Shown here: positions 1-64,000 of the stretch, in pieces
Layout of the letters: every line of letters begins with the position of its first letter
Numbering within the stretch: position 1 is the first letter of the stretch
Notes under the pieces: generated by a model
What the model was told of the DNA's origin: nothing
The model's database searches: none
What the model saw: the letters and a program-made list of their open reading frames with translations, nothing else
Made by a program: the position numbers and the translations under genes
Origin: Oxalobacter vibrioformis
GTDB taxonomy: Bacteria > Pseudomonadota > Gammaproteobacteria > Burkholderiales > Burkholderiaceae_D
Length of the DNA stretch: 64,000 bases
Assembly: GCF_027118995.1 (NCBI RefSeq)
Contig: NZ_CP098242.1
Coordinates: 1,837,001 to 1,901,000 of the forward strand
Direction of reading: 5' to 3'

Positions 1-1446
1 CTGGATAAGGAAAGGCTGCTGGATGCTGGACTGCAGGTTTACCGCCATGCCGGCGGCGTCTTCCGGATCCCGAATGTCATTGACGATGATAATGAACTCA
101 TCTCCACCATGCCTGATGACGATGTCGGTTTTTCTGACAGCTGTTTTGATCCGGTTTGCCAGTTCGCGCAGCACTTCATCACCGATTTCATGGCCAAAGC
201 TGTCATTGATATCCTTGAAAAGATCCACATCAATAAACATGACCGCAAACCGGGTACCGCTTCGGGAAGCGATGGAAATGCCCTGGGTAATCAACTGGTC
301 AGTCAATGAACGGCTGTACAGACCGGTGAGGCTGTCATGGGATGCCAGATGTTCGATCAGTTCCTGTCTTGCCCTGGCTTTTCTGGCCAGTTGGAGCGCC
401 TTGAAGTGGTAAGTCAGTGCGGCAACGAGCAGGATAAAGAGCATGCCGCCAGCGGCAAGTGTGACAAAGAGAATCTGGCGTTTGGTACTTTTCTCGGCGG
501 TGGCGGGGCTTTCTATTGCGATCATCAGCTTTAAGTGATGATCCTTGAGTTCGGTCGAAAGCACATAGTAAGGTTTTTCACTTTCACCGAGTTTGTAGAT
601 GGGTGAACCGGAATCGCTATCCCATGGTTTGAGTTCCAATGTCTTGAATTCAGTCTGCTGATAACGTGTCTGCCGCTGTTTCTCGGAAAGTTTGCCGACT
701 TCCGCTCCAGGCAGCGCCATCATTTCGTATTCCGGATCAGCAGCCTGAATGATCACGCCGTATTCATCAATAAGAAGGCCATTGGTCTGGCTGATCCAGT
801 TATAGAGATAGGAAAGATCGATTTTGCCGGCGGCAACGCCAATAATCTCATTGCCAGCGCGTACCGGGGAAGAAAAGAAAAGGCCGGGAATATTGGTCCG
901 GCGCCCCATGGCATATTGCTGCCCGTTCTCCCCCCGCAGGGCAGCCTTGAAGTAATCCAGGTCACCATAATTCGTGCCGGAGAAACTTTCCGGCGTGTCC
1001 GCATTGCTGGAGGCAATGGCAATACCATCTTTTCTCATTGTCCACAGAACACTGATGACGCCGATATCTTTTACCGCTTCGGCCAGTTCGCGGCTGGCTT
1101 TTGCCACAGTCGGGTACTGGTGAAGATATTTGCTGCGGTTTTCATGCGGCATGCTGGTCAACTCGGGGCGGTGGTTGAACTCCCTGAGTGTCTGCTGTAT
1201 GTTTTCATCGCGGCTGATGATGGCCGGAAACGAATGTAAAAGGCTCATGGTCCGGTGCAGGCCTTCGTAAAGCTCACCAATGGCAATGCGTGCTCTTTTT
1301 TCCGTGACAGTGTAGGCCTGGTTGGTTTGCCATGAAACATAGGCATGGGCAATGAACCAGGAAGCCACCATGCATATCAATGACATCAACGCGGATGTGA
1401 TGATGAATGGACGGCTTGATAGTTGGTCGGAGTTGTCGTTTAACAT
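1..1446 (-). CDS. Membrane-bound diguanylate cyclase with dCACHE sensor, 3' end outside the window
   Basis: Read by translating the minus strand from an ATG at 1446; the frame stays open to base 1, so the last part of the GGDEF domain is missing. A membrane segment near residues 12-32 is followed by an extracytoplasmic dCACHE-like sensor (about 35-300), a second membrane segment near 322-342, and a GGDEF domain whose active-site loop reads HGGDEF, so it should make c-di-GMP. The Asp-rich metal motif (FIDVDLFKDIND) is present. It is a close paralogue of the next gene on the same strand, and the two have the same order of parts. An AAAGGC sits just before the start. The signal sensed is unknown. 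Confidence 0.9.
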   Translation of the reverse strand, partial: MLNDNSDQLSSRPFIITSALMSLICMVASWFIAHAYVSWQTNQAYTVTEKRARIAIGELYEGLHRTMSLLHSFPAIISRDENIQQTLREFNHRPELTSMPHENRSKYLHQYPTVAKASRELAEAVKDIGVISVLWTMRKDGIAIASSNADTPESFSGTNYGDLDYFKAALRGENGQQYAMGRRTNIPGLFFSSPVRAGNEIIGVAAGKIDLSYLYNWISQTNGLLIDEYGVIIQAADPEYEMMALPGAEVGKLSEKQRQTRYQQTEFKTLELKPWDSDSGSPIYKLGESEKPYYVLSTELKDHHLKLMIAIESPATAEKSTKRQILFVTLAAGGMLFILLVAALTYHFKALQLARKARARQELIEHLASHDSLTGLYSRSLTDQLITQGISIASRSGTRFAVMFIDVDLFKDINDSFGHEIGDEVLRELANRIKTAVRKTDIVIRHGGDEFIIIVNDIRDPEDAAGMAVNLQSSIQQPFLIQ

Positions 1447-1715
1447 TGCCTTTTGTGTATAAAGGTCCAGACCGGATTTAGATGCCGGATTTTGTGAATC
1501 CGGTGTTCTGGTGATACCAATCTTTCCCGGTCAGCTTCCCCATTGGATTACATGGGCATGACAAATTATTTTTTTGCTGGCAGGAATTACGCTATTTTAG
1601 ATGAAAATGCTGGAATTCAACACATTTTTGGTGCCTTCCGGAAACAAAAATGTGTTCTGATATCAGGAGCCGGGGCAACGTTTTTTTATTTGTGGCGCTT
1701 TATTTGTAAAAGTTG

Positions 1716-3350
1716 TTAATTTTCAATGGGTTGGGTTTTTGTACCCAGCGGCTGGCTTTTATCATAAAACGCATAATGCGCCCGTCCATTTTCCTTGACA
1801 TAGTACAGGGCGGTGTCAGCATGAAGTAAAAGGGGTTCCGGCGCATTGCCGTCATCCGGGTAAATGGCGATGCCTATGCTGGCGGTCAGGGACATTGCTT
1901 CGCCATTGACCATGATGGGTTGTCTGACCGATTGCAGGATGTGGGAAGCGATGTGGCCTGCGATGTCCGGTGATTCAATATTGCCTAAAATGACAATAAA
2001 CTCGTCTCCGCCATACCGGATGACATTATCGGATTTCCGAATGGCTCCCTGCAGACGGCGTGCCGTTTCTTTCAGGATTTCATCTCCCGCAGCATGACCG
2101 TAGTTATCATTGATATCCTTGAAAAAATCGAGGTCAACGAACATGACAGCAAAGTAAGAGCGGGTCTCTGATGCAGTTCGTATACCGTTTTCAATAATGG
2201 TTTCCGTCATGCCGCGGCGATAGACACCGGTAAGGACATCATGCATGGCCAGATGTTCCAGCATATCCTGATGTCTCTTGTTTTCTTTGACGAGCCCCGC
2301 ATTCTTCACCTGATAAATCATCGAGCTGGAAAACAGGATGATCAGTAGACCGGTAACCAGAAGTACGGCGAAAATAAGGCTGCGGTCTTCATTTTTCGAT
2401 CCCAGGAAGGGGGCTTCCATGGCAATCATCACCTTGAGCTGGCCATCCAGGAATTTTGCGGAAAGGATGTAAAACGGGTTTTCCGTTGTGCCAATCCGGA
2501 CAAATGGCGTTTCCACTGTGTCTTTCCAGGCGGAGATTGGCAGGGGATCAAAGCTTTTTTGCCGGTAGCGTGCCATCCGGTTTTCTTCACTGACGGACTG
2601 GATAGCGGCATCCGGCATCACCATCATTTCATACTGCGGGTCGCTGGCGGCAATGATGACGCCATAGGCATCAATCAGAAAGGCATTGGTCTGCTTCATG
2701 ATCGAATCCAGATAGTGTATGTCGATTTTGGCAACCACGACACCGATAATGCTGTCGCCATCCCAAACAGGAGCAGAAAAGTAAAGACCGGCGGTATGGC
2801 TGGTCCAGCCGACACCATACTGCAGTCCTTCCTTGCCCATCATGGCGGCATGGAAATACTCACGGCGGGAAAAATTCTCACCGACAAAACTTTCTTTTCC
2901 CCCCGCATTGCTTGCCGCTATCGTAATGCCATCCTGCGTCATTACCCATAGCGCACTGATGGCGGTGAGATCGTTGACGGCTGCGGCAAGGAAGCGGCTT
3001 GAGGGTGCGAAATAAGGATCTTTTTCATAGATGGTACGCCGTGCCTCGGATGACGTGAGGGCTTTATCCTGCCGGGCGTTGGCGTAATGGAGCATTCGCC
3101 GTATTTCGGAAACGCGGCTGACAATGCCGGGTACGGCATGCAGGATGCTGAAGGTTTTTTCCATCCCCGAACGGAGTTCGATAATGGCGTTATAGGTTTT
3201 TTTTTCGGTTTCGATAAAGGACTTGTCTGCCTGCAGGCTGACATAGGCATCTACGGCAAACCATGCCATAAACATCCACAGGAGCGACACCAGGCCCGTA
3301 CACAGGATGAAGGGACGAAAAGAGAGCGAGTGCTGTTTTGACTCAAACAT
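1716..3350 (-). CDS. Membrane-bound diguanylate cyclase with dCACHE sensor
   Basis: A 544-residue protein: cytoplasmic N-terminus, membrane helix, periplasmic dCACHE sensor (to about residue 310), second helix, then a C-terminal GGDEF domain with RYGGDEF and FVDLDFFKDIND, so it is expected to convert two GTP to c-di-GMP. I chose the ATG at 3350 (MFESKQHS) because it lines up with the start of the paralogue at 1446 and has GGGA upstream. A TTG start at 3374 would add eight residues. The roughly 270 bases between the two paralogues contain no gene I can see. A recent tandem duplication followed by divergence of the sensor is likely. Confidence 0.9.
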   Translation of the reverse strand: MFESKQHSLSFRPFILCTGLVSLLWMFMAWFAVDAYVSLQADKSFIETEKKTYNAIIELRSGMEKTFSILHAVPGIVSRVSEIRRMLHYANARQDKALTSSEARRTIYEKDPYFAPSSRFLAAAVNDLTAISALWVMTQDGITIAASNAGGKESFVGENFSRREYFHAAMMGKEGLQYGVGWTSHTAGLYFSAPVWDGDSIIGVVVAKIDIHYLDSIMKQTNAFLIDAYGVIIAASDPQYEMMVMPDAAIQSVSEENRMARYRQKSFDPLPISAWKDTVETPFVRIGTTENPFYILSAKFLDGQLKVMIAMEAPFLGSKNEDRSLIFAVLLVTGLLIILFSSSMIYQVKNAGLVKENKRHQDMLEHLAMHDVLTGVYRRGMTETIIENGIRTASETRSYFAVMFVDLDFFKDINDNYGHAAGDEILKETARRLQGAIRKSDNVIRYGGDEFIVILGNIESPDIAGHIASHILQSVRQPIMVNGEAMSLTASIGIAIYPDDGNAPEPLLLHADTALYYVKENGRAHYAFYDKSQPLGTKTQPIEN

Positions 3351-3507
3351 GACGTGTCCCGTTACCGTTGACAATAAGGGAGGAGCATGGCGTGCCGGGT
3401 GATGTCATACCAGGATGCCGACAGCGTTTTGCTGGCCTTTTTCCAGTATAAGCTATTTGCCTTGTATGAAAAACTGTCGGGCAACAGGCAGTAAAAACTC
3501 CCGGCAA

Positions 3508-3942
3508 TTATTCCGGCAGAAATTCTGAAAGTGATGTGGTCACGCGCTCTTTCACCGGGTCATTCAGGTTCAGCTCAGCTAGAATAAGCTGGAAATCTTC
3601 CAGCATGGCCCGGGCCATATCCGGGTTTGATTTCATGAAGTACCGCAGTATGAGCGTCTGGATTACCGTGTCTGCCATGATTTCATTTGAAATGATGCGA
3701 AAGGGATTGTTTTCCTCACTCATTTTCGGCAGGCCATCCAGGGTTTTGGTGATATCCTCCTTGACTTCAGGCTGGATATCAAGCATGTCGGACAGTGTGT
3801 CAAATTCCTGCAACATGGCCTGGATGGCGCCAGGAAATTTCTTGTTCAGATAACTCAGAATCAGTGTCTGTTTCAGACTGGCTGACAGCATGGATGCCCA
3901 GACCGGCATCAGCGTATCATCCGCTTTTTCTTTTTCACTCAT
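3508..3942 (-). CDS. Small helical protein of unknown function with an internal duplication
   Basis: A 144-residue protein without a family I recognise and without signal peptide or membrane segment. It is built of two repeats of about 50 residues: one begins QTLILSYLNKKFPGAIQAML and the other QTLILRYFMKSNPDMARAML, and both end in a short helix before LP. The ATG at 3942 follows a strong AGGAGAGG site, so I prefer it to the longer frame starting at 3993. It opens a run of minus-strand genes for small proteins of unknown function reaching to 7.2 kb. It is probably cytoplasmic; nothing else can be said about its role. Confidence 0.8.
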   Translation of the reverse strand: MSEKEKADDTLMPVWASMLSASLKQTLILSYLNKKFPGAIQAMLQEFDTLSDMLDIQPEVKEDITKTLDGLPKMSEENNPFRIISNEIMADTVIQTLILRYFMKSNPDMARAMLEDFQLILAELNLNDPVKERVTTSLSEFLPE

Positions 3943-4016
3943 GAACCTCTCCTCTTGTGGGCCTGCAATCGGGCAGATATCGCAATATAGCATGAAGCCA
4001 CCGGGCTTTATTCATG

Positions 4017-4049
4017 AAAAAGCCCTGAAAAAAATGCTTTTTCAGGGCT
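4017..4049 (-). terminator. Rho-independent terminator after the NlpE-like lipoprotein gene
   Basis: Twelve-base arms AGCCCTGAAAAA (4021-4032) and TTTTTCAGGGCT (4038-4049) around a 5-base loop. On the minus strand the stem is followed by a T run, 25 bases past the stop at 4074. Confidence 0.85.
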
Positions 4050-4073
4050 GTCAGATCAGGTTGCCAGTGGGTA

Positions 4074-4469
4074 CTACATGCCCTCCTTCTGGAAGACAAG
4101 CCCTTCTTGTGGCCCTTTGCTGAGAAGCTTCAGGTGATTTTCTCCCACAAAAAAAACGAGTGGTATTTCGGCGGCATGATCAAGGATGATCCGGCTGCCG
4201 GAATCATCCCATCGAAAATTGCCGGTGACTTTGGCGCCTGTACCGGTGGTATAGCTGTACCTGCCTTCTGCCCTGATTTCAATTTCACTTAAGCCGTTTG
4301 CCGGAATCAGGGCATGCGGGCGATAGGTTCCCTCGTAGTCAAGTGCATTACGCGCGTTATGAATATCCGGAACGGCAGCAGGCGCGACAGGGCTGGTTTC
4401 TGGCGTGGCACTGCAGGCGGCAAAGACAAAGACACTCAGGAAAAAACAAAAAAAGATGCTTTTTTTCAT
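4074..4469 (-). CDS. NlpE-like lipoprotein
   Basis: A 131-residue protein with a lipoprotein signal peptide: basic start (MKK), hydrophobic core and a lipobox FAAC with the lipidated Cys at residue 19. The mature part resembles the NlpE N-terminal beta-barrel domain (GTYRPHALIPA, then a GxFxW strand and FVGENHLKLL near the end) but lacks the CxxC that many NlpE proteins carry. It should be anchored in the outer or inner membrane facing the periplasm, perhaps in envelope stress or metal response. The start at 4469 has a perfect AGGAGG; the longer frame to 4796 overlaps the next gene and is rejected. It ends in a clear terminator. Confidence 0.85.
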   Translation of the reverse strand: MKKSIFFCFFLSVFVFAACSATPETSPVAPAAVPDIHNARNALDYEGTYRPHALIPANGLSEIEIRAEGRYSYTTGTGAKVTGNFRWDDSGSRIILDHAAEIPLVFFVGENHLKLLSKGPQEGLVFQKEGM

Positions 4470-4527
4470 ATTGGACCTCCTTTTTCGGAAATTATAGCGT
4501 GGAGGGAAAAAGCTGGTTTGATATCGA

Positions 4528-5304
4528 TTACATAGGGTGCTGCCGGTTTTCCGGGGTTTCTTTTTCTGTAACCATCTTTTTTTTCCGTCTTTGCCAGGAC
4601 AATTGCCGGATCGTTCCAAGATAGCCACTATAACTGCGGAGAAGGGCGCAAAGAACCAGGGTGAAGAAGGCGCCGAGTGCCGAGCGGGTAATCGTACGGG
4701 ATAGTGTCTCAGACATCTGACGGGCATTTTCCAGTATGTCATCAATTTCAAGCTGGGCTGCACGCAGGCGGCCTTCCGCTTCTCCCAGCACATCACAGGC
4801 CAGATTGGTAGCCTGCTGATGCTCTGCCAAAAGGCGAATCAGATTAACCCGTGCTTCATCTCCGTTCATCCGGGTATTTTTCATCAGCCCGCGAATGGCA
4901 TGTTCCTGATCGATGTCTTCCGTGATGGCACTCATACGCTGGTCCAGGCGATCAATCAGATCAGAGAGGATGCTCGCATAGTTATCCGGGTGAAGGCGCA
5001 GCGTTTGCAGTGAACGGACGGCATCATCACGGGCATTTGCCATTTGTGACGGGATAAATTCCGGTTGCATGACCGCAATAAAGCCGCCAAGCGCAAAGCT
5101 TGCCAGCAGCGCGATGACAGACCACAGATCCGGGCCGGCTGTAATCGTCAGGCTGCCATCCGGATCAGGCAGCATCCTGTCCATCGCCATCCCCAGTACC
5201 GAAAACAGTATGGATGTTGCCAGCACAGTGGTAACACCGCCCAGTACGCTGCTCCATGATACTTTGGACATGACGAATGCTTCTGTTGCCTTCATTTCCG
5301 GCAT
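4528..5304 (-). CDS. Membrane protein of unknown function
   Basis: A 258-residue protein with two hydrophobic segments near the N-terminus (about 19-40 and 58-78), a long charged helical region that could form a coiled coil (80-210), and a hydrophobic segment near residues 212-232 followed by a very basic tail. I do not recognise the family. A membrane-anchored coiled-coil scaffold would fit. The start at 5304 has AAGGAA at suitable spacing; Met12 is an alternative. It lies upstream of, and on the same strand as, the lipoprotein gene. Confidence 0.75.
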   Translation of the reverse strand: MPEMKATEAFVMSKVSWSSVLGGVTTVLATSILFSVLGMAMDRMLPDPDGSLTITAGPDLWSVIALLASFALGGFIAVMQPEFIPSQMANARDDAVRSLQTLRLHPDNYASILSDLIDRLDQRMSAITEDIDQEHAIRGLMKNTRMNGDEARVNLIRLLAEHQQATNLACDVLGEAEGRLRAAQLEIDDILENARQMSETLSRTITRSALGAFFTLVLCALLRSYSGYLGTIRQLSWQRRKKKMVTEKETPENRQHPM

Positions 5305-5434
5305 GATGCGTTTCCTTTTTGCGCTGCCTCTCCCTCAGGTTAAGACAGGAGAGCAGGGGAAAAGGGATTGATTTGTCACAACAGAAAGCCGGATGGCGCT
5401 GCTGTTATGCAAACAGTGACAACAGGAAAAGAAA

Positions 5435-5467
5435 TAAAACGACGGCCATCTTCAATGCAAGGCCGTC
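5435..5467 (-). terminator. Rho-independent terminator
   Basis: GACGGCC (5441-5447) pairs with GGCCGTC (5461-5467). On the minus strand the stem is followed by GTTTTATTT. It lies 30 bases past the stop of the gene at 5497-5934. Confidence 0.7.
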
Positions 5468-5496
5468 TGTCACGCGGGAGGAAATGTCAGGGATCG

Positions 5497-5934
5497 TTAC
5501 TGCTCAAGGGCAAACTGGGAGTTTTCGTGCAGGAGCTTTTCGACTTCCTGATAGACTTCGCGCAGGCTTAATTTGGTGACAAGCCAACGCCCGGTCGGCA
5601 CGGGAAAGTAATTAATGCTGCGCCACGTGATGTGCCCGAGCCGCAGATTCAGGGTCATGATATCCTGGCCGTCACCATCCACATTGAAGTAAGCGATCCA
5701 GCGTGACTGGCCGCGCTGGATGGCCTCACGGATGCTTTCCCTGATTTTGTCTTCCATTTCATAACAGGTGGTCCGGTCCAGCGGCATGGATACGGGAACG
5801 GAAAAGGATTCGCTGTTGAATGTTCCCGGGTTGAACTCATAGACAGCGTCCTGACCGGTCAGGTAGGTTTTCCACAAATCCACGGCCTTGTCGGTCAGCC
5901 GGTCCCGCATCAGCAGGGTTTCCAGGTCACTCAT
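5497..5934 (-). CDS. Protein of unknown function, 145 residues
   Basis: Soluble, no signal peptide, no family recognised. The middle and C-terminus look like an alpha/beta fold: predicted strands around WIAYFNVDGDGQD and IMTLNLRLGHITW, ending in a charged helix. The ATG at 5934 has AAGGAG eight bases upstream. The gene is followed by a clear terminator, so it is probably the end of its own transcript. Confidence 0.75.
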   Translation of the reverse strand: MSDLETLLMRDRLTDKAVDLWKTYLTGQDAVYEFNPGTFNSESFSVPVSMPLDRTTCYEMEDKIRESIREAIQRGQSRWIAYFNVDGDGQDIMTLNLRLGHITWRSINYFPVPTGRWLVTKLSLREVYQEVEKLLHENSQFALEQ

Positions 5935-6057
5935 GCTTTGCTCCTTTCAGCAGTGTCGAGGTTGGAAGATACAACCAGCCAAAAGCATCAGGCTTAAATG
6001 TAGCATGACCGGAAGAGGCGGGACAACCATGTGGGCCCTGCATTTGTGCTTTGGCGG

Positions 6058-6675
6058 TTATTTTTTCTTTTTGGCGGCCGTTTCCGGCAGGCGGACTTCC
6101 GCTTTCATTTCAAGCTGTTTTCCTTTTCGGGTATAAACAGAAAAGGGAATATCCTTGCCGGGCAGGATTTCAGCATCAATCTGCCGGGTGTCCACGACAA
6201 CCCAGAACGGAGCATCCGTGCCGTCATCAAAAACGAAGTCAAGGCTGCCGTCATGCTGTTCGCTTGGCTCGATCAGTATTTTTTTTCCCGTTTTCATCTC
6301 AGGAAGATAGGATGGTTCGGCTGAGGGCGGAACGAGCATGCGAATGGCTCCCTCATGGAGGCTGACAAAAACATAGCCGTTTTCAGCGAGTCCGGATTCC
6401 CAGAAACTGGTCTGACTGATTTCCCTGCCATCATTGTCAATCGTGATGGCTTCGCTTTCGCCCATGGCTTCCATAAAGGCGTCGGCTGCTTCGCTGGCGA
6501 TCGCTTCAGCCGCATTGAGCTGTTTTTCGGAAAGATTTTCCGGATGGTCCAGGCACTCCACGTCGAGGGCATCATCATCATCATCCGCTTCGCTGAAGGC
6601 AAATACCCAGCCATCATGGCTTGTGGCGGTGGCGGCATTCAGATCAATTGTCCATTGTCTTTTTTTCTTGTTCAT
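6058..6675 (-). CDS. Acidic protein of unknown function, 205 residues
   Basis: It starts MNKKKRQWTIDLNAATATSH, contains a striking acidic cluster (EADDDDDALDVE, about residues 29-40), and ends in a lysine tail (AAKKKK). No signal peptide and no family recognised. The C-terminal half looks beta-rich. I prefer the ATG at 6675 to the longer frame from 6723 because the encoded N-terminus is more protein-like, though neither start has a good ribosome site. It probably belongs with the neighbouring small proteins of unknown function, but no functional link can be shown. Confidence 0.7.
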   Translation of the reverse strand: MNKKKRQWTIDLNAATATSHDGWVFAFSEADDDDDALDVECLDHPENLSEKQLNAAEAIASEAADAFMEAMGESEAITIDNDGREISQTSFWESGLAENGYVFVSLHEGAIRMLVPPSAEPSYLPEMKTGKKILIEPSEQHDGSLDFVFDDGTDAPFWVVVDTRQIDAEILPGKDIPFSVYTRKGKQLEMKAEVRLPETAAKKKK

Positions 6676-6750
6676 GTGCGAAGTACTTTCAGTTAATCCA
6701 GAGTATTGCCCATTGTGCAGCAAAAGCTGCCGTGTTACCAGATACCGGCT

Positions 6751-7029
6751 TTACTCCCAGGCATTTTCTGGTGTGACCGGGTGAGGCACCGTGATGATCA
6801 TTTCTCCTTTCCTGGTTTTTCGCACTTTCGGATTCCATTTTGATCCGATTTTCCCCTGAAGTGTGTTGAAACGGACGACAACTTCGAGTTCGTCCGCTAT
6901 CCGGGGATCAAGCAAAAAAACAAAGATTTTGTTTTTGTCAGACCAGCCCTGCATGACGCGTATGCTATCAATCCGGACGGTGACGGATTCATTGGGATAG
7001 TCGGTGGTCAGAATGGTGTATTCATTCAT
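6751..7029 (-). CDS. Small protein of unknown function, 92 residues
   Basis: It starts MNEYTILTTDYPNESVTVRI. Short beta-rich protein without signal peptide; no family recognised. The start at 7029 is preceded by GGAG inside the end of the upstream 67-residue gene, whose stop codon (7022-7024) lies just inside this one, so the two are translationally coupled. The longer frame up to 7152 is an artefact of reading into the upstream gene. Confidence 0.7.
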   Translation of the reverse strand: MNEYTILTTDYPNESVTVRIDSIRVMQGWSDKNKIFVFLLDPRIADELEVVVRFNTLQGKIGSKWNPKVRKTRKGEMIITVPHPVTPENAWE

Positions 7030-7225
7030 GTACGGCTTCTCCGGCGATGGCCGCACGCACACTGTTTCCTTCTTCGCCAAGCGGTTTTTCTTTCCGGCAG
7101 GTGGTGACATACCAGTTTTCGGCGCGTCCGGTGGTAAATTGCCAGTCGTCATATCGTGCTGTTTCGCGGATGATCAGAAGCAGGGCGCTGCTGATAAGGA
7201 TGTTGCCCAATACCATGAATCGCAT
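7022..7225 (-). CDS. Small single-span membrane protein, 67 residues
   Basis: It starts MRFMVLGNILISSALLLIIR: a hydrophobic helix (residues 3-19) and then a polar tail with one Cys. An excellent GGAGG lies four bases before the ATG at 7225. It overlaps the next gene (6751-7029) by eight bases, which argues that both are real and co-translated. No family recognised; probably an inner-membrane protein or one with an uncleaved signal anchor. Confidence 0.7.
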   Translation of the reverse strand: MRFMVLGNILISSALLLIIRETARYDDWQFTTGRAENWYVTTCRKEKPLGEEGNSVRAAIAGEAVHE

Positions 7226-7360
7226 AATGCCTCCAGGCCAATACCGGAAAATACTTTATTATGAAGTGTTGCCCATTTGCGGTTTTCCGGGGTTTCTCCC
7301 CTTGGAATCGTGGTGTTGTCATGGCAGAATCAGGATATATTCACTGTCACCACACATACA

Positions 7361-7759
7361 ATGAAAACGAAAATCGGATACAAACAACTGCTAAAAGAAG
7401 CGGAAAAAAACATCACGACCCTGGAGGTCGAAGAGGCGCTTGCCCTGTTTAAGGAAGGAAAAGCCAAATTCATGGATTTACGGGATATCCGCGAGATTGA
7501 GCGTGATGGTTATATTTCGGGATCATTTCACTGTCCGCGCGGCATGCTTGAGTTCTGGGTTGACCAGGAAAGCCCTTACCACAAGCCGATTTTTTCCGAG
7601 CCGCACTATTTTGTTTTTTATTGCGCAGGCGGCTGGCGTTCTGCACTGGCAACCCAGACCGCACAGATGATGGGGCTTTCACCGGTTGCCCATATCCGGG
7701 GCGGCTTCAGGGCCTGGCGGGAAAAAGAATGCCCCATCGATGGGTACAAACAGAAGTAG
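7361..7759 (+). CDS. Rhodanese-domain sulfurtransferase
   Basis: A 132-residue single-domain rhodanese. The N-terminal alpha/beta part has the conserved MDLRDIREIERDGYISGSFH, and the active-site loop FYCAGGWRS carries the cysteine that would hold a persulfide. The C-terminus has the usual RGGFRAWRE. It is cytoplasmic. I chose the ATG at 7361 because the upstream frame begins only with a TTG and has no rhodanese similarity; no strong ribosome site is seen. It lies a few kilobases from the sulfur-responsive operon at 11.6-13.1 kb but is not part of it. Confidence 0.9.
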   Translation: MKTKIGYKQLLKEAEKNITTLEVEEALALFKEGKAKFMDLRDIREIERDGYISGSFHCPRGMLEFWVDQESPYHKPIFSEPHYFVFYCAGGWRSALATQTAQMMGLSPVAHIRGGFRAWREKECPIDGYKQK

Positions 7760-7765
7760 GCTGCC

Positions 7766-8029
7766 TTAAAGTGCCGTAATCAGGGTAACCATACCCAGAA
7801 GAATGCCGGGTACGTTGGCGACGATTATCGGCTAGTCCCGTTTTTCCTTCATGCATCCGTAAGCCGCCCAGAGCGTGCAGTTGATTGTGGTTGCCAGCGG
7901 CAGGATGACCGACCCTTTTGTGCCGTTCAGGTTGAGATGGATCTGATCCATGCAGGAGGAGTACATCACAACGGTCATGGCCGTTGCCATCCAGCCAAGG
8001 ATCGTGATGAATTTGTTGCCTGCTTTCAT
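7766..8029 (-). pseudogene. SemiSWEET (MtN3/PQ-loop) sugar transporter, interrupted by an in-frame TAG
   Basis: The ATG at 8029 has AAAGGAG upstream. Sixty-five codons encode a typical SemiSWEET protein (GWMATAMTVVMYSSCMDQI, then GSVILPLATTINCTLWAAYG) ending EKRD. The next codon is TAG (7832-7834), and reading on in the same frame gives PIIVANVPGILLGMVTLITAL and a TAA at 7766. That is the third helix expected for the family, where a Trp (TGG) normally precedes Pro. One G-to-A change would create this stop. Without the last helix the protein should not fold as a transporter, unless the amber codon is read through. Confidence 0.85.
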
Positions 8030-8159
8030 GACATGCTCCTTTGCGGTCATTTTCGACCATGGCAAGTGAAATGATGCAGGCATTATGGTGCGGATTTTTC
8101 GGGCAGAACCAGTGAGGGTTGTACCAGTGATTGCCAGGAATTTCCGCTCAGGGCTTTCT

Positions 8160-8699
8160 TCAGAGCTTGCGCAGTTGGATGCCGGCCATGATCTGGAAAA
8201 TGCCGTAAACCAGCACCATGGCACCGATCCAGATGGTCGTGATGATCATGCCGGTGAGCGGCTGGGCGATCAGCATGGCACCCAGCACGATGGCCAGCAC
8301 ACCGCTGACAATCAGCATCCATTCCCCTTCAAGGCGTTTTCGTGCCTGGATGGCAAAAACGATGCGGTAAATACCGGCAATAATCAGCCACACCGCAAAA
8401 AATATCAATAGCATGCTGGCAACCGCCTCGGGGTTCATGATGGTGACGAGCCCGAAAAGAATGGAGCACACCGCGTAAAAAAGCAGCCATCCTTTTGACA
8501 GGGAAATATTTTTTGAAAAGGCGGCAATCAGGGAGGCTACGCCTTCACCCAGCGCCAGGATGCCAATCACCCAGGCCATGGCAACGGCAGCTCCAAGCGG
8601 TGAAGCCAGTGCCACAATACCAAAAAAAATGGCTGCTATTCCATAGACGACCAGCAGCCACCAGCTGCGTGAAATGGGTGACATTTCCAGTGTGCTCAT
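8160..8699 (-). CDS. HdeD family membrane protein (DUF308)
   Basis: A 179-residue protein with six hydrophobic segments arranged as three pairs, the DUF308/HdeD pattern (WWLLVVYGIAAIFFGIVAL near the start, then WLLFYAVCSILFGLVTIMNP and WMLIVSGVLAIVLGAMLI). HdeD is associated with acid resistance in Escherichia coli; the molecular activity is not known. It is an inner-membrane protein. It stands alone on the minus strand between the broken SemiSWEET gene and the QseBC operon. The start has GAGAAAAG upstream. Confidence 0.9.
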   Translation of the reverse strand: MSTLEMSPISRSWWLLVVYGIAAIFFGIVALASPLGAAVAMAWVIGILALGEGVASLIAAFSKNISLSKGWLLFYAVCSILFGLVTIMNPEAVASMLLIFFAVWLIIAGIYRIVFAIQARKRLEGEWMLIVSGVLAIVLGAMLIAQPLTGMIITTIWIGAMVLVYGIFQIMAGIQLRKL

Positions 8700-8796
8700 G
8701 ATCTTTTCTCATTGCATCCGGTAGTGGACTCAAGAATGAGGATAGGCGTTAATGGAAAAGCAGGTGCTGATATAGGGCAATGATGGTGTCAGGTGG

Positions 8797-8828
8797 TGTG
8801 CCAGGGCGTGTTAACACGCCCTGGCACA
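8797..8828. repeat. Perfect 32-bp palindrome, possible terminator or binding site
   Basis: The half-site TGTGCCAGGGCGTGTT is followed directly by its reverse complement, with no spacer. It lies four bases past the stop of qseC (8833). Neither strand has a T run after it, so it is not a standard terminator. It could end the transcript less efficiently or bind a dimeric regulator. Confidence 0.7.
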
Positions 8829-8832
8829 TGAT

Positions 8833-10260
8833 TTATCCGGCTGGCCGGATATGGGCGATGTATTTGATCTGTCCCGGGTTGTCCGTGTCCTTTTTTTCCA
8901 GAAACACGGTTATGCGCAAAAGGCCGGCAAGCTGGTGTACGATGGAAAGACCCAGGCCGCTGCCGGGCTCGGCCTGCCCTGGCGGGCGGTAAAATCTTTC
9001 TCCCAGCCGTGAAAAAGCCTCGTCCGGCAGAGCCGGGCCGGTATTTTCCATGGTGATGCCACTGGTTTTGAGGATAATTCGGACTTCGCTGTTTTCAGGA
9101 GCATACCGCACCGCATTGTCCAGCAGGTTGCGCATCAGCATACGTGGCAGCGCGGGTTGTGTATTCACGGGCGGCGGCAGGGAATCATTTGATACAAGCA
9201 TGGTGATGCCCTTTTTTTCTGCCAGGGGGAGGTATTCCGATACCGCTTCGTTAACGACCTCAGGCCAATGGATGGCTTCTTCAGGAACAGGCGTTGCGTT
9301 TTCATATTCTTTTCCGGCGGCTGACAGCGCCTGCATCCCCTCGATGCGCGAGAGTGCCAGCAGTTGATCCGCCAGCCGGCTGCTGCGGTCGATGCCGCTG
9401 ATCAGGTTTTTCAGGGCGGTATTGAGTGCTTCAGGATCATTCTCTGACAGTTGGGCGACTTCTGCCTGGATACGGAGCCCGGCCAGCGGGGTGCGCAGTT
9501 CATGCGCTGCATCGGCAATGAAAGCGCGTTCACGCTCAAGCAGCGATGCCACCCGTTCAAAATGGCTGTTAAGCGATAAAACCAGGGGACGGATTTCCGG
9601 CGGCATCTGTTCTGCCGGCAGTGGGGCTGCATTGCCGGGCTGGCGGTTTTCCAGCTCGTTTTTCACCATGCGCAGCGGGGAAAGCTCCCGCCTTACCATG
9701 ATGATCAGGCCGACAGCCAGGATGGGCAACATCACAATCCAGGGCATCATCTGTTCTTCCAGCAGTTCCAGCGCCATTTCCTGCCGGTATTCTTTTTTCT
9801 GCCCGACAGCAACAATAAAGCTGTGATCGACTGCCGGTTGCCAGACAATGCGCCAGAGGTCATCATTGCCTTTCATGGTGGCATCTTCAAACCCTTCCAT
9901 CCCAGGGCGGAAACAGAAACGTTCATCCGATATGCCATCACTCATCAACAGGTCACCGTTCGGGCTGAAAATAGCAAATCGCAGCGCTTCTTCTTCCACT
10001 TCCCCTTTGGCTTTTTTATTGGAGAAAACAGCGGGTATGCCCTCAGGCCGGGGGGCAAATTTCAGGTCTGAAGCCGCCAGTCTTTTGGCAAACAGCAATT
10101 GCTGTGTATCAAAAAACTCATCGATATATTCAGCGGATTCAAACCAGGCAAAAGCGGCGGCAAAAAGCCAGGCGATAGTGACAGCCAGGGTGAAAAAGGC
10201 ACTCAGGCGAAGCTGGAGGCTCCATCGTGAAGGAGGGCGCTTGTTGGAAGAGGGCGTCAT
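8833..10260 (-). CDS. qseC: Two-component sensor histidine kinase, QseC-like
   Basis: A 475-residue kinase: membrane helix near 20-40, periplasmic sensor (about 45-165), second helix near 175-195, linker, HisKA domain with the H box AAHELRTPLAGLR (His253), and an HATPase domain (RNLLDNAVRYAP, then GSGLGLSIVHQ). Its ATG directly follows the stop of the response regulator gene, and ygiW lies upstream, matching the ygiW-qseBC arrangement of enterobacteria. QseC has been reported to respond to AI-3 or adrenergic signals; whether this protein does cannot be read from sequence. It is expected to phosphorylate the neighbouring QseB. Confidence 0.88.
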   Translation of the reverse strand: MTPSSNKRPPSRWSLQLRLSAFFTLAVTIAWLFAAAFAWFESAEYIDEFFDTQQLLFAKRLAASDLKFAPRPEGIPAVFSNKKAKGEVEEEALRFAIFSPNGDLLMSDGISDERFCFRPGMEGFEDATMKGNDDLWRIVWQPAVDHSFIVAVGQKKEYRQEMALELLEEQMMPWIVMLPILAVGLIIMVRRELSPLRMVKNELENRQPGNAAPLPAEQMPPEIRPLVLSLNSHFERVASLLERERAFIADAAHELRTPLAGLRIQAEVAQLSENDPEALNTALKNLISGIDRSSRLADQLLALSRIEGMQALSAAGKEYENATPVPEEAIHWPEVVNEAVSEYLPLAEKKGITMLVSNDSLPPPVNTQPALPRMLMRNLLDNAVRYAPENSEVRIILKTSGITMENTGPALPDEAFSRLGERFYRPPGQAEPGSGLGLSIVHQLAGLLRITVFLEKKDTDNPGQIKYIAHIRPAG

Positions 10261-10920
10261 TCAGGTATCTCCCAGGGTGTAGCCAATACCGTGGATGGTC
10301 CGGATAAAGCCGCTGCCGAGCTTGCGCCGGATGTGGTGGATATGAACTTCCACCGCATTGCTGCTGATTTCTTCACCCCAGGCATACAGTTTTTCCTCAA
10401 TCGCGCCTTTGGAGAGCACATTTTTTTTGCTTAACAGGAAAAGCTCAACGAGCATCAGTTCTTTCGGGCTGAGCCGGATGTTTTCCCCATTCAGGGAAAC
10501 GGCTTTTGCCGCCGGATCATAACTGAGCAGGCCATGTGTCAGTACGGGGGCAACTTCCCGGTAGCTCCGCCTGACAAGCGCATGCAGCCGGGCGACCAGT
10601 TCTTCGAGTGCAAAGGGCTTGCCCAGATAATCATCGGCACCGGTATTAAGCCCTTTTACGCGTTCTTCCAGCGCATCCCGGGCGGTCAGGATGAGGACAG
10701 GCTCCACCAGGCCGCGCGAGCGCCAGTGCGCCAGGATATCCAGCCCGTCCTCACCGGGGAGGGAAAGATCGAGTATGACGGCATCGTACCGGGCGGCATG
10801 AATGGCTTCCCGTCCCTGTTTCCCTTCAGGGAACCAGTCAACCGTAAATCCCATGCGGCCAAGCCCGGCCTTGATGCCGTCCCCGATCAGCCTGTCGTCT
10901 TCAATCAAAAGTATGCGCAT
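10261..10920 (-). CDS. qseB: OmpR-family response regulator, QseB-like
   Basis: A 219-residue protein: receiver domain (EDD at 7-9, phospho-acceptor Asp51 in VILDLSLPG, Lys near residue 101 in [10 protein letters not shown]) and an OmpR/PhoB winged-helix DNA-binding domain (about 125-219). It is partner to the kinase encoded immediately downstream (TGA/ATG adjacent) and lies seven bases below the ygiW stop, so all three genes are likely co-transcribed. Confidence 0.9.
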
Positions 10921-10927
10921 TGTCGGC

Positions 10928-11371
10928 TTATTTTATCTTGATGATCCGCGCAACATCCACTTCGGTTTTGTTCCATTCTTTTTCGATTTCGCCCTGGATT
11001 TCCACCAGTTCATCTGGCGAAACCTGAATGCCTGCCCAGAGTTTGTGGTCAATCTCGACCCGGATGGTGCCGGTGGCATCCTTGAAGAGATACTCTTCAT
11101 CGCCCAGGCTTTGGACAATATGCCCCTTAAGTGTTACCGGGGTATCATCACGCATCCCCATCGCCTGCTGGACCGTGACCAGTGCCGGACCCGGCCCGTA
11201 AAATCCTCCCTGGGATGCCTGCTGGCTGGTACCCACAGGATGAATGGTGTCGGCAAAAGCCATGCCTGCGCCCAGTATCATGCTGCCGGAAATGGCAGCC
11301 ACAGCTAAAAACGCGCGTACCGGGTGGTGAATAGGAGAAATAGTGCGGGTGATTTCAAATTCGTTTTTCAT
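10928..11371 (-). CDS. ygiW: YgiW/YdeI family OB-fold stress protein
   Basis: A 147-residue secreted protein: a long N-terminal region and signal peptide ending MAFA about residue 40, then a bacterial OB-fold (BOF) domain ([20 protein letters not shown], then [11 protein letters not shown] and [13 protein letters not shown]). Relatives act in the periplasm in stress tolerance and are often the first gene of the qseBC operon, as here. AAAGGAG precedes the ATG. The gene is divergent from the thioredoxin operon and shares its upstream region with the large inverted repeat at 11484-11533. Confidence 0.88.
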
Positions 11372-11483
11372 GATATGACTCCTTTGTTATTTGATGATGG
11401 GATGACCATGTCTTGTGGCCTGATGTCATGAAAACATAATGATCTTAGGATTTCCTTAAGGCGTGCAGACACGGCAGAATCAT

Positions 11484-11533
11484 GCCCGATTTACATACAT
11501 TCAAATATTCGTTAGAATGTATGTAAATCGGGC
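11484..11533 (+). promoter_or_regulatory. Perfect inverted repeat overlapping a promoter of the thioredoxin/ArsR operon
   Basis: Two perfect 19-base arms, GCCCGATTTACATACATTC (11484-11502) and its complement (11515-11533), flank 12 A/T-rich bases. A sigma70-like promoter lies within: TTACAT at 11491-11496, 16 bases, TAGAAT at 11513-11518. Nested ATTC/GAAT half-sites suggest an ArsR-family operator, probably for the ArsR-rhodanese protein encoded two genes downstream. A dimer bound here would block RNA polymerase. Sequence evidence for the repeat is direct; the binding protein is inferred. Confidence 0.8.
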
Positions 11534-11589
11534 AGTAACTGAATAATGTGACTGGTTCAATAATTGAAGATTTCATGCAGGAGGAAATG

Positions 11590-11916
11590 ATGGCTCAGCA
11601 TACGATTGATATCACCGATGCGTCTTTTGAAACAGATGTTCTGAATGCGGCCAGGCCGGTGCTGCTGGATTTCTGGGCAGGCTGGTGCGGGCCGTGCAGG
11701 ATGATTGCGCCGCATCTGGATGAGCTGGCGGCGCAATATGCCGGCAAAATGATCGTGGCAAAAATGGATGTTGATGCCAATCCGGTACTGCCAGCCAAAC
11801 TGGGTATCAGAAGCATTCCCACGCTGATGCTGTTTAAGGATGGCAAGGTTGTGGCGCAGAAGGCAGGGGCACTCAGCAAGGAGCATCTGAAACAGTTTGT
11901 CGACGGATACCTTTAA
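11590..11916 (+). CDS. Thioredoxin
   Basis: A 108-residue thioredoxin with the active site WAGWCGPCR and the cis-Pro loop [10 protein letters not shown]. Cytoplasmic dithiol reductase. I chose the ATG at 11590, five bases after AGGAGGA; upstream GTG and ATG codons (11548, 11575) would add residues with no thioredoxin similarity. It is the first gene of an operon with an ArsR-rhodanese regulator and a DsrE protein, which suggests a dedicated thioredoxin that reduces persulfides, rather than the main housekeeping one. Confidence 0.93.
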
Positions 11917-11994
11917 GCGGTTCGCAGGCTTTGAGATATTGATGACAATAAAGTGCCGATATCCCAAATAACAAGGCTGGACAAGGAAAAGAGG

Positions 11995-12660
11995 ATGACA
12001 CGCGAACTCAGAAACATGCTTTACGAACAGGTGGCCCGTATCGGGAAAGCGGTATCCAGCCCCAAACGGCTGGAATTGCTGGAACTCCTGGCACAGGGCG
12101 AAAAAACCGTGGAAGCGCTGGCAACAGAGACGGGTATCGATATCCGGCTGGCCAGTGCCCATTTGCGGGTACTGCGAAACGCGCGCCTGGTGACGACACG
12201 CCGGGAAGGAAAAAACATCATCTACGCCCTTGCCGGACAGGATGTAGCAACGCTGCTGGTCAGGATGCGTGAAGTGGCTGAAGAACATCTGCTGGAACTG
12301 AAGATGGCATTGAACCAGATCGTGACCAATCCCGGTACGCTCACCGCATATGGCAGGGAAGCGTTTCTGGAAATGGCCGGCCGCGGTGAAGTATTTGTGA
12401 TTGATGTCCGTCCGGAGAAGGAGTATGCACAGGGGCATCTGCCTTTTGCGCGTTCCATGCCGGTAGAAGAGATTCTGAAGCGAATCGGTGAACTGCCAAA
12501 GGACAAGGAGATTGTTGCCTACTGCCGCGGACCATTCTGCCTGCTTTCGGATACAGCCATTGCGCTTCTGGCCGCTAGGGGCTACACGGTTAGCAAGATA
12601 ACTGACGGCGTGGCCGAATGGCAGGCTGCCGGATTGCCGGTAGAGGCCATTAAGGAATAA
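11995..12660 (+). CDS. ArsR-family regulator fused to a rhodanese domain
   Basis: A 221-residue protein: an N-terminal ArsR winged helix (about 1-100; recognition helix region IDIRLASAHLRVLRNARLV) and a C-terminal rhodanese domain (about 120-215) with active loop AYCRGPFCL. The DNA-binding half has no cysteine, unlike SqrR/BigR, so sulfide or persulfide sensing would have to use the rhodanese cysteines. It probably represses its own operon through the inverted repeat at 11484-11533. I chose the ATG at 11995 (AAGGAAAAGAGG upstream) over a GTG at 11953. Confidence 0.9.
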   Translation: MTRELRNMLYEQVARIGKAVSSPKRLELLELLAQGEKTVEALATETGIDIRLASAHLRVLRNARLVTTRREGKNIIYALAGQDVATLLVRMREVAEEHLLELKMALNQIVTNPGTLTAYGREAFLEMAGRGEVFVIDVRPEKEYAQGHLPFARSMPVEEILKRIGELPKDKEIVAYCRGPFCLLSDTAIALLAARGYTVSKITDGVAEWQAAGLPVEAIKE

Positions 12661-12710
12661 CAGGCAGCACAGCACCGGATTTTCCTTTTTTTAATACCAG
12701 GGAGAAAACC

Positions 12711-13067
12711 ATGAAAGCATTAATCATTTTCAATCGTGACCCATATGACATGACGGATGTCACATGGAACGGCCTCAGGCTGGCCGATACGCTCCGGAAG
12801 AACGGGCACGACGTACGGATTTTCCTGATGAATGACTCGGTTGATATGGCGCGTGATGTTTGCAAACCGCCGCAAGGCTATGACCAGGATCTGGTGCAGA
12901 TGCTCAAGGACCTGATCCGGGATGGGGTAACAGTCAGGGTTTGCGGCACCTGCATGGCGCGTTGTGGTATTTATGCCAACCATCCGTACTTTGAAGGGGC
13001 AGAACATTCCACCATGCAGGCATTGTCCGAATGGGTTGTGGACAGTGACCGGATCATCACGTTTTAG
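12711..13067 (+). CDS. DsrE/DsrF-like sulfur-relay protein
   Basis: A 118-residue DsrE-superfamily protein (MKALIIFNRDPYDMTDVTWNGLRLA at the start in outline, then VRVCGTCMARCGI with three candidate sulfur-carrying cysteines). Members accept and pass on persulfide sulfur. Third gene of the operon with thioredoxin and ArsR-rhodanese, 50 bases after the previous stop, with GGGAG before the ATG. The set would sense, carry and reduce reactive sulfur. A terminator follows. Confidence 0.88.
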   Translation: MKALIIFNRDPYDMTDVTWNGLRLADTLRKNGHDVRIFLMNDSVDMARDVCKPPQGYDQDLVQMLKDLIRDGVTVRVCGTCMARCGIYANHPYFEGAEHSTMQALSEWVVDSDRIITF

Positions 13068-13093
13068 CGGCTGGGATATTGTGTATGAAACAG

Positions 13094-13123
13094 GGGGCTT
13101 CTGGCACGGCCCCTTTTGTTTTT
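13094..13123 (+). terminator. Rho-independent terminator of the sulfur-response operon
   Basis: GGGGC (13094-13098) pairs with GCCCC (13109-13113) and is followed by TTTTGTTTTT. It lies 27 bases after the dsrE-like stop. Confidence 0.75.
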
Positions 13124-13166
13124 CTGAGGCAGTCCGCTCTTTTCGGATGGCATTCGGCTGGTGCCC

Positions 13167-14534
13167 CTAGCGCGCAGCGCTGTTGCGTGTTTTGAAAAAG
13201 CGCAGCCAGCAGGCAATGGCGATAATGAGTGCAGCAATCGAAATCCCCCATACGGTCATGCCTTTTCCATACATGACAAGCGGGACAGCAAGGGATGTCC
13301 ATATCCCTCCGCCCATGAAGGGTTCATGCAACAGCTGTTTGTAGCCGAAAGCCTCGGCAGCCACCGTTTTTTTATCAGGATCGACTGTGCGAAGCAGCAT
13401 CAGCCCGGTGGCCGTAACCCCCATCGACTGGCCGAATTCTGCGATGGCGCGCTCAAACCAGGCTTCCTCGAACATGCGGGGAGCGATGTAAATGAGGGTA
13501 AAGACATTCCAGATGATGCCGCCCGCCACGAGGATGGAAAGGGGCAGCCAGTAGGCGGCAACAAATTCAAGCCGGATGGATGCGACAGCAGCGACAACCA
13601 GAAAATCGAGAGACGCGCCGGTGATGCGCTGCATCTGTCCATGGTTGGCGAGGAAATCGAGCCGCGTTTTTCTGAGGAAAGCCTGCAGCAGGAGTCCGCC
13701 GATCATGCACAGGGGAAAGAGCGGCAGGCTTGGCAGGAATTTGAGGTCCTGCACCGCTGCCGGGGCAACGCTGTCTGCCACGACCAGCAGTTCCTTGATG
13801 CCGTAGCCGATCAGTACCGCAATGCCAACCAGGGCAATATGCAATGCGAGTGAATCCACCGAATCCGAATAGACCGTCTGTTTTCCGGCTTCCGGCTGGG
13901 CATCGGGCCGGTATATGCCAAGACGTTCCATTTTGTCCTGGTCCTCATAGGTGCGGACATCGGTGATGTACCCCCTGCGTACCGCTACATTGATCATGAT
14001 GATGCCGATCACAATGCCGAATACGAGACCGCAGGTAGCGACGGTATAACCCAGATCGGCTCCTTCAGACCAGCCGAGTTCGGAAAAGGTGGCAGCAAGG
14101 CCTCCTACGGTGCCATGGCCGCCCTCAAAGCCGATTTCAAGCAGATTGCCAAAGACATCCGGCACATCGAAAAGCGGTGCCAGAAGAAAGATGGCAAGGC
14201 CCAGGCCAACCACATACTGTCCCCAGGCAACAATCTGGCCGAAACAGAATTGCGGCGCGGCCAGGCGCCAGATTTTTTTCAGGGGGGTGGCTGCTTCACC
14301 CAGGAAAAGCCCGGCAAAGACAATATTGATCAGAAAGCCCGGAAGGTCCGCAAAACCGGCAAACCAGTCCGGCGACAACCATGTGCCGAGTGTGTTGATG
14401 ACGAGTAATCCGATAAAGCCGCCAATGACAGAGGCAGGCAGATACAGCCGCTGCAGAATGGGCAGGGCTGACCGGAGCGCTTTGCCTGCAACAAGCAGCA
14501 GGCAGATAGCGCAAAAAGACATTACAGCCGTCAT
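13167..14534 (-). CDS. gltS: GltS-family sodium/glutamate symporter
   Basis: A 455-residue membrane protein with about ten to twelve hydrophobic segments in two inverted halves, as in the GltS family (LYLPASVIGGFIGLL in the first half, then EIGFEGGHGTVGGLAATF, a conserved re-entrant motif). It should import glutamate or a related dicarboxylate with sodium. The hydrophilic middle loop (about 195-225) is longer than usual. It stands alone, convergent with the sulfur operon. The start at 14534 has AGAGAG upstream. The substrate is not certain. Confidence 0.85.
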   Translation of the reverse strand: MTAVMSFCAICLLLVAGKALRSALPILQRLYLPASVIGGFIGLLVINTLGTWLSPDWFAGFADLPGFLINIVFAGLFLGEAATPLKKIWRLAAPQFCFGQIVAWGQYVVGLGLAIFLLAPLFDVPDVFGNLLEIGFEGGHGTVGGLAATFSELGWSEGADLGYTVATCGLVFGIVIGIIMINVAVRRGYITDVRTYEDQDKMERLGIYRPDAQPEAGKQTVYSDSVDSLALHIALVGIAVLIGYGIKELLVVADSVAPAAVQDLKFLPSLPLFPLCMIGGLLLQAFLRKTRLDFLANHGQMQRITGASLDFLVVAAVASIRLEFVAAYWLPLSILVAGGIIWNVFTLIYIAPRMFEEAWFERAIAEFGQSMGVTATGLMLLRTVDPDKKTVAAEAFGYKQLLHEPFMGGGIWTSLAVPLVMYGKGMTVWGISIAALIIAIACWLRFFKTRNSAAR

Positions 14535-14667
14535 GTATCTCTCTGGTTGGCGATGCGCGGCGAAAAAACGTGCCTCAAAACACCGGCAGCATTTCCGGTA
14601 ACATAAAGTCAGAAATGGTAGCGCATATTTTTGAGCCTGTCAGTCAGGATAGCTGTGAGGGATGAGG

Positions 14668-14964
14668 TTACGTGATATGTCTTAAGACGCCCGCTGATAT
14701 GACGCCCACCAAAACGGTGGGCAGCAGGGAAAAGCGGCATGCGGCAAGCGCGGTGATGGCCAGCGCGATCAGGTCAGCGGGTTTGCCGGAAACGAAGTAA
14801 GGCGCTATCACTGAAATGAGCACACAGCCCGGGATGGCGCTCATGATTCGCACCCCGCGTTTGCTCAGGGTACGGTTGCGCAGGGCAATATATCCTGCAA
14901 CCCGGGTAAGATAGGTGACAACTGCCATCAGGACGATGGTGAGCAGTGTTGAGTTATGAATCAT
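14668..14964 (-). CDS. azlD: AzlD-family branched-chain amino acid export subunit
   Basis: A 98-residue protein with three to four membrane helices (TLLTIVLMAVVTYLTRVAGY at the start), the small AzlD partner of AzlC. Its ATG at 14964 lies inside the end of azlC (stop 14954-14956), an 11-base overlap typical of coupled azlCD pairs. A longer frame from 14994 is rejected. Together the two export branched-chain amino acids or their analogues. Confidence 0.88.
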   Translation of the reverse strand: MIHNSTLLTIVLMAVVTYLTRVAGYIALRNRTLSKRGVRIMSAIPGCVLISVIAPYFVSGKPADLIALAITALAACRFSLLPTVLVGVISAGVLRHIT

Positions 14965-15685
14965 GTTTGCGTGCTCCCCAAAAAGCAACGGCAAGGCCGG
15001 TCAATGCCCCGGCTGCCACATACCAGGCTCCTGGCAGGAAGCGGCATGTCAGGGCGGCAGCCAGCAGGCTGGCAAGCCAGGGCAGGGCCGTGCGTTTTCC
15101 TTGCCACATCCCCTTGAGCAGGACAAAGAAAACGGCGGGAAATGCCATGTCAAAACCATAGGTTTCCATATCGCCCAGTACCGGACCGAGAATCGCCCCC
15201 GATGCGGTGAAGAGTACCCAACTGAGGTACAGGGTGCCTGCCACGCTCGTATAGTAGGGAAGGGAAAATACCGGTATTTCCCCGGCATCAGCCCGTTTTC
15301 TTGCATGCGACAGCCCCAGCGCCCAGCTTTCATCGCACATGAAAAAGAGGGCCAGCAATGCCTTGCGCCGCGGCAAATGCCGGATAAGCGGCGCGAGCGT
15401 CGCGCTCATCAGCATGTGACGGCTGTTGACCAGAAACGTCATGGCCACAATCAGCAGGATGTGCGGCGGGGACGACCAGAGCTCAATCGCGGCAAATTCA
15501 GAGCCGCCGGCAAAGTTGAGTGCTGTCATCAGGGGAACCTCAACAGCAGAAAGCCCCTTTCGTGAGGCCTGTGCACCCAGAAGAAGCGCAAAGGGAATGA
15601 ACCCGATTGTTACCGGCAGTGCATCTTTTATACCCTGCCAGGTGTCCTGTTTTTTTGCCGGACTGATCTCTGCGGCGAGTGACAT
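14954..15685 (-). CDS. azlC: AzlC-family branched-chain amino acid permease
   Basis: A 243-residue membrane protein of the AzlC family (IKDALPVTIGFIPFALLLGA near the N-terminus, then the conserved NFAGGSEFAAI and NSRHMLMSA). It is the large subunit with AzlD. AGGGAAAT precedes the ATG. An Lrp/AsnC regulator is encoded divergently 133 bases away, the usual local control for such exporters. Confidence 0.9.
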   Translation of the reverse strand: MSLAAEISPAKKQDTWQGIKDALPVTIGFIPFALLLGAQASRKGLSAVEVPLMTALNFAGGSEFAAIELWSSPPHILLIVAMTFLVNSRHMLMSATLAPLIRHLPRRKALLALFFMCDESWALGLSHARKRADAGEIPVFSLPYYTSVAGTLYLSWVLFTASGAILGPVLGDMETYGFDMAFPAVFFVLLKGMWQGKRTALPWLASLLAAALTCRFLPGAWYVAAGALTGLAVAFWGARKHDS

Positions 15686-15818
15686 GATATTTCCCTGAAA
15701 TGATGATGTTTCTGTGACAATTTTGAACGATTTTCAGTGAAATTTTCCTCCTTTTTGCGGGTAAAATGCTTGAATATTTCGAATAAAAATTTAAAAAATT
15801 AAAGAAAGTTGATTTTTT

Positions 15819-16283
15819 ATGTCAATAAAAATAGACGCTATAGACCGGCGTATCCTCAACGTATTGCAGGAGGATGGCCGTATCCAGAATGTCGAGCTGG
15901 CAAGACGGGTAGGCCTTTCCCCTTCGGCCTGTCTTCGCCGGGTCAGGCTCCTTGAAGATACCGGCGTGATCGTACGGTATGTCGCCCAGATCAATCCGTC
16001 ACTGGTGGATGCCGGTTTTACGGTTTTTGCCCGTGTCTGGCTGAAAGAGCAGGATGAAAAGACAGTCAACGGCTTCATCCGGGAAGTGATGGCCATGCCT
16101 GAGGTGATGGAATGCCATTTGATGGCGGGGGATAGCGACTTTCTGTTACGGGTGACGGTGGCGGATCTGGATGCCTATCGCCAGTTCCAGATTACCCGCT
16201 TGAATCCCATCAAGGACGTGCAGAATGTCAAGACAGACATTCCGATGCAGCAAATCAAGCAGTCATCGCGGATATTGCTGTAA
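15819..16283 (+). CDS. Lrp/AsnC-family transcriptional regulator
   Basis: A 154-residue protein: N-terminal helix-turn-helix (IDAIDRRILNVLQEDGRIQN, then LARRVGLSPSACLRRVRLLE) and a C-terminal RAM/ACT-like effector domain (AMPEVMECHLMAGDSDFLLRV). It should bind an amino acid and regulate the divergent azlCD. The intergenic region is very A/T-rich just before the start. The start codon is clear although the ribosome site is weak. Confidence 0.92.
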   Translation: MSIKIDAIDRRILNVLQEDGRIQNVELARRVGLSPSACLRRVRLLEDTGVIVRYVAQINPSLVDAGFTVFARVWLKEQDEKTVNGFIREVMAMPEVMECHLMAGDSDFLLRVTVADLDAYRQFQITRLNPIKDVQNVKTDIPMQQIKQSSRILL

Positions 16284-16292
16284 ACGGTCAAC

Positions 16293-16323
16293 AAAAAACC
16301 TGAAGGAAGGCTTCAGGTTTTTT
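16293..16323. terminator. Bidirectional rho-independent terminator
   Basis: Perfect 13-base arms AAAAAACCTGAAG and CTTCAGGTTTTTT around GAAGG. The A run and T run make it work for both the lrp-like gene (+) and the tenA gene (-), which converge here. Confidence 0.9.
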
Positions 16324-16343
16324 GCGGGGATGCTGCAACGCCC

Positions 16344-16979
16344 TTATGCATAGGCATCATCAAAAAAGGCTTTTTCAAGCTGAACCGTCCGCATGAAAAA
16401 ATCACGGCAGATATCGGCGTTGGCAGGGCCTACCCTGTCCAGTTCCCTTTGCAGGAAATTCACAAACCCGATGAAATAATCATTGTTGTGCAGGGTGATC
16501 CATTCTGTATAGATGAAGTTTTCCGGGTACGGCTTCGGGGCACGCAATCCCCAATCAAGGTAGACGCTTTCTGCCACGGAAAGCACTGAGATCGCAGCAG
16601 CGTAGGAGCCGGATTTTGCTGCTTCCAGCATAATGTTTTTCAGTCCTTTCGTTGGCGCACTGTCCGACGGGGCCAGTCGGGCGTCTTCCGTGATGCCCAG
16701 TGCCTTGAAGGAGCGCAGGAAATAATCGTTTTCATCGCTGCTGATCATGCCGATAAAACGCCCCAGCACAATGCGTGATTCAAATTTGTCGGCGTAATTG
16801 ACGGCTGCGCCTAAAAGCCCCAGAAAGTTGTTGATGAAACGGTGGTCCTGAATCAGGTAGCGTCCCATAACGGAATCATCCACCGTGCCTGCACACAGTT
16901 CATTCACAAAGCGATGCGTAACAGCGTCGCTCCAACTGGGTTCGCTTTCCGCTTTCAGTTTTTCAAAAAATCCCGACAT
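16344..16979 (-). CDS. TenA family protein, variant without the catalytic cysteine
   Basis: A 211-residue all-helical TenA/THI-4 protein (WSDAVTHRFVNELCAGTV near the start, then LIQDHRFINNFL). The helix that holds the nucleophilic Cys of classical thiaminase II reads ISVLSVAESVYLDWG, with Ser where Cys is expected, so it belongs to the TenA_E type. Members salvage thiamine pyrimidines or have unknown substrates. It lies 33 bases downstream of a flavin reductase-like gene on the same strand, probably one operon. AAGGAG precedes the start. Confidence 0.85.
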   Translation of the reverse strand: MSGFFEKLKAESEPSWSDAVTHRFVNELCAGTVDDSVMGRYLIQDHRFINNFLGLLGAAVNYADKFESRIVLGRFIGMISSDENDYFLRSFKALGITEDARLAPSDSAPTKGLKNIMLEAAKSGSYAAAISVLSVAESVYLDWGLRAPKPYPENFIYTEWITLHNNDYFIGFVNFLQRELDRVGPANADICRDFFMRTVQLEKAFFDDAYA

Positions 16980-17012
16980 GTTTTCTCCTTTTTTCCGGGG
17001 GTGTGGTTATTG

Positions 17013-17600
17013 TCAGTCCGGCATGCCTTCCGCCGTATCCATGGCTTCTCCAATGGCATAAAAATGCCCGCCTGCAATGTAATGCAGGCTGCGCCACCGG
17101 GGATCTGCGGTTTCAAACTGCCAGCGCCCGCTCTTAAAAGCGCGGGTGTCTGCCCATGCGGCAACGACTTCGCCAATGAAAAGATCATAGGTTTCCTGGT
17201 TGCGGGCTTCGGGAATCAGGCGACAGGCCAGCCAGGCCGAACATCCGCCGACAAGGGGCAGGTCATGCCCTTCCATTTCGAAGAGTTGCACGCCGCATTT
17301 TTCGAGTTTTTCCGGTTCATCGGCGAGACTCATATGTCCCACCTGATAGGTCAGCTTGAGCAGGGACACGGTCGGTACCTGTATGGCAAACATGCCGCTT
17401 TTTTCCATCAGTTCCCGGGTTTTTGCGCCCTTGTCGATAATGGCGGTTACTTTGGGCGGGTCATAGTCGAGCATGCAGACCCAGGAAGCTGCCATCACAT
17501 TATTCACGCCTGCATGGCGGGCAGATACCAGTGTGGCCGGCCCATGGTTCAGCAGGCGAAGAACCTGCTCCAGCGGCACGGACGCAATATGTGTTTTCAT
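17013..17600 (-). CDS. Flavin reductase-like (flavoredoxin) domain protein
   Basis: A 195-residue protein of the FMN-binding split-barrel flavin reductase family (LRLLNHGPATLVSARHAGVNN, then AASWVCMLDYDPPKVTAIID and a KSGMFAIQVPT strand). It probably binds FMN and transfers electrons or reduces flavin. I chose the ATG at 17600, six bases after GGGAG. The frame continues to 17717, but that extension looks like chance. It is likely co-transcribed with the TenA gene. Confidence 0.85.
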   Translation of the reverse strand: MKTHIASVPLEQVLRLLNHGPATLVSARHAGVNNVMAASWVCMLDYDPPKVTAIIDKGAKTRELMEKSGMFAIQVPTVSLLKLTYQVGHMSLADEPEKLEKCGVQLFEMEGHDLPLVGGCSAWLACRLIPEARNQETYDLFIGEVVAAWADTRAFKSGRWQFETADPRWRSLHYIAGGHFYAIGEAMDTAEGMPD

Positions 17601-17682
17601 GAATATCTCCCGGTTAGATGATGGCTCCTGATGCCATAATGATAGTCTCTTTTCATCGGCATAGACGGCCTGTAGATAGTAC

Positions 17683-17949
17683 ATGAAGAAGAAACTCAGA
17701 AAAATAATGATCCGCAACCATCAATTTTTGTGGCGTTATACTCAGGATAATGCCAATTTATCGACGCTGCTGGTTCAGCGGGAAGGAAAACCGGTATGGC
17801 GATGGCGTATCCGTTTCCATACTCAGGATACCTGGACCGGGGGCAACCCATTGAACGAAGGGATAGCTGTGACCAGGGAAGGTGAAGCCATTGAGCTTAA
17901 CCTCAATCGTCCCGGGCATGTCGGTGAGATTATCCAGTATCTGCTTTAG
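17683..17949 (+). CDS. Small protein of unknown function, 88 residues
   Basis: It starts MKKKLRKIMIRNHQFLWRYT and has several Trp residues (WRYT, VWRWRIRF, DTWTGG), which makes it look like a true soluble protein. No family recognised and no strong ribosome site. It lies between two minus-strand genes; its start overlaps no real gene if the flavin reductase begins at 17600. A competing frame on the opposite strand (17758-17961) is less protein-like. Confidence 0.5.
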   Translation: MKKKLRKIMIRNHQFLWRYTQDNANLSTLLVQREGKPVWRWRIRFHTQDTWTGGNPLNEGIAVTREGEAIELNLNRPGHVGEIIQYLL

Positions 17950-17984
17950 CAGGTAATGCATACGGTGCCGGAATCAACAAGCGC

Positions 17985-18902
17985 CTAACCCCGCTCAGAG
18001 CAGACGCGGTTGCGGCCGGAGTTTTTCGCGGCGTAGAGGTATTCATCCGCACGGACAATAAAAGAGGCGAGGCTTTCCTCATTGCCAGGCACAGTAGAAA
18101 TAACGCCGATGCTGATGCTCGTGGATGTTTCAATATCCGCTTCGGGAACGGCGGCAATGATCCGTGCTTTTTCCACGGCAGAACGGATTTTCTCTGCAAC
18201 GGAAAGGGCGGCATCCATCGTGGTGTCCGGCAGAATGATGGCAAATTCCTCGCCACCCAGCCGGGCAGGCATATCACCCGGCCGGTTAAGGGTATCGGTA
18301 AAAACCTGCGTGATTGTCCTGAGGAGCATGTCTCCCTGCGGGTGGCCGTAGGTATCGTTATAAATCTTGAAACGATCCACATCAAGCATCAGAAGGGAGA
18401 TCGGAACCTGCTTGCGGATTGCGCGGCGCCATTCCATTTCGATCCGCTCATTGAAACTCCGGCGGTTTGCGATATTGGTCAGTGTATCGATCATGCCGAG
18501 TTTTTCGATCGTGCGGATGTTCTGTACGGTTTGCAGGTGGGTACGTACCCTTGCCTTGACGATCGTGTTTTTGAAGGGCTTGGTAATGTAATCCACCGCA
18601 CCGAAGAAAAACCCTTTTTCTTCGGCCCCTTCGCTGTTCAGGCCGGAAACAATGATGACAGGGATATTTCTCGTTTCCGACAGTTGCTTCAGTTGCAAAA
18701 GGACATCAAACCCGTTGATGTCAGGCAGGATGATGTCAAGCAGGATCAGGTCGGGAAGGTGTTCAATGGCACGGCTCAAGGCTTCTTCCCCGGATGTGGC
18801 TGTGATGATGTTGTATTCCGGGTAAAGGATTTTATGGAGCACCATCAGGTTCGTCTTTTCATCGTCGACGACCAGTAGGGTGAATTGCTGATGGTTTTCC
18901 AT
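17985..18902 (-). CDS. Response regulator with GGDEF output domain
   Basis: A 305-residue protein: receiver domain (DDE at 13-15, phospho-acceptor Asp56 in LLDIILPDI, then KPF) and a GGDEF domain with intact GGEEF (ARLGGEEFAI) and LDVDRFKIYND. Phosphorylation should stimulate c-di-GMP synthesis. It starts 14 bases after the stop of the hybrid kinase gene, its probable phosphodonor. I chose the ATG at 18902 because the longer frame to 19112 only reads back through the kinase gene. Confidence 0.9.
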   Translation of the reverse strand: MENHQQFTLLVVDDEKTNLMVLHKILYPEYNIITATSGEEALSRAIEHLPDLILLDIILPDINGFDVLLQLKQLSETRNIPVIIVSGLNSEGAEEKGFFFGAVDYITKPFKNTIVKARVRTHLQTVQNIRTIEKLGMIDTLTNIANRRSFNERIEMEWRRAIRKQVPISLLMLDVDRFKIYNDTYGHPQGDMLLRTITQVFTDTLNRPGDMPARLGGEEFAIILPDTTMDAALSVAEKIRSAVEKARIIAAVPEADIETSTSISIGVISTVPGNEESLASFIVRADEYLYAAKNSGRNRVCSERG

Positions 18903-18915
18903 GCTCTTCGCCCTT

Positions 18916-21297
18916 TTATGTCCGGCGGCAAAGCGCTTCCAGGGACAGGAGCGTTTCTCTGGCGAGATTAAAGTTAAAATCGGCAATCTGGCGAACGAGG
19001 AGATCGCCTGCCTCACCAAACGGCGAGAAGGTCTTTTCGATTTCGGGAAGCATGTCAAGGCAGCGGGTATTGCCAGCCGAAAGGAGCGGCATAAGATGCG
19101 TAATGAGTGCACGGGCTTTCACCGGGTCAGAGTGCTCCGGCCGTCGCTGGGCAGGGTGCGGTTTGGCTGCCGCCTGGTCCAGTTGGCTCATGACGGTACG
19201 CAATTCGGTATCAAGCATTTTCATCTGTATCCGGGCATAGGGCAGATTGTCGTCGGCAAGGGCTTTTCCCATGGCGAAAGCGGCCTGTGCCAGACGTGAA
19301 GCGCCGATGAGTGCCGCATTGCTTTTAAGGGTATGCACCAGCCGGTGGGCCAACGGCGTGTCATCGGCATTGATGGCCTCGACAATCTGCTGGAAATCCC
19401 TGCCTTTTTCCGATCCGAAATTGTCCAGTAACTGCTGGTAAAGCACCGGGTCCTCCGCAGCATTTTTCAGGCCCTCATTTCTGTCCAGAATAGCCGCATT
19501 ATAATCCGAGCCTTCATCGTATTCTGCTGCGGTTGACGCATTGCCGTTAGAAAGCCCCTGTTTTTCCGCTGGCAGCCATTTGGACAGGACCTGGTTAAGC
19601 CGTTGTCCTTCTATCGGTTTGGCGAGGAAGTCGCTCATGCCTGCACTCAGGAATTGCTCTTTTGCACCCGGAATGGCATTGGCTGTCAGCGCAATGATAG
19701 GGACATGCCTGCACCAGTCATCATCCAGCGCGTGGATGCGCCGGGTGGTTTCGGTGCCATTCATTTTTGGCATCATGTGGTCCATGAAGACGATGTCGTA
19801 GTGCTTTTCCTGAACCATCCTGATCGCTTCCGGCCCGCTTTCCGCCTTATCTGCCCGGATATCATGGCGTCCCAGGAAACTTTGTGCCACCTTGAGGTTT
19901 ACCGGATTGTCATCAACGAGCAGGACATTGACGCCTGGTTTTGCCACAACGTATGAGGACAGGCTCGCCGTTTCGGTTTTCATGGGGTCACCGGGTACCA
20001 GCGGGACCGTGGCGGTAAAGGTGGAGCCCTTGCCGTAAGTGCTGGTAAAGCGGATATCACCGCCCATCATTTCAAGCAGGCTTTTTGTGATGGAAAGGCC
20101 CAGACCGGTTCCCTCAGGACGCCTGACGGAATCCGGCCCGACCTGCTCAAACATGCCAAAGAGCCGGGGAAAGTCTTCTTCCTGCATGCCTGTGCCGGTA
20201 TCCGTCACGGTAAAGGTGATGCCGGTATTGCCCTCTTTTTCTTCACTCCCCACTTCAAAATGGATGTGGCCGCTTTCCGTGTACTTGACCGCATTGCTGA
20301 GCAGGTTGGTTACGATCTGCTGGATACGCACGTCATCGCCCAAAACCACCTGCGGGAGCGCATCACTGAAATGATGGGAAAAGTGTAGCTGTTTCGATTC
20401 GGCCAGGAAACGGCTCATGGAGGCAATGTTGTTGCACAGCGTTACCAGGTTGAAATGCACCGGGCGTATTTCAAGTTTTCCGGCCTCAATCCGGGAGAAA
20501 TCCAGAATGTCGTTGATGATTTGCAGGAGTACACGCGACATTTTCTGGATGTCGGTAAAAAAGCCGCGTTGCCGGTTGTCCAGGTTATCGGTACGGATCA
20601 GGTCACTCATACCGATGATGGCATTCATCGGGGTGCGGATCTCATGGCTCATGGAAGCCAGAAAGCGGCTTTTCGCTGCGCTGGCTTCTTCAGCGAGTGT
20701 CCTTGCGCGTTGCATTTCCGTCACGTCGTGATACAGCACGATGGCCCCGTCAAATTCGCCGGAGGACAAAAAAACAGGGGTGACATGGACAGTGTAATGA
20801 TGGGGGCGATCAGGATTGCCGGTCTCCAGTGTAATTTCCGCATCAATCGTTGTGCGCTCTGACTTTGCCCTGGAAAAACGCTCAATGGCGCCTTCAACAT
20901 GTTTTTCACTGATGAATGCACGGTAGATTTCTTCAAAATGACGGCCGTTGATGCGGTCGAAATGCGGGATATTGAAGAGCTTCAGGAAAATCTCCGTGCA
21001 GTAGACAAAGCGTCCTTCCTTGTCCAGAAGGACAATAAGATCCGGGCTGTTTTCGAGCAGGCGCTGCATGTGCTGCTCCAGCTTGCGCTGCTCTGCCGCC
21101 CTGAATGCATCGAGATTTCTGGTCGTCAATGCGACTGCCTTATTGCGCTCCAGCGTGCTTTCCAGGCGGCGCAACTGGCGGGTCAGTCGCTGGTTTTCCT
21201 TTTCCAGTTCCTGTATCCGCCTGGCGTACTCTGCCGCCAGTTCTGCTTCAGGCGGGGAGGCGGTATCAGCCTGTTTTTTTGCGCATTTCGGTTCCAT
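18916..21297 (-). CDS. Hybrid sensor histidine kinase (PAS-HisKA-HATPase-REC-Hpt)
   Basis: A 793-residue cytoplasmic protein: N-terminal coiled coil (about 15-65), PAS domain (about 75-200), HisKA with SMSHEIRTPMNAIIGMSD, HATPase (GTGLGLSITKSL), a receiver domain with VFMDHMMPKMNG, and a C-terminal Hpt domain with HRLVHTLKSNAALIGA. This is a full internal phosphorelay. No membrane helix is seen, so its input may come from the FIST protein encoded upstream. The ATG at 21297 (AGGAAAAG upstream) is preferred to a GTG at 21342 that overlaps the FIST gene. Confidence 0.9.
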   Translation of the reverse strand: MEPKCAKKQADTASPPEAELAAEYARRIQELEKENQRLTRQLRRLESTLERNKAVALTTRNLDAFRAAEQRKLEQHMQRLLENSPDLIVLLDKEGRFVYCTEIFLKLFNIPHFDRINGRHFEEIYRAFISEKHVEGAIERFSRAKSERTTIDAEITLETGNPDRPHHYTVHVTPVFLSSGEFDGAIVLYHDVTEMQRARTLAEEASAAKSRFLASMSHEIRTPMNAIIGMSDLIRTDNLDNRQRGFFTDIQKMSRVLLQIINDILDFSRIEAGKLEIRPVHFNLVTLCNNIASMSRFLAESKQLHFSHHFSDALPQVVLGDDVRIQQIVTNLLSNAVKYTESGHIHFEVGSEEKEGNTGITFTVTDTGTGMQEEDFPRLFGMFEQVGPDSVRRPEGTGLGLSITKSLLEMMGGDIRFTSTYGKGSTFTATVPLVPGDPMKTETASLSSYVVAKPGVNVLLVDDNPVNLKVAQSFLGRHDIRADKAESGPEAIRMVQEKHYDIVFMDHMMPKMNGTETTRRIHALDDDWCRHVPIIALTANAIPGAKEQFLSAGMSDFLAKPIEGQRLNQVLSKWLPAEKQGLSNGNASTAAEYDEGSDYNAAILDRNEGLKNAAEDPVLYQQLLDNFGSEKGRDFQQIVEAINADDTPLAHRLVHTLKSNAALIGASRLAQAAFAMGKALADDNLPYARIQMKMLDTELRTVMSQLDQAAAKPHPAQRRPEHSDPVKARALITHLMPLLSAGNTRCLDMLPEIEKTFSPFGEAGDLLVRQIADFNFNLARETLLSLEALCRRT

Positions 21298-21329
21298 GGC
21301 TTTTCCTGTTGTTGCCGTATCGGTTCTCG

Positions 21330-22490
21330 TCAGAAAACACACGCAATAAACGTGAAGTTATGGAAACAGTTGATCAGGCGCTTGTCGCTGCCTTGCATCG
21401 GGCATATCTCACCACCCGCATAGCTCAGGTGGTAAGGCGCCCGATCACCGATCATGTCGACAATTGCCCTGATCTCATCATCCGTATCCGGCCCGAGCAT
21501 GATATTTCTTACCATGCAGGGGTACATGAGGATGGCATTGATATTTTCTTCTGCCAGCAATTCCCGCATGGTTTCTGTTGATTTTTCCAGTACCGCGCTG
21601 TAATCCAGCCTGCCGATGGCCAGCGCGGCATCAACAGGCATCTTGCCGCCACAGATGGCATGCCCTTCCGGTGTGAGGCTGTATATTGCACGTGTCAAGG
21701 GCACCATGGTTTCATCCGTCACAACGAGGGGGAGGGTAATGGCTGTCTTGGCATTCCTGTTGTCAGGCTTGAGCCCGAGCGTATCCAGATAGTCTGACAG
21801 CAGCATGTCGTTGACCTCCTGAAGGAGGTAGCCATCGGATTTCGTGATGATTGCCGGTTGTTTCTGGATGTTGCCGTCGGCGCTGCCGGATACGAAAAAA
21901 CGCGGATTGACATCGCCGTGCATCAGGATAAAGGCAACCGTATTTTCGGAGGCTTCGCCATTCAGTATCGTCATGCTTTCCTCGAAAGCCAGCGTATAGT
22001 CTGTCGAGAAGGGACCAAAGATGGGTGTGCCGTTGCAGACCGTGTCGAGGTGTTCCAGGATCACGGCGCCGCTGATCGTCGGCATGACAGGGGTGAAAGC
22101 CAGGATAAGCGAGGGAAGGCCGGGAAGTTTTGAAAGCGCGGCTTCGTAGGCGTTTTCAACTTCCCGTCCTATCCCTTCGGCAGGAAGCGGGGCAGATATC
22201 GCCGTGGAAAAACTGACGTCCTCGCTGGTCAGGACAGACAGGGAAAGTATCCGCTGCCCGTGTGCGCCGGGCACGGCACTGGTCAATGTGGTGCAGCCGG
22301 CAACCTCAAAAGGCAACTGCTCGCAAAGTGCCCTGACCACGCCGGTTTCGATAAATTCCACATCACATGCAATAAGACCGACGGCATTGGCAAGCAGCCG
22401 GGATTGACGTTCAAGTTGCCCGAGAATGTCCGATACCGCAACATCGGCCTCATCCGTTTCCAGCGTATAGGCGGTCAGCATTTTCAGCAT
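21330..22490 (-). CDS. FIST N/C domain sensory protein
   Basis: A 386-residue protein with the FIST N-terminal and C-terminal domains (CDVEFIETGVVRALCEQLPF, then a GCTTLTSAVPG loop, a GGKMPVDAAL motif, and AGGEICP near the end). FIST domains are thought to bind small ligands such as amino acids and to feed signal transduction. It is first in an operon with a soluble hybrid kinase and a GGDEF response regulator, so it probably provides their input. The ATG at 22490 is preferred to an upstream start at 22535. Confidence 0.88.
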   Translation of the reverse strand: MLKMLTAYTLETDEADVAVSDILGQLERQSRLLANAVGLIACDVEFIETGVVRALCEQLPFEVAGCTTLTSAVPGAHGQRILSLSVLTSEDVSFSTAISAPLPAEGIGREVENAYEAALSKLPGLPSLILAFTPVMPTISGAVILEHLDTVCNGTPIFGPFSTDYTLAFEESMTILNGEASENTVAFILMHGDVNPRFFVSGSADGNIQKQPAIITKSDGYLLQEVNDMLLSDYLDTLGLKPDNRNAKTAITLPLVVTDETMVPLTRAIYSLTPEGHAICGGKMPVDAALAIGRLDYSAVLEKSTETMRELLAEENINAILMYPCMVRNIMLGPDTDDEIRAIVDMIGDRAPYHLSYAGGEICPMQGSDKRLINCFHNFTFIACVF

Positions 22491-22793
22491 GATTATTCCA
22501 TCAGAAGTACCCCGCTGTCTGCCATATGCAGACATCAGAGTATGGGCAGGGACATTCAGGGGGAGGCGCGCTGCGGATTATTACATACCTGTTGTACACC
22601 CATTATGATCGGAGAAAAACAGTTGCGTCAAGACAATTAGTTGTGTAGCGGCAATTTTTTTGTATCGGTTGTTGAATGGGGGTTGAGGGAGGATGGAGAA
22701 TAACCGTGCGCATCCTCCTGGTACTGGCAGGGCTTGGCATTGATCGGTGCGGTATACAGTATGTGACATACCGGTATACAGGAAAGGATGATC

Positions 22794-23452
22794 ATGGCAT
22801 TCACGAAAAAAAGCCTCGGTTTTCTGGAAGAAAATCACCAGCGAAATGACAGGGCATGGTTTAAGGCACACAAAAGCGATTATATCGACTATGTTCAACC
22901 CCCCATGCGGGAGCTGGCTGAAGACCTCCTGCCGGTGGTCGTGCAGATTGATCCGAGACTGGAAAGGGACCTCAAACGTACCCTTTCAAGAATTTATCGG
23001 GATACCCGCTTTTCGCGTGACAAATCCCTGTTCAAACGGGGTAGCTGGCTGGTATTCCAGCTTGGCAAGGGAATGGCCGGGCCGATATGATTTTTTGAGT
23101 TTGCGCCGGACTTTTACTGGTACGGTTGTGGATATTACTCAGCGCCCCCCAAAGTCATGGCCAGGGTACGGCAGCTTGTCCTTGAAGGCGATGAGCGCTA
23201 TCTCAGGACGCAGCAGGCGCTGGATGGCCATCCGCTCATTACCCTCACAGGCGATTTTTACAAACGGTCACGTTATCCTGATGCACCGCCTGCACAGCGC
23301 GAGTGGCTTGAACGAAGAAATATGGTTGCCATGCACAAAAGCCATATTCTGGAAGAGATATTTTCAAAAAACTGGCAGAAACCATCGGAGAGGTTTTCCT
23401 GAGTATTGCCCCTGTGTATGACTTCATGGTTTATGCCGATGAAACGGCATGA
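22794..23452 (+). pseudogene. DUF2461 (TIGR02453) protein, broken by a stop codon and a frameshift
   Basis: The frame from ATG 22794 (AGGAAAGG upstream) encodes the conserved DUF2461 start (FLEENHQRNDRAWFKAHKSDY, then LSRIYRDTRFSRDKSLFKRG). A TGA at 23088-23090 stops it. The same frame continues with FFEFAPDFYWYGCGYYSAP and on to 23402. Near the end, adding one A to the A6 run at 23366-23371 changes the C-terminus to ETIGEVFLSIAPVYDF and moves the stop to 23450-23452, a better match to the family. So the gene carries at least two lesions. Function of the family is unknown. Confidence 0.8.
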
Positions 23453-23623
23453 ACGGTTTTCGTACCTGCTGTGACAGAGGACGTATTGCGCGGAGCAAAT
23501 GATCCTTTCATGAACTAAATCATGGGACGGTTTTTTCATAGCCCCGATAATACGTTCCATGAGTTATGCCGATCATCCTTTTTGCCTGATACCGGGCACG
23601 TAAAAACTTTGGGGATTGCCACG

Positions 23624-24679
23624 ATGAATAAATTTACACTTTCTCTGGGCTCGCTGGTGATGAGCCTTGGCATGTTGTTTTCGACTCATCCTGCTTATGC
23701 CTGTACCCGCCTAGTTTACCTTGGGCCGGAAAATACGATCCTGACCGCGCGTTCCATGGACTGGAAAGAAGACCCGAAAAGTGATATCTGGATTTTCCCG
23801 CGAGGCATGCAGCGAAACGGTGAAATCGGGACACAATCCGTTCACTGGCGCTCGAAATACGGCAGCGTGATTACATCAGCCTACAATCTTTCGAGTACGG
23901 ACGGCATGAATGAAAAAGGACTGGTTGCCAATCTGCTGTGGCTGGCAGAAACGGTATATCCCGCGTGGGATGGCAAGAAACCGGCGCTTTCCATTGCCGC
24001 CTGGGTACAGTATGTCCTCGATAATTTTTCCACGGTAAAAGAAACGGTGCAGTACATGCGTGAAGGGCATTTTGAAGTCGTGAGTGACAATCTGCCTGAC
24101 GGATCACGCTTTGCCACCCTGCATTTGTCGATATCCGATGCGACCGGGGACAGTGCCATTTTTGAATACATCAACGGCAAGCTGGTGATTCATCATGGCC
24201 GTCAATACCAGGTCATGACCAATTCTCCCACCTTCGATCAACAGCTGGCCTTGAATGAGTACTGGAAAAGCATCGGTGGCCTGGTTTTCCTGCCTGGAAC
24301 CAATCGGGCGGCGGATCGCTTTGCGCGGGCCTCGTATTACGTTAACGTCATCCCGAAAACCACTGATATGCGCACTGCCGTTGCAAGTGTATTCAGCGTG
24401 ATAAGAAACACCTCTGTGCCTTACGGGATAACCACAGAAAACGAGCCGAATATCTCTTCTACTCGCTGGCGGGTTGTGGCTGACCAGAAAAACCTGTTTT
24501 ATTTTTACGAATCGACACTGTTACCCAATGTCTTTTGGGTCGATTTCAGCAAGGTCGATTTTCGCGAAGGCTCGCCGGTCAAAAAACTGGAACTCACCGG
24601 CGGCCAGACCTATGCAGGTGAAACCAGCGAAAAATTCAGGAAAACCGCGCCCTTTCGCTTTCTTGGAATAGGCCAGTGA
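23624..24679 (+). CDS. Secreted choloylglycine hydrolase family (bile salt hydrolase / penicillin V acylase-like)
   Basis: A 351-residue Ntn-hydrolase. A signal peptide ends AYA, and cleavage would expose Cys27 (CTRLVYLG) as the N-terminal nucleophile, as the family needs. Arg and Asp follow in ILTARSMDWKED. Other conserved parts are EKGLVANLLWLAE and ATGDSAIFEYINGKLVIHHG, then the PTFDQQL stretch. It should act in the periplasm on amide bonds: conjugated bile salts, penicillin V or acyl-homoserine lactones. The start at 23624 is set by the signal peptide. Bile-salt activity would fit a gut bacterium but is not proved. Confidence 0.88.
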   Translation: MNKFTLSLGSLVMSLGMLFSTHPAYACTRLVYLGPENTILTARSMDWKEDPKSDIWIFPRGMQRNGEIGTQSVHWRSKYGSVITSAYNLSSTDGMNEKGLVANLLWLAETVYPAWDGKKPALSIAAWVQYVLDNFSTVKETVQYMREGHFEVVSDNLPDGSRFATLHLSISDATGDSAIFEYINGKLVIHHGRQYQVMTNSPTFDQQLALNEYWKSIGGLVFLPGTNRAADRFARASYYVNVIPKTTDMRTAVASVFSVIRNTSVPYGITTENEPNISSTRWRVVADQKNLFYFYESTLLPNVFWVDFSKVDFREGSPVKKLELTGGQTYAGETSEKFRKTAPFRFLGIGQ

Positions 24680-24696
24680 CCGGCAATCTGCATATC

Positions 24697-24748
24697 AAGG
24701 CGCAACAGGCTGGGGCCTTAAAAATGCCGCCGGCTCCTGGTGCGCCTT
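24697..24748. repeat. Imperfect inverted repeat after the choloylglycine hydrolase gene
   Basis: Thirteen-base arms AAGGCGCAACAGG (24697-24709) and CCTGGTGCGCCTT (24736-24748) with one mismatch and a 26-base G/C-rich loop. It begins 17 bases after the stop at 24679 and ends 25 bases before the IS481 copy. It may be a terminator or a dispersed repeat. Confidence 0.55.
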
Positions 24749-24768
24749 TCGATTACAGCCTTATCTTC

Positions 24769-25719
24769 TTAGTTGTTTAGTCCCGGCCTTTGATGGATAG
24801 GGTTTAGAGTAAAACGATGTGGCTGAGTTGTCCAGATTTTGCAAATAAATTCATAAGGCGTAAGCCCTTTTAAAGACTTCAATCGGCGGGCGAAATTATA
24901 GGCATTCATGAAATTCTGGAGATAGTTTTCAAACTGCTTGTGATCGTCATAATGATATCGATTGACAGTCGCTTCCTTGATCGTGCGGTTCATTCGTTCA
25001 ACCTGGCCGTTGGTCCATGGATGCTTTACCTTGGTCAGTCGGTGCTCAATGCCGTTTTCCCTGCAAACACGATCAAAAATATGCTCAAAGGCAAACCGAT
25101 CCTTTTCTCTGTTGGTGAATTGAATCCCGTTATCCGTCAGGACAGTATGAATGGCATAAGGCAAAGCCTCCTGCAGGTTGCGTAAAAACTGTGCCGCCTG
25201 CATTTTTCCTGCTCGCTGGTGCAATTCCACATAGGCAAACTTGCTGGTTCGGTCTATGGCTACAAACAGATAAAGCCGACCTTCAGCGGTTCGTACTTCG
25301 GCTATGTCGATAGGGAAGCAGCCAATAGGATAAGTCTTGAATTTCTTTGGCACTGGTTTGTCGCCCTGAACTTCTGGCAAGCGGGATATGCCATGACGCT
25401 GTAAACAGCGATGTAATGAAGATCGGCTCAGGTGAGCGATAGTGGGTTGCAGGGCATAAAGGCAATCATCAAGGGGAAACAGGGTATGCCGCCGGAAAGC
25501 CACAATAATGGCTTCCTCTTCTACGGACAATACAGTTGAAGAAGGATTTTTCGGGCCAGTGGGCAAATCCTTGACGGTTTCCCGCCTGCGCCATTTCGCC
25601 ACTGTCTTGGGGTTGATGCCATAGCGCTTTGCTAACGCCCTCACGCTCTCTTGACTATTTTGTATTGCTCGACGCACTGCCTCTGTTGTTGTGGCGCTGC
25701 TGTGTAAAATCTGTCCCAT
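24769..25719 (-). CDS. IS481-family transposase (copy 1)
   Basis: A DDE transposase of 316 residues: N-terminal helix-turn-helix (ESVRALAKRYGINPKTVAKW) and an rve integrase core with catalytic Asp (FPIDIAEVRT or FVAIDRTSKF), Asp in VLTDNGIQFTN, and Glu in GQVERMNRTIKEA. AAGGAAATATT precedes the ATG at 25719. The element has no stop codon of its own: the frame runs through the terminal repeat and stops five bases outside. The encoded protein is identical to copy 2 from the shared TTTEAV onward. Confidence 0.92.
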   Translation of the reverse strand: MGQILHSSATTTEAVRRAIQNSQESVRALAKRYGINPKTVAKWRRRETVKDLPTGPKNPSSTVLSVEEEAIIVAFRRHTLFPLDDCLYALQPTIAHLSRSSLHRCLQRHGISRLPEVQGDKPVPKKFKTYPIGCFPIDIAEVRTAEGRLYLFVAIDRTSKFAYVELHQRAGKMQAAQFLRNLQEALPYAIHTVLTDNGIQFTNREKDRFAFEHIFDRVCRENGIEHRLTKVKHPWTNGQVERMNRTIKEATVNRYHYDDHKQFENYLQNFMNAYNFARRLKSLKGLTPYEFICKIWTTQPHRFTLNPIHQRPGLNN

Positions 25720-25775
25720 AATATTTCCTTCCATTCAGATGACATGATTGTGCCATCAAAGGCCGGGACTAAACA
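24774..25775 (-). mobile_element. IS481-family insertion sequence, complete copy
   Basis: 1002 bp with perfect 23-base terminal inverted repeats (24774-24796 and 25753-25775; outer bases TGTTTAGTCCCGGCC). It carries one transposase gene. No clear target-site duplication is seen: flanks are TCTTAGT on the left and TCTAAGG on the right. It lies within the first codons of a disrupted IS256-like element and forms an inverted pair with the copy at 29.9-30.8 kb. Confidence 0.9.
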
Positions 25776-25860
25776 TCTAAGGCTTCGAGTTCTTCTCTTT
25801 TCATGCTTATCTCCTATCTGACTATATGATAAGCACTTACACAAAATTTAGAACAGGCTC
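25776..25860 (-). mobile_element. Remnant of an IS256-type element (terminal repeat and first transposase codons)
   Basis: Read on the minus strand, it begins GAGCCTGTTCTAAATTTTGT, which resembles IS256-family terminal repeats. Then comes TAGGAGAT and an ATG at 25804 encoding MKREELEAL, after which the IS481 copy 1 interrupts. No other part of such an element is visible on the far side of the IS481 copy, so the rest was deleted. Confidence 0.5.
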
Positions 25861-26004
25861 ATCAAATATTGAGCATGCATTTTCTCAGCATGAGGCAGAC
25901 ACCTTATAAAATCACCAACCCACGTGCACACTGAAAAGCCAGCCCAAAGATAATCAGACAGATATCCCAAAAACCGGTGCCTGCCTTGAAAAGGTAATGC
26001 GCCC

Positions 26005-26865
26005 CTATTTCAATCTTGCCAAAGCTTCTCTTGCTTTGGTGTTCCCCTGGGCCGCTGCTTTTTCGTACCAGCTACGGGCTTTGGACATATCTTTTTTGAG
26101 ATGTTCCCCTCTCTCATACTGAGTCCCAATAAAATATTGTGAACCGGCAAGGCCGCGTTCTGCGGCAACCTCAATCATGGCTAGGCCATCCTCAATATTC
26201 TTTAGCGTGCCATTTCCCGCCATATACATCAGGCCAAGATTATGCAATGCCGGCAAATAAACCTGCTCTGCTGACTTCGTATACCACTCAACCGCTTTCC
26301 TGCTGTCCTGTTTTACGCCTTTTCCTTCTTCATACGCCAGGCCTAAATTAAATTCTGCAGCCGGCTCTCCCTGCTCTGCTGCTTTCTGGAACCATTTAAG
26401 GGCTTCAGCATCATTTTTCCTCAAGCCACCAAGCCCGTGGGAATAGTATTCACCCATACGGCTTTGAGCGTCTCTGTCGCCTTTATCAGCCGCCATTCTG
26501 AACCAACGAGCAGCTTCACGAGTATTTTTTGTAACGCCCTGACCTTTTTCATAAAAAACACCCATATCGTGCATGGACATGACATTACCATTGTCAGCGG
26601 CTTTTTTTGCCCATTGGGCGGCGCTTTTCTCATCTTTCGCTGTACCCGTACCTGTCAGATATAACCCGCTTAAAAGCCCCTGTGCCTCCACATCCCCTTT
26701 TTCAGCGGCTCTTTTCATGAGAGTAAAAGCTTTGTCCAACTGCTTCTGCTTCAAAAGAGCAACGGCATCCTCCTTATCCCCGGCACTCGCCAAAAAAGCG
26801 AAACCTGCAAGAAACAGGAATGCGAACACAAAACGAAGGGAAGTGCTGGAAGAAATGATATTCAC
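26005..26865 (-). CDS. Secreted Sel1-like repeat protein
   Basis: A 286-residue protein with a signal peptide (cleavage near ASAG, residue 28) and about six Sel1-like repeats, each with the AxxWxxKAAxxG pattern (for example AAQWAKKAADNGNVMSM and ALKWFQKAAEQGEPAAEF). Such solenoids bind other proteins; secreted ones act in the periplasm as adaptors or immunity proteins. GTG start at 26865 with GAGGATTCG upstream. It lies between two insertion sequences in the island, on the same strand as the unknown 477-residue protein, from which the second IS481 element separates it. Confidence 0.88.
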   Translation of the reverse strand: MNIISSSTSLRFVFAFLFLAGFAFLASAGDKEDAVALLKQKQLDKAFTLMKRAAEKGDVEAQGLLSGLYLTGTGTAKDEKSAAQWAKKAADNGNVMSMHDMGVFYEKGQGVTKNTREAARWFRMAADKGDRDAQSRMGEYYSHGLGGLRKNDAEALKWFQKAAEQGEPAAEFNLGLAYEEGKGVKQDSRKAVEWYTKSAEQVYLPALHNLGLMYMAGNGTLKNIEDGLAMIEVAAERGLAGSQYFIGTQYERGEHLKKDMSKARSWYEKAAAQGNTKAREALARLK

Positions 26866-26957
26866 GGCGAATCCTCAATATGGATTATGGGAAGTGAGCA
26901 TAATAGCGGACACAGCCTGTATTTCTCAAGCCATGCGTCATTTGTAGTAGTTTAGAC

Positions 26958-28132
26958 CTGATCTGACAGAAGCCGGTTTTGTTTGGGTATCTGTCAGATT
27001 ACATCTGGATCAGATTTTTCTCCTTCCAGACATTCAATCCATCAAGAAAGGTCTGCATGGGCGTTCTGCCACAGCACATTTTTTCCCTGATGGGTTCGTT
27101 CATTATTGTAATAATGAAGCCAGTTGTCCAGATCGGATTGCAGTGAATCCAGATCGTAGTACAGTTTTTTCCGGAATGCCACCTGGTAAAACTCCTGTAA
27201 AACAGTCTTGTGAAAGCGCTCACAGATACCGTTTGTCTGGGGTGACCTGACTTTCGTTTTCGTGTGATCGATGTCATTGATTGCCAGATAAAGCTGATAA
27301 TCATGGTTCTCAACGCGGCCACAGAACTCTGTTCCCCTATCCGTAAGGATGCGTAATACCGGTACATCCTGGGATGCGTGAAACGGCAGCACCCTGTCGT
27401 TGAGCAAATCTGCTGCGGTAATGGGTGTCTTGCTGGTATACAACTTACAGTGAGCAACACGGCTATAGGTATCAACATACGTTTGTTGATATATCCGGCC
27501 TACTCCTTTCAGGGTACCGACATAGAAGGTGTCCTGAGAACCCAGATAACCCGGATGGGCGGTTTCTATCTCGCCATGAACGATGTCATCCTGCTTTTTC
27601 TTCTCAAGAGCGGCAACCTGTTCTTCCGTGAGAATAATACCTTCGCTGGCTACCTTGGCTTCCAGTGCTTTCAGGCGTTTTTTGAAGTTCTCCAGGTCAT
27701 GGCGCAGCCAGACAGATCGAACACCGCTGCCAGATATAAAAATGCCGAGCTTTCTCAGCTCATTACTGGTGCGGACCTGACCGTGGGCCGGGTAGTCGAT
27801 GGCATATTGAACAACAGCTTTTTCTGTGGCTTCTTCTGTCCGGTTCTTGAGATTGGGAACACGTCTGCTCTGGTTTATCAGGGCATCAATACCCCCTTGT
27901 CCTACTTGCTCGTGATAGCGATAAAAGGTATCACGTGATACGCCCATGACTTTGCAGGCTTTCGATACGTTATTGAGCTCGGATGCCAGATTAAGCAGCC
28001 CGACTTTGTGTTTGATGATCGGATTGGTAGTATGTAACATGAGAGTTACCTCCTTAAGGTTTTGTTTACGGATTCGACACCCATATCAAAACCGGTAACT
28101 CTCTCCTTTGCAAGAGATAACTGTCAGATTAG
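26958..28132 (-). mobile_element. Second IS481-family insertion sequence
   Basis: Bounded by CTGATCTGACAG (26958-26969) and CTGTCAGATTAG (28121-28132), inverted repeats matching at 11 of 12 bases. Near the left end a further CTGTCAGAT (26991-26999) can pair with the terminal ATCTGACAG. It holds the frameshifted transposase at 26999-28040 and is unrelated in sequence to the other two IS481 copies. Boundaries are approximate. Confidence 0.75.
26999..28040 (-). pseudogene. IS481-family transposase, frameshifted near the C-terminus
   Basis: From the ATG at 28040 (perfect AAGGAGG upstream) the frame encodes a helix-turn-helix (VSKACKVMGVSRDTFYRY) and an rve core with the acidic triad: Asp in QTYVDTYSR, Asp in LTDRGTEF, Glu in QTNGICERFH. 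It stops at 27042 after HQGKNVLWQ. Dropping one A from the A6 run near 27086 gives HQGKMCCGRTPMQTF and a stop at 26999, the ending usual for this subgroup. The lesion affects only the last 20 or so residues, so activity may be reduced rather than lost. Confidence 0.8.
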
Positions 28133-28162
28133 ATTCAAACTACTTCACGTCATTAGTGCAGG

Positions 28163-28183
28163 AAATCCGCCATTGGCGGATTT
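28163..28183 (-). terminator. Possible terminator hairpin after the 477-residue gene
   Basis: AAATCCGCC (28163-28171) and GGCGGATTT (28175-28183) with a 3-base loop, 33 bases past the stop at 28216. The T run is short (TTT), so termination may be weak. Confidence 0.45.
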
Positions 28184-28215
28184 TCCCGAAATACCGACCT
28201 CTCCTGCAAAAAATA

Positions 28216-29649
28216 TTACTGGTTTTTCCCGGCCTGTTTTTCCCTGACCTGATTCATCAGAAGACCTCTTTCCTTATCCGTGAGAAGTCTCCAGAGAGTC
28301 TTTACAGCCGTACCGCTTTTCTTTCCCAAAGAAGTGGATATCACATCCACAACCACCTGGTCGCCATCAGGTTTCCCTTTCTTCAGCTCCTCTCCAAGAG
28401 AATAAAGCAGATCATAGTCACCTGTTTCGGCAATGCTGTCCGCAATCTCATCAATCGTCGCATCAAAGACATTGACCGCATACCCAACAGCTGGAGAGAA
28501 GCCTCGCGTGGCATAAACAAGCATGATATCGGCAACATGCTGGCTTAAAGCCTCCTGACCCCAGTAATCATATGCATTTTGTGCCATTTTTTCCGGGTCT
28601 TCATCGTAGATGCCTCTGGATTGAATCATTTCGTCTCTCCCCCTTTGCTGCTCTTGACGGGTATGACGAACGAGGTCTGCAACAATAGGGCGGTTTCCTT
28701 TTTTATCATGTGCATCGGAAAGTATTTCATTGATAACAAGAGCAGCCTTGGCTGTCATATTTTTTATGCCTCTTTCCCGATTTTCAATTCCTTTCAAGGC
28801 ATTCTCCCGATCACGAACGAAGTTCTGTACACCTATTGCCCTGCTGTCATGCAACGCCTGACCTGTACTTTTCAGCCCTTCAGGAAGATAGTCCTGATAC
28901 CACTGCATCTCTTCAGCAAACAGCTTCTGAGGCGATGTATCTGCCCCATGAGCTGAAACAGTTGCCTCAGGTCCATATTTCCCAATCATGGAACCGGTAT
29001 TAGCCAGCACATCATACGTTGCCCTTGACTCTCCTTCCAGATTGCTCGGGATCAGATCTCCCCTGCTCGCCTGCACAACGGATCCCATGGGATGTTCATA
29101 CTCGAATCCCCGTCTCATATTGCTCGTTGCAATCGCTCTTCCTGCCTGTTCTGATGCCTTTTGTCCAGTTCCCGGCCAGGTCTCGGCCTCTGCCTGCTGA
29201 CGGGCAGCGCTGATCGTCTCGTTATTCCCGGGAGTGGATTTAAAGAGATTTTTTGCCCATCCGTAGGAAGGAATACCTGCCCCGTGTGAAGCTGCGCCTG
29301 CTGAATCCAGCGCATCCACCGTAGTTTGCGCCATTGAAGGCGTACTCAGATTCGAGAGCATGCCTTGCTGGTTCACTTTTTCAGACGGTGATGTATTGGA
29401 TGAAAAACCGGTCGATGGATTTAGCGTATCGGTGGCTGTAAATCCAAAATCCAGACTTTTGTCTGATTTGTAGGATGGCCCCAACTGGAAAACATCCGGA
29501 ACCAGCTTGGCAGTCGTTTGTGTCAGTGTGTCCAGGGGGTGCGGGTCATGGCTATCCCAATGGTTGCGCATGTCAAACATTGCCCGTTTTGCCGGGTTGC
29601 CCAGATAATCGGTATCATCCTGCGGCCCCCACATCGTTTGATTTGTCAT
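28216..29649 (-). CDS. Unknown protein of the genomic island, 477 residues
   Basis: No family recognised. No signal peptide or clear membrane helix. The first 150 residues are rich in Ser, Thr, Asn and Gly and look disordered (TLNPSTGFSSNTSPSEKVNQ). The middle is charged and helical. A C-terminal helical part (about 370-470) contains QHVADIMLVYATRGFSPAVG. The long disordered start and helical end resemble secreted effectors or phage-injected proteins, but this is only a likeness. AAAGGAAAGAG precedes the ATG. It sits between insertion sequences; a Sel1-repeat gene lies beyond the next one on the same strand. Confidence 0.8.
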   Translation of the reverse strand: MTNQTMWGPQDDTDYLGNPAKRAMFDMRNHWDSHDPHPLDTLTQTTAKLVPDVFQLGPSYKSDKSLDFGFTATDTLNPSTGFSSNTSPSEKVNQQGMLSNLSTPSMAQTTVDALDSAGAASHGAGIPSYGWAKNLFKSTPGNNETISAARQQAEAETWPGTGQKASEQAGRAIATSNMRRGFEYEHPMGSVVQASRGDLIPSNLEGESRATYDVLANTGSMIGKYGPEATVSAHGADTSPQKLFAEEMQWYQDYLPEGLKSTGQALHDSRAIGVQNFVRDRENALKGIENRERGIKNMTAKAALVINEILSDAHDKKGNRPIVADLVRHTRQEQQRGRDEMIQSRGIYDEDPEKMAQNAYDYWGQEALSQHVADIMLVYATRGFSPAVGYAVNVFDATIDEIADSIAETGDYDLLYSLGEELKKGKPDGDQVVVDVISTSLGKKSGTAVKTLWRLLTDKERGLLMNQVREKQAGKNQ

Positions 29650-29747
29650 TCTCTTTCCTTTAGCTAAAGTGTTTATTACTACGGGACTGCAGCTCCCGTT
29701 CTAAAGTGCTTCCTGATTTGCTCTCTTTCATTCATCAGCTACTCCAT

Positions 29748-29778
29748 AAAAAAAATGCGCGGTTCATCCCGCGCATTT
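29748..29778 (-). terminator. Rho-independent terminator for a gene no longer present
   Basis: AAATGCGCGG (29753-29762) and CCGCGCATTT (29769-29778). On the minus strand the stem is followed by eight T. No minus-strand gene lies immediately upstream of it; the truncated IS481 copy is there instead, so a former gene was probably lost. Confidence 0.75.
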
Positions 29779-29794
29779 ACTGTATATTATAACA

Positions 29795-29820
29795 TATTTT
29801 AGCCATATATGGCTAAAATA
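29795..29820. promoter_or_regulatory. Perfect 26-bp A/T-rich palindrome, likely operator
   Basis: The half-site TATTTTAGCCATA meets its exact complement. The core AGCCATATATGGCT looks like the operators of XRE/HigA-type antitoxin repressors. It lies 57 bases before the ATG that now starts the truncated IS481 copy 2 gene, so the element may be read from a promoter controlled by this site. The regulator is not encoded nearby. Confidence 0.65.
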
Positions 29821-29876
29821 TAGGGGATAAAAATAAGTTTGAAAATACGTTGCCAACTGTTCGTTACGGGGGAGAG

Positions 29877-30827
29877 ATGCCCACAACAACAGAGGCAGTG
29901 CGTCGAGCAATACAAAATAGTCAAGAGAGCGTGAGGGCGTTAGCAAAGCGCTATGGCATCAACCCCAAGACAGTGGCGAAATGGCGCAGGCGGGAAACCG
30001 TCAAGGATTTGCCCACTGGCCCGAAAAATCCTTCTTCAACTGTATTGTCCGTAGAAGAGGAAGCCATTATTGTGGCTTTCCGGCGGCATACCCTGTTTCC
30101 CCTTGATGATTGCCTTTATGCCCTGCAACCCACTATCGCTCACCTGAGCCGATCTTCATTACATCGCTGTTTACAGCGTCATGGCATATCCCGCTTGCCA
30201 GAAGTTCAGGGCGACAAACCAGTGCCAAAGAAATTCAAGACTTATCCTATTGGCTGCTTCCCTATCGACATAGCCGAAGTACGAACCGCTGAAGGTCGGC
30301 TTTATCTGTTTGTAGCCATAGACCGAACCAGCAAGTTTGCCTATGTGGAATTGCACCAGCGAGCAGGAAAAATGCAGGCGGCACAGTTTTTACGCAACCT
30401 GCAGGAGGCTTTGCCTTATGCCATTCATACTGTCCTGACGGATAACGGGATTCAATTCACCAACAGAGAAAAGGATCGGTTTGCCTTTGAGCATATTTTT
30501 GATCGTGTTTGCAGGGAAAACGGCATTGAGCACCGACTGACCAAGGTAAAGCATCCATGGACCAACGGCCAGGTTGAACGAATGAACCGCACGATCAAGG
30601 AAGCGACTGTCAATCGATATCATTATGACGATCACAAGCAGTTTGAAAACTATCTCCAGAATTTCATGAATGCCTATAATTTCGCCCGCCGATTGAAGTC
30701 TTTAAAAGGGCTTACGCCTTATGAATTTATTTGCAAAATCTGGACAACTCAGCCACATCGTTTTACTCTAAACCCTATCCATCAAAGGCCGGGACTAAAC
30801 ATCTCTAGTCAATTTCAAAATTTTTAA
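29877..30827 (+). CDS. IS481-family transposase (copy 2), new N-terminus
   Basis: Identical in protein sequence to copy 1 from TTTEAVRRAIQN to the end of the element, with the same helix-turn-helix and DDE residues. The native start was removed with the left end of the IS. An ATG at 29877 supplied by the flanking DNA, two bases after GGGGGAG, is in frame and gives MPTTTEAV. The stop is also outside the element (30825-30827), adding ISSQFQNF at the end. A functional enzyme could still be made. Confidence 0.85.
   Translation: MPTTTEAVRRAIQNSQESVRALAKRYGINPKTVAKWRRRETVKDLPTGPKNPSSTVLSVEEEAIIVAFRRHTLFPLDDCLYALQPTIAHLSRSSLHRCLQRHGISRLPEVQGDKPVPKKFKTYPIGCFPIDIAEVRTAEGRLYLFVAIDRTSKFAYVELHQRAGKMQAAQFLRNLQEALPYAIHTVLTDNGIQFTNREKDRFAFEHIFDRVCRENGIEHRLTKVKHPWTNGQVERMNRTIKEATVNRYHYDDHKQFENYLQNFMNAYNFARRLKSLKGLTPYEFICKIWTTQPHRFTLNPIHQRPGLNISSQFQNF
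29881..30801 (+). mobile_element. IS481-family insertion sequence, left end deleted
   Basis: 921 bases matching bases 82-1002 of the complete copy, in the opposite orientation. The right terminal repeat (30779-30801) is intact. The left 81 bases, including the left repeat and native start codon, are missing, so this copy should not move by itself. The right end lies three bases from the stop codon of the cyclase-like gene. Confidence 0.9.
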
Positions 30828-31476
30828 TATATTTTTTTTGGTGATTTGCGAAAGGAGAAGAAAAAAGGTAATTTTCAAACCAGAGGTGTTTCATGAAGGC
30901 CGATTCATTAAACGTGATTTTCTCTTTACTGCTGATGTATATTTTTCGGGCAAGATCATGTACCTGATCCCAGTTTTCGTTATCGAGTATGTTTAGAAAA
31001 TAAACACCGTTTTGATAAACAAGGAGCTTTTTCCCGAAAATTTCCTGAAGCTCTGACCCGGAGCGATACATTTCTATCAGGTTGGGGGAAATAAGAATGC
31101 GTGGGTACGTAGCATGTTTGTTTTCCAGTTCGTGCGCCAGGGTAACCGCGTGACTGTAAGTGAGATTGCCATTCTGAAAATGCCTCGCATAAGCCAGCCC
31201 GCCCCTGATGTATAAATCCCTTTCCAAAAATGCAATAAACGTATCCTTTAAAATTTCCAGAAATTTAAGGAAATTGTTATGCGTGTTACATGTCAGGATT
31301 ATCGTATCGGATATCGCCTGGTAATTGAATACAGCGGTGTTGACTGAAGACAGAAAAGACAAGGCCTTCTGCAGGTCTTCCTTGAAGGAGAAATCAGCGT
31401 TCTGGATGTCTTCTTCCAGCCGTGCCCGGTAGCCGATTACATCAAGAAGGGCAAGATAGATATATGACGTATTCAT
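30805..31476 (-). CDS. Nucleotidyl-cyclase-like protein
   Basis: A 223-residue soluble protein that resembles the class III nucleotidyl cyclase fold. The first metal-binding Asp lies in LALLDVIGYR, the second in QAISDTIILT. These are followed by IRGGLAYAR, the shared RGG turn, and LAHELENKHATYPRILIS, the usual dimer-helix and strand. The pattern is like that of PycC-type pyrimidine cyclases and related orphan cyclase-like proteins, but I cannot assign nucleotide specificity. Its ATG overlaps the stop of the ParA-like gene by one base (TGATG), so the two are translationally coupled. Its stop codon lies three bases from an IS end, so its C-terminus may be shortened. Confidence 0.75.
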   Translation of the reverse strand: MNTSYIYLALLDVIGYRARLEEDIQNADFSFKEDLQKALSFLSSVNTAVFNYQAISDTIILTCNTHNNFLKFLEILKDTFIAFLERDLYIRGGLAYARHFQNGNLTYSHAVTLAHELENKHATYPRILISPNLIEMYRSGSELQEIFGKKLLVYQNGVYFLNILDNENWDQVHDLARKIYISSKEKITFNESAFMKHLWFENYLFSSPFANHQKKYIKNFEID

Positions 31477-32504
31477 CACGAAATTGCCTTTGCCAGCTTG
31501 TTGATTTCATTGCGATAGTCTTCCATTCGATCTACCCAGGGTTCCCAGACCGAACCGTAGTACATTCGCCCGTCACTGGACGCATCCTTGGTGTGTTCCT
31601 GCTCGATATCGAAAATGGCCCGGCCGAATAATTGCGCCGTCGGAGCAAGAGCCTCTACATCCTTGATGGAGGCGGTAAAGGGTTTTTTCGCGGAGAAGTT
31701 TGACTTGACTCTCAACCCCTTTTGCCCCACCAGGGAGGTCTTGATTTCCTCCAGGATTTTATCCTGCCATTTTGTGTAGGATTCTTTGACTTTTGATCCG
31801 CCATGCACTTTAAAATTTTGCAGAACGGTTCCAGCAAGTCTCGGTTTACCCCTGAAGGGTTCAATGCCAAAAGGAGATAAAGTGCTGGCTATGACCTGGT
31901 GTCTTTCAATCCATTCATGAATGACCTGGCCCAAAAGCTGAACCGCCTGATAACAAAAGCGATCAGGGACAAGGGGGACAATCAGTTCGTCACAGCTTAA
32001 TATGACGGTACGGGTGATGGCGCCAGAGCTTGGCCCCACATCGCAGATGGTGAAAGCAAAATCATGTATACGCCCTAACGCACGCAGTAACCTGCTAAAG
32101 GCGACATAGGTGTTTTTTTCATGAATATTGTCTGTGACAGCCTGATTCCATGCGGTACCGAAATACGTTTCTGCCCGTGAAAATTTCAGATCACCACGGA
32201 GCAAAAATAAGCCCTTATATTTTTGATGTTCAGACAATGTGACGTTATTGGCATCTATTTCCGCCTGTTTCCCTTGAAATCTTGGGAGCATGGCGTCGTA
32301 AATGGATGTCCCGGGCAATGCCTGATCAGGGTCACTCAACTCTTCGTTGATAGCAAAAAACATTTCGGTCATATTGCATTGGGGATCGCAATCAACTAGC
32401 AGAACCTTCTTGTTTTGCTGTGATAAAAGCACCGCAAGATTAAAGGTCGTTGTTGTTTTGGAAACCCCGCCCTTGTTATTGTATAGAGACACTATTTTGC
32501 ACAT
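31476..32504 (-). CDS. ParA/MinD-family ATPase
   Basis: A 342-residue P-loop ATPase with a deviant Walker A (NNKGGVSKTTTT), switch I/Walker A' region LLVDCDPQCNMT and Walker B-like FTICDVGPSSG. A long insertion and a C-terminal extension distinguish it from plasmid ParA proteins of 210-260 residues. No ParB gene or plasmid replication gene is nearby, so a role in chromosome or plasmid partition is unlikely. It is the first gene of a coupled pair with the cyclase-like gene. AAAGGAAAC precedes the ATG. Confidence 0.88.
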   Translation of the reverse strand: MCKIVSLYNNKGGVSKTTTTFNLAVLLSQQNKKVLLVDCDPQCNMTEMFFAINEELSDPDQALPGTSIYDAMLPRFQGKQAEIDANNVTLSEHQKYKGLFLLRGDLKFSRAETYFGTAWNQAVTDNIHEKNTYVAFSRLLRALGRIHDFAFTICDVGPSSGAITRTVILSCDELIVPLVPDRFCYQAVQLLGQVIHEWIERHQVIASTLSPFGIEPFRGKPRLAGTVLQNFKVHGGSKVKESYTKWQDKILEEIKTSLVGQKGLRVKSNFSAKKPFTASIKDVEALAPTAQLFGRAIFDIEQEHTKDASSDGRMYYGSVWEPWVDRMEDYRNEINKLAKAIS

Positions 32505-32640
32505 TATTGTTTCCTTTAATGAATGAATAGGCTTATCTTTAAAAGTAAAAACAAGGCGTCTTTTACAGCGAGCAAAGAGAGATTTATCTGCTCAGAAATT
32601 CTTGAGAACAGGGTAAACGTGTTCCCTAAAAAGAAAATGC

Positions 32641-32668
32641 AAAAATCCCGTTTTTCAACGGGATTTTT
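32641..32668 (-). terminator. Rho-independent terminator of tRNA-Leu
   Basis: Perfect 12-base arms AAAAATCCCGTT and AACGGGATTTTT with loop TTTC, 36 bases past the tRNA 3' end on the minus strand, ending in a T run. Confidence 0.9.
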
Positions 32669-32704
32669 GTTGCGTAATCGATTGATTTGATTGTTACTTT
32701 GGCT

Positions 32705-32789
32705 TGGTGCCCACGGAGGGATTTGAACCCCCACGTCTCTCAACACACGGACCTGAACCGTGCGCGTCTACCAATTCCGCCACGTGGGC
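32705..32789 (-). tRNA. tRNA-Leu (anticodon CAG)
   Basis: 85 bases including an encoded CCA. The acceptor arm GCCCACG pairs with CGTGGGC, discriminator A. The anticodon loop is TTCAGGT in a G/C-rich stem, anticodon CAG, reading CUG. The long variable arm (GTTGAGAGAC region) is that of class II tRNAs, and the T loop is GGTTCAAATCC. It marks the right edge of the accessory island; such genes are frequent integration sites. Confidence 0.95.
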
Positions 32790-32862
32790 AATATCTCATA
32801 AAGAGAGTGGTTGTCGGACACGAGTACGATTTTGTGTCATACTGATCCGACAGAAGCCAATC

Positions 32863-32890
32863 ATTTTAGCATGATTTTATCCGAAGTCAA
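32863..32890 (-). promoter_or_regulatory. Sigma70-type promoter for tRNA-Leu
   Basis: On the minus strand: TTGACT (32890-32885), 16 bases, TAAAAT (32868-32863). Transcription would begin near 32856, about 67 bases before the tRNA. Confidence 0.6.
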
Positions 32891-33021
32891 TCTCCTTGCG
32901 TTTCAATGTGAAAAGCGCGAATATTGTGCTTTCCGCAAGTGAAACAGCGCTTTTCGGGTATGCTGCCAATAAGCCTAAAGCAGTATTTTTATCGAATATT
33001 TATCAGTAAAGACGGATTAAT

Positions 33022-35505
33022 TTGAGCCGATATCCTTATCCTATTCCCAGCCGGGAAGAAATCCTTGATGCACTCAGGAATGCCACAGGCAGCCAGAGCG
33101 CGAAAACCATCGCCAAGACGCTCCATGTGAAGCGCGGCGAAATAGAAGGCCTCACGCGCCGCCTGGAGGCGATGCAGCGTGACGGACAACTGAATTTCAC
33201 CGAGGCAGGTGGTTATAGCATCAGAAATTCCACACGCTTTATTGTCGGGCAGGTCTCAAGCCACCGGGATGGCTATGGCTTTCTGCTGCCGGACGAGGGC
33301 GGGGACGATATTTACCTGTCTGAAAAGGAAATGCAGAAGGTCATGAATGGCGACCGCGTGCAGGTGCGCGTGATTGCCAGTGATCGCCGTGGGCGTTTTG
33401 AGGGCACGATTGTCGAGGTGCTTACCCGTGCGCATACCCATGTGGTCGGGCGTCTCCTGCATGAAAACGGCACCTGGCTGATCGCGCCGGAAGACCGCCG
33501 CATCGCGCATGACATCATCGTCGAAAAACCGCCGAAAAATGCGCAGGCCGGACAGTTTGTGAATGCCAAGCTGCTCACGCAGCCATCACGTTATGCCCAG
33601 CCGCTGGGGCAGATTGTTGAAGTGCTGGGTGATATGGATGATCCGGGTATCGAGATCGAGATAGCTGTTCGCAAATTCGGTCTGCCGCATATCTTTTCCA
33701 AGGAAGCGATGGATCGGGCCAACAGCCTGCCCGATACGGTGCAGCCGGCTGACCTGACGGATCGTGTCGATTTGCGTGATGTGCCTTTTGTGACGATTGA
33801 CGGGGAAGATGCCCGCGACTTTGACGATGCGGTGTATTGCGAGCCGGTGGAAATGGGCAAGACGACAGGTTATCGCCTCCTGGTGGCGATTGCCGATGTC
33901 AGCCATTATGTGAAGCCCAATGACCCGATCGACAAGGATGCGCTGTTGCGTTCCACCTCGGTCTACTTCCCCCGTCGTGTCATTCCCATGTTGCCGGAAA
34001 AACTTTCCAATGGCCTGTGCTCGCTGAACCCGGATGTGGATCGCTTGGCGCTGGTGTGCGATATGGTCGTGAGCGCGGAGGGCAAGCCGGATTTTTACCA
34101 GTTTTATCCTGCGGTGATAAAATCTGCCGCCCGCATGACCTATACCGCTGTCGCCTCAATCCTGGAAAGCCCCCGCGGGCCTGAAGCGGCCATCCATGCC
34201 AATGTGGTGCCGCACATCCGCAACCTGTTTTCTGTGTATCGTGTCCTTTTTGAGGCGCGTGAAAAGCGGGGGGCGATTGATTTCGAGACGGTGGAAACGT
34301 ATATCGTCAGTAACCCGGAAGGCAAGATTGAAAAAATCCTGCCGCGTGTGCGAAATGATGCCCACAAGCTGATTGAGGAGTGCATGCTGGCGGCCAACGT
34401 CTGTGCGGCTGACTTGCTGATCCGGCACCATCATCCCGGTACCTACCGTATCCATGCTGCACCGGGTGAGGAAAAGCTGGACCAGATTCGCGCCTTTTTA
34501 GGGCCGCTGGGACTGAGGCTGGGTGGCGGCAATTCACCGCAGCCGTCGGATTATGCCGTGCTGATCAAGCAGGTGATGCCGCGCCCGGATGCGCCGCTGT
34601 TACAGACGATGCTGCTGCGTTCCATGCAGCAGGCGATATACAGCCCGGATAATGTCGGTCACTTTGGCCTTGCCTACAAGGCGTATACCCACTTTACCAG
34701 CCCGATCAGGCGTTATCCCGATCTGCTGGTGCATCGCGCCATCAAGGCGATTTTGCAGGGCAAACGCTATGAGCCCACCGGTATTGACCGACGCCTCTTG
34801 AACAAGAATGTGTCCAACGCCATGCGCCGTCAGATGAACAAGGACAAACTGGAAGGCAGGGCCACCGGCACGGCGGAAGATTCGATCTGGCATGCGCTGG
34901 GCCTGCACTGCTCGGCCAACGAACGCCGGGCCGATGAGGCATCGCGCGATGTGGAAGCCTGGCTCAAGTGCTACTTCATCAAGGACAAGCTGGGCGAGCA
35001 CTTCACCGGCACGGTGTCGGGTGTGACTTCCTTCGGTATTTTCGTGCAGCTTGATGATCTGTTTATTGAAGGCCTGGTGCATATCACCGACCTGGGTTCG
35101 GATTATTACCATTTTGACGAGGTACGCCATGAGTTGCGCGGAGAGCGCAGCGGGGTGCGTTACCAACTGACTGACCGCGTGACCGTACAGGTCAGCCGGG
35201 TGGATCTCGACAGCCGCCAGATTGATCTGGTCATCATCAGTGGCCCGTTCAAAGGTGGAAAAGAAGGCGCAGCGCAGGGGCAGGGGCAGGGCACTGCTTC
35301 GGCACCCCCACCGGTGCTGTTTGACCGCTTCAAAAAGCGCGGCATTGCCCGTGTGTCAGAAAAAGGCAACCTGCCGCCAGGCGTGGCAGCGGCCAAACGC
35401 AAGAGCAATACAACCCGCAGTAATAATGACAGTGTCCCTTCCTTCTCCGGGAAACCAAAATCCGGAGCAAAACGGGCCGAAACACGGAAACGGAAACGTC
35501 GATGA
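33022..35505 (+). CDS. rnr: Ribonuclease R
   Basis: An 827-residue 3'-5' exoribonuclease: N-terminal winged helix (to about 80), cold-shock domains, RNB catalytic domain with the metal-binding [12 protein letters not shown], an S1 domain (about 650-740; [22 protein letters not shown]) and a basic Lys/Arg tail. It degrades structured RNA and takes part in rRNA quality control. The start is TTG at 33022, which gives the usual [13 protein letters not shown]-terminus; no ATG fits. The stop overlaps rlmB by four bases. Confidence 0.97.
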
Positions 35506-36245
35506 AAAAAAGTATGATTTTTGGCTTTCACGCGGTGACTGCCCGCCTCCGGCATGAGGCGTCTTCCGTTGATGAGATTTACTACGACACCGAACGTGCT
35601 GACCGCCGCATGCAGGACCTGCTGCGTCTGGCAAAGGACGCAGGCGTCAGGCTGATACAGGCGGACGATAAACGGCTTTCCAGCATGGTTGGCACACACC
35701 GGCACCAGGGCGTCGTGGCACGGGCACAGGCCCTGTCACTGGCGAGAAATCTGGATGAACTGCTCGACGCCATTGAAGGGCCGCCGCTTTTGCTGGTGCT
35801 GGATGGTATTACCGATCCGCACAACCTGGGGGCCTGCCTGCGGGTGGCTGACAGTGTGGGGGCCCATGCAGTCATCGTGCCGCGCGACAAGTCGGTCGGC
35901 CTGAATGCCACGGTGGCAAAGGTGGCCAGTGGTGCGGCAGAGACTGTACCCTATATCACCGTGACCAATCTGGCGCGCTCACTGCGCGAGCTCAAAGAAC
36001 GCGATATATGGGTGGTCGGCACGGCAGACAGCGCCGAAAAATCGCTGTACGAGACGGACTTTACCCGGGGTGTGGCACTGGTGATGGGTTCCGAGGGTGA
36101 CGGCATGCGCCGCCTGACCCGCGAAACCTGTGATGAATTGATCGGCATTCCCATGTTCGGGCAGGTGGAAAGCCTCAATGTCTCGGTGGCATCAGGCGTC
36201 TGTCTGTATGAAGCGAGACGCCAGCGCCTTGTTGCGGCAAAGTAG
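35502..36245 (+). CDS. rlmB: 23S rRNA (guanosine-2'-O)-methyltransferase RlmB
   Basis: A 247-residue SpoU/TrmH-type (SPOUT) methyltransferase with an N-terminal substrate-binding domain ([20 protein letters not shown]) and C-terminal knot motifs: [15 protein letters not shown], then [11 protein letters not shown] and [16 protein letters not shown]. It methylates G2251 of 23S rRNA. Its ATG lies inside the last codons of rnr (ATGA overlap), so the two are co-translated, a common pairing. Confidence 0.96.
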
Positions 36246-36327
36246 CCTGTCCGGCGGACCCGGATTTTGCAGGGAAGCCCAAACAGGCTATTATCTGCCT
36301 GCTTAACCTTCTTTTTTTGACAGCCCC

Positions 36328-37077
36328 ATGTTTCGGAAACTTCGTGAAGACATAGCCAGCATCCTTGAACGCGATCCGGCCGCCCGGAATACGTGGGAGG
36401 TGCTGACGTGTTATCCGGGGCTTCATGCCATTTTGCTGCACCGGATTTCGCACTGGCTGTGGCGCCACCGGCTTCGCTGGCTGGGCCGCTTTCTTGCCTA
36501 CCTGTCGCGGATCATGACCGGTATTGAAATCCATCCGGGCGCCATCATTGGCCGCCGGGTATTCATCGACCACGGCTTTGGTGTTGTGATCGGGGAAACG
36601 GCAGAGATCGGGGATGACTGCACGATCTACCAGGGCGTGACGCTTGGCGGCACCACGCTGGCGGAAGGACGCAAGCGGCATCCGACACTTGGGCGGGGCG
36701 TGATTGTCGGTGCGGGTGCGCAGCTGCTGGGCAACTTCACCGTGGGGGAAAATGCAAAAGTCGGCTCCAATGCCGTGGTGGTGCGGGAAGTGCCTGCCGG
36801 GGCGACAGCCGTTGGCAATCCGGCCCGGATTATCCTGCCATCGGACAGGGACCAGGGAGACGATGCGGCGACCCGGCTCTTCTCATCCTACGGTATCACA
36901 GTCAATGGCGACGATCCGCTTTTCAAGGCCTTGCGCGGGCTGATCAACAATGCCGCCACCCAGGATACCCAGCTCCAAAACATCAAGCAGGCGCTGGAAA
37001 ATGCCGGTATCGATTTTGAAAAAGTGCCGGAAAACCAGAAGGTGGATGCAGAGCAGCTCGGCAAGCTGGTGGAATAA
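36328..37077 (+). CDS. cysE: Serine O-acetyltransferase
   Basis: A 249-residue left-handed beta-helix acetyltransferase: helical N-terminal domain, then hexapeptide repeats (IHPGAIIGRRVFIDHGFGVV, IGDDCTIYQGVTLGGT, then the coenzyme A loop). It makes O-acetylserine, the acceptor for sulfide in cysteine synthesis. It stands 82 bases after rlmB and ends at a strong terminator. The C-terminal tail after the repeats is longer than in enterobacterial CysE. Confidence 0.95.
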   Translation: MFRKLREDIASILERDPAARNTWEVLTCYPGLHAILLHRISHWLWRHRLRWLGRFLAYLSRIMTGIEIHPGAIIGRRVFIDHGFGVVIGETAEIGDDCTIYQGVTLGGTTLAEGRKRHPTLGRGVIVGAGAQLLGNFTVGENAKVGSNAVVVREVPAGATAVGNPARIILPSDRDQGDDAATRLFSSYGITVNGDDPLFKALRGLINNAATQDTQLQNIKQALENAGIDFEKVPENQKVDAEQLGKLVE

Positions 37078-37096
37078 GCCCTTATTGCGTGAACAG

Positions 37097-37135
37097 AAAA
37101 AAGCCGTACGGCGCACTACGCAGTACGGCTTTTTT
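37097..37135. terminator. Bidirectional rho-independent terminator
   Basis: Perfect 13-base arms AAAAAAGCCGTAC (37097-37109) and GTACGGCTTTTTT (37123-37135) with a 13-base loop, between convergent cysE and aspD. Confidence 0.92.
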
Positions 37136-37151
37136 GCCGGCCGGGAAAAGT

Positions 37152-38864
37152 TTATTTTTTCCCGGCGGTTTTATTGCGTGCCGAAGAAGAAAGCACTTTT
37201 TTGGCCGACTTCGCGATTTTTTTTACGTTGGCGACTGTCCGGGATTTTGCCGAACCGTTTGCAGCTTTTGATTTGCCACCGCCCCGTTTGTACTGATCGT
37301 AGTATTTGTCCAGCAGGGTACGCACGGCCTGGCCGATACGGGTGTATTCAACTTCTGTCAGGTTGGCCAGCGAAACGCGTGCGGACGGGTGGCTGGTGCC
37401 AAAGCCGGAACCCGGCAAAAGCACGACACCGGATTTTTCCGCCAGTTCAAACAGGAATTCATTGGGCTCGAGTTTTTTCAGCAGCCATTTGACAAAATCC
37501 GGGCCATAAAGCTGTACCCCCTGGGTTTCCAGATCCAGCAGATGGTAATAGGCGACTTCGTTCTCGTCGTGTTCCGGCCGGATTTCCTGGTCACGGTAGA
37601 GCGCATCCAGGCGGCGGCGGATCAGGCGTTTCATGGCCTTCTTGTATTCGTCATTTTCATCCATCAGGGCAAAGAGTGAAAACATCACCATCTGCACCTG
37701 CGCCGGGGTGGCAAGGCCTGCGGTATGGTTCAGCGCCACGGTACGGCTGTCCGCCACGAGGCGGTCGATGAATTTCAGGTGGCGCGGATCGGTGGTGATG
37801 GATTGGTAACGCTCATCCAGTGCTTTTTTTGTTTTTTCCGGCAATTTGGCAATGGCCTTGTCGAAGATGTTGTTTTCGTGGACGGCAATCACGCCGAGGC
37901 GCCAGCCGGTTGCGCCAAAATACTTGGAAAAGGAGTAAACGAGAATGGTATTTTGCGGGCAGGTGGCGAAAAGCGAGGTAAAGTTGTCGGCAAAAGTGCC
38001 ATAAACATCGTCCGTGAGGATGATGAGATCCGGGCGTTTCTTGACGATTTCAGTGAGGTACTGCAGGTCTTCATCCGAAATCCTGACCGAAGGCGGATTG
38101 CTCGGGTTGACCAGGAAGAAGGCCTTGATTTTCGGGTCAAGCAGCTTGTCGAGTTCTTTTTTGCTGTATTGCCACTGGTTTTCGGGCTCGGCATTGATGC
38201 CGATTTCAACGAGCTGGTAGTCGTTGAGTTCGGGGATTTCGATGTAAGGCGTGAAAATGGGCATGCCCAGCGCGATGGTGTCGCCTTCTTTTAACAGATG
38301 GTTTTCCTTCATCGACTCGAAAAGATAGGTCATGGCTGCCGTGCCGCCCTCAACGGCAAACATGTCGAATTTGCCGGTAAAGGGAGTATTACCGATCATT
38401 TCCTTGCGGATGTATTCGCCGACGATTTTTTCCGAGAGCGTGAGCATGCGGTCCGGTACCGGGTACATGCAGCCGAGGATGCCTTCACACATTTCATAGA
38501 TGAACTCACCAGCGGGAATGCCAAGGTGATCCCGCACGTAGGAAACGGCTTTGCGGATAAAGGGAACGCCCTGGACATTTCGGTATTCGTTGGTGAAGAT
38601 GTCAAATCGCCCCTCCAGACCGGTTTTTTCGGGAAAACCGCCTACGCCTTCCGGCAGGTAGGAAAAGCTGCGCTCGGACTCCTGCATGGCAAAAAGCCCC
38701 ATCTGGAAGAAGCCGTGGCGCGGCTCGGTTGCCAGGAAATTGGGATTGCCCCGCCCGGCATTCAAAAGCAGCTGGGCCTTGTTCTGCGAGGCGGTATCAA
38801 TGAGGAAATTCTTGAGTTCAAAGGGGCTTAAGGATGCCAGTTCCTTCAGGTTGGGCGTGCTCAT
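37152..38864 (-). CDS. aspD: Aspartate 4-decarboxylase / aspartate aminotransferase
   Basis: A 570-residue fold-type I PLP enzyme of the AspD family. The Schiff-base lysine is Lys314 in YSFSKYFGATGWRLG; other PLP-site parts are FLVNPSNPPSVR and LTDDVYGTFA. It decarboxylates L-aspartate to alanine and CO2, using one proton. With AspT, encoded just upstream in the same operon, it forms a cycle that makes a proton motive force, like the oxalate/formate cycle of Oxalobacter. Oddly, the last 40 or so residues form a very basic tail (KKIAKSAKKVLSSSARNK) beyond the usual end. AAGGAACC precedes the start. Confidence 0.93.
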   Translation of the reverse strand: MSTPNLKELASLSPFELKNFLIDTASQNKAQLLLNAGRGNPNFLATEPRHGFFQMGLFAMQESERSFSYLPEGVGGFPEKTGLEGRFDIFTNEYRNVQGVPFIRKAVSYVRDHLGIPAGEFIYEMCEGILGCMYPVPDRMLTLSEKIVGEYIRKEMIGNTPFTGKFDMFAVEGGTAAMTYLFESMKENHLLKEGDTIALGMPIFTPYIEIPELNDYQLVEIGINAEPENQWQYSKKELDKLLDPKIKAFFLVNPSNPPSVRISDEDLQYLTEIVKKRPDLIILTDDVYGTFADNFTSLFATCPQNTILVYSFSKYFGATGWRLGVIAVHENNIFDKAIAKLPEKTKKALDERYQSITTDPRHLKFIDRLVADSRTVALNHTAGLATPAQVQMVMFSLFALMDENDEYKKAMKRLIRRRLDALYRDQEIRPEHDENEVAYYHLLDLETQGVQLYGPDFVKWLLKKLEPNEFLFELAEKSGVVLLPGSGFGTSHPSARVSLANLTEVEYTRIGQAVRTLLDKYYDQYKRGGGKSKAANGSAKSRTVANVKKIAKSAKKVLSSSARNKTAGKK

Positions 38865-38893
38865 GGTTGGTTCCTTTCAGTGAGAAAGTGTAT

Positions 38894-40594
38894 TCAGGTA
38901 AATGCCACAACAAGCGGGCCGAGTAGCGTGAGAAAGACATTTGCCAGCGCATAGGTGATGGCAAAGGGCGTTGTCGGGACCGAGTTTTCCGCCTTGTCCA
39001 GGATTTCGCCAAATGCCGGGTTGGCGCTGCGCGAGCCGCTCAAGGCCCCGGCAAAGATCGCCACGTTGTCGTACTTGAGGACGTAGCGCCCAAAGACCAT
39101 GGTGATGATAAGCGGGATAATGGTGACGAGCACGCCGATCAGGAAAATGGAGACCCCGTGCGCCTTGACGGTATCAACGGCCTGCATGCCGTAATTCAGT
39201 CCGACCACGGCAACAAATCCGGCAAGTCCCAGATCTTTCAGCAACTGTGAAGCGGCACCCGGAAGCGAGCCCATATTCATGTGCCGGCTGCGCCACCAGC
39301 CGAAGATGAGGCCGGATAGCAGCGCACCGCCGCCACTGCCGAGCGTGATGGGAATGCTGTCGATGTGCAGGACCACCAGCCCGATCAGGAGGCCGACAAC
39401 GACGCCCAGGCTCATGAAGACCATATCGGTTTTTTCGCTCGGGATGATGGCGTAGCCGAGTTCTGCCGCCACACGGCGAATATCCTGTTCTGCGCCGTAA
39501 AAACGGAAGATGTCACCATTTTCAACCTGGGTATCCAGTGCCACGGGAATAATATTGCCACCGCGGGAAATGGAGAGGATATAGATGCCGTGCCGCATAT
39601 CGGGGGACGTCATGTCCCGGATTTCACGTAATGTCTTGTCGTTGTATTTGGTACTGGTCAGCACGATTTCACGCGTCAGGATGGGCAATTGCATGTCCCT
39701 GTCTGCGGCTTGTTCGCTGCCGAGCATTTCCCTTGTGGCCAAAAGGGCGGAACGCTGGCCGATGACAAGAATTTTGTCATTTGCTTCCAGTACGGTCTGC
39801 GGGGAGACACCGAGTGACGCATTGTTGCGCCGGATGCGCTCAATGGTGATCGGGTAGGCGCCGAATGACTGTTCAAATTCGCTGACGGTCTTTCCCGCAG
39901 CGGTACCGGCTAAAAAGACGCGTCCGATGAATTCCGGTGCGGCAAGCTGCTCACCTTCACCCAGGATGATGCCGGTGCTGTGCTGGGCAGCTTCAGCCTT
40001 CATGGCATCGTCACGAATCGTCCTGCCCATGAATTTTTCCAGCAGGTTGACACAGATGAGGATGGTGCCGAAAGAGCCGAAAATATAGGTGACGCCGTAA
40101 CCAACCGAGATATTGGCCACCATTTGCGAGGTGACCTCAGGCCCCAGATTCATGCTGTTGATGGCGGATTCGGCGGTGCCCATGATGGCAGACTGGGTCA
40201 GCCCGCCTGCAGCGATACCCGCTGCGGTTCCCTTGTCCAGTGAAAAGACATGCGCCAGGATGACGACGGTTGCAAGACCGGTGAGGGCAAGAACCCCTGA
40301 AAGAATGATTTCGCGGATACTTTGCCTGCCCAGTGAGCGGAAAAACATGGGGCCGCTGGTATAGCCCACGGCGAAAATAAACAGGGCAAAGAGGATGTTT
40401 TTGACCACATCATTGATGTGCACGCCGAACTGGCTGACTAAAACAGCCATGAGCAGGGAGCCTGCCACGCCGCCCAACTGGAATTTGCCGAAATTGATCT
40501 TGCCGACAAGATAGCCAAGACACAGTGAAAGAAAAAGGGCAAGCTCGGGTGAGACAGTGAAAAGATGGTGAATGGCAGCATAAATGGTGTGCAT
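38894..40594 (-). CDS. aspT: Aspartate:alanine antiporter AspT
   Basis: A 566-residue membrane protein of the AAEx family: two sets of membrane helices (about 15-185 and 385-560) around a cytoplasmic region with two TrkA-C (RCK_C) domains (about 205-370). Conserved stretches include GGLTQSAIMGTAESAI and the matching SGSRSANPAFGEI in the second half. It exchanges aspartate for alanine electrogenically. It is first in the operon with aspD, 29 bases apart. AGAGGATT precedes the ATG. Confidence 0.93.
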   Translation of the reverse strand: MHTIYAAIHHLFTVSPELALFLSLCLGYLVGKINFGKFQLGGVAGSLLMAVLVSQFGVHINDVVKNILFALFIFAVGYTSGPMFFRSLGRQSIREIILSGVLALTGLATVVILAHVFSLDKGTAAGIAAGGLTQSAIMGTAESAINSMNLGPEVTSQMVANISVGYGVTYIFGSFGTILICVNLLEKFMGRTIRDDAMKAEAAQHSTGIILGEGEQLAAPEFIGRVFLAGTAAGKTVSEFEQSFGAYPITIERIRRNNASLGVSPQTVLEANDKILVIGQRSALLATREMLGSEQAADRDMQLPILTREIVLTSTKYNDKTLREIRDMTSPDMRHGIYILSISRGGNIIPVALDTQVENGDIFRFYGAEQDIRRVAAELGYAIIPSEKTDMVFMSLGVVVGLLIGLVVLHIDSIPITLGSGGGALLSGLIFGWWRSRHMNMGSLPGAASQLLKDLGLAGFVAVVGLNYGMQAVDTVKAHGVSIFLIGVLVTIIPLIITMVFGRYVLKYDNVAIFAGALSGSRSANPAFGEILDKAENSVPTTPFAITYALANVFLTLLGPLVVAFT

Positions 40595-40927
40595 GCGAAT
40601 CCTCTTTTAACGGTTGCAATAAAATCGCACCACCGGGTTGCGATTGTATTGGGTATTGAACCGCAGAATAACAGGGGCTGTTCAGAGGTTTATCAAATGT
40701 CCTGTCGAATACGCTTTCATTAGATACAGTCGCTGTTTGCGCGGTTTTGCGCAGAAACAAACACGAAATGGACCGGGTTGCGCAATAACAAGCAGAAAAC
40801 GGGCCGGGCGCCACGCAGGCGGGTTTTTGTAAGAATATGTATCGTTGTTGGGGAAACGGCGTGAAATTATATGGGAAACGGTTTATCCTTAAACGAACTG
40901 AACACGAGCCAGGACAGGTGCCCATAA
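40595..40927. other. Divergent intergenic region between aspT and the DUF748 gene
   Basis: 333 bases with no credible gene. It should hold the promoters of aspTD (-) and of the DUF748 operon (+). The one structure I can support is the hairpin at 40618-40650; I see no clear sigma70 consensus. Confidence 0.6.
40618..40650 (-). promoter_or_regulatory. Inverted repeat in the aspT leader
   Basis: AATAAAATCGCA (40618-40629) and TGCGATTGTATT (40639-40650), 11 of 12 pairs, nine-base loop, 24 bases upstream of the aspT start. It could be an operator or an mRNA leader hairpin. Confidence 0.5.
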
Positions 40928-43783
40928 ATGATCGAAAGGCTGAAAAAAGCGGTTTCAACAGATGCGCTGAAAAAAGCAGCCTCCCGTGCCGCCCGCATCC
41001 GCATTTCCCGGCGGATCGGCATTGGTATCGGGTGTTTTCTCATCGCTTTGCCACTGCTTTATGCGGCCCTTGGCTTTTGGGTGCTGCCGTCCTATATCAA
41101 GTCAAAGGCGCAAGGCATCGCCACAGAAAAGCTGCATCGCCAGCTTGTCATCAACAAGCTGGATTTCAATCCCTTTGCCTTCACGCTGAATGTGGAAGGG
41201 TTCAGCCTGTCCGAGCCCAACAGCGAAGAACGTTTTGTCGGGTTTGATCAGTTGTATGTCGAGGTGTCCGGATGGTCTGTGCTGAAAATGACGCCGGTTG
41301 TTACCGAATTCAGGCTGGTCAATCCCTTTGCCCGTATTGTCCGTCTGTCGGAAAAGGAACGCAATTTCGACGATATCCTGGCACTTTTCAAAAAAACCGA
41401 GGGCGAGGAAAGCAAGGAAGAGGCTGTGCAGGCCGAGCCGGATAAACGGCCGCAAAATGCCGAGGAGAGACGTGCCGCCATCCGCAAGCGCAAATTCGGC
41501 ATTTACAATTTCCAGATCATTGATGCCCGAATCGAGCTGGAAAACCGGGAAAAGGGTACAAAGACTCTTATCAGTGATTTCAATGTGGGTTTACCCTATC
41601 TGTACAGGGGACCGGTACGTGGCATTGCACGCCATGTCGAACCGGAATTTCATGCCATGATCAATGGCAAGAAACTGGAAATCATCCGGGAAAAACCGTC
41701 TGAAGACAGCCGGGATCGTATTCTCAAGCTCAACATGGACAATATTGATCTGACGCGCATCTTCAATTATGTGCCTTTCCATCCGGCCTACAAGTTCAAT
41801 GAAGGCTGGCTGGATCTGAATCTGTCGTTTTATATCCACCGCCCGAAAGATGGGGCCACCAGTATGGATATCGGCGGGCAGGTGACTGTGCGCTCGGTTC
41901 ACATGACCCAGCAGGGCAAGCCGCTTTTTGACCTGGAAAAGCTGGATTTGCACCTGGGACAGAATTCACCGGTCAAGGGCGAATACCGTATCAACAGGCT
42001 GGAAATCGTCAAGCCGGAAATCCATGCGATCAGCGACAAAAACGGTGTGCTGAATTTTGCCAACCTGCTGGCCCATGCCGACAAGGTGGTGGCGCCGGTT
42101 GAGGATGAGGAAACGCCGCCCCAGGCCGGGGTGCGCAATGCCGCCATGAAGCCGGGAGAAGAGGGCAAGGTGGTGAAGGCATCGGTTGAAGAGGCCGAGC
42201 CGAAGGGAATGACCATTGCGCTTAAGGAGCTGCTCATCAAAAAAGCGCGGCTGCGCTATACCGACCAGTCAGACCTCATGCCGATGGATGCGTCAGCCAG
42301 CAGTTTCGATCTGACCGTCAATGATGTGCTCCTGGATTCGGCAAAGCGCGAAATCACTGTCGGCAGGGTATCCTCACCCTCAACGGCAATGGATATCGCT
42401 TTTTCCCGAGAGCGCGGCAAGCCGGGCGGCGAAAAAGTCGATGAAGACAAATCAACAGGCAACGACAAGGAAGATGAGGGCTATACCCTGCGCCTGGCCA
42501 AACTGGAGATTGCCAACTGGTCTGCCAAACTGAAAAACAGTAATACGGCGGATTTTGCGGCATTGCCGGTTTCTGCCACCGTCAATAAATTCGGGCTGAC
42601 CATAACAGATGCCGAGGTGGATCTGAATACCCGCGCAGTCAAAGTCGGGCAGATACAGTCTTCCGGTGGCAGCTTTGATGTGGCAATGCACAGCACGACT
42701 TCTGTGGCGGTCTCCAAAAACGACGGGAAAAAAGCTGGCAGCACATCACCCTTCACGGTGCAGGTGGGCAAGCTGGGCATTGCCAACTGGTCCGGCAAGG
42801 TGAAAAACACCAGTGCGCGTGACGCGGCGGCATTGCCGTTTTCGGCAGTGGTCAGCCGCCTGGGCGTGACTGTGGAAAATACGGAAGTCGACCTGAAAAA
42901 CGAAACGATTACCGTGGCTTGTGTCCAGTCTGCCGGCGGCAGCGTGGATGTGACCCTGGATGATCATCCGGCAGGCAACAAGGCGCCATCCGCAGCGGCT
43001 GGCGGATCGGCGTTTCATATTACGGTGGGACAGCTCGGGATCACGAATTGGTCCGGCAAGCTGAAAAACAACAACCAGGGGGATCTTGCCGCGCTGCCGG
43101 TATCAGCCAGTATCAGCAAATTTGGCCTGAATATCGACAATACCCGCGTTGATATGAAGCAATCGACTGTCGCTGTTAGCCAGATCCGTTCGACAGGCGG
43201 GTCTTTCGATGTGCTGATGGAAAACCATCCGCCCAGGGTGCCTGTTGCCAGCAGCAGTGGAAAAGAAGCGGGCACGCCATTCAGTATCAAGGTCGGCAAG
43301 GTGGATATTGCCAACTGGTCAGGCAAGGTGAAAAACAGTAACCGGTACGATCCTTTTGAAATGCCGTTTTCCGCCACCCTGACCAAGCTGGGTGTCACTG
43401 TAGATAATACCGATATCAGCCTGAAAGACCAGACCATTTCGGTTGCCAGTGTCAGCTCCAGGGGCGGTAATGCCGATGTCGAACTGGAACCCTACAAGAA
43501 GCCGACCAGTGTGGGCAAGCGTGCTGCTGCCCGTGCGGCTTTGTTGGCTTCCATCATCGAGGCGAAAAAAGCACAGCAGGCAGACGGATTTTCCATCAGT
43601 GTGGGCAAGGTCGCTGTCAGCGACTGGTCGGCCCGCATGAAGAACAAAAATACGACAGATCGTGCCGGACTGCCGATTTCAGGGCGTGCCCAGAAGGTTG
43701 ACCTGTCTGTGGCCAATGTGAAGCTCGATACGAAAAAGCGTGATATCAGTATCGGTGAGATTGCCTCAAGGGGGGCGTCCTGA
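40928..43783 (+). CDS. DUF748 (AsmA-like) protein, first part of a gene split by a frameshift
   Basis: 951 residues: cytoplasmic start, one membrane helix (about 34-56), then a long periplasmic beta-rich AsmA-like region with the DUF748 pattern (INKLDFNPFAFTLNVEGFSL, then FDQLYVEVSGWSV). From about residue 520 on come five tandem repeats containing GKLGIANWSGKVKN-like motifs. The frame stops at 43781-43783 right after a G6 run (43770-43775). One more G would continue into the next frame, which begins at an overlapping ATG and supplies the C-terminal domains present in the paralogue downstream. DUF748 proteins may move lipids across the periplasm; that is by analogy with AsmA/TamB. Confidence 0.88.
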   Translation: MIERLKKAVSTDALKKAASRAARIRISRRIGIGIGCFLIALPLLYAALGFWVLPSYIKSKAQGIATEKLHRQLVINKLDFNPFAFTLNVEGFSLSEPNSEERFVGFDQLYVEVSGWSVLKMTPVVTEFRLVNPFARIVRLSEKERNFDDILALFKKTEGEESKEEAVQAEPDKRPQNAEERRAAIRKRKFGIYNFQIIDARIELENREKGTKTLISDFNVGLPYLYRGPVRGIARHVEPEFHAMINGKKLEIIREKPSEDSRDRILKLNMDNIDLTRIFNYVPFHPAYKFNEGWLDLNLSFYIHRPKDGATSMDIGGQVTVRSVHMTQQGKPLFDLEKLDLHLGQNSPVKGEYRINRLEIVKPEIHAISDKNGVLNFANLLAHADKVVAPVEDEETPPQAGVRNAAMKPGEEGKVVKASVEEAEPKGMTIALKELLIKKARLRYTDQSDLMPMDASASSFDLTVNDVLLDSAKREITVGRVSSPSTAMDIAFSRERGKPGGEKVDEDKSTGNDKEDEGYTLRLAKLEIANWSAKLKNSNTADFAALPVSATVNKFGLTITDAEVDLNTRAVKVGQIQSSGGSFDVAMHSTTSVAVSKNDGKKAGSTSPFTVQVGKLGIANWSGKVKNTSARDAAALPFSAVVSRLGVTVENTEVDLKNETITVACVQSAGGSVDVTLDDHPAGNKAPSAAAGGSAFHITVGQLGITNWSGKLKNNNQGDLAALPVSASISKFGLNIDNTRVDMKQSTVAVSQIRSTGGSFDVLMENHPPRVPVASSSGKEAGTPFSIKVGKVDIANWSGKVKNSNRYDPFEMPFSATLTKLGVTVDNTDISLKDQTISVASVSSRGGNADVELEPYKKPTSVGKRAAARAALLASIIEAKKAQQADGFSISVGKVAVSDWSARMKNKNTTDRAGLPISGRAQKVDLSVANVKLDTKKRDISIGEIASRGAS
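42480..43770 (+). repeat. Five diverged tandem repeats within the DUF748 gene
   Basis: Units of about 260-310 bases (85-105 residues) each begin with a version of VGKLGIANWSGKVKN (near 42497, 42761, 43022, 43289, 43601) and end with a version of SSGGSFDV. A sixth, incomplete unit follows in the next frame (MSIGKLAITGWSVKG, near 43876). The paralogue at 45887-49345 has only one such unit. Confidence 0.8.
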
Positions 43784-45798
43784 TGGGACAGCTCGAAAAA
43801 CACGAAAAAGTGGAGGCGAAAAAAGCGGCTGAAGGGGCCAAAGCCGTGGTTATGCCCTCAGAAGACCCCTATACCATGAGCATTGGCAAGCTGGCGATTA
43901 CGGGCTGGTCTGTCAAGGGACGCAATATCAACCTCAAAAACCCGCTGGGCGGGGCGATTACGGATCTGTCGGTTACCGGTCAGGATATCTCTTCCTCACC
44001 GGGAAAATCCAGCCAGTTTTCTGTGCGTGCCACGGTCGACAAGACCGGAAAGTTTTCCGCGGATGGCAAGGTGGGACTTTCACCACTGAATGTGAACCTG
44101 GCGCTGGACATGAAGGATCTGAGTATTGTTGCCATCCAACCGTATATTGAGGATTACGTCAACCTGACCATGAACCGGGCCAATCTTTCGCTTACCGGTA
44201 CCCTGGCGCTGAAAGAAAACAAGGACGGTGCTCTGGAAGGCGGGTACCGGGGGGATATTTCCCTCGCGAAGCTGCGAACCGTTGACCAGGTCAACAAGGA
44301 TTCTTTCATCCGGTGGAATCTGCTTGCCCTGAAGGATGTGGAGGCAAAACTCATGCCACTGTCCGTCCATATCAAGGAGGCAGAGCTGAATAATTTCTTT
44401 GCCCGTGTGATCCTGAATGCCGATGGGCGCCTGAATCTGCGTAACATCATGCGAAGCGATGCGGGCGGCCAGATGAGCCTGACAGAAACGGACAGCGAAC
44501 TTGATGCCCTGGCCGATACCGGGGGCAAGCGGGAAAGCGCGGTCAAGGACAAGGGTAACGTGATGGTCGGTACGGTCAGGCCCGATGCGGATGGAACGGA
44601 TGCCAATTTGCCGATGGTTGTGGTTGAGAAGCTCACCCTGAAAAAAGGGCGGGTGCGCTTTACGGATAACTTTATCAAGCCGAATTACACCGCCAATATC
44701 TCCGAAATGGAGGGCACGGTCACGGGACTTTCCTCTGATCCGGATGCCTCGGCCAAGCTGGATATTCGCGGACAGGTCAACAGGGCGCCACTGGTCGTGG
44801 CTGGCACGATCAGCCCGCTGAAGGAAAATCTCACACTGGATGTCAAAGCCCAGGTGCGGGGCATGGAACTCGCGCAGTTCAGCTCCTACACGACAAAGTA
44901 CATCGGTTATGGCATTGACAAGGGCAAGCTTTCTTTTGATGTGGAATACAAGCTGGAAGAGGGGGTCCTGATCGCACAAAACCGGCTTATTCTGGAACAG
45001 CTTACCTTTGGTGAAAAAGCACCGGGTGAGCCGGTAACCAGCCTGCCGGTTGAACTGGCCGTATCACTGTTGAAAGACAGTAACGGGGTTATCGACATCA
45101 ACCTGCCGATTGGCGGTTCGCTGGATGACCCGAATTTTTCCATTGGCGGCATCCTTGCCAAGGTTTTTCTCTCTTCGTTAAAGCGTGTCATCCTGGCGCC
45201 ATTTGCTTTCCTCTCCATCAAGTTTGGTGGCGGGGCGGAGTTGGCGTGGCTGGAATTCGATCCGGGCAGCTTTGTGATTCCGGAAAAAGAAATGCCCAAG
45301 CTGGAAGCGCTGGCCAAGGCATTTGCCGAGCGTCCTGAACTCAAACTCGATATCACCGGGCGTTATGATCCGGCAGCGGATCGCGCCGGTCTTGCCAGGG
45401 CTGCGATTGACCGCAAGGTGCGTATGCTCAAGCGCAAGGATCTCCAGGAAAAGGGTCAGACGGTCATGATGAACCAGTTGAAGGTTCAGGACAGCGAATA
45501 CCCGGAACTCCTGGAACGGGTATACAAGGATGAGGATATCAAGAAGCCGCGCAACTTTATCGGGATGCAGAAAAAGCTGTCGGTTCCCGAGATGGAAAAA
45601 GTGATGCTTGATGGCTATGAAGCCACCGAAGAAGAATTCCTGGCATTGGCTTACCAGCGCTCAGAGCGCGTCAAGGCATGGCTGGTTGAAAAAGGCAAGG
45701 TGGCCGACTCACGGATTTTCCTTTTGGCCAGCAAGGCCGGCGAGTCCGGAGAGAACGGTGAAACCGCTGCACGTGTGGATTTTGCCATACAGCAATAA
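43783..45798 (+). CDS. DUF748 (AsmA-like) protein, second part of the split gene
   Basis: 671 residues with no membrane helix or signal peptide of its own, so as a separate protein it could not reach the periplasm. It continues the AsmA-like beta region (AITDLSVTGQDIS) and contains VRFTDNFIKPNYTANISEM, MELAQFSSYTTKYIGYGIDK, and a C-terminal OmpA-like stretch (FDPGSFVIPEKEMPKLEALA). All of these align in order with the single-frame paralogue downstream. Its ATG overlaps the stop of the first part (TGATG). Upstream in this frame KGGVLMGQ would join the two parts after a -1 shift in the G run. Confidence 0.85.
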   Translation: MGQLEKHEKVEAKKAAEGAKAVVMPSEDPYTMSIGKLAITGWSVKGRNINLKNPLGGAITDLSVTGQDISSSPGKSSQFSVRATVDKTGKFSADGKVGLSPLNVNLALDMKDLSIVAIQPYIEDYVNLTMNRANLSLTGTLALKENKDGALEGGYRGDISLAKLRTVDQVNKDSFIRWNLLALKDVEAKLMPLSVHIKEAELNNFFARVILNADGRLNLRNIMRSDAGGQMSLTETDSELDALADTGGKRESAVKDKGNVMVGTVRPDADGTDANLPMVVVEKLTLKKGRVRFTDNFIKPNYTANISEMEGTVTGLSSDPDASAKLDIRGQVNRAPLVVAGTISPLKENLTLDVKAQVRGMELAQFSSYTTKYIGYGIDKGKLSFDVEYKLEEGVLIAQNRLILEQLTFGEKAPGEPVTSLPVELAVSLLKDSNGVIDINLPIGGSLDDPNFSIGGILAKVFLSSLKRVILAPFAFLSIKFGGGAELAWLEFDPGSFVIPEKEMPKLEALAKAFAERPELKLDITGRYDPAADRAGLARAAIDRKVRMLKRKDLQEKGQTVMMNQLKVQDSEYPELLERVYKDEDIKKPRNFIGMQKKLSVPEMEKVMLDGYEATEEEFLALAYQRSERVKAWLVEKGKVADSRIFLLASKAGESGENGETAARVDFAIQQ

Positions 45799-45886
45799 AC
45801 GCAGTGGCTGCATGCTATCATAAGACCTGCGCAAGGCAACGTTTCTGTTGCAGCACATGTTACGATCCGACCACCTGGAGTGCTGA

Positions 45887-48800
45887 ATGCGAAAACCTGA
45901 TATTGCCCAACTGAAGTCGCTGTTTTTACGGTATCGCCGCAAGCTCATTATCGGTGTGTCGGTGCTGTTTTTCATTCTGTTTGTCAGTGGCCTGTCGGGT
46001 TATATTTTCCTGCCCGGATTCATCAAGACCAAAGCCCAGCAGGCGGTAGCCGAACAGCTTCATCGCAAGCTGACGATCGAAGATATCAGTTTCAACCCGT
46101 TTTCCCTGTCCGTTACCCTGAAGGGGGTAACACTCAGTGAGCGGGACAGCGAGGAAGTTTTTGCTTCCTTTGACAGGCTGTACGTCAATGTTTCCACTTT
46201 TTCCGCTTTCACCTTTTCTCCCATCATCCGGGAAGTCGAGCTGGAAAACCCTTATATCCATCTTTCCCGCACGCAGCATAACCAGTACAACATCAGCGAT
46301 ATCATCGACATGGTGATGAAGCCGGATGAGGAGAAAAAGGAGCCGCTGTCTTATTCGGTCAACAATATCCAGGTGGATGGCGGAAAAATCATCTTTGATG
46401 ACCACCCCATGAAAGCACAGCACCGGGTGGAAGAAATCAAGGTCCGTATTCCCTATATTTCGTCCAGCCCTTCACGGGTTGAAACGTTTATTGAGCCGCA
46501 TCTCTCTGCGCTGGTCAATGGCACAAAAATGGAGTTGTCCGGAAAGACCCGTCCCTTTGCCGAAGACCGGGAAACCATATTCAACATGGCGCTCAAAAAT
46601 ATCGAGTTGCCCGGGTACATGCAGTATCTTCCCTACAAGCCGGCTTTTCATATGGTCAAAGGCAATCTGAGTTTCGATTTGAACCTGCATTTTATCCAGT
46701 ATGCCAGCAAGCCTTCTGATCTGGATATCAGCGGAACGGCGCAGATTGATTCCCTCATGCTGACAGATCTTGCCAGAAAACCCATGCTCGGCTTTAGCAA
46801 GCTGGCCATCAAGCTCGATAAAAATGCCATTTTTGCCAGCGACTACCATATCGCCCATATCGAGCTGGCCCACCCGGAAGTCTATGCCGTCAACAGTGCA
46901 GAGGGGCATCTCAATTTACTGGATCTCGCGCCGAAAACGGCAAATGCCCCGCCGAAAAAAACGGCAGCCGATGGCGAGGTGAAAGAAAAAGCCATGCCGC
47001 TGAAGCTGGCGTTGAAACAATTTGTCCTTTCGGGGGGCAAGCTGAGCTATACCGATTATTCGGCAGGCAAACCCTATAATTTCACGGTAAATGCCTTTAA
47101 CCTGACCGTGGATGATGTTGGCGTGGATATGGGGGAAAAATCCGCCCGTATCAGCAGGATTGCCTCTGACAGCGCTGAACTGGAAATGGCGCTGGAAAAA
47201 GCGCAGGGGCGCCGCCAGGCTTCTCCAGGAGGGAGCGGTTCGGGTTCGTCTGACTTCAGGGTGGATATCGGGAGTGTCGATATCACGAACTGGTCGGCTC
47301 ACATGCAGAACAAAAACCTGAGAAAGCCGCTGGGTGCAAAAATTACGGGACTTGCCGCCAGTATCCAGGAAATTTCCACAGAGCCGGGCAAGATCTCTAC
47401 ACTTGATATCACGGCTGACGTGGACAAGAAAGGGCATATTGCGGTGAACGGCAAGCTGGGTATCGCCCCGCTTTCTGCCGATCTTGCGGTTGACTTGAAA
47501 CAGGTCAGTATTGTTGCCATCCAGCAGTATATTGACGAATACGTGAATCTGACCTTGCGCCAGGCAGATGTTTCGACCAAGGGACACCTGACACTTGCCA
47601 CCGGAAAAGGCGGCGCGCTCAAGGGGGAATACAAGGGGGATGTGAGTGTTGCCAACCTGATGACAACCGACCAGATAAAGGGTGACCAGTTTGTCCGCTG
47701 GAAAGACCTGTCACTCAAACAGCTGCATGTGCAGCTTTCTCCCTTTTCACTGACAGCCCGACGGGCTGACCTGGACAGTTTTTTTGCCCGGCTGATACTG
47801 AGTTCGGAAGGCCGCCTGAATCTGCAGAATATCCTGCGAAGCGAAGCCGGCGGCAAAAAGAGCCTGACAGACAGCGATGAGCATCACGAGGCACCGGTAA
47901 CAGAAGATGTTGCATCAGCGCCCTCTTCGGCGCAGCCGGCTGACGGCGCGGAAAAACCCCTGCAGGTGGCATCTGTTTCACAGGCCCTGCAGCAGGCAGA
48001 AGCGTCGCAGGTCGGTCAGGGTTCGCCGCCGGCAGATGCTTCACAGCAGGAAAAGGCTGCCGGGGAAGAAAAAGCCGCAGCACCCGCAACGGCAATTGAA
48101 ACAACGGTGGATATGGAGATCAATGAAGTTGTCTCCCGCCCGGTCGCTGCTGTCAAGACAGCCGGTACGATGCCGCCCATCCGGATTGACCGCTTCCAGA
48201 TGACAAACGGCCGTGTGCGTTTTACCGACAATTTTATCAAACCGCACTATACCGCCAACATGGACAGGGTTCGCGGTGTGATTACGCGTATATCCAGCGC
48301 AAGCAATGCCATTGCCATTGTCGACCTGAGAGGGCAGGTCAACCGGGCACCGCTCACGGTTACCGGTAGCCTGAACCCCTTCAATCCCGCCTTCTCACTG
48401 GAGCTGGAAGGGCATGTGAAAGGCATGGAGCTTGCGCAGTTCAGCTCGTATTCAACGAAGTACGTGGGCTACGGGATTGAAAAGGGCAAGCTGTCCTTTG
48501 ATGTGACATACAAGGTGGAAAACGGGGAGCTCAGTGCGGAAAACCGCCTGGTGCTGGACCAATTGACCTTTGGCGAGAAAACCGAAGCCAAGCCTGTTAT
48601 CAGCCTGCCGATACAGTTTGCTGTCAATCTGTTGAAAGATGGCGATGGTGTCATTGATATCAGCCTGCCGGTATCCGGCTCACTTAACGACCCGGAGTTT
48701 TCTGTTGGCGGCATCGTGTTCCGGGTGATCGTCAATCTGATCAAGAAAGCGGTTACCGCGCCATTTTCTTTGCTGGCAGCGGCTTTTGGCGGTGGAGAGG

Positions 48801-49345
48801 AGCTTTCCTTCCTGGAATTTGACCCGGGCAAATCCGATGTCACCGACAAGGGGCTGGAAAAACTGGGTACGCTGGTCAAGGCATTGCAAGGGCGCCCGGC
48901 CTTAAAGCTGGATGTGACCGGGTGTTATGACCCCGAAGCGGACAAGGCCGGGCTGGCAAGGCAGGCAATCAACCGGAAGGTGCGTGAGTTAAAGAGAAAA
49001 GAAATGGGGGAAAAAGGAGAAAACCTGCGTTTAAGCCAGATAACGGTCAGCGACAAGGAATATGCCAAACTGCTCAAGGAAGTCTATAGTGACGCCGACT
49101 TCAAGAAGCCGCGCAATTTTATCGGCTTCCAGAAGTCGTTACCGGCAGCCGAGATGGAAAAACTCATGATCCAGAATTATCCGGTGACAGAGGAAGAATT
49201 CATGGGGCTGGCAGACAAGCGGGCAGCGAATGTGAAGGCCTGGCTGCTGGATAAAGGGGAGATTCCCCAGGAGCGGGTCTTTATCCAGGCCAGCAAGAAA
49301 AAGACAGGTGATAATGCCACCCGGGTGGATTTTTCCCTGCACTAA
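45887..49345 (+). CDS. DUF748 (AsmA-like) protein, full length
   Basis: 1152 residues in one frame: membrane helix (about 20-42), DUF748 region (IEDISFNPFSLSVTLKGVTL, then FDRLYVNVSTFS), one repeat unit with SVDITNWSAHMQNKN, a low-complexity Ala/Gln/Glu linker (about 665-755) and the C-terminal part with VRFTDNFIKPHYTANMDRV and an OmpA-like end (FLEFDPGKSDVTDKGLEKL). GGAGTGCTGA precedes the ATG. It is a tandem paralogue of the split gene upstream, 88 bases away. Probably an inner-membrane-anchored bridge or lipid-transport protein; the exact role is unknown. Confidence 0.9.
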   Translation: MRKPDIAQLKSLFLRYRRKLIIGVSVLFFILFVSGLSGYIFLPGFIKTKAQQAVAEQLHRKLTIEDISFNPFSLSVTLKGVTLSERDSEEVFASFDRLYVNVSTFSAFTFSPIIREVELENPYIHLSRTQHNQYNISDIIDMVMKPDEEKKEPLSYSVNNIQVDGGKIIFDDHPMKAQHRVEEIKVRIPYISSSPSRVETFIEPHLSALVNGTKMELSGKTRPFAEDRETIFNMALKNIELPGYMQYLPYKPAFHMVKGNLSFDLNLHFIQYASKPSDLDISGTAQIDSLMLTDLARKPMLGFSKLAIKLDKNAIFASDYHIAHIELAHPEVYAVNSAEGHLNLLDLAPKTANAPPKKTAADGEVKEKAMPLKLALKQFVLSGGKLSYTDYSAGKPYNFTVNAFNLTVDDVGVDMGEKSARISRIASDSAELEMALEKAQGRRQASPGGSGSGSSDFRVDIGSVDITNWSAHMQNKNLRKPLGAKITGLAASIQEISTEPGKISTLDITADVDKKGHIAVNGKLGIAPLSADLAVDLKQVSIVAIQQYIDEYVNLTLRQADVSTKGHLTLATGKGGALKGEYKGDVSVANLMTTDQIKGDQFVRWKDLSLKQLHVQLSPFSLTARRADLDSFFARLILSSEGRLNLQNILRSEAGGKKSLTDSDEHHEAPVTEDVASAPSSAQPADGAEKPLQVASVSQALQQAEASQVGQGSPPADASQQEKAAGEEKAAAPATAIETTVDMEINEVVSRPVAAVKTAGTMPPIRIDRFQMTNGRVRFTDNFIKPHYTANMDRVRGVITRISSASNAIAIVDLRGQVNRAPLTVTGSLNPFNPAFSLELEGHVKGMELAQFSSYSTKYVGYGIEKGKLSFDVTYKVENGELSAENRLVLDQLTFGEKTEAKPVISLPIQFAVNLLKDGDGVIDISLPVSGSLNDPEFSVGGIVFRVIVNLIKKAVTAPFSLLAAAFGGGEELSFLEFDPGKSDVTDKGLEKLGTLVKALQGRPALKLDVTGCYDPEADKAGLARQAINRKVRELKRKEMGEKGENLRLSQITVSDKEYAKLLKEVYSDADFKKPRNFIGFQKSLPAAEMEKLMIQNYPVTEEEFMGLADKRAANVKAWLLDKGEIPQERVFIQASKKKTGDNATRVDFSLH

Positions 49346-49489
49346 GGCTTTGTTTGATGCAGCTCAGTCTTTGGGCGAAAAAGCATGAGGTATCGTAATG
49401 TCTGTGGCAGAGTCTCCTTACCCTGTTTTATCAGGAAGGGGTTGTACCAGGAGCAACAGGCGGTAATTTCATTTTCAAGGGAGAGCAAG

Positions 49490-49834
49490 ATGCGAAAATT
49501 GTTGATCATGCTGATGGCGGGGTTTTTTGTTACAACGGCGGCTCAGGCGGCAACCTGTGAAGAACAGGCATTCGGAAAAAACCTGCATGGTGCAGCCAAA
49601 ACCAGCTTTGTGAAAAAATGTGAAAGGGATGCAGCGCAGAAAGCCTGTGAAGAAAAAGCGGCAGAAAAGAATCTGCATGGTGCAGCCAAAAACAGCTTTG
49701 TGAAAAAATGCGTAACGGATACGCACTCTGAGTCGGCAGCACAAAGCTGTGAGGTGAAGGCAGCGGAAAAGAATCTGCATGGCGCAGCCAAAACCAGTTT
49801 TATGAAGAAGTGCATTGAAACGACGTCAAACTGA
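49490..49834 (+). CDS. PsiF repeat protein, three repeats
   Basis: A 114-residue secreted protein: signal peptide ending AAQA (about residue 19), then three near-identical PsiF repeats of the form CEEKAAEKNLHGAAKNSFVKKC. Each repeat carries two cysteines. PsiF is induced by phosphate starvation in Escherichia coli; function unknown. Many PsiF proteins have two repeats. AAGGGAGAG precedes the ATG at 49490; the longer frame from 49385 lacks similarity. Confidence 0.88.
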   Translation: MRKLLIMLMAGFFVTTAAQAATCEEQAFGKNLHGAAKTSFVKKCERDAAQKACEEKAAEKNLHGAAKNSFVKKCVTDTHSESAAQSCEVKAAEKNLHGAAKTSFMKKCIETTSN

Positions 49835-49841
49835 CAGGGTA

Positions 49842-51971
49842 TCAGACGAGCAGTTCCAGCAGATGTTTTAAGGGCAGAGGCTTGTGATACAGGTACCCCT
49901 GCATGATATGGCATCCCCATTTCTGCAGGTATTGTGCCTGTATTTCTGTTTCCACTCCCTCGGCAATGAGGGTCATATCGAGGCCCTGTGCGATTGAAAT
50001 AATTGCAAGGACAACTGGGTAGTCGCCATCCGGATCGTTGATCTCACTGACAAACGAGCGGTCAACCTTGATCGTCTGTATCGGGAAACGATGCAGGTAA
50101 GCCAGCGAGGAATAACCGGTTCCAAAATCATCAATCGAGATATCCACACCGATATCATTCAGTTCATTCAATTGGATAATGGCATTGGCAGGATTGCGGA
50201 TGCAGATGTTTTCCGTGATTTCCACCTGGAATAACCCGGGTGAAATGCTGTGCCGTTTCAACGCCCCCTGTATTTTGCGGGGGCAGTCACAGCGGTCGAT
50301 ATACTGTGGCGACAGGTTGATTGAAATGGGCACAATCTCTTTTTTGAGCGTTTTCGCAATGTGGATGTCGTAACAGACGGCTTCCAGCATCCACTCTGTC
50401 ATCGGAATGATCAGCCCGTTTTCTTCTGCCAGCGGCAGAAATTCACCGGCAGCCAACAGTCCCCGCTCAGGGTGGTTCCAGCGCATGAGCGCTTCAGCGC
50501 CAATGATTTTTCCGCTGGCGAGGTCCACCTGCGGCTGGTAGTACATCTCCAGTTCATTACGCTCAAGCGCCCGACGCAAGGCGCGTTCATGGGAAAGGAT
50601 ATGAGGCGCGCGCGCCATGGTCTGGTTGTAAAACAAGATGCCATTTTTGCCCTGTGTCTTGACATGGCTCATGGCGATATCAGCATTGCCGATCAGTTCT
50701 TCCACTGTCGTGCCATCTTCAGGATACATGGCAATGCCGATGCTCGCGGTAATGGTCAGTTTTTCTTTATCTGCCGCTATCTCAAATGGTGCCCCCAGGC
50801 TCTCTGCGCAGCGGGTTGCGATATCCTGGACCCGTTTCGGGTCGGACAATCCCGGCATTGCCAGGACAAATTCATCGCTGCCAAGACGCGCAACGATGTC
50901 GCTGTAGCGTGCGATTTCTTTTAACCGTGCGGCAACCTGTTTGAGCAGGAAGTCACCCTTGGCATGGCCCAGCGAGTCGTTAATCAGCTTGAAGCGGTCA
51001 AGATCGATAAAGAGAATGGTCAGTCCTACCTGGTATTTTTTGGCATGCTGCAGTTCGGCATCCAGTTTTTCTTTCAGCAGTGCACGATTGGGCAGGCTGG
51101 TGAGCGCGTCGTAATTGGCATGAAAAGAAATAATCTCCTCAGCACGCTTATTATCAGAAATGTCGCGCGCAATAAGATAGGTTCCCTTGACCTGATGCAT
51201 GGATGAGATGGAAAACTGCAGATTCATCAGGGTCAGTAAAAATGATGCCGGATGCGCTTCCTCTTTCGTGCACAGCCGCAATTCTGTCTGCAGAAATGGC
51301 TCGGTCCGGTGATCAAATACAGCGGTCGCCCGCTCAAGATCGGGCGGGTGAACCAGCCTGGAGTAATGTTGCAGCGACAGTTCATCGGGGAGGTATCCCA
51401 AAAGCGTTGTCACGCTTTCATTGATAAAGGTGATCTGGCCGCCTTCATTCAACGTGCAGACAATATCCGGCACATGGTTTACCAGGCTGCGATACAGCTG
51501 TTCGGAATAACGCAATTGCAATGATATGGAACGGTTTTCCGCTTCCAGGAAGCGCTTGGAAAGCGCGTTTCTGACATCCTGGAGCAACTCTTCCGGAGAA
51601 TAGGGTTTTTTCAGAAAACGATAGGCACCACGGCGGTATGCCTGGCTGGCGGCATTGGCTTCCGTCGTTGCCGAAAGTACAATAATGTCGGGATTGAACG
51701 CCTGTTTACTGATGAAATCCATCAGGACATACCCTTCAAGATCCGGAAGATCCAGATCCAGCAGGATCAGGTCAAAATGGCCCTTTCTCAACAGGCGAAA
51801 TGCCTCAAGGCCTGAGGTGGCTATGGCCGTTTCTGATGGGTACTCCTCCAAAAGTGCCAGAATACTGGCAAGGTGCTGTGGCTTGCCATCCACCAGCAGG
51901 ATGCTTGGTGAAAAAACAGCGTCAGGGGTATTCGCCGGAAAAAGAGATTGCTGGGTTTTTGTGCTTGTCAC
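49842..51971 (-). CDS. Response regulator with PAS, GGDEF and EAL domains
   Basis: 709 residues: receiver domain (LILLDLDLPDLEGY), PAS (about 155-275), GGDEF with a GSDEF motif (ARLGSDEFVLAM), and EAL with AEALMRW, VEITENI, DDFGTGYSSLAYL, KVDRSFV and AEGVETE all present, so c-di-GMP phosphodiesterase activity is likely while cyclase activity is uncertain. It follows an HDOD-kinase gene by 21 bases and is its likely target. The start is GTG at 51971. It converges with the psiF-like gene, only seven bases apart. Confidence 0.9.
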   Translation of the reverse strand: MTSTKTQQSLFPANTPDAVFSPSILLVDGKPQHLASILALLEEYPSETAIATSGLEAFRLLRKGHFDLILLDLDLPDLEGYVLMDFISKQAFNPDIIVLSATTEANAASQAYRRGAYRFLKKPYSPEELLQDVRNALSKRFLEAENRSISLQLRYSEQLYRSLVNHVPDIVCTLNEGGQITFINESVTTLLGYLPDELSLQHYSRLVHPPDLERATAVFDHRTEPFLQTELRLCTKEEAHPASFLLTLMNLQFSISSMHQVKGTYLIARDISDNKRAEEIISFHANYDALTSLPNRALLKEKLDAELQHAKKYQVGLTILFIDLDRFKLINDSLGHAKGDFLLKQVAARLKEIARYSDIVARLGSDEFVLAMPGLSDPKRVQDIATRCAESLGAPFEIAADKEKLTITASIGIAMYPEDGTTVEELIGNADIAMSHVKTQGKNGILFYNQTMARAPHILSHERALRRALERNELEMYYQPQVDLASGKIIGAEALMRWNHPERGLLAAGEFLPLAEENGLIIPMTEWMLEAVCYDIHIAKTLKKEIVPISINLSPQYIDRCDCPRKIQGALKRHSISPGLFQVEITENICIRNPANAIIQLNELNDIGVDISIDDFGTGYSSLAYLHRFPIQTIKVDRSFVSEINDPDGDYPVVLAIISIAQGLDMTLIAEGVETEIQAQYLQKWGCHIMQGYLYHKPLPLKHLLELLV

Positions 51972-51994
51972 GCGAGTGCCTATGATACAAGGTT

Positions 51995-54133
51995 TTACGG
52001 TCTCACTTCTTCTGCTGTATGCGCCGGGATCAACAGGTTGAATACTGTGCCCCCCGCACCTGACTGACAGTCTATCTGTGCCTCGATCTGGTTGATCAGG
52101 CTGTAGACGGTACGCAGTCCCAATCCCTGGTGATCCTTTCCTTCTGTTATGGTTGTTATCGTTGTTGGCTGAAACCCGTTTTTCAGGATGGTTTCAGGAA
52201 TGCCGGGTCCTGTATCGCGAATGGAAAGCGCGTAGTATGTCGTGTTTTCCTGTTCAACCAGGCCTTTATGGGTAATCATGATTGAGCCGCCGCCCGGCAT
52301 GGCTTCAACCGCATTTTTGATCAGGTTTACCAGTACCTGTCTCAGCAGGTTTTCCGGTGAACGGACGAGCATTTTTTCCGGCAGGGCGGATGAGGCATGG
52401 GTGATGATTTGCAGATTGTCCGGAATAAAGCGGGTTTCATGAAAAAGGGCAATGACATCCTGAACAAGTGCCTTGATGTCCGTGCGCCCGCTCTGGGCTT
52501 TTTTGGAATAGGCCGGGTCACTCATTTCGTTGATCAGTTTGCCAAGACGGACTACTTCCTCATTCAGAATCGAAATAACCTTTTTCTCCTGCGAATGCTC
52601 ATCAACCTGTTTATTGAGAACAAACAGGTAATTCCTGATAACTGCCAGGGGGGTATTGACTTCGTGAGCCATCTCCTGTGAAATCCGCCGGTGTTTTTCT
52701 TCTGCCAGCGCGACTTTATTATCGATCGTTTTTTTCACATCAAGAAGATGGTTCCAGGCCGAAATAAACTGCCTGCCAAAATAGATCAGACGGTATTTAT
52801 CCTCACGAAGTGCCTCAAGCTGTGTTGGCGAAACGCTGGCGAAAATCAGGCCAGGGCACTCTCCATTGCCTGCCAGCGGCAGTAAAAGCCAGCTTGTTCC
52901 GCCCAGCAGCCTGGCCATGTTTTTTTCCGGTGTGAGAGAAAGATCATCCAGCCCCGGGATAAATGCCGGCAGCATGTGAGTGAAGGACTCTGCAATCCAT
53001 CCCGGTGAAACCGCGGCAACAGGATGTCCTTTCAATTGTTCAACCGTTTTGTTAATGGCGATGACCTTGTACTGGCCGGGCGTACCCTCCTGCCAGAGTA
53101 AAACGGCACTGTTTAAGGAGAACAGTGCCGAAGCGGCTTTGAGTGCCGCGTCCTGGAGATCGGTTTCTGTTTTATGACCAAGAAAAAAGCGTCCCAGTTC
53201 GGATGCCTGTATCAGGCTGGAAAGTTCCAGGTTGATCTGTTGCTGAACAGGGAAAGGTGGCGGTTGCTGTACGACTCCTTCCTGGAGTGTGCCCAGGTCA
53301 GAGATATCCAGGCCAAGATAGGCAGCTGATTCATCAGCATCCCGGTGCGTCTCGGCAACGATTTGTATCGTGATGGGTATCGGAAACTGGTAATGGCGTG
53401 CAATCGTCTCAATAGCCGGGTCATCCGGTGCACATTCCGCCAGCCGATTTGACATGTGAATCAGCCGGGCCAGATTATCCGGCAGTGCTTGGGGCGCAAG
53501 CGTGCTGTGATGATGCGCGACGCTTTCCGCAAAGGCCGTACCGAAATCCCATTGCCTGATCAGTGCGGCGCCAGCCTCGGCATGGTCAATGCCAAGCGTC
53601 TCGTATTCTTTTTCACATAACCCGGATGTGTCAGGAAGCGTAAAGAGATCCTGGTACAGGTCCGGTACCACAGCGAGCAGGGCTAAACGCCCGATATCAT
53701 GCATGAGCCCCGCAAGATAGGCTTCGTCAATATTGGATAGCCCCATGTACCAGGCGGCTTTTCTGGCAATAATGGCGGTTTTCAGCGAATGCAGCCAGAA
53801 AAAACGCAAATCCTGATGCTGGAAAGCCGGCAGGTTATTGAAATTCTGGAAAACGGATTCATTAATAACCACCATCCGAACCAGGTGTGTGCCCAGGGTG
53901 ATGAGGCTTTGTTCCAGCTTGTTTTGCTGGCCCAGGTGACGGTAAGCCGGGCTGCTGGCAACCTGCAGGATTTTGTGGGTCATGGCCGGGTCCTGTTCAA
54001 TCAGGCCGGCAAGATCGGAAATGGTCGTATTGTCTTTCTGGCACATCGCCATCAGTCTTAGCAGCACATGCGGCAGGGATGGCAGCCGTGCTGTCGAAAG
54101 ACGGTTCAGGATTTCTGATTTGAGTGCTGACAT
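51995..54133 (-). CDS. HDOD-GAF sensor histidine kinase
   Basis: 712 residues, no membrane helix. N-terminal HDOD domain (LPSLPHVLLRLMAMCQKDNT, then AYLAGLMHDIGRLALL and GIDHAEAGAALIRQWDF), a GAF-like region (about 320-480), HisKA with MAHEVNTPLAVIRNYL, and HATPase (NLIKNAVEAMPGG, then GLGLRTVYSLI). The HDOD part keeps HD-like residues (HDIGR), which is unusual for HDOD proteins. It probably phosphorylates the REC-PAS-GGDEF-EAL protein encoded just downstream. The 264 bases upstream are very A/T-rich and should hold its promoter. Confidence 0.88.
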   Translation of the reverse strand: MSALKSEILNRLSTARLPSLPHVLLRLMAMCQKDNTTISDLAGLIEQDPAMTHKILQVASSPAYRHLGQQNKLEQSLITLGTHLVRMVVINESVFQNFNNLPAFQHQDLRFFWLHSLKTAIIARKAAWYMGLSNIDEAYLAGLMHDIGRLALLAVVPDLYQDLFTLPDTSGLCEKEYETLGIDHAEAGAALIRQWDFGTAFAESVAHHHSTLAPQALPDNLARLIHMSNRLAECAPDDPAIETIARHYQFPIPITIQIVAETHRDADESAAYLGLDISDLGTLQEGVVQQPPPFPVQQQINLELSSLIQASELGRFFLGHKTETDLQDAALKAASALFSLNSAVLLWQEGTPGQYKVIAINKTVEQLKGHPVAAVSPGWIAESFTHMLPAFIPGLDDLSLTPEKNMARLLGGTSWLLLPLAGNGECPGLIFASVSPTQLEALREDKYRLIYFGRQFISAWNHLLDVKKTIDNKVALAEEKHRRISQEMAHEVNTPLAVIRNYLFVLNKQVDEHSQEKKVISILNEEVVRLGKLINEMSDPAYSKKAQSGRTDIKALVQDVIALFHETRFIPDNLQIITHASSALPEKMLVRSPENLLRQVLVNLIKNAVEAMPGGGSIMITHKGLVEQENTTYYALSIRDTGPGIPETILKNGFQPTTITTITEGKDHQGLGLRTVYSLINQIEAQIDCQSGAGGTVFNLLIPAHTAEEVRP

Positions 54134-54397
54134 AATCGACCAAGGTTCCGTAATCAGGAAAACCGTATGGTATAAAGCCTGCGACGGTTTTGTTGACTAA
54201 AAAATAACATAAAAATTATTTTTTATGCATCATTAAACCATTTTTTTAACGGGTTACATGTTTATTTAATTGCAACTTGTTGAATTTATTTGGATTAACT
54301 CCTGTTGCATAAAGACGACAGCTCACATGTGATTATAAGTCTTTGCAGTATGGCGTAATGGAAAAGCCATGAAGCGGCAAGGATATGCCAAAAGCGC

Positions 54398-54976
54398 TTA
54401 TGCTGGTTTTCTAAAGGGGCGGCTGAGGTAAGGCGAATTGGCCAGGCAGAAGCGCCAGGGGATGTCAACGGCTTTGGAAATACCGATGCGGGGCCCACTC
54501 ACCACCTCGACAGGGTGTGGCGCAGGCAAAAGGGAAAGGCGGGAGGCATTCAGGGGCATGCCATTGAGATCGCGGGTAATGGACAGTGCCTGGCAGAGCC
54601 GGCCCGGTCCTGCGCACAGCAGGCGGACGTTGCCGGTTTTCCGGCGTGTTGTCATGATATCGATGCCGTGGGTGGGAAGCAGGGCGCGAATCAGGACCGC
54701 TGCGCCATGACCAAACTCACGGCAGGTGAAATTGACACACCAGTGGATGCCGTAGGAGCGGTACACATAGATGTGGGCCGGCTCGCCGAACATGACTTCA
54801 TTTCGGGGCGTTGGTCCGGCATAACTGTGTGACGCCGGATCGGTCCTGTCATACGCTTCTGTCTCGACGATGATGCCGCCCACGCCATCGACCAGAAAAG
54901 TCGTGCCAATCAACTCATGCGCGACTTTCTCGGAAGGCTGTGAAAAATCGATAAAGGGAAAACCGTTTGCCATCAT
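54398..54976 (-). CDS. 3-methyladenine DNA glycosylase (AAG/MPG family)
   Basis: A 192-residue alkyladenine glycosylase: GGIIVETEAYDRTDPASHSY holds the catalytic Glu, and YVYRSYGIHWCVNF holds the base-pocket residues; then ALLPTHGIDIM and GPGRLCQAL. It removes alkylated purines from DNA. It lies 27 bases after lpxH on the same strand, probably co-transcribed. The start could be 54976 or the adjacent ATG 54973. Confidence 0.92.
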   Translation of the reverse strand: MMANGFPFIDFSQPSEKVAHELIGTTFLVDGVGGIIVETEAYDRTDPASHSYAGPTPRNEVMFGEPAHIYVYRSYGIHWCVNFTCREFGHGAAVLIRALLPTHGIDIMTTRRKTGNVRLLCAGPGRLCQALSITRDLNGMPLNASRLSLLPAPHPVEVVSGPRIGISKAVDIPWRFCLANSPYLSRPFRKPA

Positions 54977-55003
54977 CCGGTAGCAGCATGCAGCAAGGAA
55001 ACG

Positions 55004-55768
55004 TTACTGGCTGACGGTGTGCTGCACAAAGGTGCCTTCGACGGTCAGTTCAAGCCACCCGCCACGCTTTTGGCTGCCGTCAAGATCCCAGTCGGGCAAA
55101 ACGTAACGTTTGCATGTGCCGTATTCATGCAGGCCCGGCTGGTGGGTATGCCCGTGAACGAAAACCGCAGCACCGGTCTGACTGAAGACCTCGTCAATGG
55201 CCGATGCCGTGACATCCCACACATTGTCAGACTTGGCTTCATTTTCCTTTTTGGCGTCTTTTCTGAAGCTCTCGATGGTAAGTTTGCGTTGTTCCAGTGG
55301 CATGGAAAGAAACTGTTGCTGCCATTGCGGGTTTCTTACCATCATGCGAAATTTGACATACTCGGGGTCTTCCAGGCACTGGGCATCACCATGCGCCACG
55401 GCGATTTTCTGGTTGCCGATTGCTATGCCGTGCAGATCCGGCAGGAAAGTGGCACCGCTTTCCACCGCGAATTTATCACCGGTAAGAAAGTCGCGATTGC
55501 CCGGCACCCAGAAAACGGCGACACCGGCATTGGACAGCTGCCGGATGGCATTGAGAATACGACGGTTGTAAGTACTCTCAATATCATCGTCACCGGCCCA
55601 GTATTCAAAGAGATCGCCCAGGATATAGAGCCTTTCTGTTTTCGTCGCTTCATTGGCCATGAAGTCGAGAAAAGCGCTGGTTGTTCTGGGGCTGGCTTCA
55701 GTCAGGTGGGTATCTGACACGAACAGGGCCAGGCTTTTTGCGGACTTTTCTGCTGCGCCGGTGTTCAT
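55004..55768 (-). CDS. lpxH: UDP-2,3-diacylglucosamine diphosphatase LpxH
   Basis: A 254-residue calcineurin-like phosphoesterase with the LpxH signature: SDTHL, ILGDLFEYWAGDD, VPGNRDFL, AVAHGDAQ and VHGHTHQPGLHEY. It hydrolyses UDP-2,3-diacylglucosamine to lipid X in lipid A synthesis at the inner membrane. It starts 12 bases after the ppiB stop, which indicates one operon (ppiB-lpxH-mpg). Confidence 0.95.
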   Translation of the reverse strand: MNTGAAEKSAKSLALFVSDTHLTEASPRTTSAFLDFMANEATKTERLYILGDLFEYWAGDDDIESTYNRRILNAIRQLSNAGVAVFWVPGNRDFLTGDKFAVESGATFLPDLHGIAIGNQKIAVAHGDAQCLEDPEYVKFRMMVRNPQWQQQFLSMPLEQRKLTIESFRKDAKKENEAKSDNVWDVTASAIDEVFSQTGAAVFVHGHTHQPGLHEYGTCKRYVLPDWDLDGSQKRGGWLELTVEGTFVQHTVSQ

Positions 55769-55780
55769 TTTTAATTTTCC

Positions 55781-56272
55781 TTATTCGACTTCTTCTGCTT
55801 TTTCGATGATGACATCGGCTTTCGGTACATCAGCATGCATGCCGCTACGGCCGGTTTCCACTGTTTTGAGGGCATCGACGATGTCCTGTCCTTCCACAAC
55901 TTCACCAAAGACAGCGTAGCCCCAGCCATCCTGGCCGGGATAATCGAGGAAGTGGTTGTCATTGACGTTGATGAAAAACTGCGCCGTGGCAGAATGCGGA
56001 TCAGGTGTTCTTGCCATGGCAAGGGTGTAGCGGGTGTTTTGCAAGCCGTTGTCGGCTTCATTTTCAACCGGATCGTTGGTGGGTTTCTGGTTCATGCCAG
56101 GCTCAAACCCGCCGCCCTGGATCATGAAGTCATTGATGATACGGTGAAAAATCGTGCCGTCGTAATGGCCTGAGCGGACGTAGTTCAGGAAATTTTCAAC
56201 AGTTTTAGGAGCCTTTTCGGCATGAAGCTCGATTTTGATATCGCCATGGTTGGTGTGGAGAATTACGGCCAT
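55781..56272 (-). CDS. ppiB: Peptidyl-prolyl cis-trans isomerase, cyclophilin type
   Basis: A 163-residue cytoplasmic cyclophilin: [36 protein letters not shown] and [12 protein letters not shown] hold the active-site Arg, Phe and Gln. No signal peptide, so PpiB rather than PpiA. ATG at 56272 preceded by AAGGAAAA; the longer frame from 56347 is rejected. Most likely first gene of ppiB-lpxH-mpg. Confidence 0.95.
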
Positions 56273-56619
56273 GATGTTTTTCCTTGTTGTATAGAATGGA
56301 TCTGAATGGGTCATAACGGCATGCCCCGCCGTGGCAGTCGTCCACATCGGGCCGGTTATCTGTCGGGGCAGCCGGGAACAGGGTCCAGCATGATGAGGAT
56401 CATGAAAGCAACGTTATCAGGACCGCTCATTTTTTCAATCGTGTCATTCTAACAAATTCTGGTGATGGTCATGTCTGATTTTTAGGGCCATTCGCCCGGG
56501 ATGTCCGTGGGTTTTGCAAAGGTGCAACATAAAATCTTTCAGGCACTATCCTTTTACCCCTGTGCCACAGTAAAATGAATATCTTTCCCCCGTTTTTGCG
56601 ACATCACGAGATGGTTTCC
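56273..56619. other. Divergent intergenic region between ppiB and cysS
   Basis: 347 bases without a credible gene; promoters of both operons must lie here. I see no strong consensus sites or hairpins to report. Confidence 0.6.
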
Positions 56620-58002
56620 ATGAATGAGTTACAGATTTACAATTCCCTGACACGAAATGTAGAGGTTTTCAAGCCGATCGAACCCGGCAAGGTGCGCATG
56701 TATGTGTGCGGCATGACGGTTTACGATTTCTGTCACATCGGTCATGCGCGGATGATGCTGGCGTTTGATATTGTCTACCGCTGGCTCAGGGAAGCCGGAT
56801 ACGACGTGACGTATGTGCGCAATATCACGGATATTGATGACAAGATTATTGTCCGGGCAGCAGAAAATCAGGAAACCATGCTGGACCTGACAACCCGTTT
56901 TATCCGTTTCATGCACGAGGATATCGCCGCCCTGGGTATTTTGCCGCCGGACCATGAACCGCGTGCAACAGACTATGTGCCCCAGATGCTGGCCATCATT
57001 GACAGGCTGGAAAAAAACGGGCTGGCCTATCGCACCGAAGAAGGCGACGTCAATTATTCGGTTCGTGATTTCAAGGATTATGGCAGGCTGTCGAATCGTT
57101 CGCTGGATGATCTGCGCGCGGGTGAACGGGTTGACGTGAATCTGGGTAAACGTGATCCGCTGGATTTTGTCCTGTGGAAGGCGTCCAAGGCAGATGAGCC
57201 GCATGAGGCGAAATGGGATTCCCCATGGGGGCAGGGCCGTCCGGGCTGGCATATCGAATGTTCTGCCATGTCGTGCCAGCTCCTGGGCGAGCACTTTGAT
57301 ATTCATGGCGGGGGCGCCGACCTGCAGTTTCCACATCATGAAAACGAGATTGCCCAGTCCGAGGGGGCAACCGGACATAAATTTGTCAATTACTGGATGC
57401 ACAATGGGTTTGTCCGGGTGGATGATGAAAAGATGTCCAAGTCACTCGGCAATTTCTTCACCATTCGTGAAGTCCTGCAACAGTATGATGCGGAGGTGTT
57501 GCGCTTTTTTATCATCCGCACGCATTACCGCAGTCCGCTGAACTATTCGGATACCCATCTGGATGATGCCAGGGCAGGACTGATGCGCCTTTATACGGCC
57601 TTGAAAGACATGCCGGTGGAAGCTGCGGTCGTCAACTGGAATGAAGACCATGCACGCCGTTTCCGGCAGGCGATGAATGATGATTTCAATACACCGGTTG
57701 CCGTTGCCGTGCTGTTTGATCTGGCCAATGAAGTCAACCGGTCCGGGTCAGTCGATCTGGCGCGGCAATTGAGGGCACTGGCAGGGACGCTTGGCATCCT
57801 GCAGCGTGACTCGCGCGAATTCCTTCAGGGCGATGACGATGATATTGATGTAAAACGCATCCAGTCGCTGATTGATGCCAGGACGGCGGCAAAAGGCGCG
57901 AAAAATTTTGCCGAGGCTGACCGGATCAGAAATGAGCTGCTCTCCGAAGGGATTGTGCTGGAAGACAGACCGGGTGGTGTGACCGAGTGGCGGCGCGCAT
58001 GA
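56620..58002 (+). CDS. cysS: Cysteinyl-tRNA synthetase
   Basis: A 460-residue class I synthetase with the HIGH motif ([10 protein letters not shown]), KMSKS motif ([12 protein letters not shown]) and zinc ligands including CGMTVYD, the WHIECSAMS loop and the [11 protein letters not shown] pair. It charges tRNA-Cys. The ATG at 56620 gives the usual length; frames beginning at 56575 or 56611 would add up to 15 residues. Its end overlaps the next gene by four bases. Confidence 0.96.
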
Positions 58003-58649
58003 GCAAGGCGCGAAAGTCCGGCGAACTGGAACAGATGCCGCCTTACTGGAAAGAAGCCGTACAGGAACTGGCAAAGCGCGACCGTATCATGCGAAAGCTC
58101 ATTGTCGCTGCAGGTGAGAGCTATCCCATGAAGCGGGGTGATCCGTTCAAGACGCTTACGCGTTCCATCATCGGGCAGCAGATATCTGTCAAGGCAGCTG
58201 AATCCATCTGGTTGCGTTGCAAGGAAATCTGTCCGGTCTGCACGCCTGCCAATGTCATCAAAACAGGCGGCGAGAATTTTCTGAAGTGCGGGCTGTCAAA
58301 ACGCAAGACGGAATACGTTATGGATCTGGCCGGGCATTTCAGGAAAAAAACCGTGTATCCGGAAAAATGGACGGACATGAATGATGAAGAAGTCATTGCT
58401 GATTTGACCCGGATTCGCGGTATTGGCCGCTGGACTGCGGAGATGTTCCTGATTTTCAATCTGCATCGCCCCAACGTCCTGCCGCTGGATGATGTCGGCC
58501 TGATCAAGGGTATCAGCATGACTTATTTTTCCGGTGAGCCGGTCACTCGCATGGAGGTGCGCGAACTGGCCGCAAACTGGCACCCCTGGTGCACCGTGGC
58601 AACCTGGTACCTGTGGCGCAGCCTGACGGCAGTTCCGGTAGAATACTAG
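57999..58649 (+). CDS. DNA-3-methyladenine glycosylase, HhH-GPD (AlkA-like) family
   Basis: A 216-residue helix-hairpin-helix glycosylase. The HhH element reads [18 protein letters not shown], and the catalytic Asp follows in [32 protein letters not shown] is the usual N-terminal part. It removes alkylated bases. ATG at 57999 overlaps the cysS stop (ATGA); a GTG at 57987 is less likely. The window therefore has two unrelated alkylation glycosylases. Confidence 0.92.
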
Positions 58650-58846
58650 GCCGTTTACTAAAATACTAAACAGTTCAGGCACTTGCCGTTGCCAAAAGGA
58701 ATGTTTTGACCGGCAGACAATTACTCATTACAATGCCGGGACGTCTAAAAATCCTGTGCCGTGGGAATCGCCCTGAAACGATGCCCCGGCACAGAAAAAT
58801 GCTTTTCTTGCGGGCCTGGCCGCATTGGCCCGTAAAAGGAGATTAA

Positions 58847-59824
58847 GTGGGTAAAACAACTTTTCTGAGCTTTGAGCAACCCATTGCTGAACTGGACTCA
58901 AAGATTGAAGAACTGCGTTTTGTGCAGGATGATTCTGCTGTTGATATTTCTGAAGAAATCACCAAGCTGGCGAAAAAAAGTCAGCAGCTGACAAAGGAAA
59001 TCTACAGCAAGCTGACACCCTGGCAGGTATCACAGATCGCCCGTCATCCGCAAAGACCCTATACGCTGGACTATCTCAACGAGATTTTCACGGATTTCCA
59101 TGAGTTGCATGGAGACCGTACCTTTGGTGATGACCCCGCCATCGTTGGCGGCCTGGCCCGTTTTAACGGGCAGGGCTGTGTGGTCATGGGCCACCAGAAG
59201 GGCCGTGATACCAAGGAACGCGGTTATCGTAATTTTGGTATGCCACGTCCGGAGGGGTATCGCAAGGCCCTGCGCCTGATGCATATGGCGGAAAAATTCA
59301 ACCTGCCGATTTTTACCTTTGTCGATACGCCAGGGGCTTTCCCGGGTATTGATGCGGAGGAACGCGGCCAGTCTGAAGCAATCGGCCGCAATCTCTTTGA
59401 AATGGCCAGGCTGAAGGTGCCGGTTATCACCACGATTATCGGTGAGGGCGGTTCCGGTGGCGCACTGGCGATTGCAGTGGCGGATACGGTGCTGATGCTG
59501 CAGTATTCCGTGTATTCGGTCATTTCGCCGGAAGGCTGTGCCTCCATTCTCTGGAAAACCGCAGAGCGGGCCAATGAGGCGGCTGAAGCGCTTGGCCTGA
59601 CAGCACATCGCTTAAAGGGAATGGGCCTGGTTGACCGGATCATCAATGAGCCCCTCGGTGGCGCACATCGCGATCCAAAGCAGATGGCAGCGCTGTTGAA
59701 GCGGGCACTTGCTGATTCACTTCGCCAGTTCAAGGGGGTGTCTGCCAAGGATCTTCTGGAGGCGCGTCACCAGAAATGGCTGAATTACGGCGAGTTCAAG
59801 AATATCGTTCCCTCGTCGGAGTAA
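58847..59824 (+). CDS. accA: Acetyl-CoA carboxylase carboxyltransferase subunit alpha
   Basis: A 325-residue AccA: an N-terminal helical region ([20 protein letters not shown]), then [40 protein letters not shown] and [15 protein letters not shown], the acyl-CoA-binding crotonase-fold parts. It transfers the carboxyl group to acetyl-CoA for fatty acid synthesis, with AccD. GTG start with AAGGAGATTAA upstream. Order cysS-glycosylase-accA-tilS-lysC is usual in related Burkholderiales. Confidence 0.96.
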
Positions 59825-59827
59825 GGA

Positions 59828-61231
59828 GTGAATCAGGCGAAAGCACATCACCCTGTTTTCGAATTTGAACGCGTGCTGGAATCGGTTCCGGCACGCGTTT
59901 TTGCTTTTGGGCAGCCTGGCAGCAAAGAAGAGGCGATGGCGATTGCCTATTCCGGCGGCCTGGATTCCAGTGTGCTGTTGCATCTGGCCCAGGCTTATGC
60001 CGCAAAAAAGCCTATGCGGCTTTTTGCTTTCCATATCCATCATGGCTTGAATGTCAAAGCGGATGACTGGCTTGCCCATTGCCGTAATACGTGTGAGCAA
60101 CTGACGATTCCCTTTGATTTTTGCCGGGTGACGCTGAATCCGGGGGAAGGCGAAGGTGTCGAAGCGGTTGCGCGCCGTGAACGCTATGCGGCCCTGACAG
60201 CCATGTGTCGGCAGTATGGTGTTAATGTGCTGCTGACGGCTCATCATGAGGATGACCAGGTGGAGACAGTGCTTATGCAGTTGATGCGGGGAGCCGGTGT
60301 GGCAGGATTGTCAGGCATGGAAATCCTGGGCACGATTCCTGGTGAAGACGATGAGGCGGCACCGCAACTGTTGCGCCCGCTTCTGGCGGTATCGCGCCAG
60401 GCGCTGGCGGCCTGGGCAAGCGAAAAACACCTCGCCTGGGTGGAGGATGACTCGAATCTGGATGTGCGATATGTCCGAAATGCCATCCGGCAGAAGGTCG
60501 CGCCGCTGCTTTCCGGATTTTTTCCGGGATTTGAAAAGCGGGTGGCACGCAGTGCGCTGCATATGCAGTCGGCTTCCCGACTGTTAAACGAACTGGCGGA
60601 AATGGATTGGGAGCGCTGCCATGATGGCGATGCGCTGGATATCATTCGTATGGCAGAGCTGGGGCATGACCGTTTTGATAATCTCTTCCGTTTCTGGCTG
60701 GATGCGCACGGGTTGCGCATGCCGTCCACGGCTTGGCTGAAAGAAGCCAGGACGCAATTGCTGGATGCAAGAGAGGATGCCCAGGTAAAGCTGGCGCTCG
60801 AAGGTGCCGTTATCCGCCGTTACCGGCAGCATCTTGTGTTTCAGGAGACAAACCCCGAAAGGCCTCTGGCCTTGCCTGAACGGAGTGCGCCATTCACCTG
60901 GCAGGGGGAGTCCCGACTGGAAATGGCGGAATTTGGCGGGGAACTGCTTTTTGAGCCGGTGTCAAAAGGCGTGGACGCCAGGTGGCTTCGGGAACAGATA
61001 CTGGCGCTTGGCGCATATTCCGGCAAGGCCGTGCTCAAAGTAAATGAGGTCCGTCCCACAAAAAGCCTCAAGGCGCACTACCAGGAAAGAGGAGTGCCCG
61101 CATGGGAAAGGCAGCGGCTGCCCCTGCTGTATGCTGGTGAGCGTTTGCTTTTTGCCGCCGGTATCGGCACCGCAATCGATTGTGTCAGCCAGGGTGACAA
61201 TCGTATCCGGATTGGCTGGATTCCTGCGTAA
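59828..61231 (+). CDS. tilS: tRNA(Ile)-lysidine synthetase
   Basis: A 467-residue PP-loop ATPase: AIAYSGGLDSSVLLHLAQAY near residue 40, then FAFHIHHGLN and TAHHEDDQVET, the TilS N-terminal signature, followed by the substrate-binding middle and a C-terminal TilS domain (WERQRLPLLYAGERLLF). It makes lysidine at the wobble base of tRNA-Ile(CAU). Start is GTG at 59828, three bases after accA; AAGGAG is very close to it, so the exact start is not certain. Confidence 0.94.
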   Translation: MNQAKAHHPVFEFERVLESVPARVFAFGQPGSKEEAMAIAYSGGLDSSVLLHLAQAYAAKKPMRLFAFHIHHGLNVKADDWLAHCRNTCEQLTIPFDFCRVTLNPGEGEGVEAVARRERYAALTAMCRQYGVNVLLTAHHEDDQVETVLMQLMRGAGVAGLSGMEILGTIPGEDDEAAPQLLRPLLAVSRQALAAWASEKHLAWVEDDSNLDVRYVRNAIRQKVAPLLSGFFPGFEKRVARSALHMQSASRLLNELAEMDWERCHDGDALDIIRMAELGHDRFDNLFRFWLDAHGLRMPSTAWLKEARTQLLDAREDAQVKLALEGAVIRRYRQHLVFQETNPERPLALPERSAPFTWQGESRLEMAEFGGELLFEPVSKGVDARWLREQILALGAYSGKAVLKVNEVRPTKSLKAHYQERGVPAWERQRLPLLYAGERLLFAAGIGTAIDCVSQGDNRIRIGWIPA

Positions 61232-61335
61232 AGGCCGGTACAGCGCCTGCAGATGGGCATTTTGCTTGTTAATTTGGCACTGGCAGGGTAAAGTTTCATG
61301 CAGGTTTATGTTTGACATTATTATCTGAAAAAAAT

Positions 61336-62586
61336 ATGGGTTTAATTGTTCACAAGTATGGCGGCACATCGATGGGCTCAACCGAGCGGATCAAAAATGT
61401 CGCCAAACGCGTTGCCAAGTGGCATGATGCCGGCAAACGCATTATTGTTGTGCCTTCTGCCATGTCAGGAGAGACCAACCGGCTGATTGCACTGGCCCAG
61501 GAGATTATGCCGCAGCCGGACCAGCGCGAACTGGATATGATTACTTCAACCGGTGAGCAGGTTTCCATTGGCCTTTTGTCGATGGCGCTGATGGCACTGG
61601 GCAAGGAAGCAATATCGTTTACCGGCTGGCAGGTACCTGTACTGACGGATTCTTCCCATACCAGGGCCCGTATCCAGTCGATTGACGCAAAACGGGTAAT
61701 GTCAGCGCTGGATGAAGGCAAAGTCGTGATTATTGCCGGATTCCAGGGGATCGATGACAAGGGAGATATCACGACGCTGGGACGGGGTGGCTCTGATACC
61801 TCGGCTGTTGCCATAGCTGCTGCCATGAAGGCGGATGAATGCCTGATTTATACCGATGTGGACGGGGTGTATACAACAGACCCGCGTGTCGTGTCAGAAG
61901 CCAGACGGCTTAAGAAAATCACCTTTGAGGAAATGCTTGAGATGGCGTCGCAGGGCTCAAAGGTATTGCAGACACGTTCGGTGGAGTTTTCCGGTAATTA
62001 CCAGGTGCCCACCCGTGTTTTGTCATCACTGACAGACCCGCTTATGCCGCTGGAGGAAGAAGCTGTCTCCGGCACACTGATTACCTTTGAGGAAGATGCA
62101 GAAATGGAACAGACGGTTATTTCAGGGATTGCCTTTTCCCGTGACGAGGCAAAAATCATGGTCATTGGCGTGCCTGATAAGCCGGGTATTGCCTTCAAGA
62201 TTTTAGGCGCTATCGCTGATGCTAATATTGAAGTGGATATGATTATCCAGAATCAGTCAGTTGCCGGTATCACGGACTTTACCTTCACCGTCCCGCGTGC
62301 GGATTATGAACGCGCCATCGCGGTGTTGAATACAAAGGTCAAGGGTGAGATTAACGCAAAGGATATCGTGGGAGACAACCGGGTATCCAAAGTATCTGCC
62401 ATTGGCGTGGGTATGCGCAGTCATGTCGGTGTGGCATCGAAAATGTTTGAAACGCTGTACCAGGAAGGTATCAATATCCTCATGATTTCCACATCGGAAA
62501 TCAAGATTTCCATCCTGATTGATGAAAAATATACCGAACTGGCTGTCAGGGCGCTGCATAAGGCGTTCGAGCTGGACAAAGTGTAA
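61336..62586 (+). CDS. lysC: Aspartate kinase
   Basis: A 416-residue amino acid kinase: VHKYGGTSMGSTERI at the start, then LGRGGSDTSAVAIAAAMKAD and IYTDVDGVYTTDPR, and two C-terminal ACT domains (from about 265) for feedback control by lysine and threonine. First step of the aspartate pathway to lysine, methionine and threonine. The ATG at 61336 gives the family's usual start; a TTG at 61312 is rejected. Confidence 0.95.
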   Translation: MGLIVHKYGGTSMGSTERIKNVAKRVAKWHDAGKRIIVVPSAMSGETNRLIALAQEIMPQPDQRELDMITSTGEQVSIGLLSMALMALGKEAISFTGWQVPVLTDSSHTRARIQSIDAKRVMSALDEGKVVIIAGFQGIDDKGDITTLGRGGSDTSAVAIAAAMKADECLIYTDVDGVYTTDPRVVSEARRLKKITFEEMLEMASQGSKVLQTRSVEFSGNYQVPTRVLSSLTDPLMPLEEEAVSGTLITFEEDAEMEQTVISGIAFSRDEAKIMVIGVPDKPGIAFKILGAIADANIEVDMIIQNQSVAGITDFTFTVPRADYERAIAVLNTKVKGEINAKDIVGDNRVSKVSAIGVGMRSHVGVASKMFETLYQEGINILMISTSEIKISILIDEKYTELAVRALHKAFELDKV

Positions 62587-62622
62587 TTTTAGTTTGATGG
62601 ATTGACGACATAAGAGGTGGCC

Positions 62623-63426
62623 ATGGCATATAAAACGATACTTGTTCATCTGGACCGGAAAGAAAGGGCGGCCAATCGCGTCCGCATAGCCGCCAATCTG
62701 GCAAAGGCCGAAGACGCTTGTCTGATTGGCGCGGCCATGATCGGCATTTCGACACTGACCTTTCGCGAGGCACGCATCAATGAAAAGGACCCGGCGCTTG
62801 CCTCACACCTGAAATTTCTGACAGACCGTGCAGAAGGGTTTGTCGAGGATTTTATCCAGGAAGTCGAAGGCATGGGCGTTTTGTCTTATGAAGGCCGTGT
62901 CGTGGATGGCGAGGCAGGCTATGGCATCAGCATGCAGGCCAGGTACAGTGATCTGGTTGTGGTCGGTCAGACCAACTTAAATGACGACGCCCCCATTGTC
63001 CAGCCGGATTTTCCCGAGTTTGTGGTTATCCATACCGGTCGGCCGGTTCTCCTGATTCCGCACGGCTACGAAAAGGAAACGGTTGGCTCCAGGGTGCTGG
63101 TTGCCTGGAATGCCAGCAAGGAGGCGCGCCGTGCGGTTACCGATGCGATCCCGCTGTTGAGACGGGCAGAGGTAGTGGATGTGGTCATGTTCAATGTTGA
63201 AACAGAGCCGGATATGCGGGATGAAAGTTCGGTAACCGATCTGGCGGTATATCTGGCGCGTCATGGGGTTAATGTCCATATTCTCAAGCGGCAGCAGGCC
63301 AGAAATATTGGCCAGTCGCTACTGGAAATCGCAGCAGAACGGGGAACAGATCTTCTTGTACTGGGTGGCTACGGTCATACCCGTTTCCGGCAATTCCTGC
63401 TGGGGGGGTTACCCGAACCATCCTGA
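62623..63426 (+). CDS. Universal stress protein, last residues frameshifted
   Basis: A 267-residue protein with a divergent N-terminal half and a C-terminal UspA domain (VLVAWNASKEARRAVTDAIP, then RGTDLLVLGGYGHTRFRQFLLGG). The frame ends LGGLPEPS at 63426, soon after a G7 run (63402-63408). With one more G it would read LGGVTRTILSESPLPVLMSH and stop at 63459-63461, the classical USP ending that helps bind ATP. AGAGGTGG precedes the ATG at 62623. It lies 36 bases after lysC. Confidence 0.88.
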   Translation: MAYKTILVHLDRKERAANRVRIAANLAKAEDACLIGAAMIGISTLTFREARINEKDPALASHLKFLTDRAEGFVEDFIQEVEGMGVLSYEGRVVDGEAGYGISMQARYSDLVVVGQTNLNDDAPIVQPDFPEFVVIHTGRPVLLIPHGYEKETVGSRVLVAWNASKEARRAVTDAIPLLRRAEVVDVVMFNVETEPDMRDESSVTDLAVYLARHGVNVHILKRQQARNIGQSLLEIAAERGTDLLVLGGYGHTRFRQFLLGGLPEPS

Positions 63427-63683
63427 GTGAATCTCCCCTGCCGGTGCTGATGTCGCACTGATTGGCAGGAGAAGAAAACGCGGCGGGTCAACAGGGTTTA
63501 GGCACTAGCCGGATAATCTGATAACATTAAGAATTGTGCCGTTATTTTGGCAGGTTGAGTCAGGCGGTTCCCCTTCATGGAGATGGATTGAATCTGCTGA
63601 TAAAGTAATGGCCTGACAGGGCCACCATAACCTGTTTTTTATCACTGGCTGGCAGATACATTTGCCGGTATATCAAGGAATAC

Positions 63684-64000
63684 GATGAAGTGTGTAGATG
63701 ATTTTCGCCTGCGCCTGGGCAGTACTGAGCTGGTCCCGATCGTGATTGGCGGAATGGGGGTGGATATTTCCACACCGCAACTGGCGCTGACAGCGGTGCG
63801 TATGGGCGGTATTGGTCATTTGTCGGATGCCATGATGATGGCTACGGCTGACCATTATTTCCGGAAGCATTTTTCCCGGGACAAGATGCGCGCCAATATG
63901 GCAACCATGGGCAAGATGGACAAGTCCAGTGTCCATTTCGACCTGGGTGCCCTGGCCGAGGCAACACGTCTTCATGTATCCAGTGCAATGGAAGCCAAAC
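63684..64000 (+). CDS. Nitronate monooxygenase-like flavoprotein, 3' end outside the window
   Basis: The frame from ATG 63684 (AAGGAATACG upstream) stays open to the end of the window, giving 105 residues. It contains STELVPIVIGGMGVDISTPQ, then LTAVRMGGIGHLSDAMMMA, the start of a TIM-barrel flavin enzyme of the 2-nitropropane dioxygenase/nitronate monooxygenase group. It would oxidise nitronates or act as an FMN-dependent oxidoreductase. The 220 bases before it hold no gene I can see. Confidence 0.75.

What the first reader, a model, noticed from the sequence alone, without database searches (positions are those of the whole stretch)
30805..32504. Coupled ParA-like ATPase and cyclase-like gene beside tRNA-Leu: candidate undescribed two-gene system
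The two genes overlap by one base (TGATG) and lie alone between insertion sequences and a tRNA gene, where defence and other accessory systems gather. The ATPase keeps a ParA Walker A (KGGVSKTT) but is long and has no ParB partner. The second protein shows the class III cyclase pattern (two metal-binding Asp residues, RGG turn, ELE...YPRI). By analogy with Pycsar and other cyclase-based defence, the ATPase could sense or localise and the cyclase-like protein could signal or have become a structural partner. No effector gene is visible beyond them, but the left side is truncated by an IS, so one may have been lost. Function is inference.
Basis: partly seen in the sequence, partly recalled or inferred. 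Interest (0 to 1): 0.75.

Follow-up and report, generated by a model that had tools for sequence, protein, structure and literature searches.

The report
ParA-like ATPase paired with cyclase-fold protein
Two overlapping genes in this bacterium form a small mobile unit, found in scattered distant microbes, in which a ParA-like ATPase is paired with a protein shaped like the enzymes that make cyclic AMP; related ATPases carry toxin-type enzymes instead, which suggests an undescribed self-defence or toxin switch, not yet tested in the laboratory.

The parts
31476..32504 (-). ParA-like ATPase, 342 aa, upstream gene of the pair
   Evidence: Pfam AAA_31 6.8e-27; phrog_164 ParA-like 6.4e-39 over residues 1-311; K11, G12, G13, K16, D38, D155 identical in 82 of 82 ATPases
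30805..31479 (-). class III cyclase-fold protein, 224 aa (GTG) or 223 aa (ATG at 31476), downstream gene of the pair
31476..31479 (-). overlap of the two reading frames (translational coupling, inferred)
   Evidence: sequence; 4-base overlap in 21 of 40 related pairs, six of those starts chosen by me
32705..32789 (-). tRNA-Leu (cag), border of the variable region; its 3' end faces the pair
29850..30827 (+). transposase ORF whose element abuts the stop codon of the cyclase-fold gene
14536..32704 (.). about 18 kb variable region between conserved flanks at tRNA-Leu; in G011 of the same genus the flanks lie about 0.3 kb apart

Best explanation
The pair is a mobile two-gene toxin-antitoxin-like module, probably anti-phage. 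The ParA-like ATPase is the sensor or switch: in one nucleotide state it binds and restrains the downstream protein, and an infection cue releases or activates it (inferred). The downstream protein is the effector: a class III cyclase-fold enzyme with both catalytic metal Asp residues, which acts on NTPs when released and so stops growth, either by draining NTPs or by making a nucleotide product that is itself harmful or is read by a receptor encoded elsewhere (inferred). Shown here: the module, its co-inheritance, the (predicted) fold, the invariant metal site, and the exchange of the partner for HEPN or RelA/SpoT enzymes in other ATPase clades. Not shown: enzymatic activity, direct contact, toxicity, defence.
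For: Pair in 41 of 80 ATPase relatives, in 4 named phyla with one archaeal MAG. Divergence of the two proteins correlates at r=0.93 in 41 pairs (the window and 40 loci); maximum of 2000 permutations 0.20. No third gene recurs widely. Fold; profile-profile support from 13 relatives, P=4.1e-5 to class III cyclases against 0.078 to GGDEF and 0.29 and 0.24 to RelA/SpoT and HEPN profiles. Same-position partners are HEPN_RiboL-PSP and RelA_SpoT; the ATPase tree of 82 rows sorts by partner, 7 label changes against a shuffled mean of 37.2. Anantharaman 2013 proposed the ParA/Soj ATPase as antitoxin of a HEPN toxin (PMC3710099, passages). Surroundings: a DRT8-type reverse transcriptase at the same tRNA-Leu site in a congener; 8 of 41 pairs lie after ribonucleotide reductase genes, a hypervariable site in Pseudomonas (28 groups in 31 loci) where 8 of 10 ORFs that I picked match PADLOC models at 1e-5, 6 of 10 at 1e-10.
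Against: The transition-state Asn and Arg of class III enzymes are not kept (positions T112 and E116 vary), so catalysis may be altered or absent. Relatives of the cyclase-fold protein occur without the ATPase: 6 of the 8 genomes with a match have none within about 1.5 kb, nor do plasmid loci L003-L005 and L007 by annotation. One ATPase inside the cyclase clade (L056) has no recognised partner, and 15 of 80 loci have none that I could name. The PADLOC neighbour scan did not prove enrichment: no family was hit by more than 2 of 124 proteins, and one of those (mad3) was as frequent in the control, 2 of 90. I have no toxicity or defence data.
Confidence: 0.55

Rival explanations
1. Signalling version: the ATPase senses infection and activates the cyclase-fold enzyme to make a cyclic nucleotide, which acts through a receptor or effector encoded elsewhere in the genome (a split Pycsar-like pathway).
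For: Class III cyclase fold; both metal Asp residues invariant.
Against: No receptor gene recurs beside 41 pairs (single receptor genes were not searched for one by one); the module occurs in several phyla, so a receptor would have to be present in each host; the window genome has no PF00211 match of its own; transition-state Asn and Arg absent.
Confidence: 0.2
2. The cyclase-fold protein is a catalytically dead nucleotide-binding adaptor and the ATPase is the active part, for example a ParA-type surface or DNA-binding switch that blocks phage DNA or positions a complex.
For: Missing Asn and Arg; ATPase motif residues K11, K16, D38 and D155 invariant in 82 of 82.
Against: Both metal Asp and a set of polar residues (S56, R91, H99, S108, R126, K196) are identical in 41 of 41, which looks like an active site; partners in the other clades are enzyme families.
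Confidence: 0.15
3. A partition or maintenance cassette of mobile elements without antiviral role (classical addiction module or ParA-based positioning).
For: ParA homology; some relatives of the ATPase on plasmids and in phages Pf1, WX-TY and ST160.
Against: No ParB among the 25 of 121 neighbour Pfam families shown; partners with enzyme folds vary by clade.
Confidence: 0.1

Closest known systems
ParA/Soj ATPase-HEPN (MAE_18760) dyad, predicted toxin-antitoxin (Anantharaman et al. 2013, PMC3710099)
   Same: ParA/Soj-type ATPase gene paired with a small enzyme gene; relatives of this very ATPase have HEPN partners in the same position.
   Different: Partner here is a class III cyclase-fold protein; the ATPase belongs to a separate clade; cyclase and RelA/SpoT versions do not appear in the passages I saw.
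Pycsar (PycC pyrimidine cyclase plus receptor effector; PMC11224242, passages)
   Same: Class III cyclase-fold protein in a small accessory operon.
   Different: No receptor gene recurs beside the pair; an ATPase gene instead; the second protein has no PADLOC match (whether that library holds PycC models was not checked).
toxSAS toxin-antitoxin and CapRel (RelA/SpoT-fold toxins; abstracts in a search listing, otherwise recalled)
   Same: Nucleotide-handling enzyme as toxin; RelA/SpoT partners occur in another clade of this ATPase.
   Different: The presumed antitoxin here is a ParA-like ATPase and the effector fold is a cyclase.
Class III-like uncharacterised cyclases, DUF2652 (PMC4886424, part 1 of 6 read)
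   Same: Divergent class III proteins with metal Asp residues and without the usual Asn.
   Different: The mycobacterial DUF2652 proteins keep the Arg by that paper; the window protein matches no Pfam family.
ParABS partition systems (recalled)
   Same: ParA-type ATPase with deviant Walker A motif.
   Different: Longer protein (342 aa), no ParB seen, partner is an enzyme-fold protein.

Membership tests
[quoted passage not shown]
Class III nucleotide cyclase | two metal-binding Asp residues | tested here: met
   D12 on the first strand and D57 at the turn after strand 50-55, 41 of 41; equivalence from profile alignments
Class III nucleotide cyclase | transition-state Asn and Arg | tested here: not met
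   aligned positions T112 and E116 are variable; some established cyclases also lack the Asn according to PMC4886424
Class III nucleotide cyclase | formation of a cyclic nucleotide | not testable with these tools
   needs biochemistry
Pycsar | PycC cyclase of a known clade | tested here: inconclusive
   no PADLOC match at E up to 1; the PycC entries named in PMC11224242 are not among the 50 fold rows shown
Pycsar | adjacent receptor effector (PycTM or PycTIR) | tested here: not met
   beside the window pair lie a transposase and a tRNA gene; no receptor-type gene recurs in 41 loci
ParA/Soj-HEPN dyad | ParA/Soj-type ATPase gene next to partner gene | tested here: met
ParA/Soj-HEPN dyad | partner is a HEPN protein | tested here: not met
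   cyclase fold; HEPN profile P 0.3
ParABS partition | ParB gene and parS sites | tested here: inconclusive
   no ParB among the 25 of 121 neighbour Pfam families shown; parS not searched
Toxin-antitoxin | one product toxic alone and neutralised by the other | not testable with these tools
   needs expression tests

The most novel reading that the evidence does not exclude
A ParA-like ATPase family works as a general gate for exchangeable growth-arrest enzymes, and in this branch the weapon is a class III cyclase-fold enzyme that acts directly as a toxin (NTP consumption or an unusual nucleotide product made without the classical Asn and Arg), a use of this fold that I did not find described in my eight paper searches.
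Probability: 0.35. Interest if true: 0.85.

Novelty: new variant of a known kind. Interest (0 to 1): 0.68.

Why it matters
If true, one ATPase platform controls at least three unrelated enzyme folds (HEPN, RelA/SpoT and class III cyclase), which would explain a set of 'ParA family' genes in prophages, plasmids and genomic islands that are now filed as partition proteins, and would add a cyclase-fold effector to bacterial conflict systems. The swap makes the mechanism testable: what the three partners share must be what the ATPase recognises.

Tried and rejected
Chance pairing: rejected (41 of 80 loci, r=0.93). Lost third gene: not indicated. The BLAST groups of neighbours (ORFs of 100 aa or more, E 1e-8) span 7 and 4 loci (ribonucleotide reductase genes), 3 loci (an upstream family in L034, L055, L061) and otherwise 2 loci at most; ORFs were picked by length, so in GC-rich genomes some are on the wrong strand. 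Functional link to ribonucleotide reductase: considered because 8 of 41 pairs follow such genes, set aside because the site is hypervariable in Pseudomonas, so an insertion hotspot is more likely. GGDEF: profile P 0.078 against 4.1e-5 for class III. Close viral relatives: none confirmed in IMG/VR for either protein and no phage record for the second protein, although it matches a PHROG family, so viruses do hold distant relatives. PDB by sequence: no class III match even with a 42-row profile, so the fold rests on the model and on profile comparison. att-type repeat of the tRNA end within the window: nothing convincing. ATPase in PADLOC: only weak local matches to PDC-M28B, best 1.4e-5 over residues 5-40, the nucleotide-binding motif.

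Weak points. PADLOC neighbour scan: 123 of 148 ORFs of 180 aa or more plus the DRT8 protein; only 25 of 154 families are shown, numbers of distinct proteins are not given, and 43 families match the DRT8 protein alone; the control had 7 families in 90 ORFs. Profile results depend on the row set: P 0.0057 for paired proteins alone and 0.0015 with a set that contained one wrong-strand ORF, L225; 0.0087 and 1.8e-4, where at least one of 30 class III rows was on the wrong strand; only 16 of 30 class III rows passed my motif filter. HEPN and RelA/SpoT labels beyond those scanned by Pfam come from my own profiles made partly from the same rows; one HEPN partner is a short ORF of 84 aa (L100) and one is cut by the contig end (L091); L076 and L091 were recognised only by frame search and are still 'other' and 'cut' in the tree. 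The 10 ORFs were picked by length from 31 loci, and some already looked like defence genes to me, so 8 of 10 is biased; the control threshold was 1e-10, at which 6 of 10 match. Paper searches; the term 'para' matched unrelated words and gave nothing useful.

Full report
What is there. The two ORFs are as described: a 342-aa ParA-like ATPase (31476-32504, -) and a 223/224-aa protein (30805-31476 or 31479, -). The ATPase matches Pfam AAA_31 (6.8e-27) and phrog_164 over residues 1-311. The second protein matches no Pfam, PADLOC or NCBIfam model at E up to 1, only phrog_23933 of unknown function (5.9e-17) and two insignificant PHROGs.

Genomic setting. The window belongs to a 2.6-Mb single-contig genome. 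A 100% identical ATPase fragment lies at the end of a contig of a MAG labelled Oxalobacter sp., and a same-species genome, G463, matches window 32100-34305 at 99% up to a contig end. In the stretches fetched from seven other congeners the tRNA-Leu (cag) gene and the sequence after it are recognisable, but the other side differs. In G011 the homologue of window 13194-14535 lies about 0.3 kb from the tRNA gene, so about 18 kb of the window is absent there; G002 has 3.6 kb and G009 5.8 kb of other content at that place. The G002 insert encodes a reverse transcriptase that matches PADLOC Drt8 at 5.5e-164. No match to the second gene was found in the 59 other genomes of the first search. A transposase element abuts the second gene at about 30804/30805, without visibly shortening it. 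The genome has no match to the canonical class III cyclase family PF00211.

The pair elsewhere. In 41 of 80 the second gene follows the ATPase directly: 40 lie between -50 and +36 bases, and L036, whose ATPase frame lies inside the match, has it too. The 41 loci cover Pseudomonadota (32), Bacillota (3), Thermodesulfobacteriota (2), one Methanosarcinales MAG, and 3 without a phylum. One of them (L032) is the plasmid already found as L002. The scan is pattern-based and the list is cut at 80, so 41 is a lower bound. In an even draw of 398 genomes of the phylum a two-row profile of the second protein matched in 8, of which the window genome and G212 have the ATPase beside it; a wider profile matched in 15 of 398. 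The two proteins diverge in step (r=0.93 over the window and 40 loci; 2000 permutations, maximum 0.20). Apart from ribonucleotide reductase genes and one upstream family in 3 loci, no neighbour family spans more than 2 of 41 loci.

Exchange of partners. ATPases that are more distant, but alignable over the same length, carry other partners in the same place. Of the 80 loci, 16 have a HEPN-type partner (one cut by the contig end, one a short ORF), 8 a RelA/SpoT-type partner and 15 none that I could name, several of these being contig ends. Pfam confirms RelA_SpoT in the three tested (L067, L071, L079; E 6.6e-17 to 8.3e-16) and HEPN_RiboL-PSP above the cut-off in L087 and L096, below it in L072, and above it in L008, L010 and L013: Pf-type phage WX-TY, phage Pf1 and a Burkholderia glumae plasmid. 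In a maximum-likelihood tree of 82 ATPases the cyclase, RelA/SpoT and HEPN types fall into separate supported parts, with 7 changes of label against a shuffled mean of 37.2. One ATPase inside the cyclase part (L056) has no recognised partner. The tool warned that long branches meet between the main groups, so their order is uncertain.

Surroundings of relatives. Eight of 41 pairs lie after ribonucleotide reductase genes: six follow nrdB by about 10 to 370 bases (L037 and L045 in Pseudomonas; L038, L039, L040 and L066 in alphaproteobacterial records), and two in Dyella (L026, L043) lie about 1.75 kb after a large-subunit gene of another type. In 31 Pseudomonas loci, the two above included, the sequences after nrdB (1.5 kb, one of them only 0.3 kb) fall into 28 groups by DNA similarity, a hypervariable site. 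Of 10 ORFs that I picked there, 8 match PADLOC models at 1e-5 and 6 at 1e-10, among them SspB, restriction-type enzymes and, at 1.7e-9, AbiC; the pick was by length and partly by look, so it is biased, and methyltransferases are not always defence genes. A broader neighbour scan was inconclusive: no defence family was hit by more than 2 of 124 proteins; in the control, 90 ORFs of 20 arbitrary regions, 7 families were hit.

Mechanism. The other clades of this ATPase are paired with enzymes whose uncontrolled action is known or predicted to stop growth (HEPN RNases, RelA/SpoT-fold synthetases; established knowledge and PMC3710099). By position and co-inheritance the cyclase-fold protein takes the same role. 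I therefore propose an ATPase-gated effector: the ATPase holds the partner inactive and releases it on a cue from infection, after which the partner acts on NTPs. Anantharaman et al. proposed the antitoxin role for the ParA/Soj ATPase of HEPN dyads, by conformational change or phosphorylation (passages). The missing Asn and Arg leave open whether the product is a classical cyclic nucleotide. My odds: pair as a module 0.95, fold 0.97, catalytic activity about 0.6, conflict or defence role about 0.65, the full mechanism 0.55.

Comparison and novelty. It works like a toxin-antitoxin or abortive-infection dyad and resembles the predicted ParA/Soj-HEPN systems, but it is not a member of that dyad because the partner is not HEPN. 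It is not Pycsar by the adjacency test. PMC7159879 (passages) reports cNMP cyclase and MinD/ParA-like domains as effector domains of larger conflict systems; this dyad is not in the passages I saw. A whole-word search for ParA within PMC13092281 and PMC9519451 gave nothing, and the passages of PMC2701414 that I saw list ParA only as an associate of RHH genes. I did not find the cyclase dyad in eight paper searches of open-licence papers; by the tool's description most subscription papers are missing. Names of toxSAS, CapRel and Pycsar parts beyond the passages cited are recalled.

Noticed in passing
L146:2272-3888 (-), genome G002 of the same genus: The same tRNA-Leu site carries a DRT8-type defence reverse transcriptase (5.5e-164) followed by a 239-aa gene.
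   Followed up: partly
L037, L045, L182-L212 (Pseudomonas, downstream of nrdB): The region after nrdB is a hypervariable insertion site (28 groups in 31 loci) with several defence-type genes.
   Followed up: partly
L067, L069, L071, L075, L076, L079, L080, L083: The RelA/SpoT-type version of the ATPase pair has an ORF of 183-197 aa directly upstream in all eight, with no Pfam family above cut-off in the two tested; possibly a three-gene system.
   Followed up: partly
L085:5050-5985 and L101:5048-6010: ATPases with a 311-320 aa partner without Pfam match that has an RN-x-AIH motif, perhaps a further HEPN-like type.
   Followed up: no
L009 (Salmonella phage ST160) and L011 (Helicobacter prophage): Long ParA-like ATPase near phage regulatory genes, without a recognised partner; annotated as partition protein.
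   Followed up: no
L004:5974-6825 and L007:5953-6723: Relatives of the cyclase-fold protein without the ATPase, beside dsr1 (L004) and about 2 kb from an AbiEii family gene (L007).
   Followed up: no
L089:5738-6631 (-): A relative of the cyclase-fold protein (4.9e-29) lies beside an ATPase-HEPN pair.
   Followed up: no
L034, L055, L061, upstream of the ATPase: One neighbour family of about 256-302 aa recurs upstream in three loci; not identified.
   Followed up: no
window 24769-25734 (-) and 29850-30827 (+): Two transposase copies, 923 of 924 bases identical, in opposite orientation; the right copy seems to lack the left end seen in other copies.
   Followed up: partly
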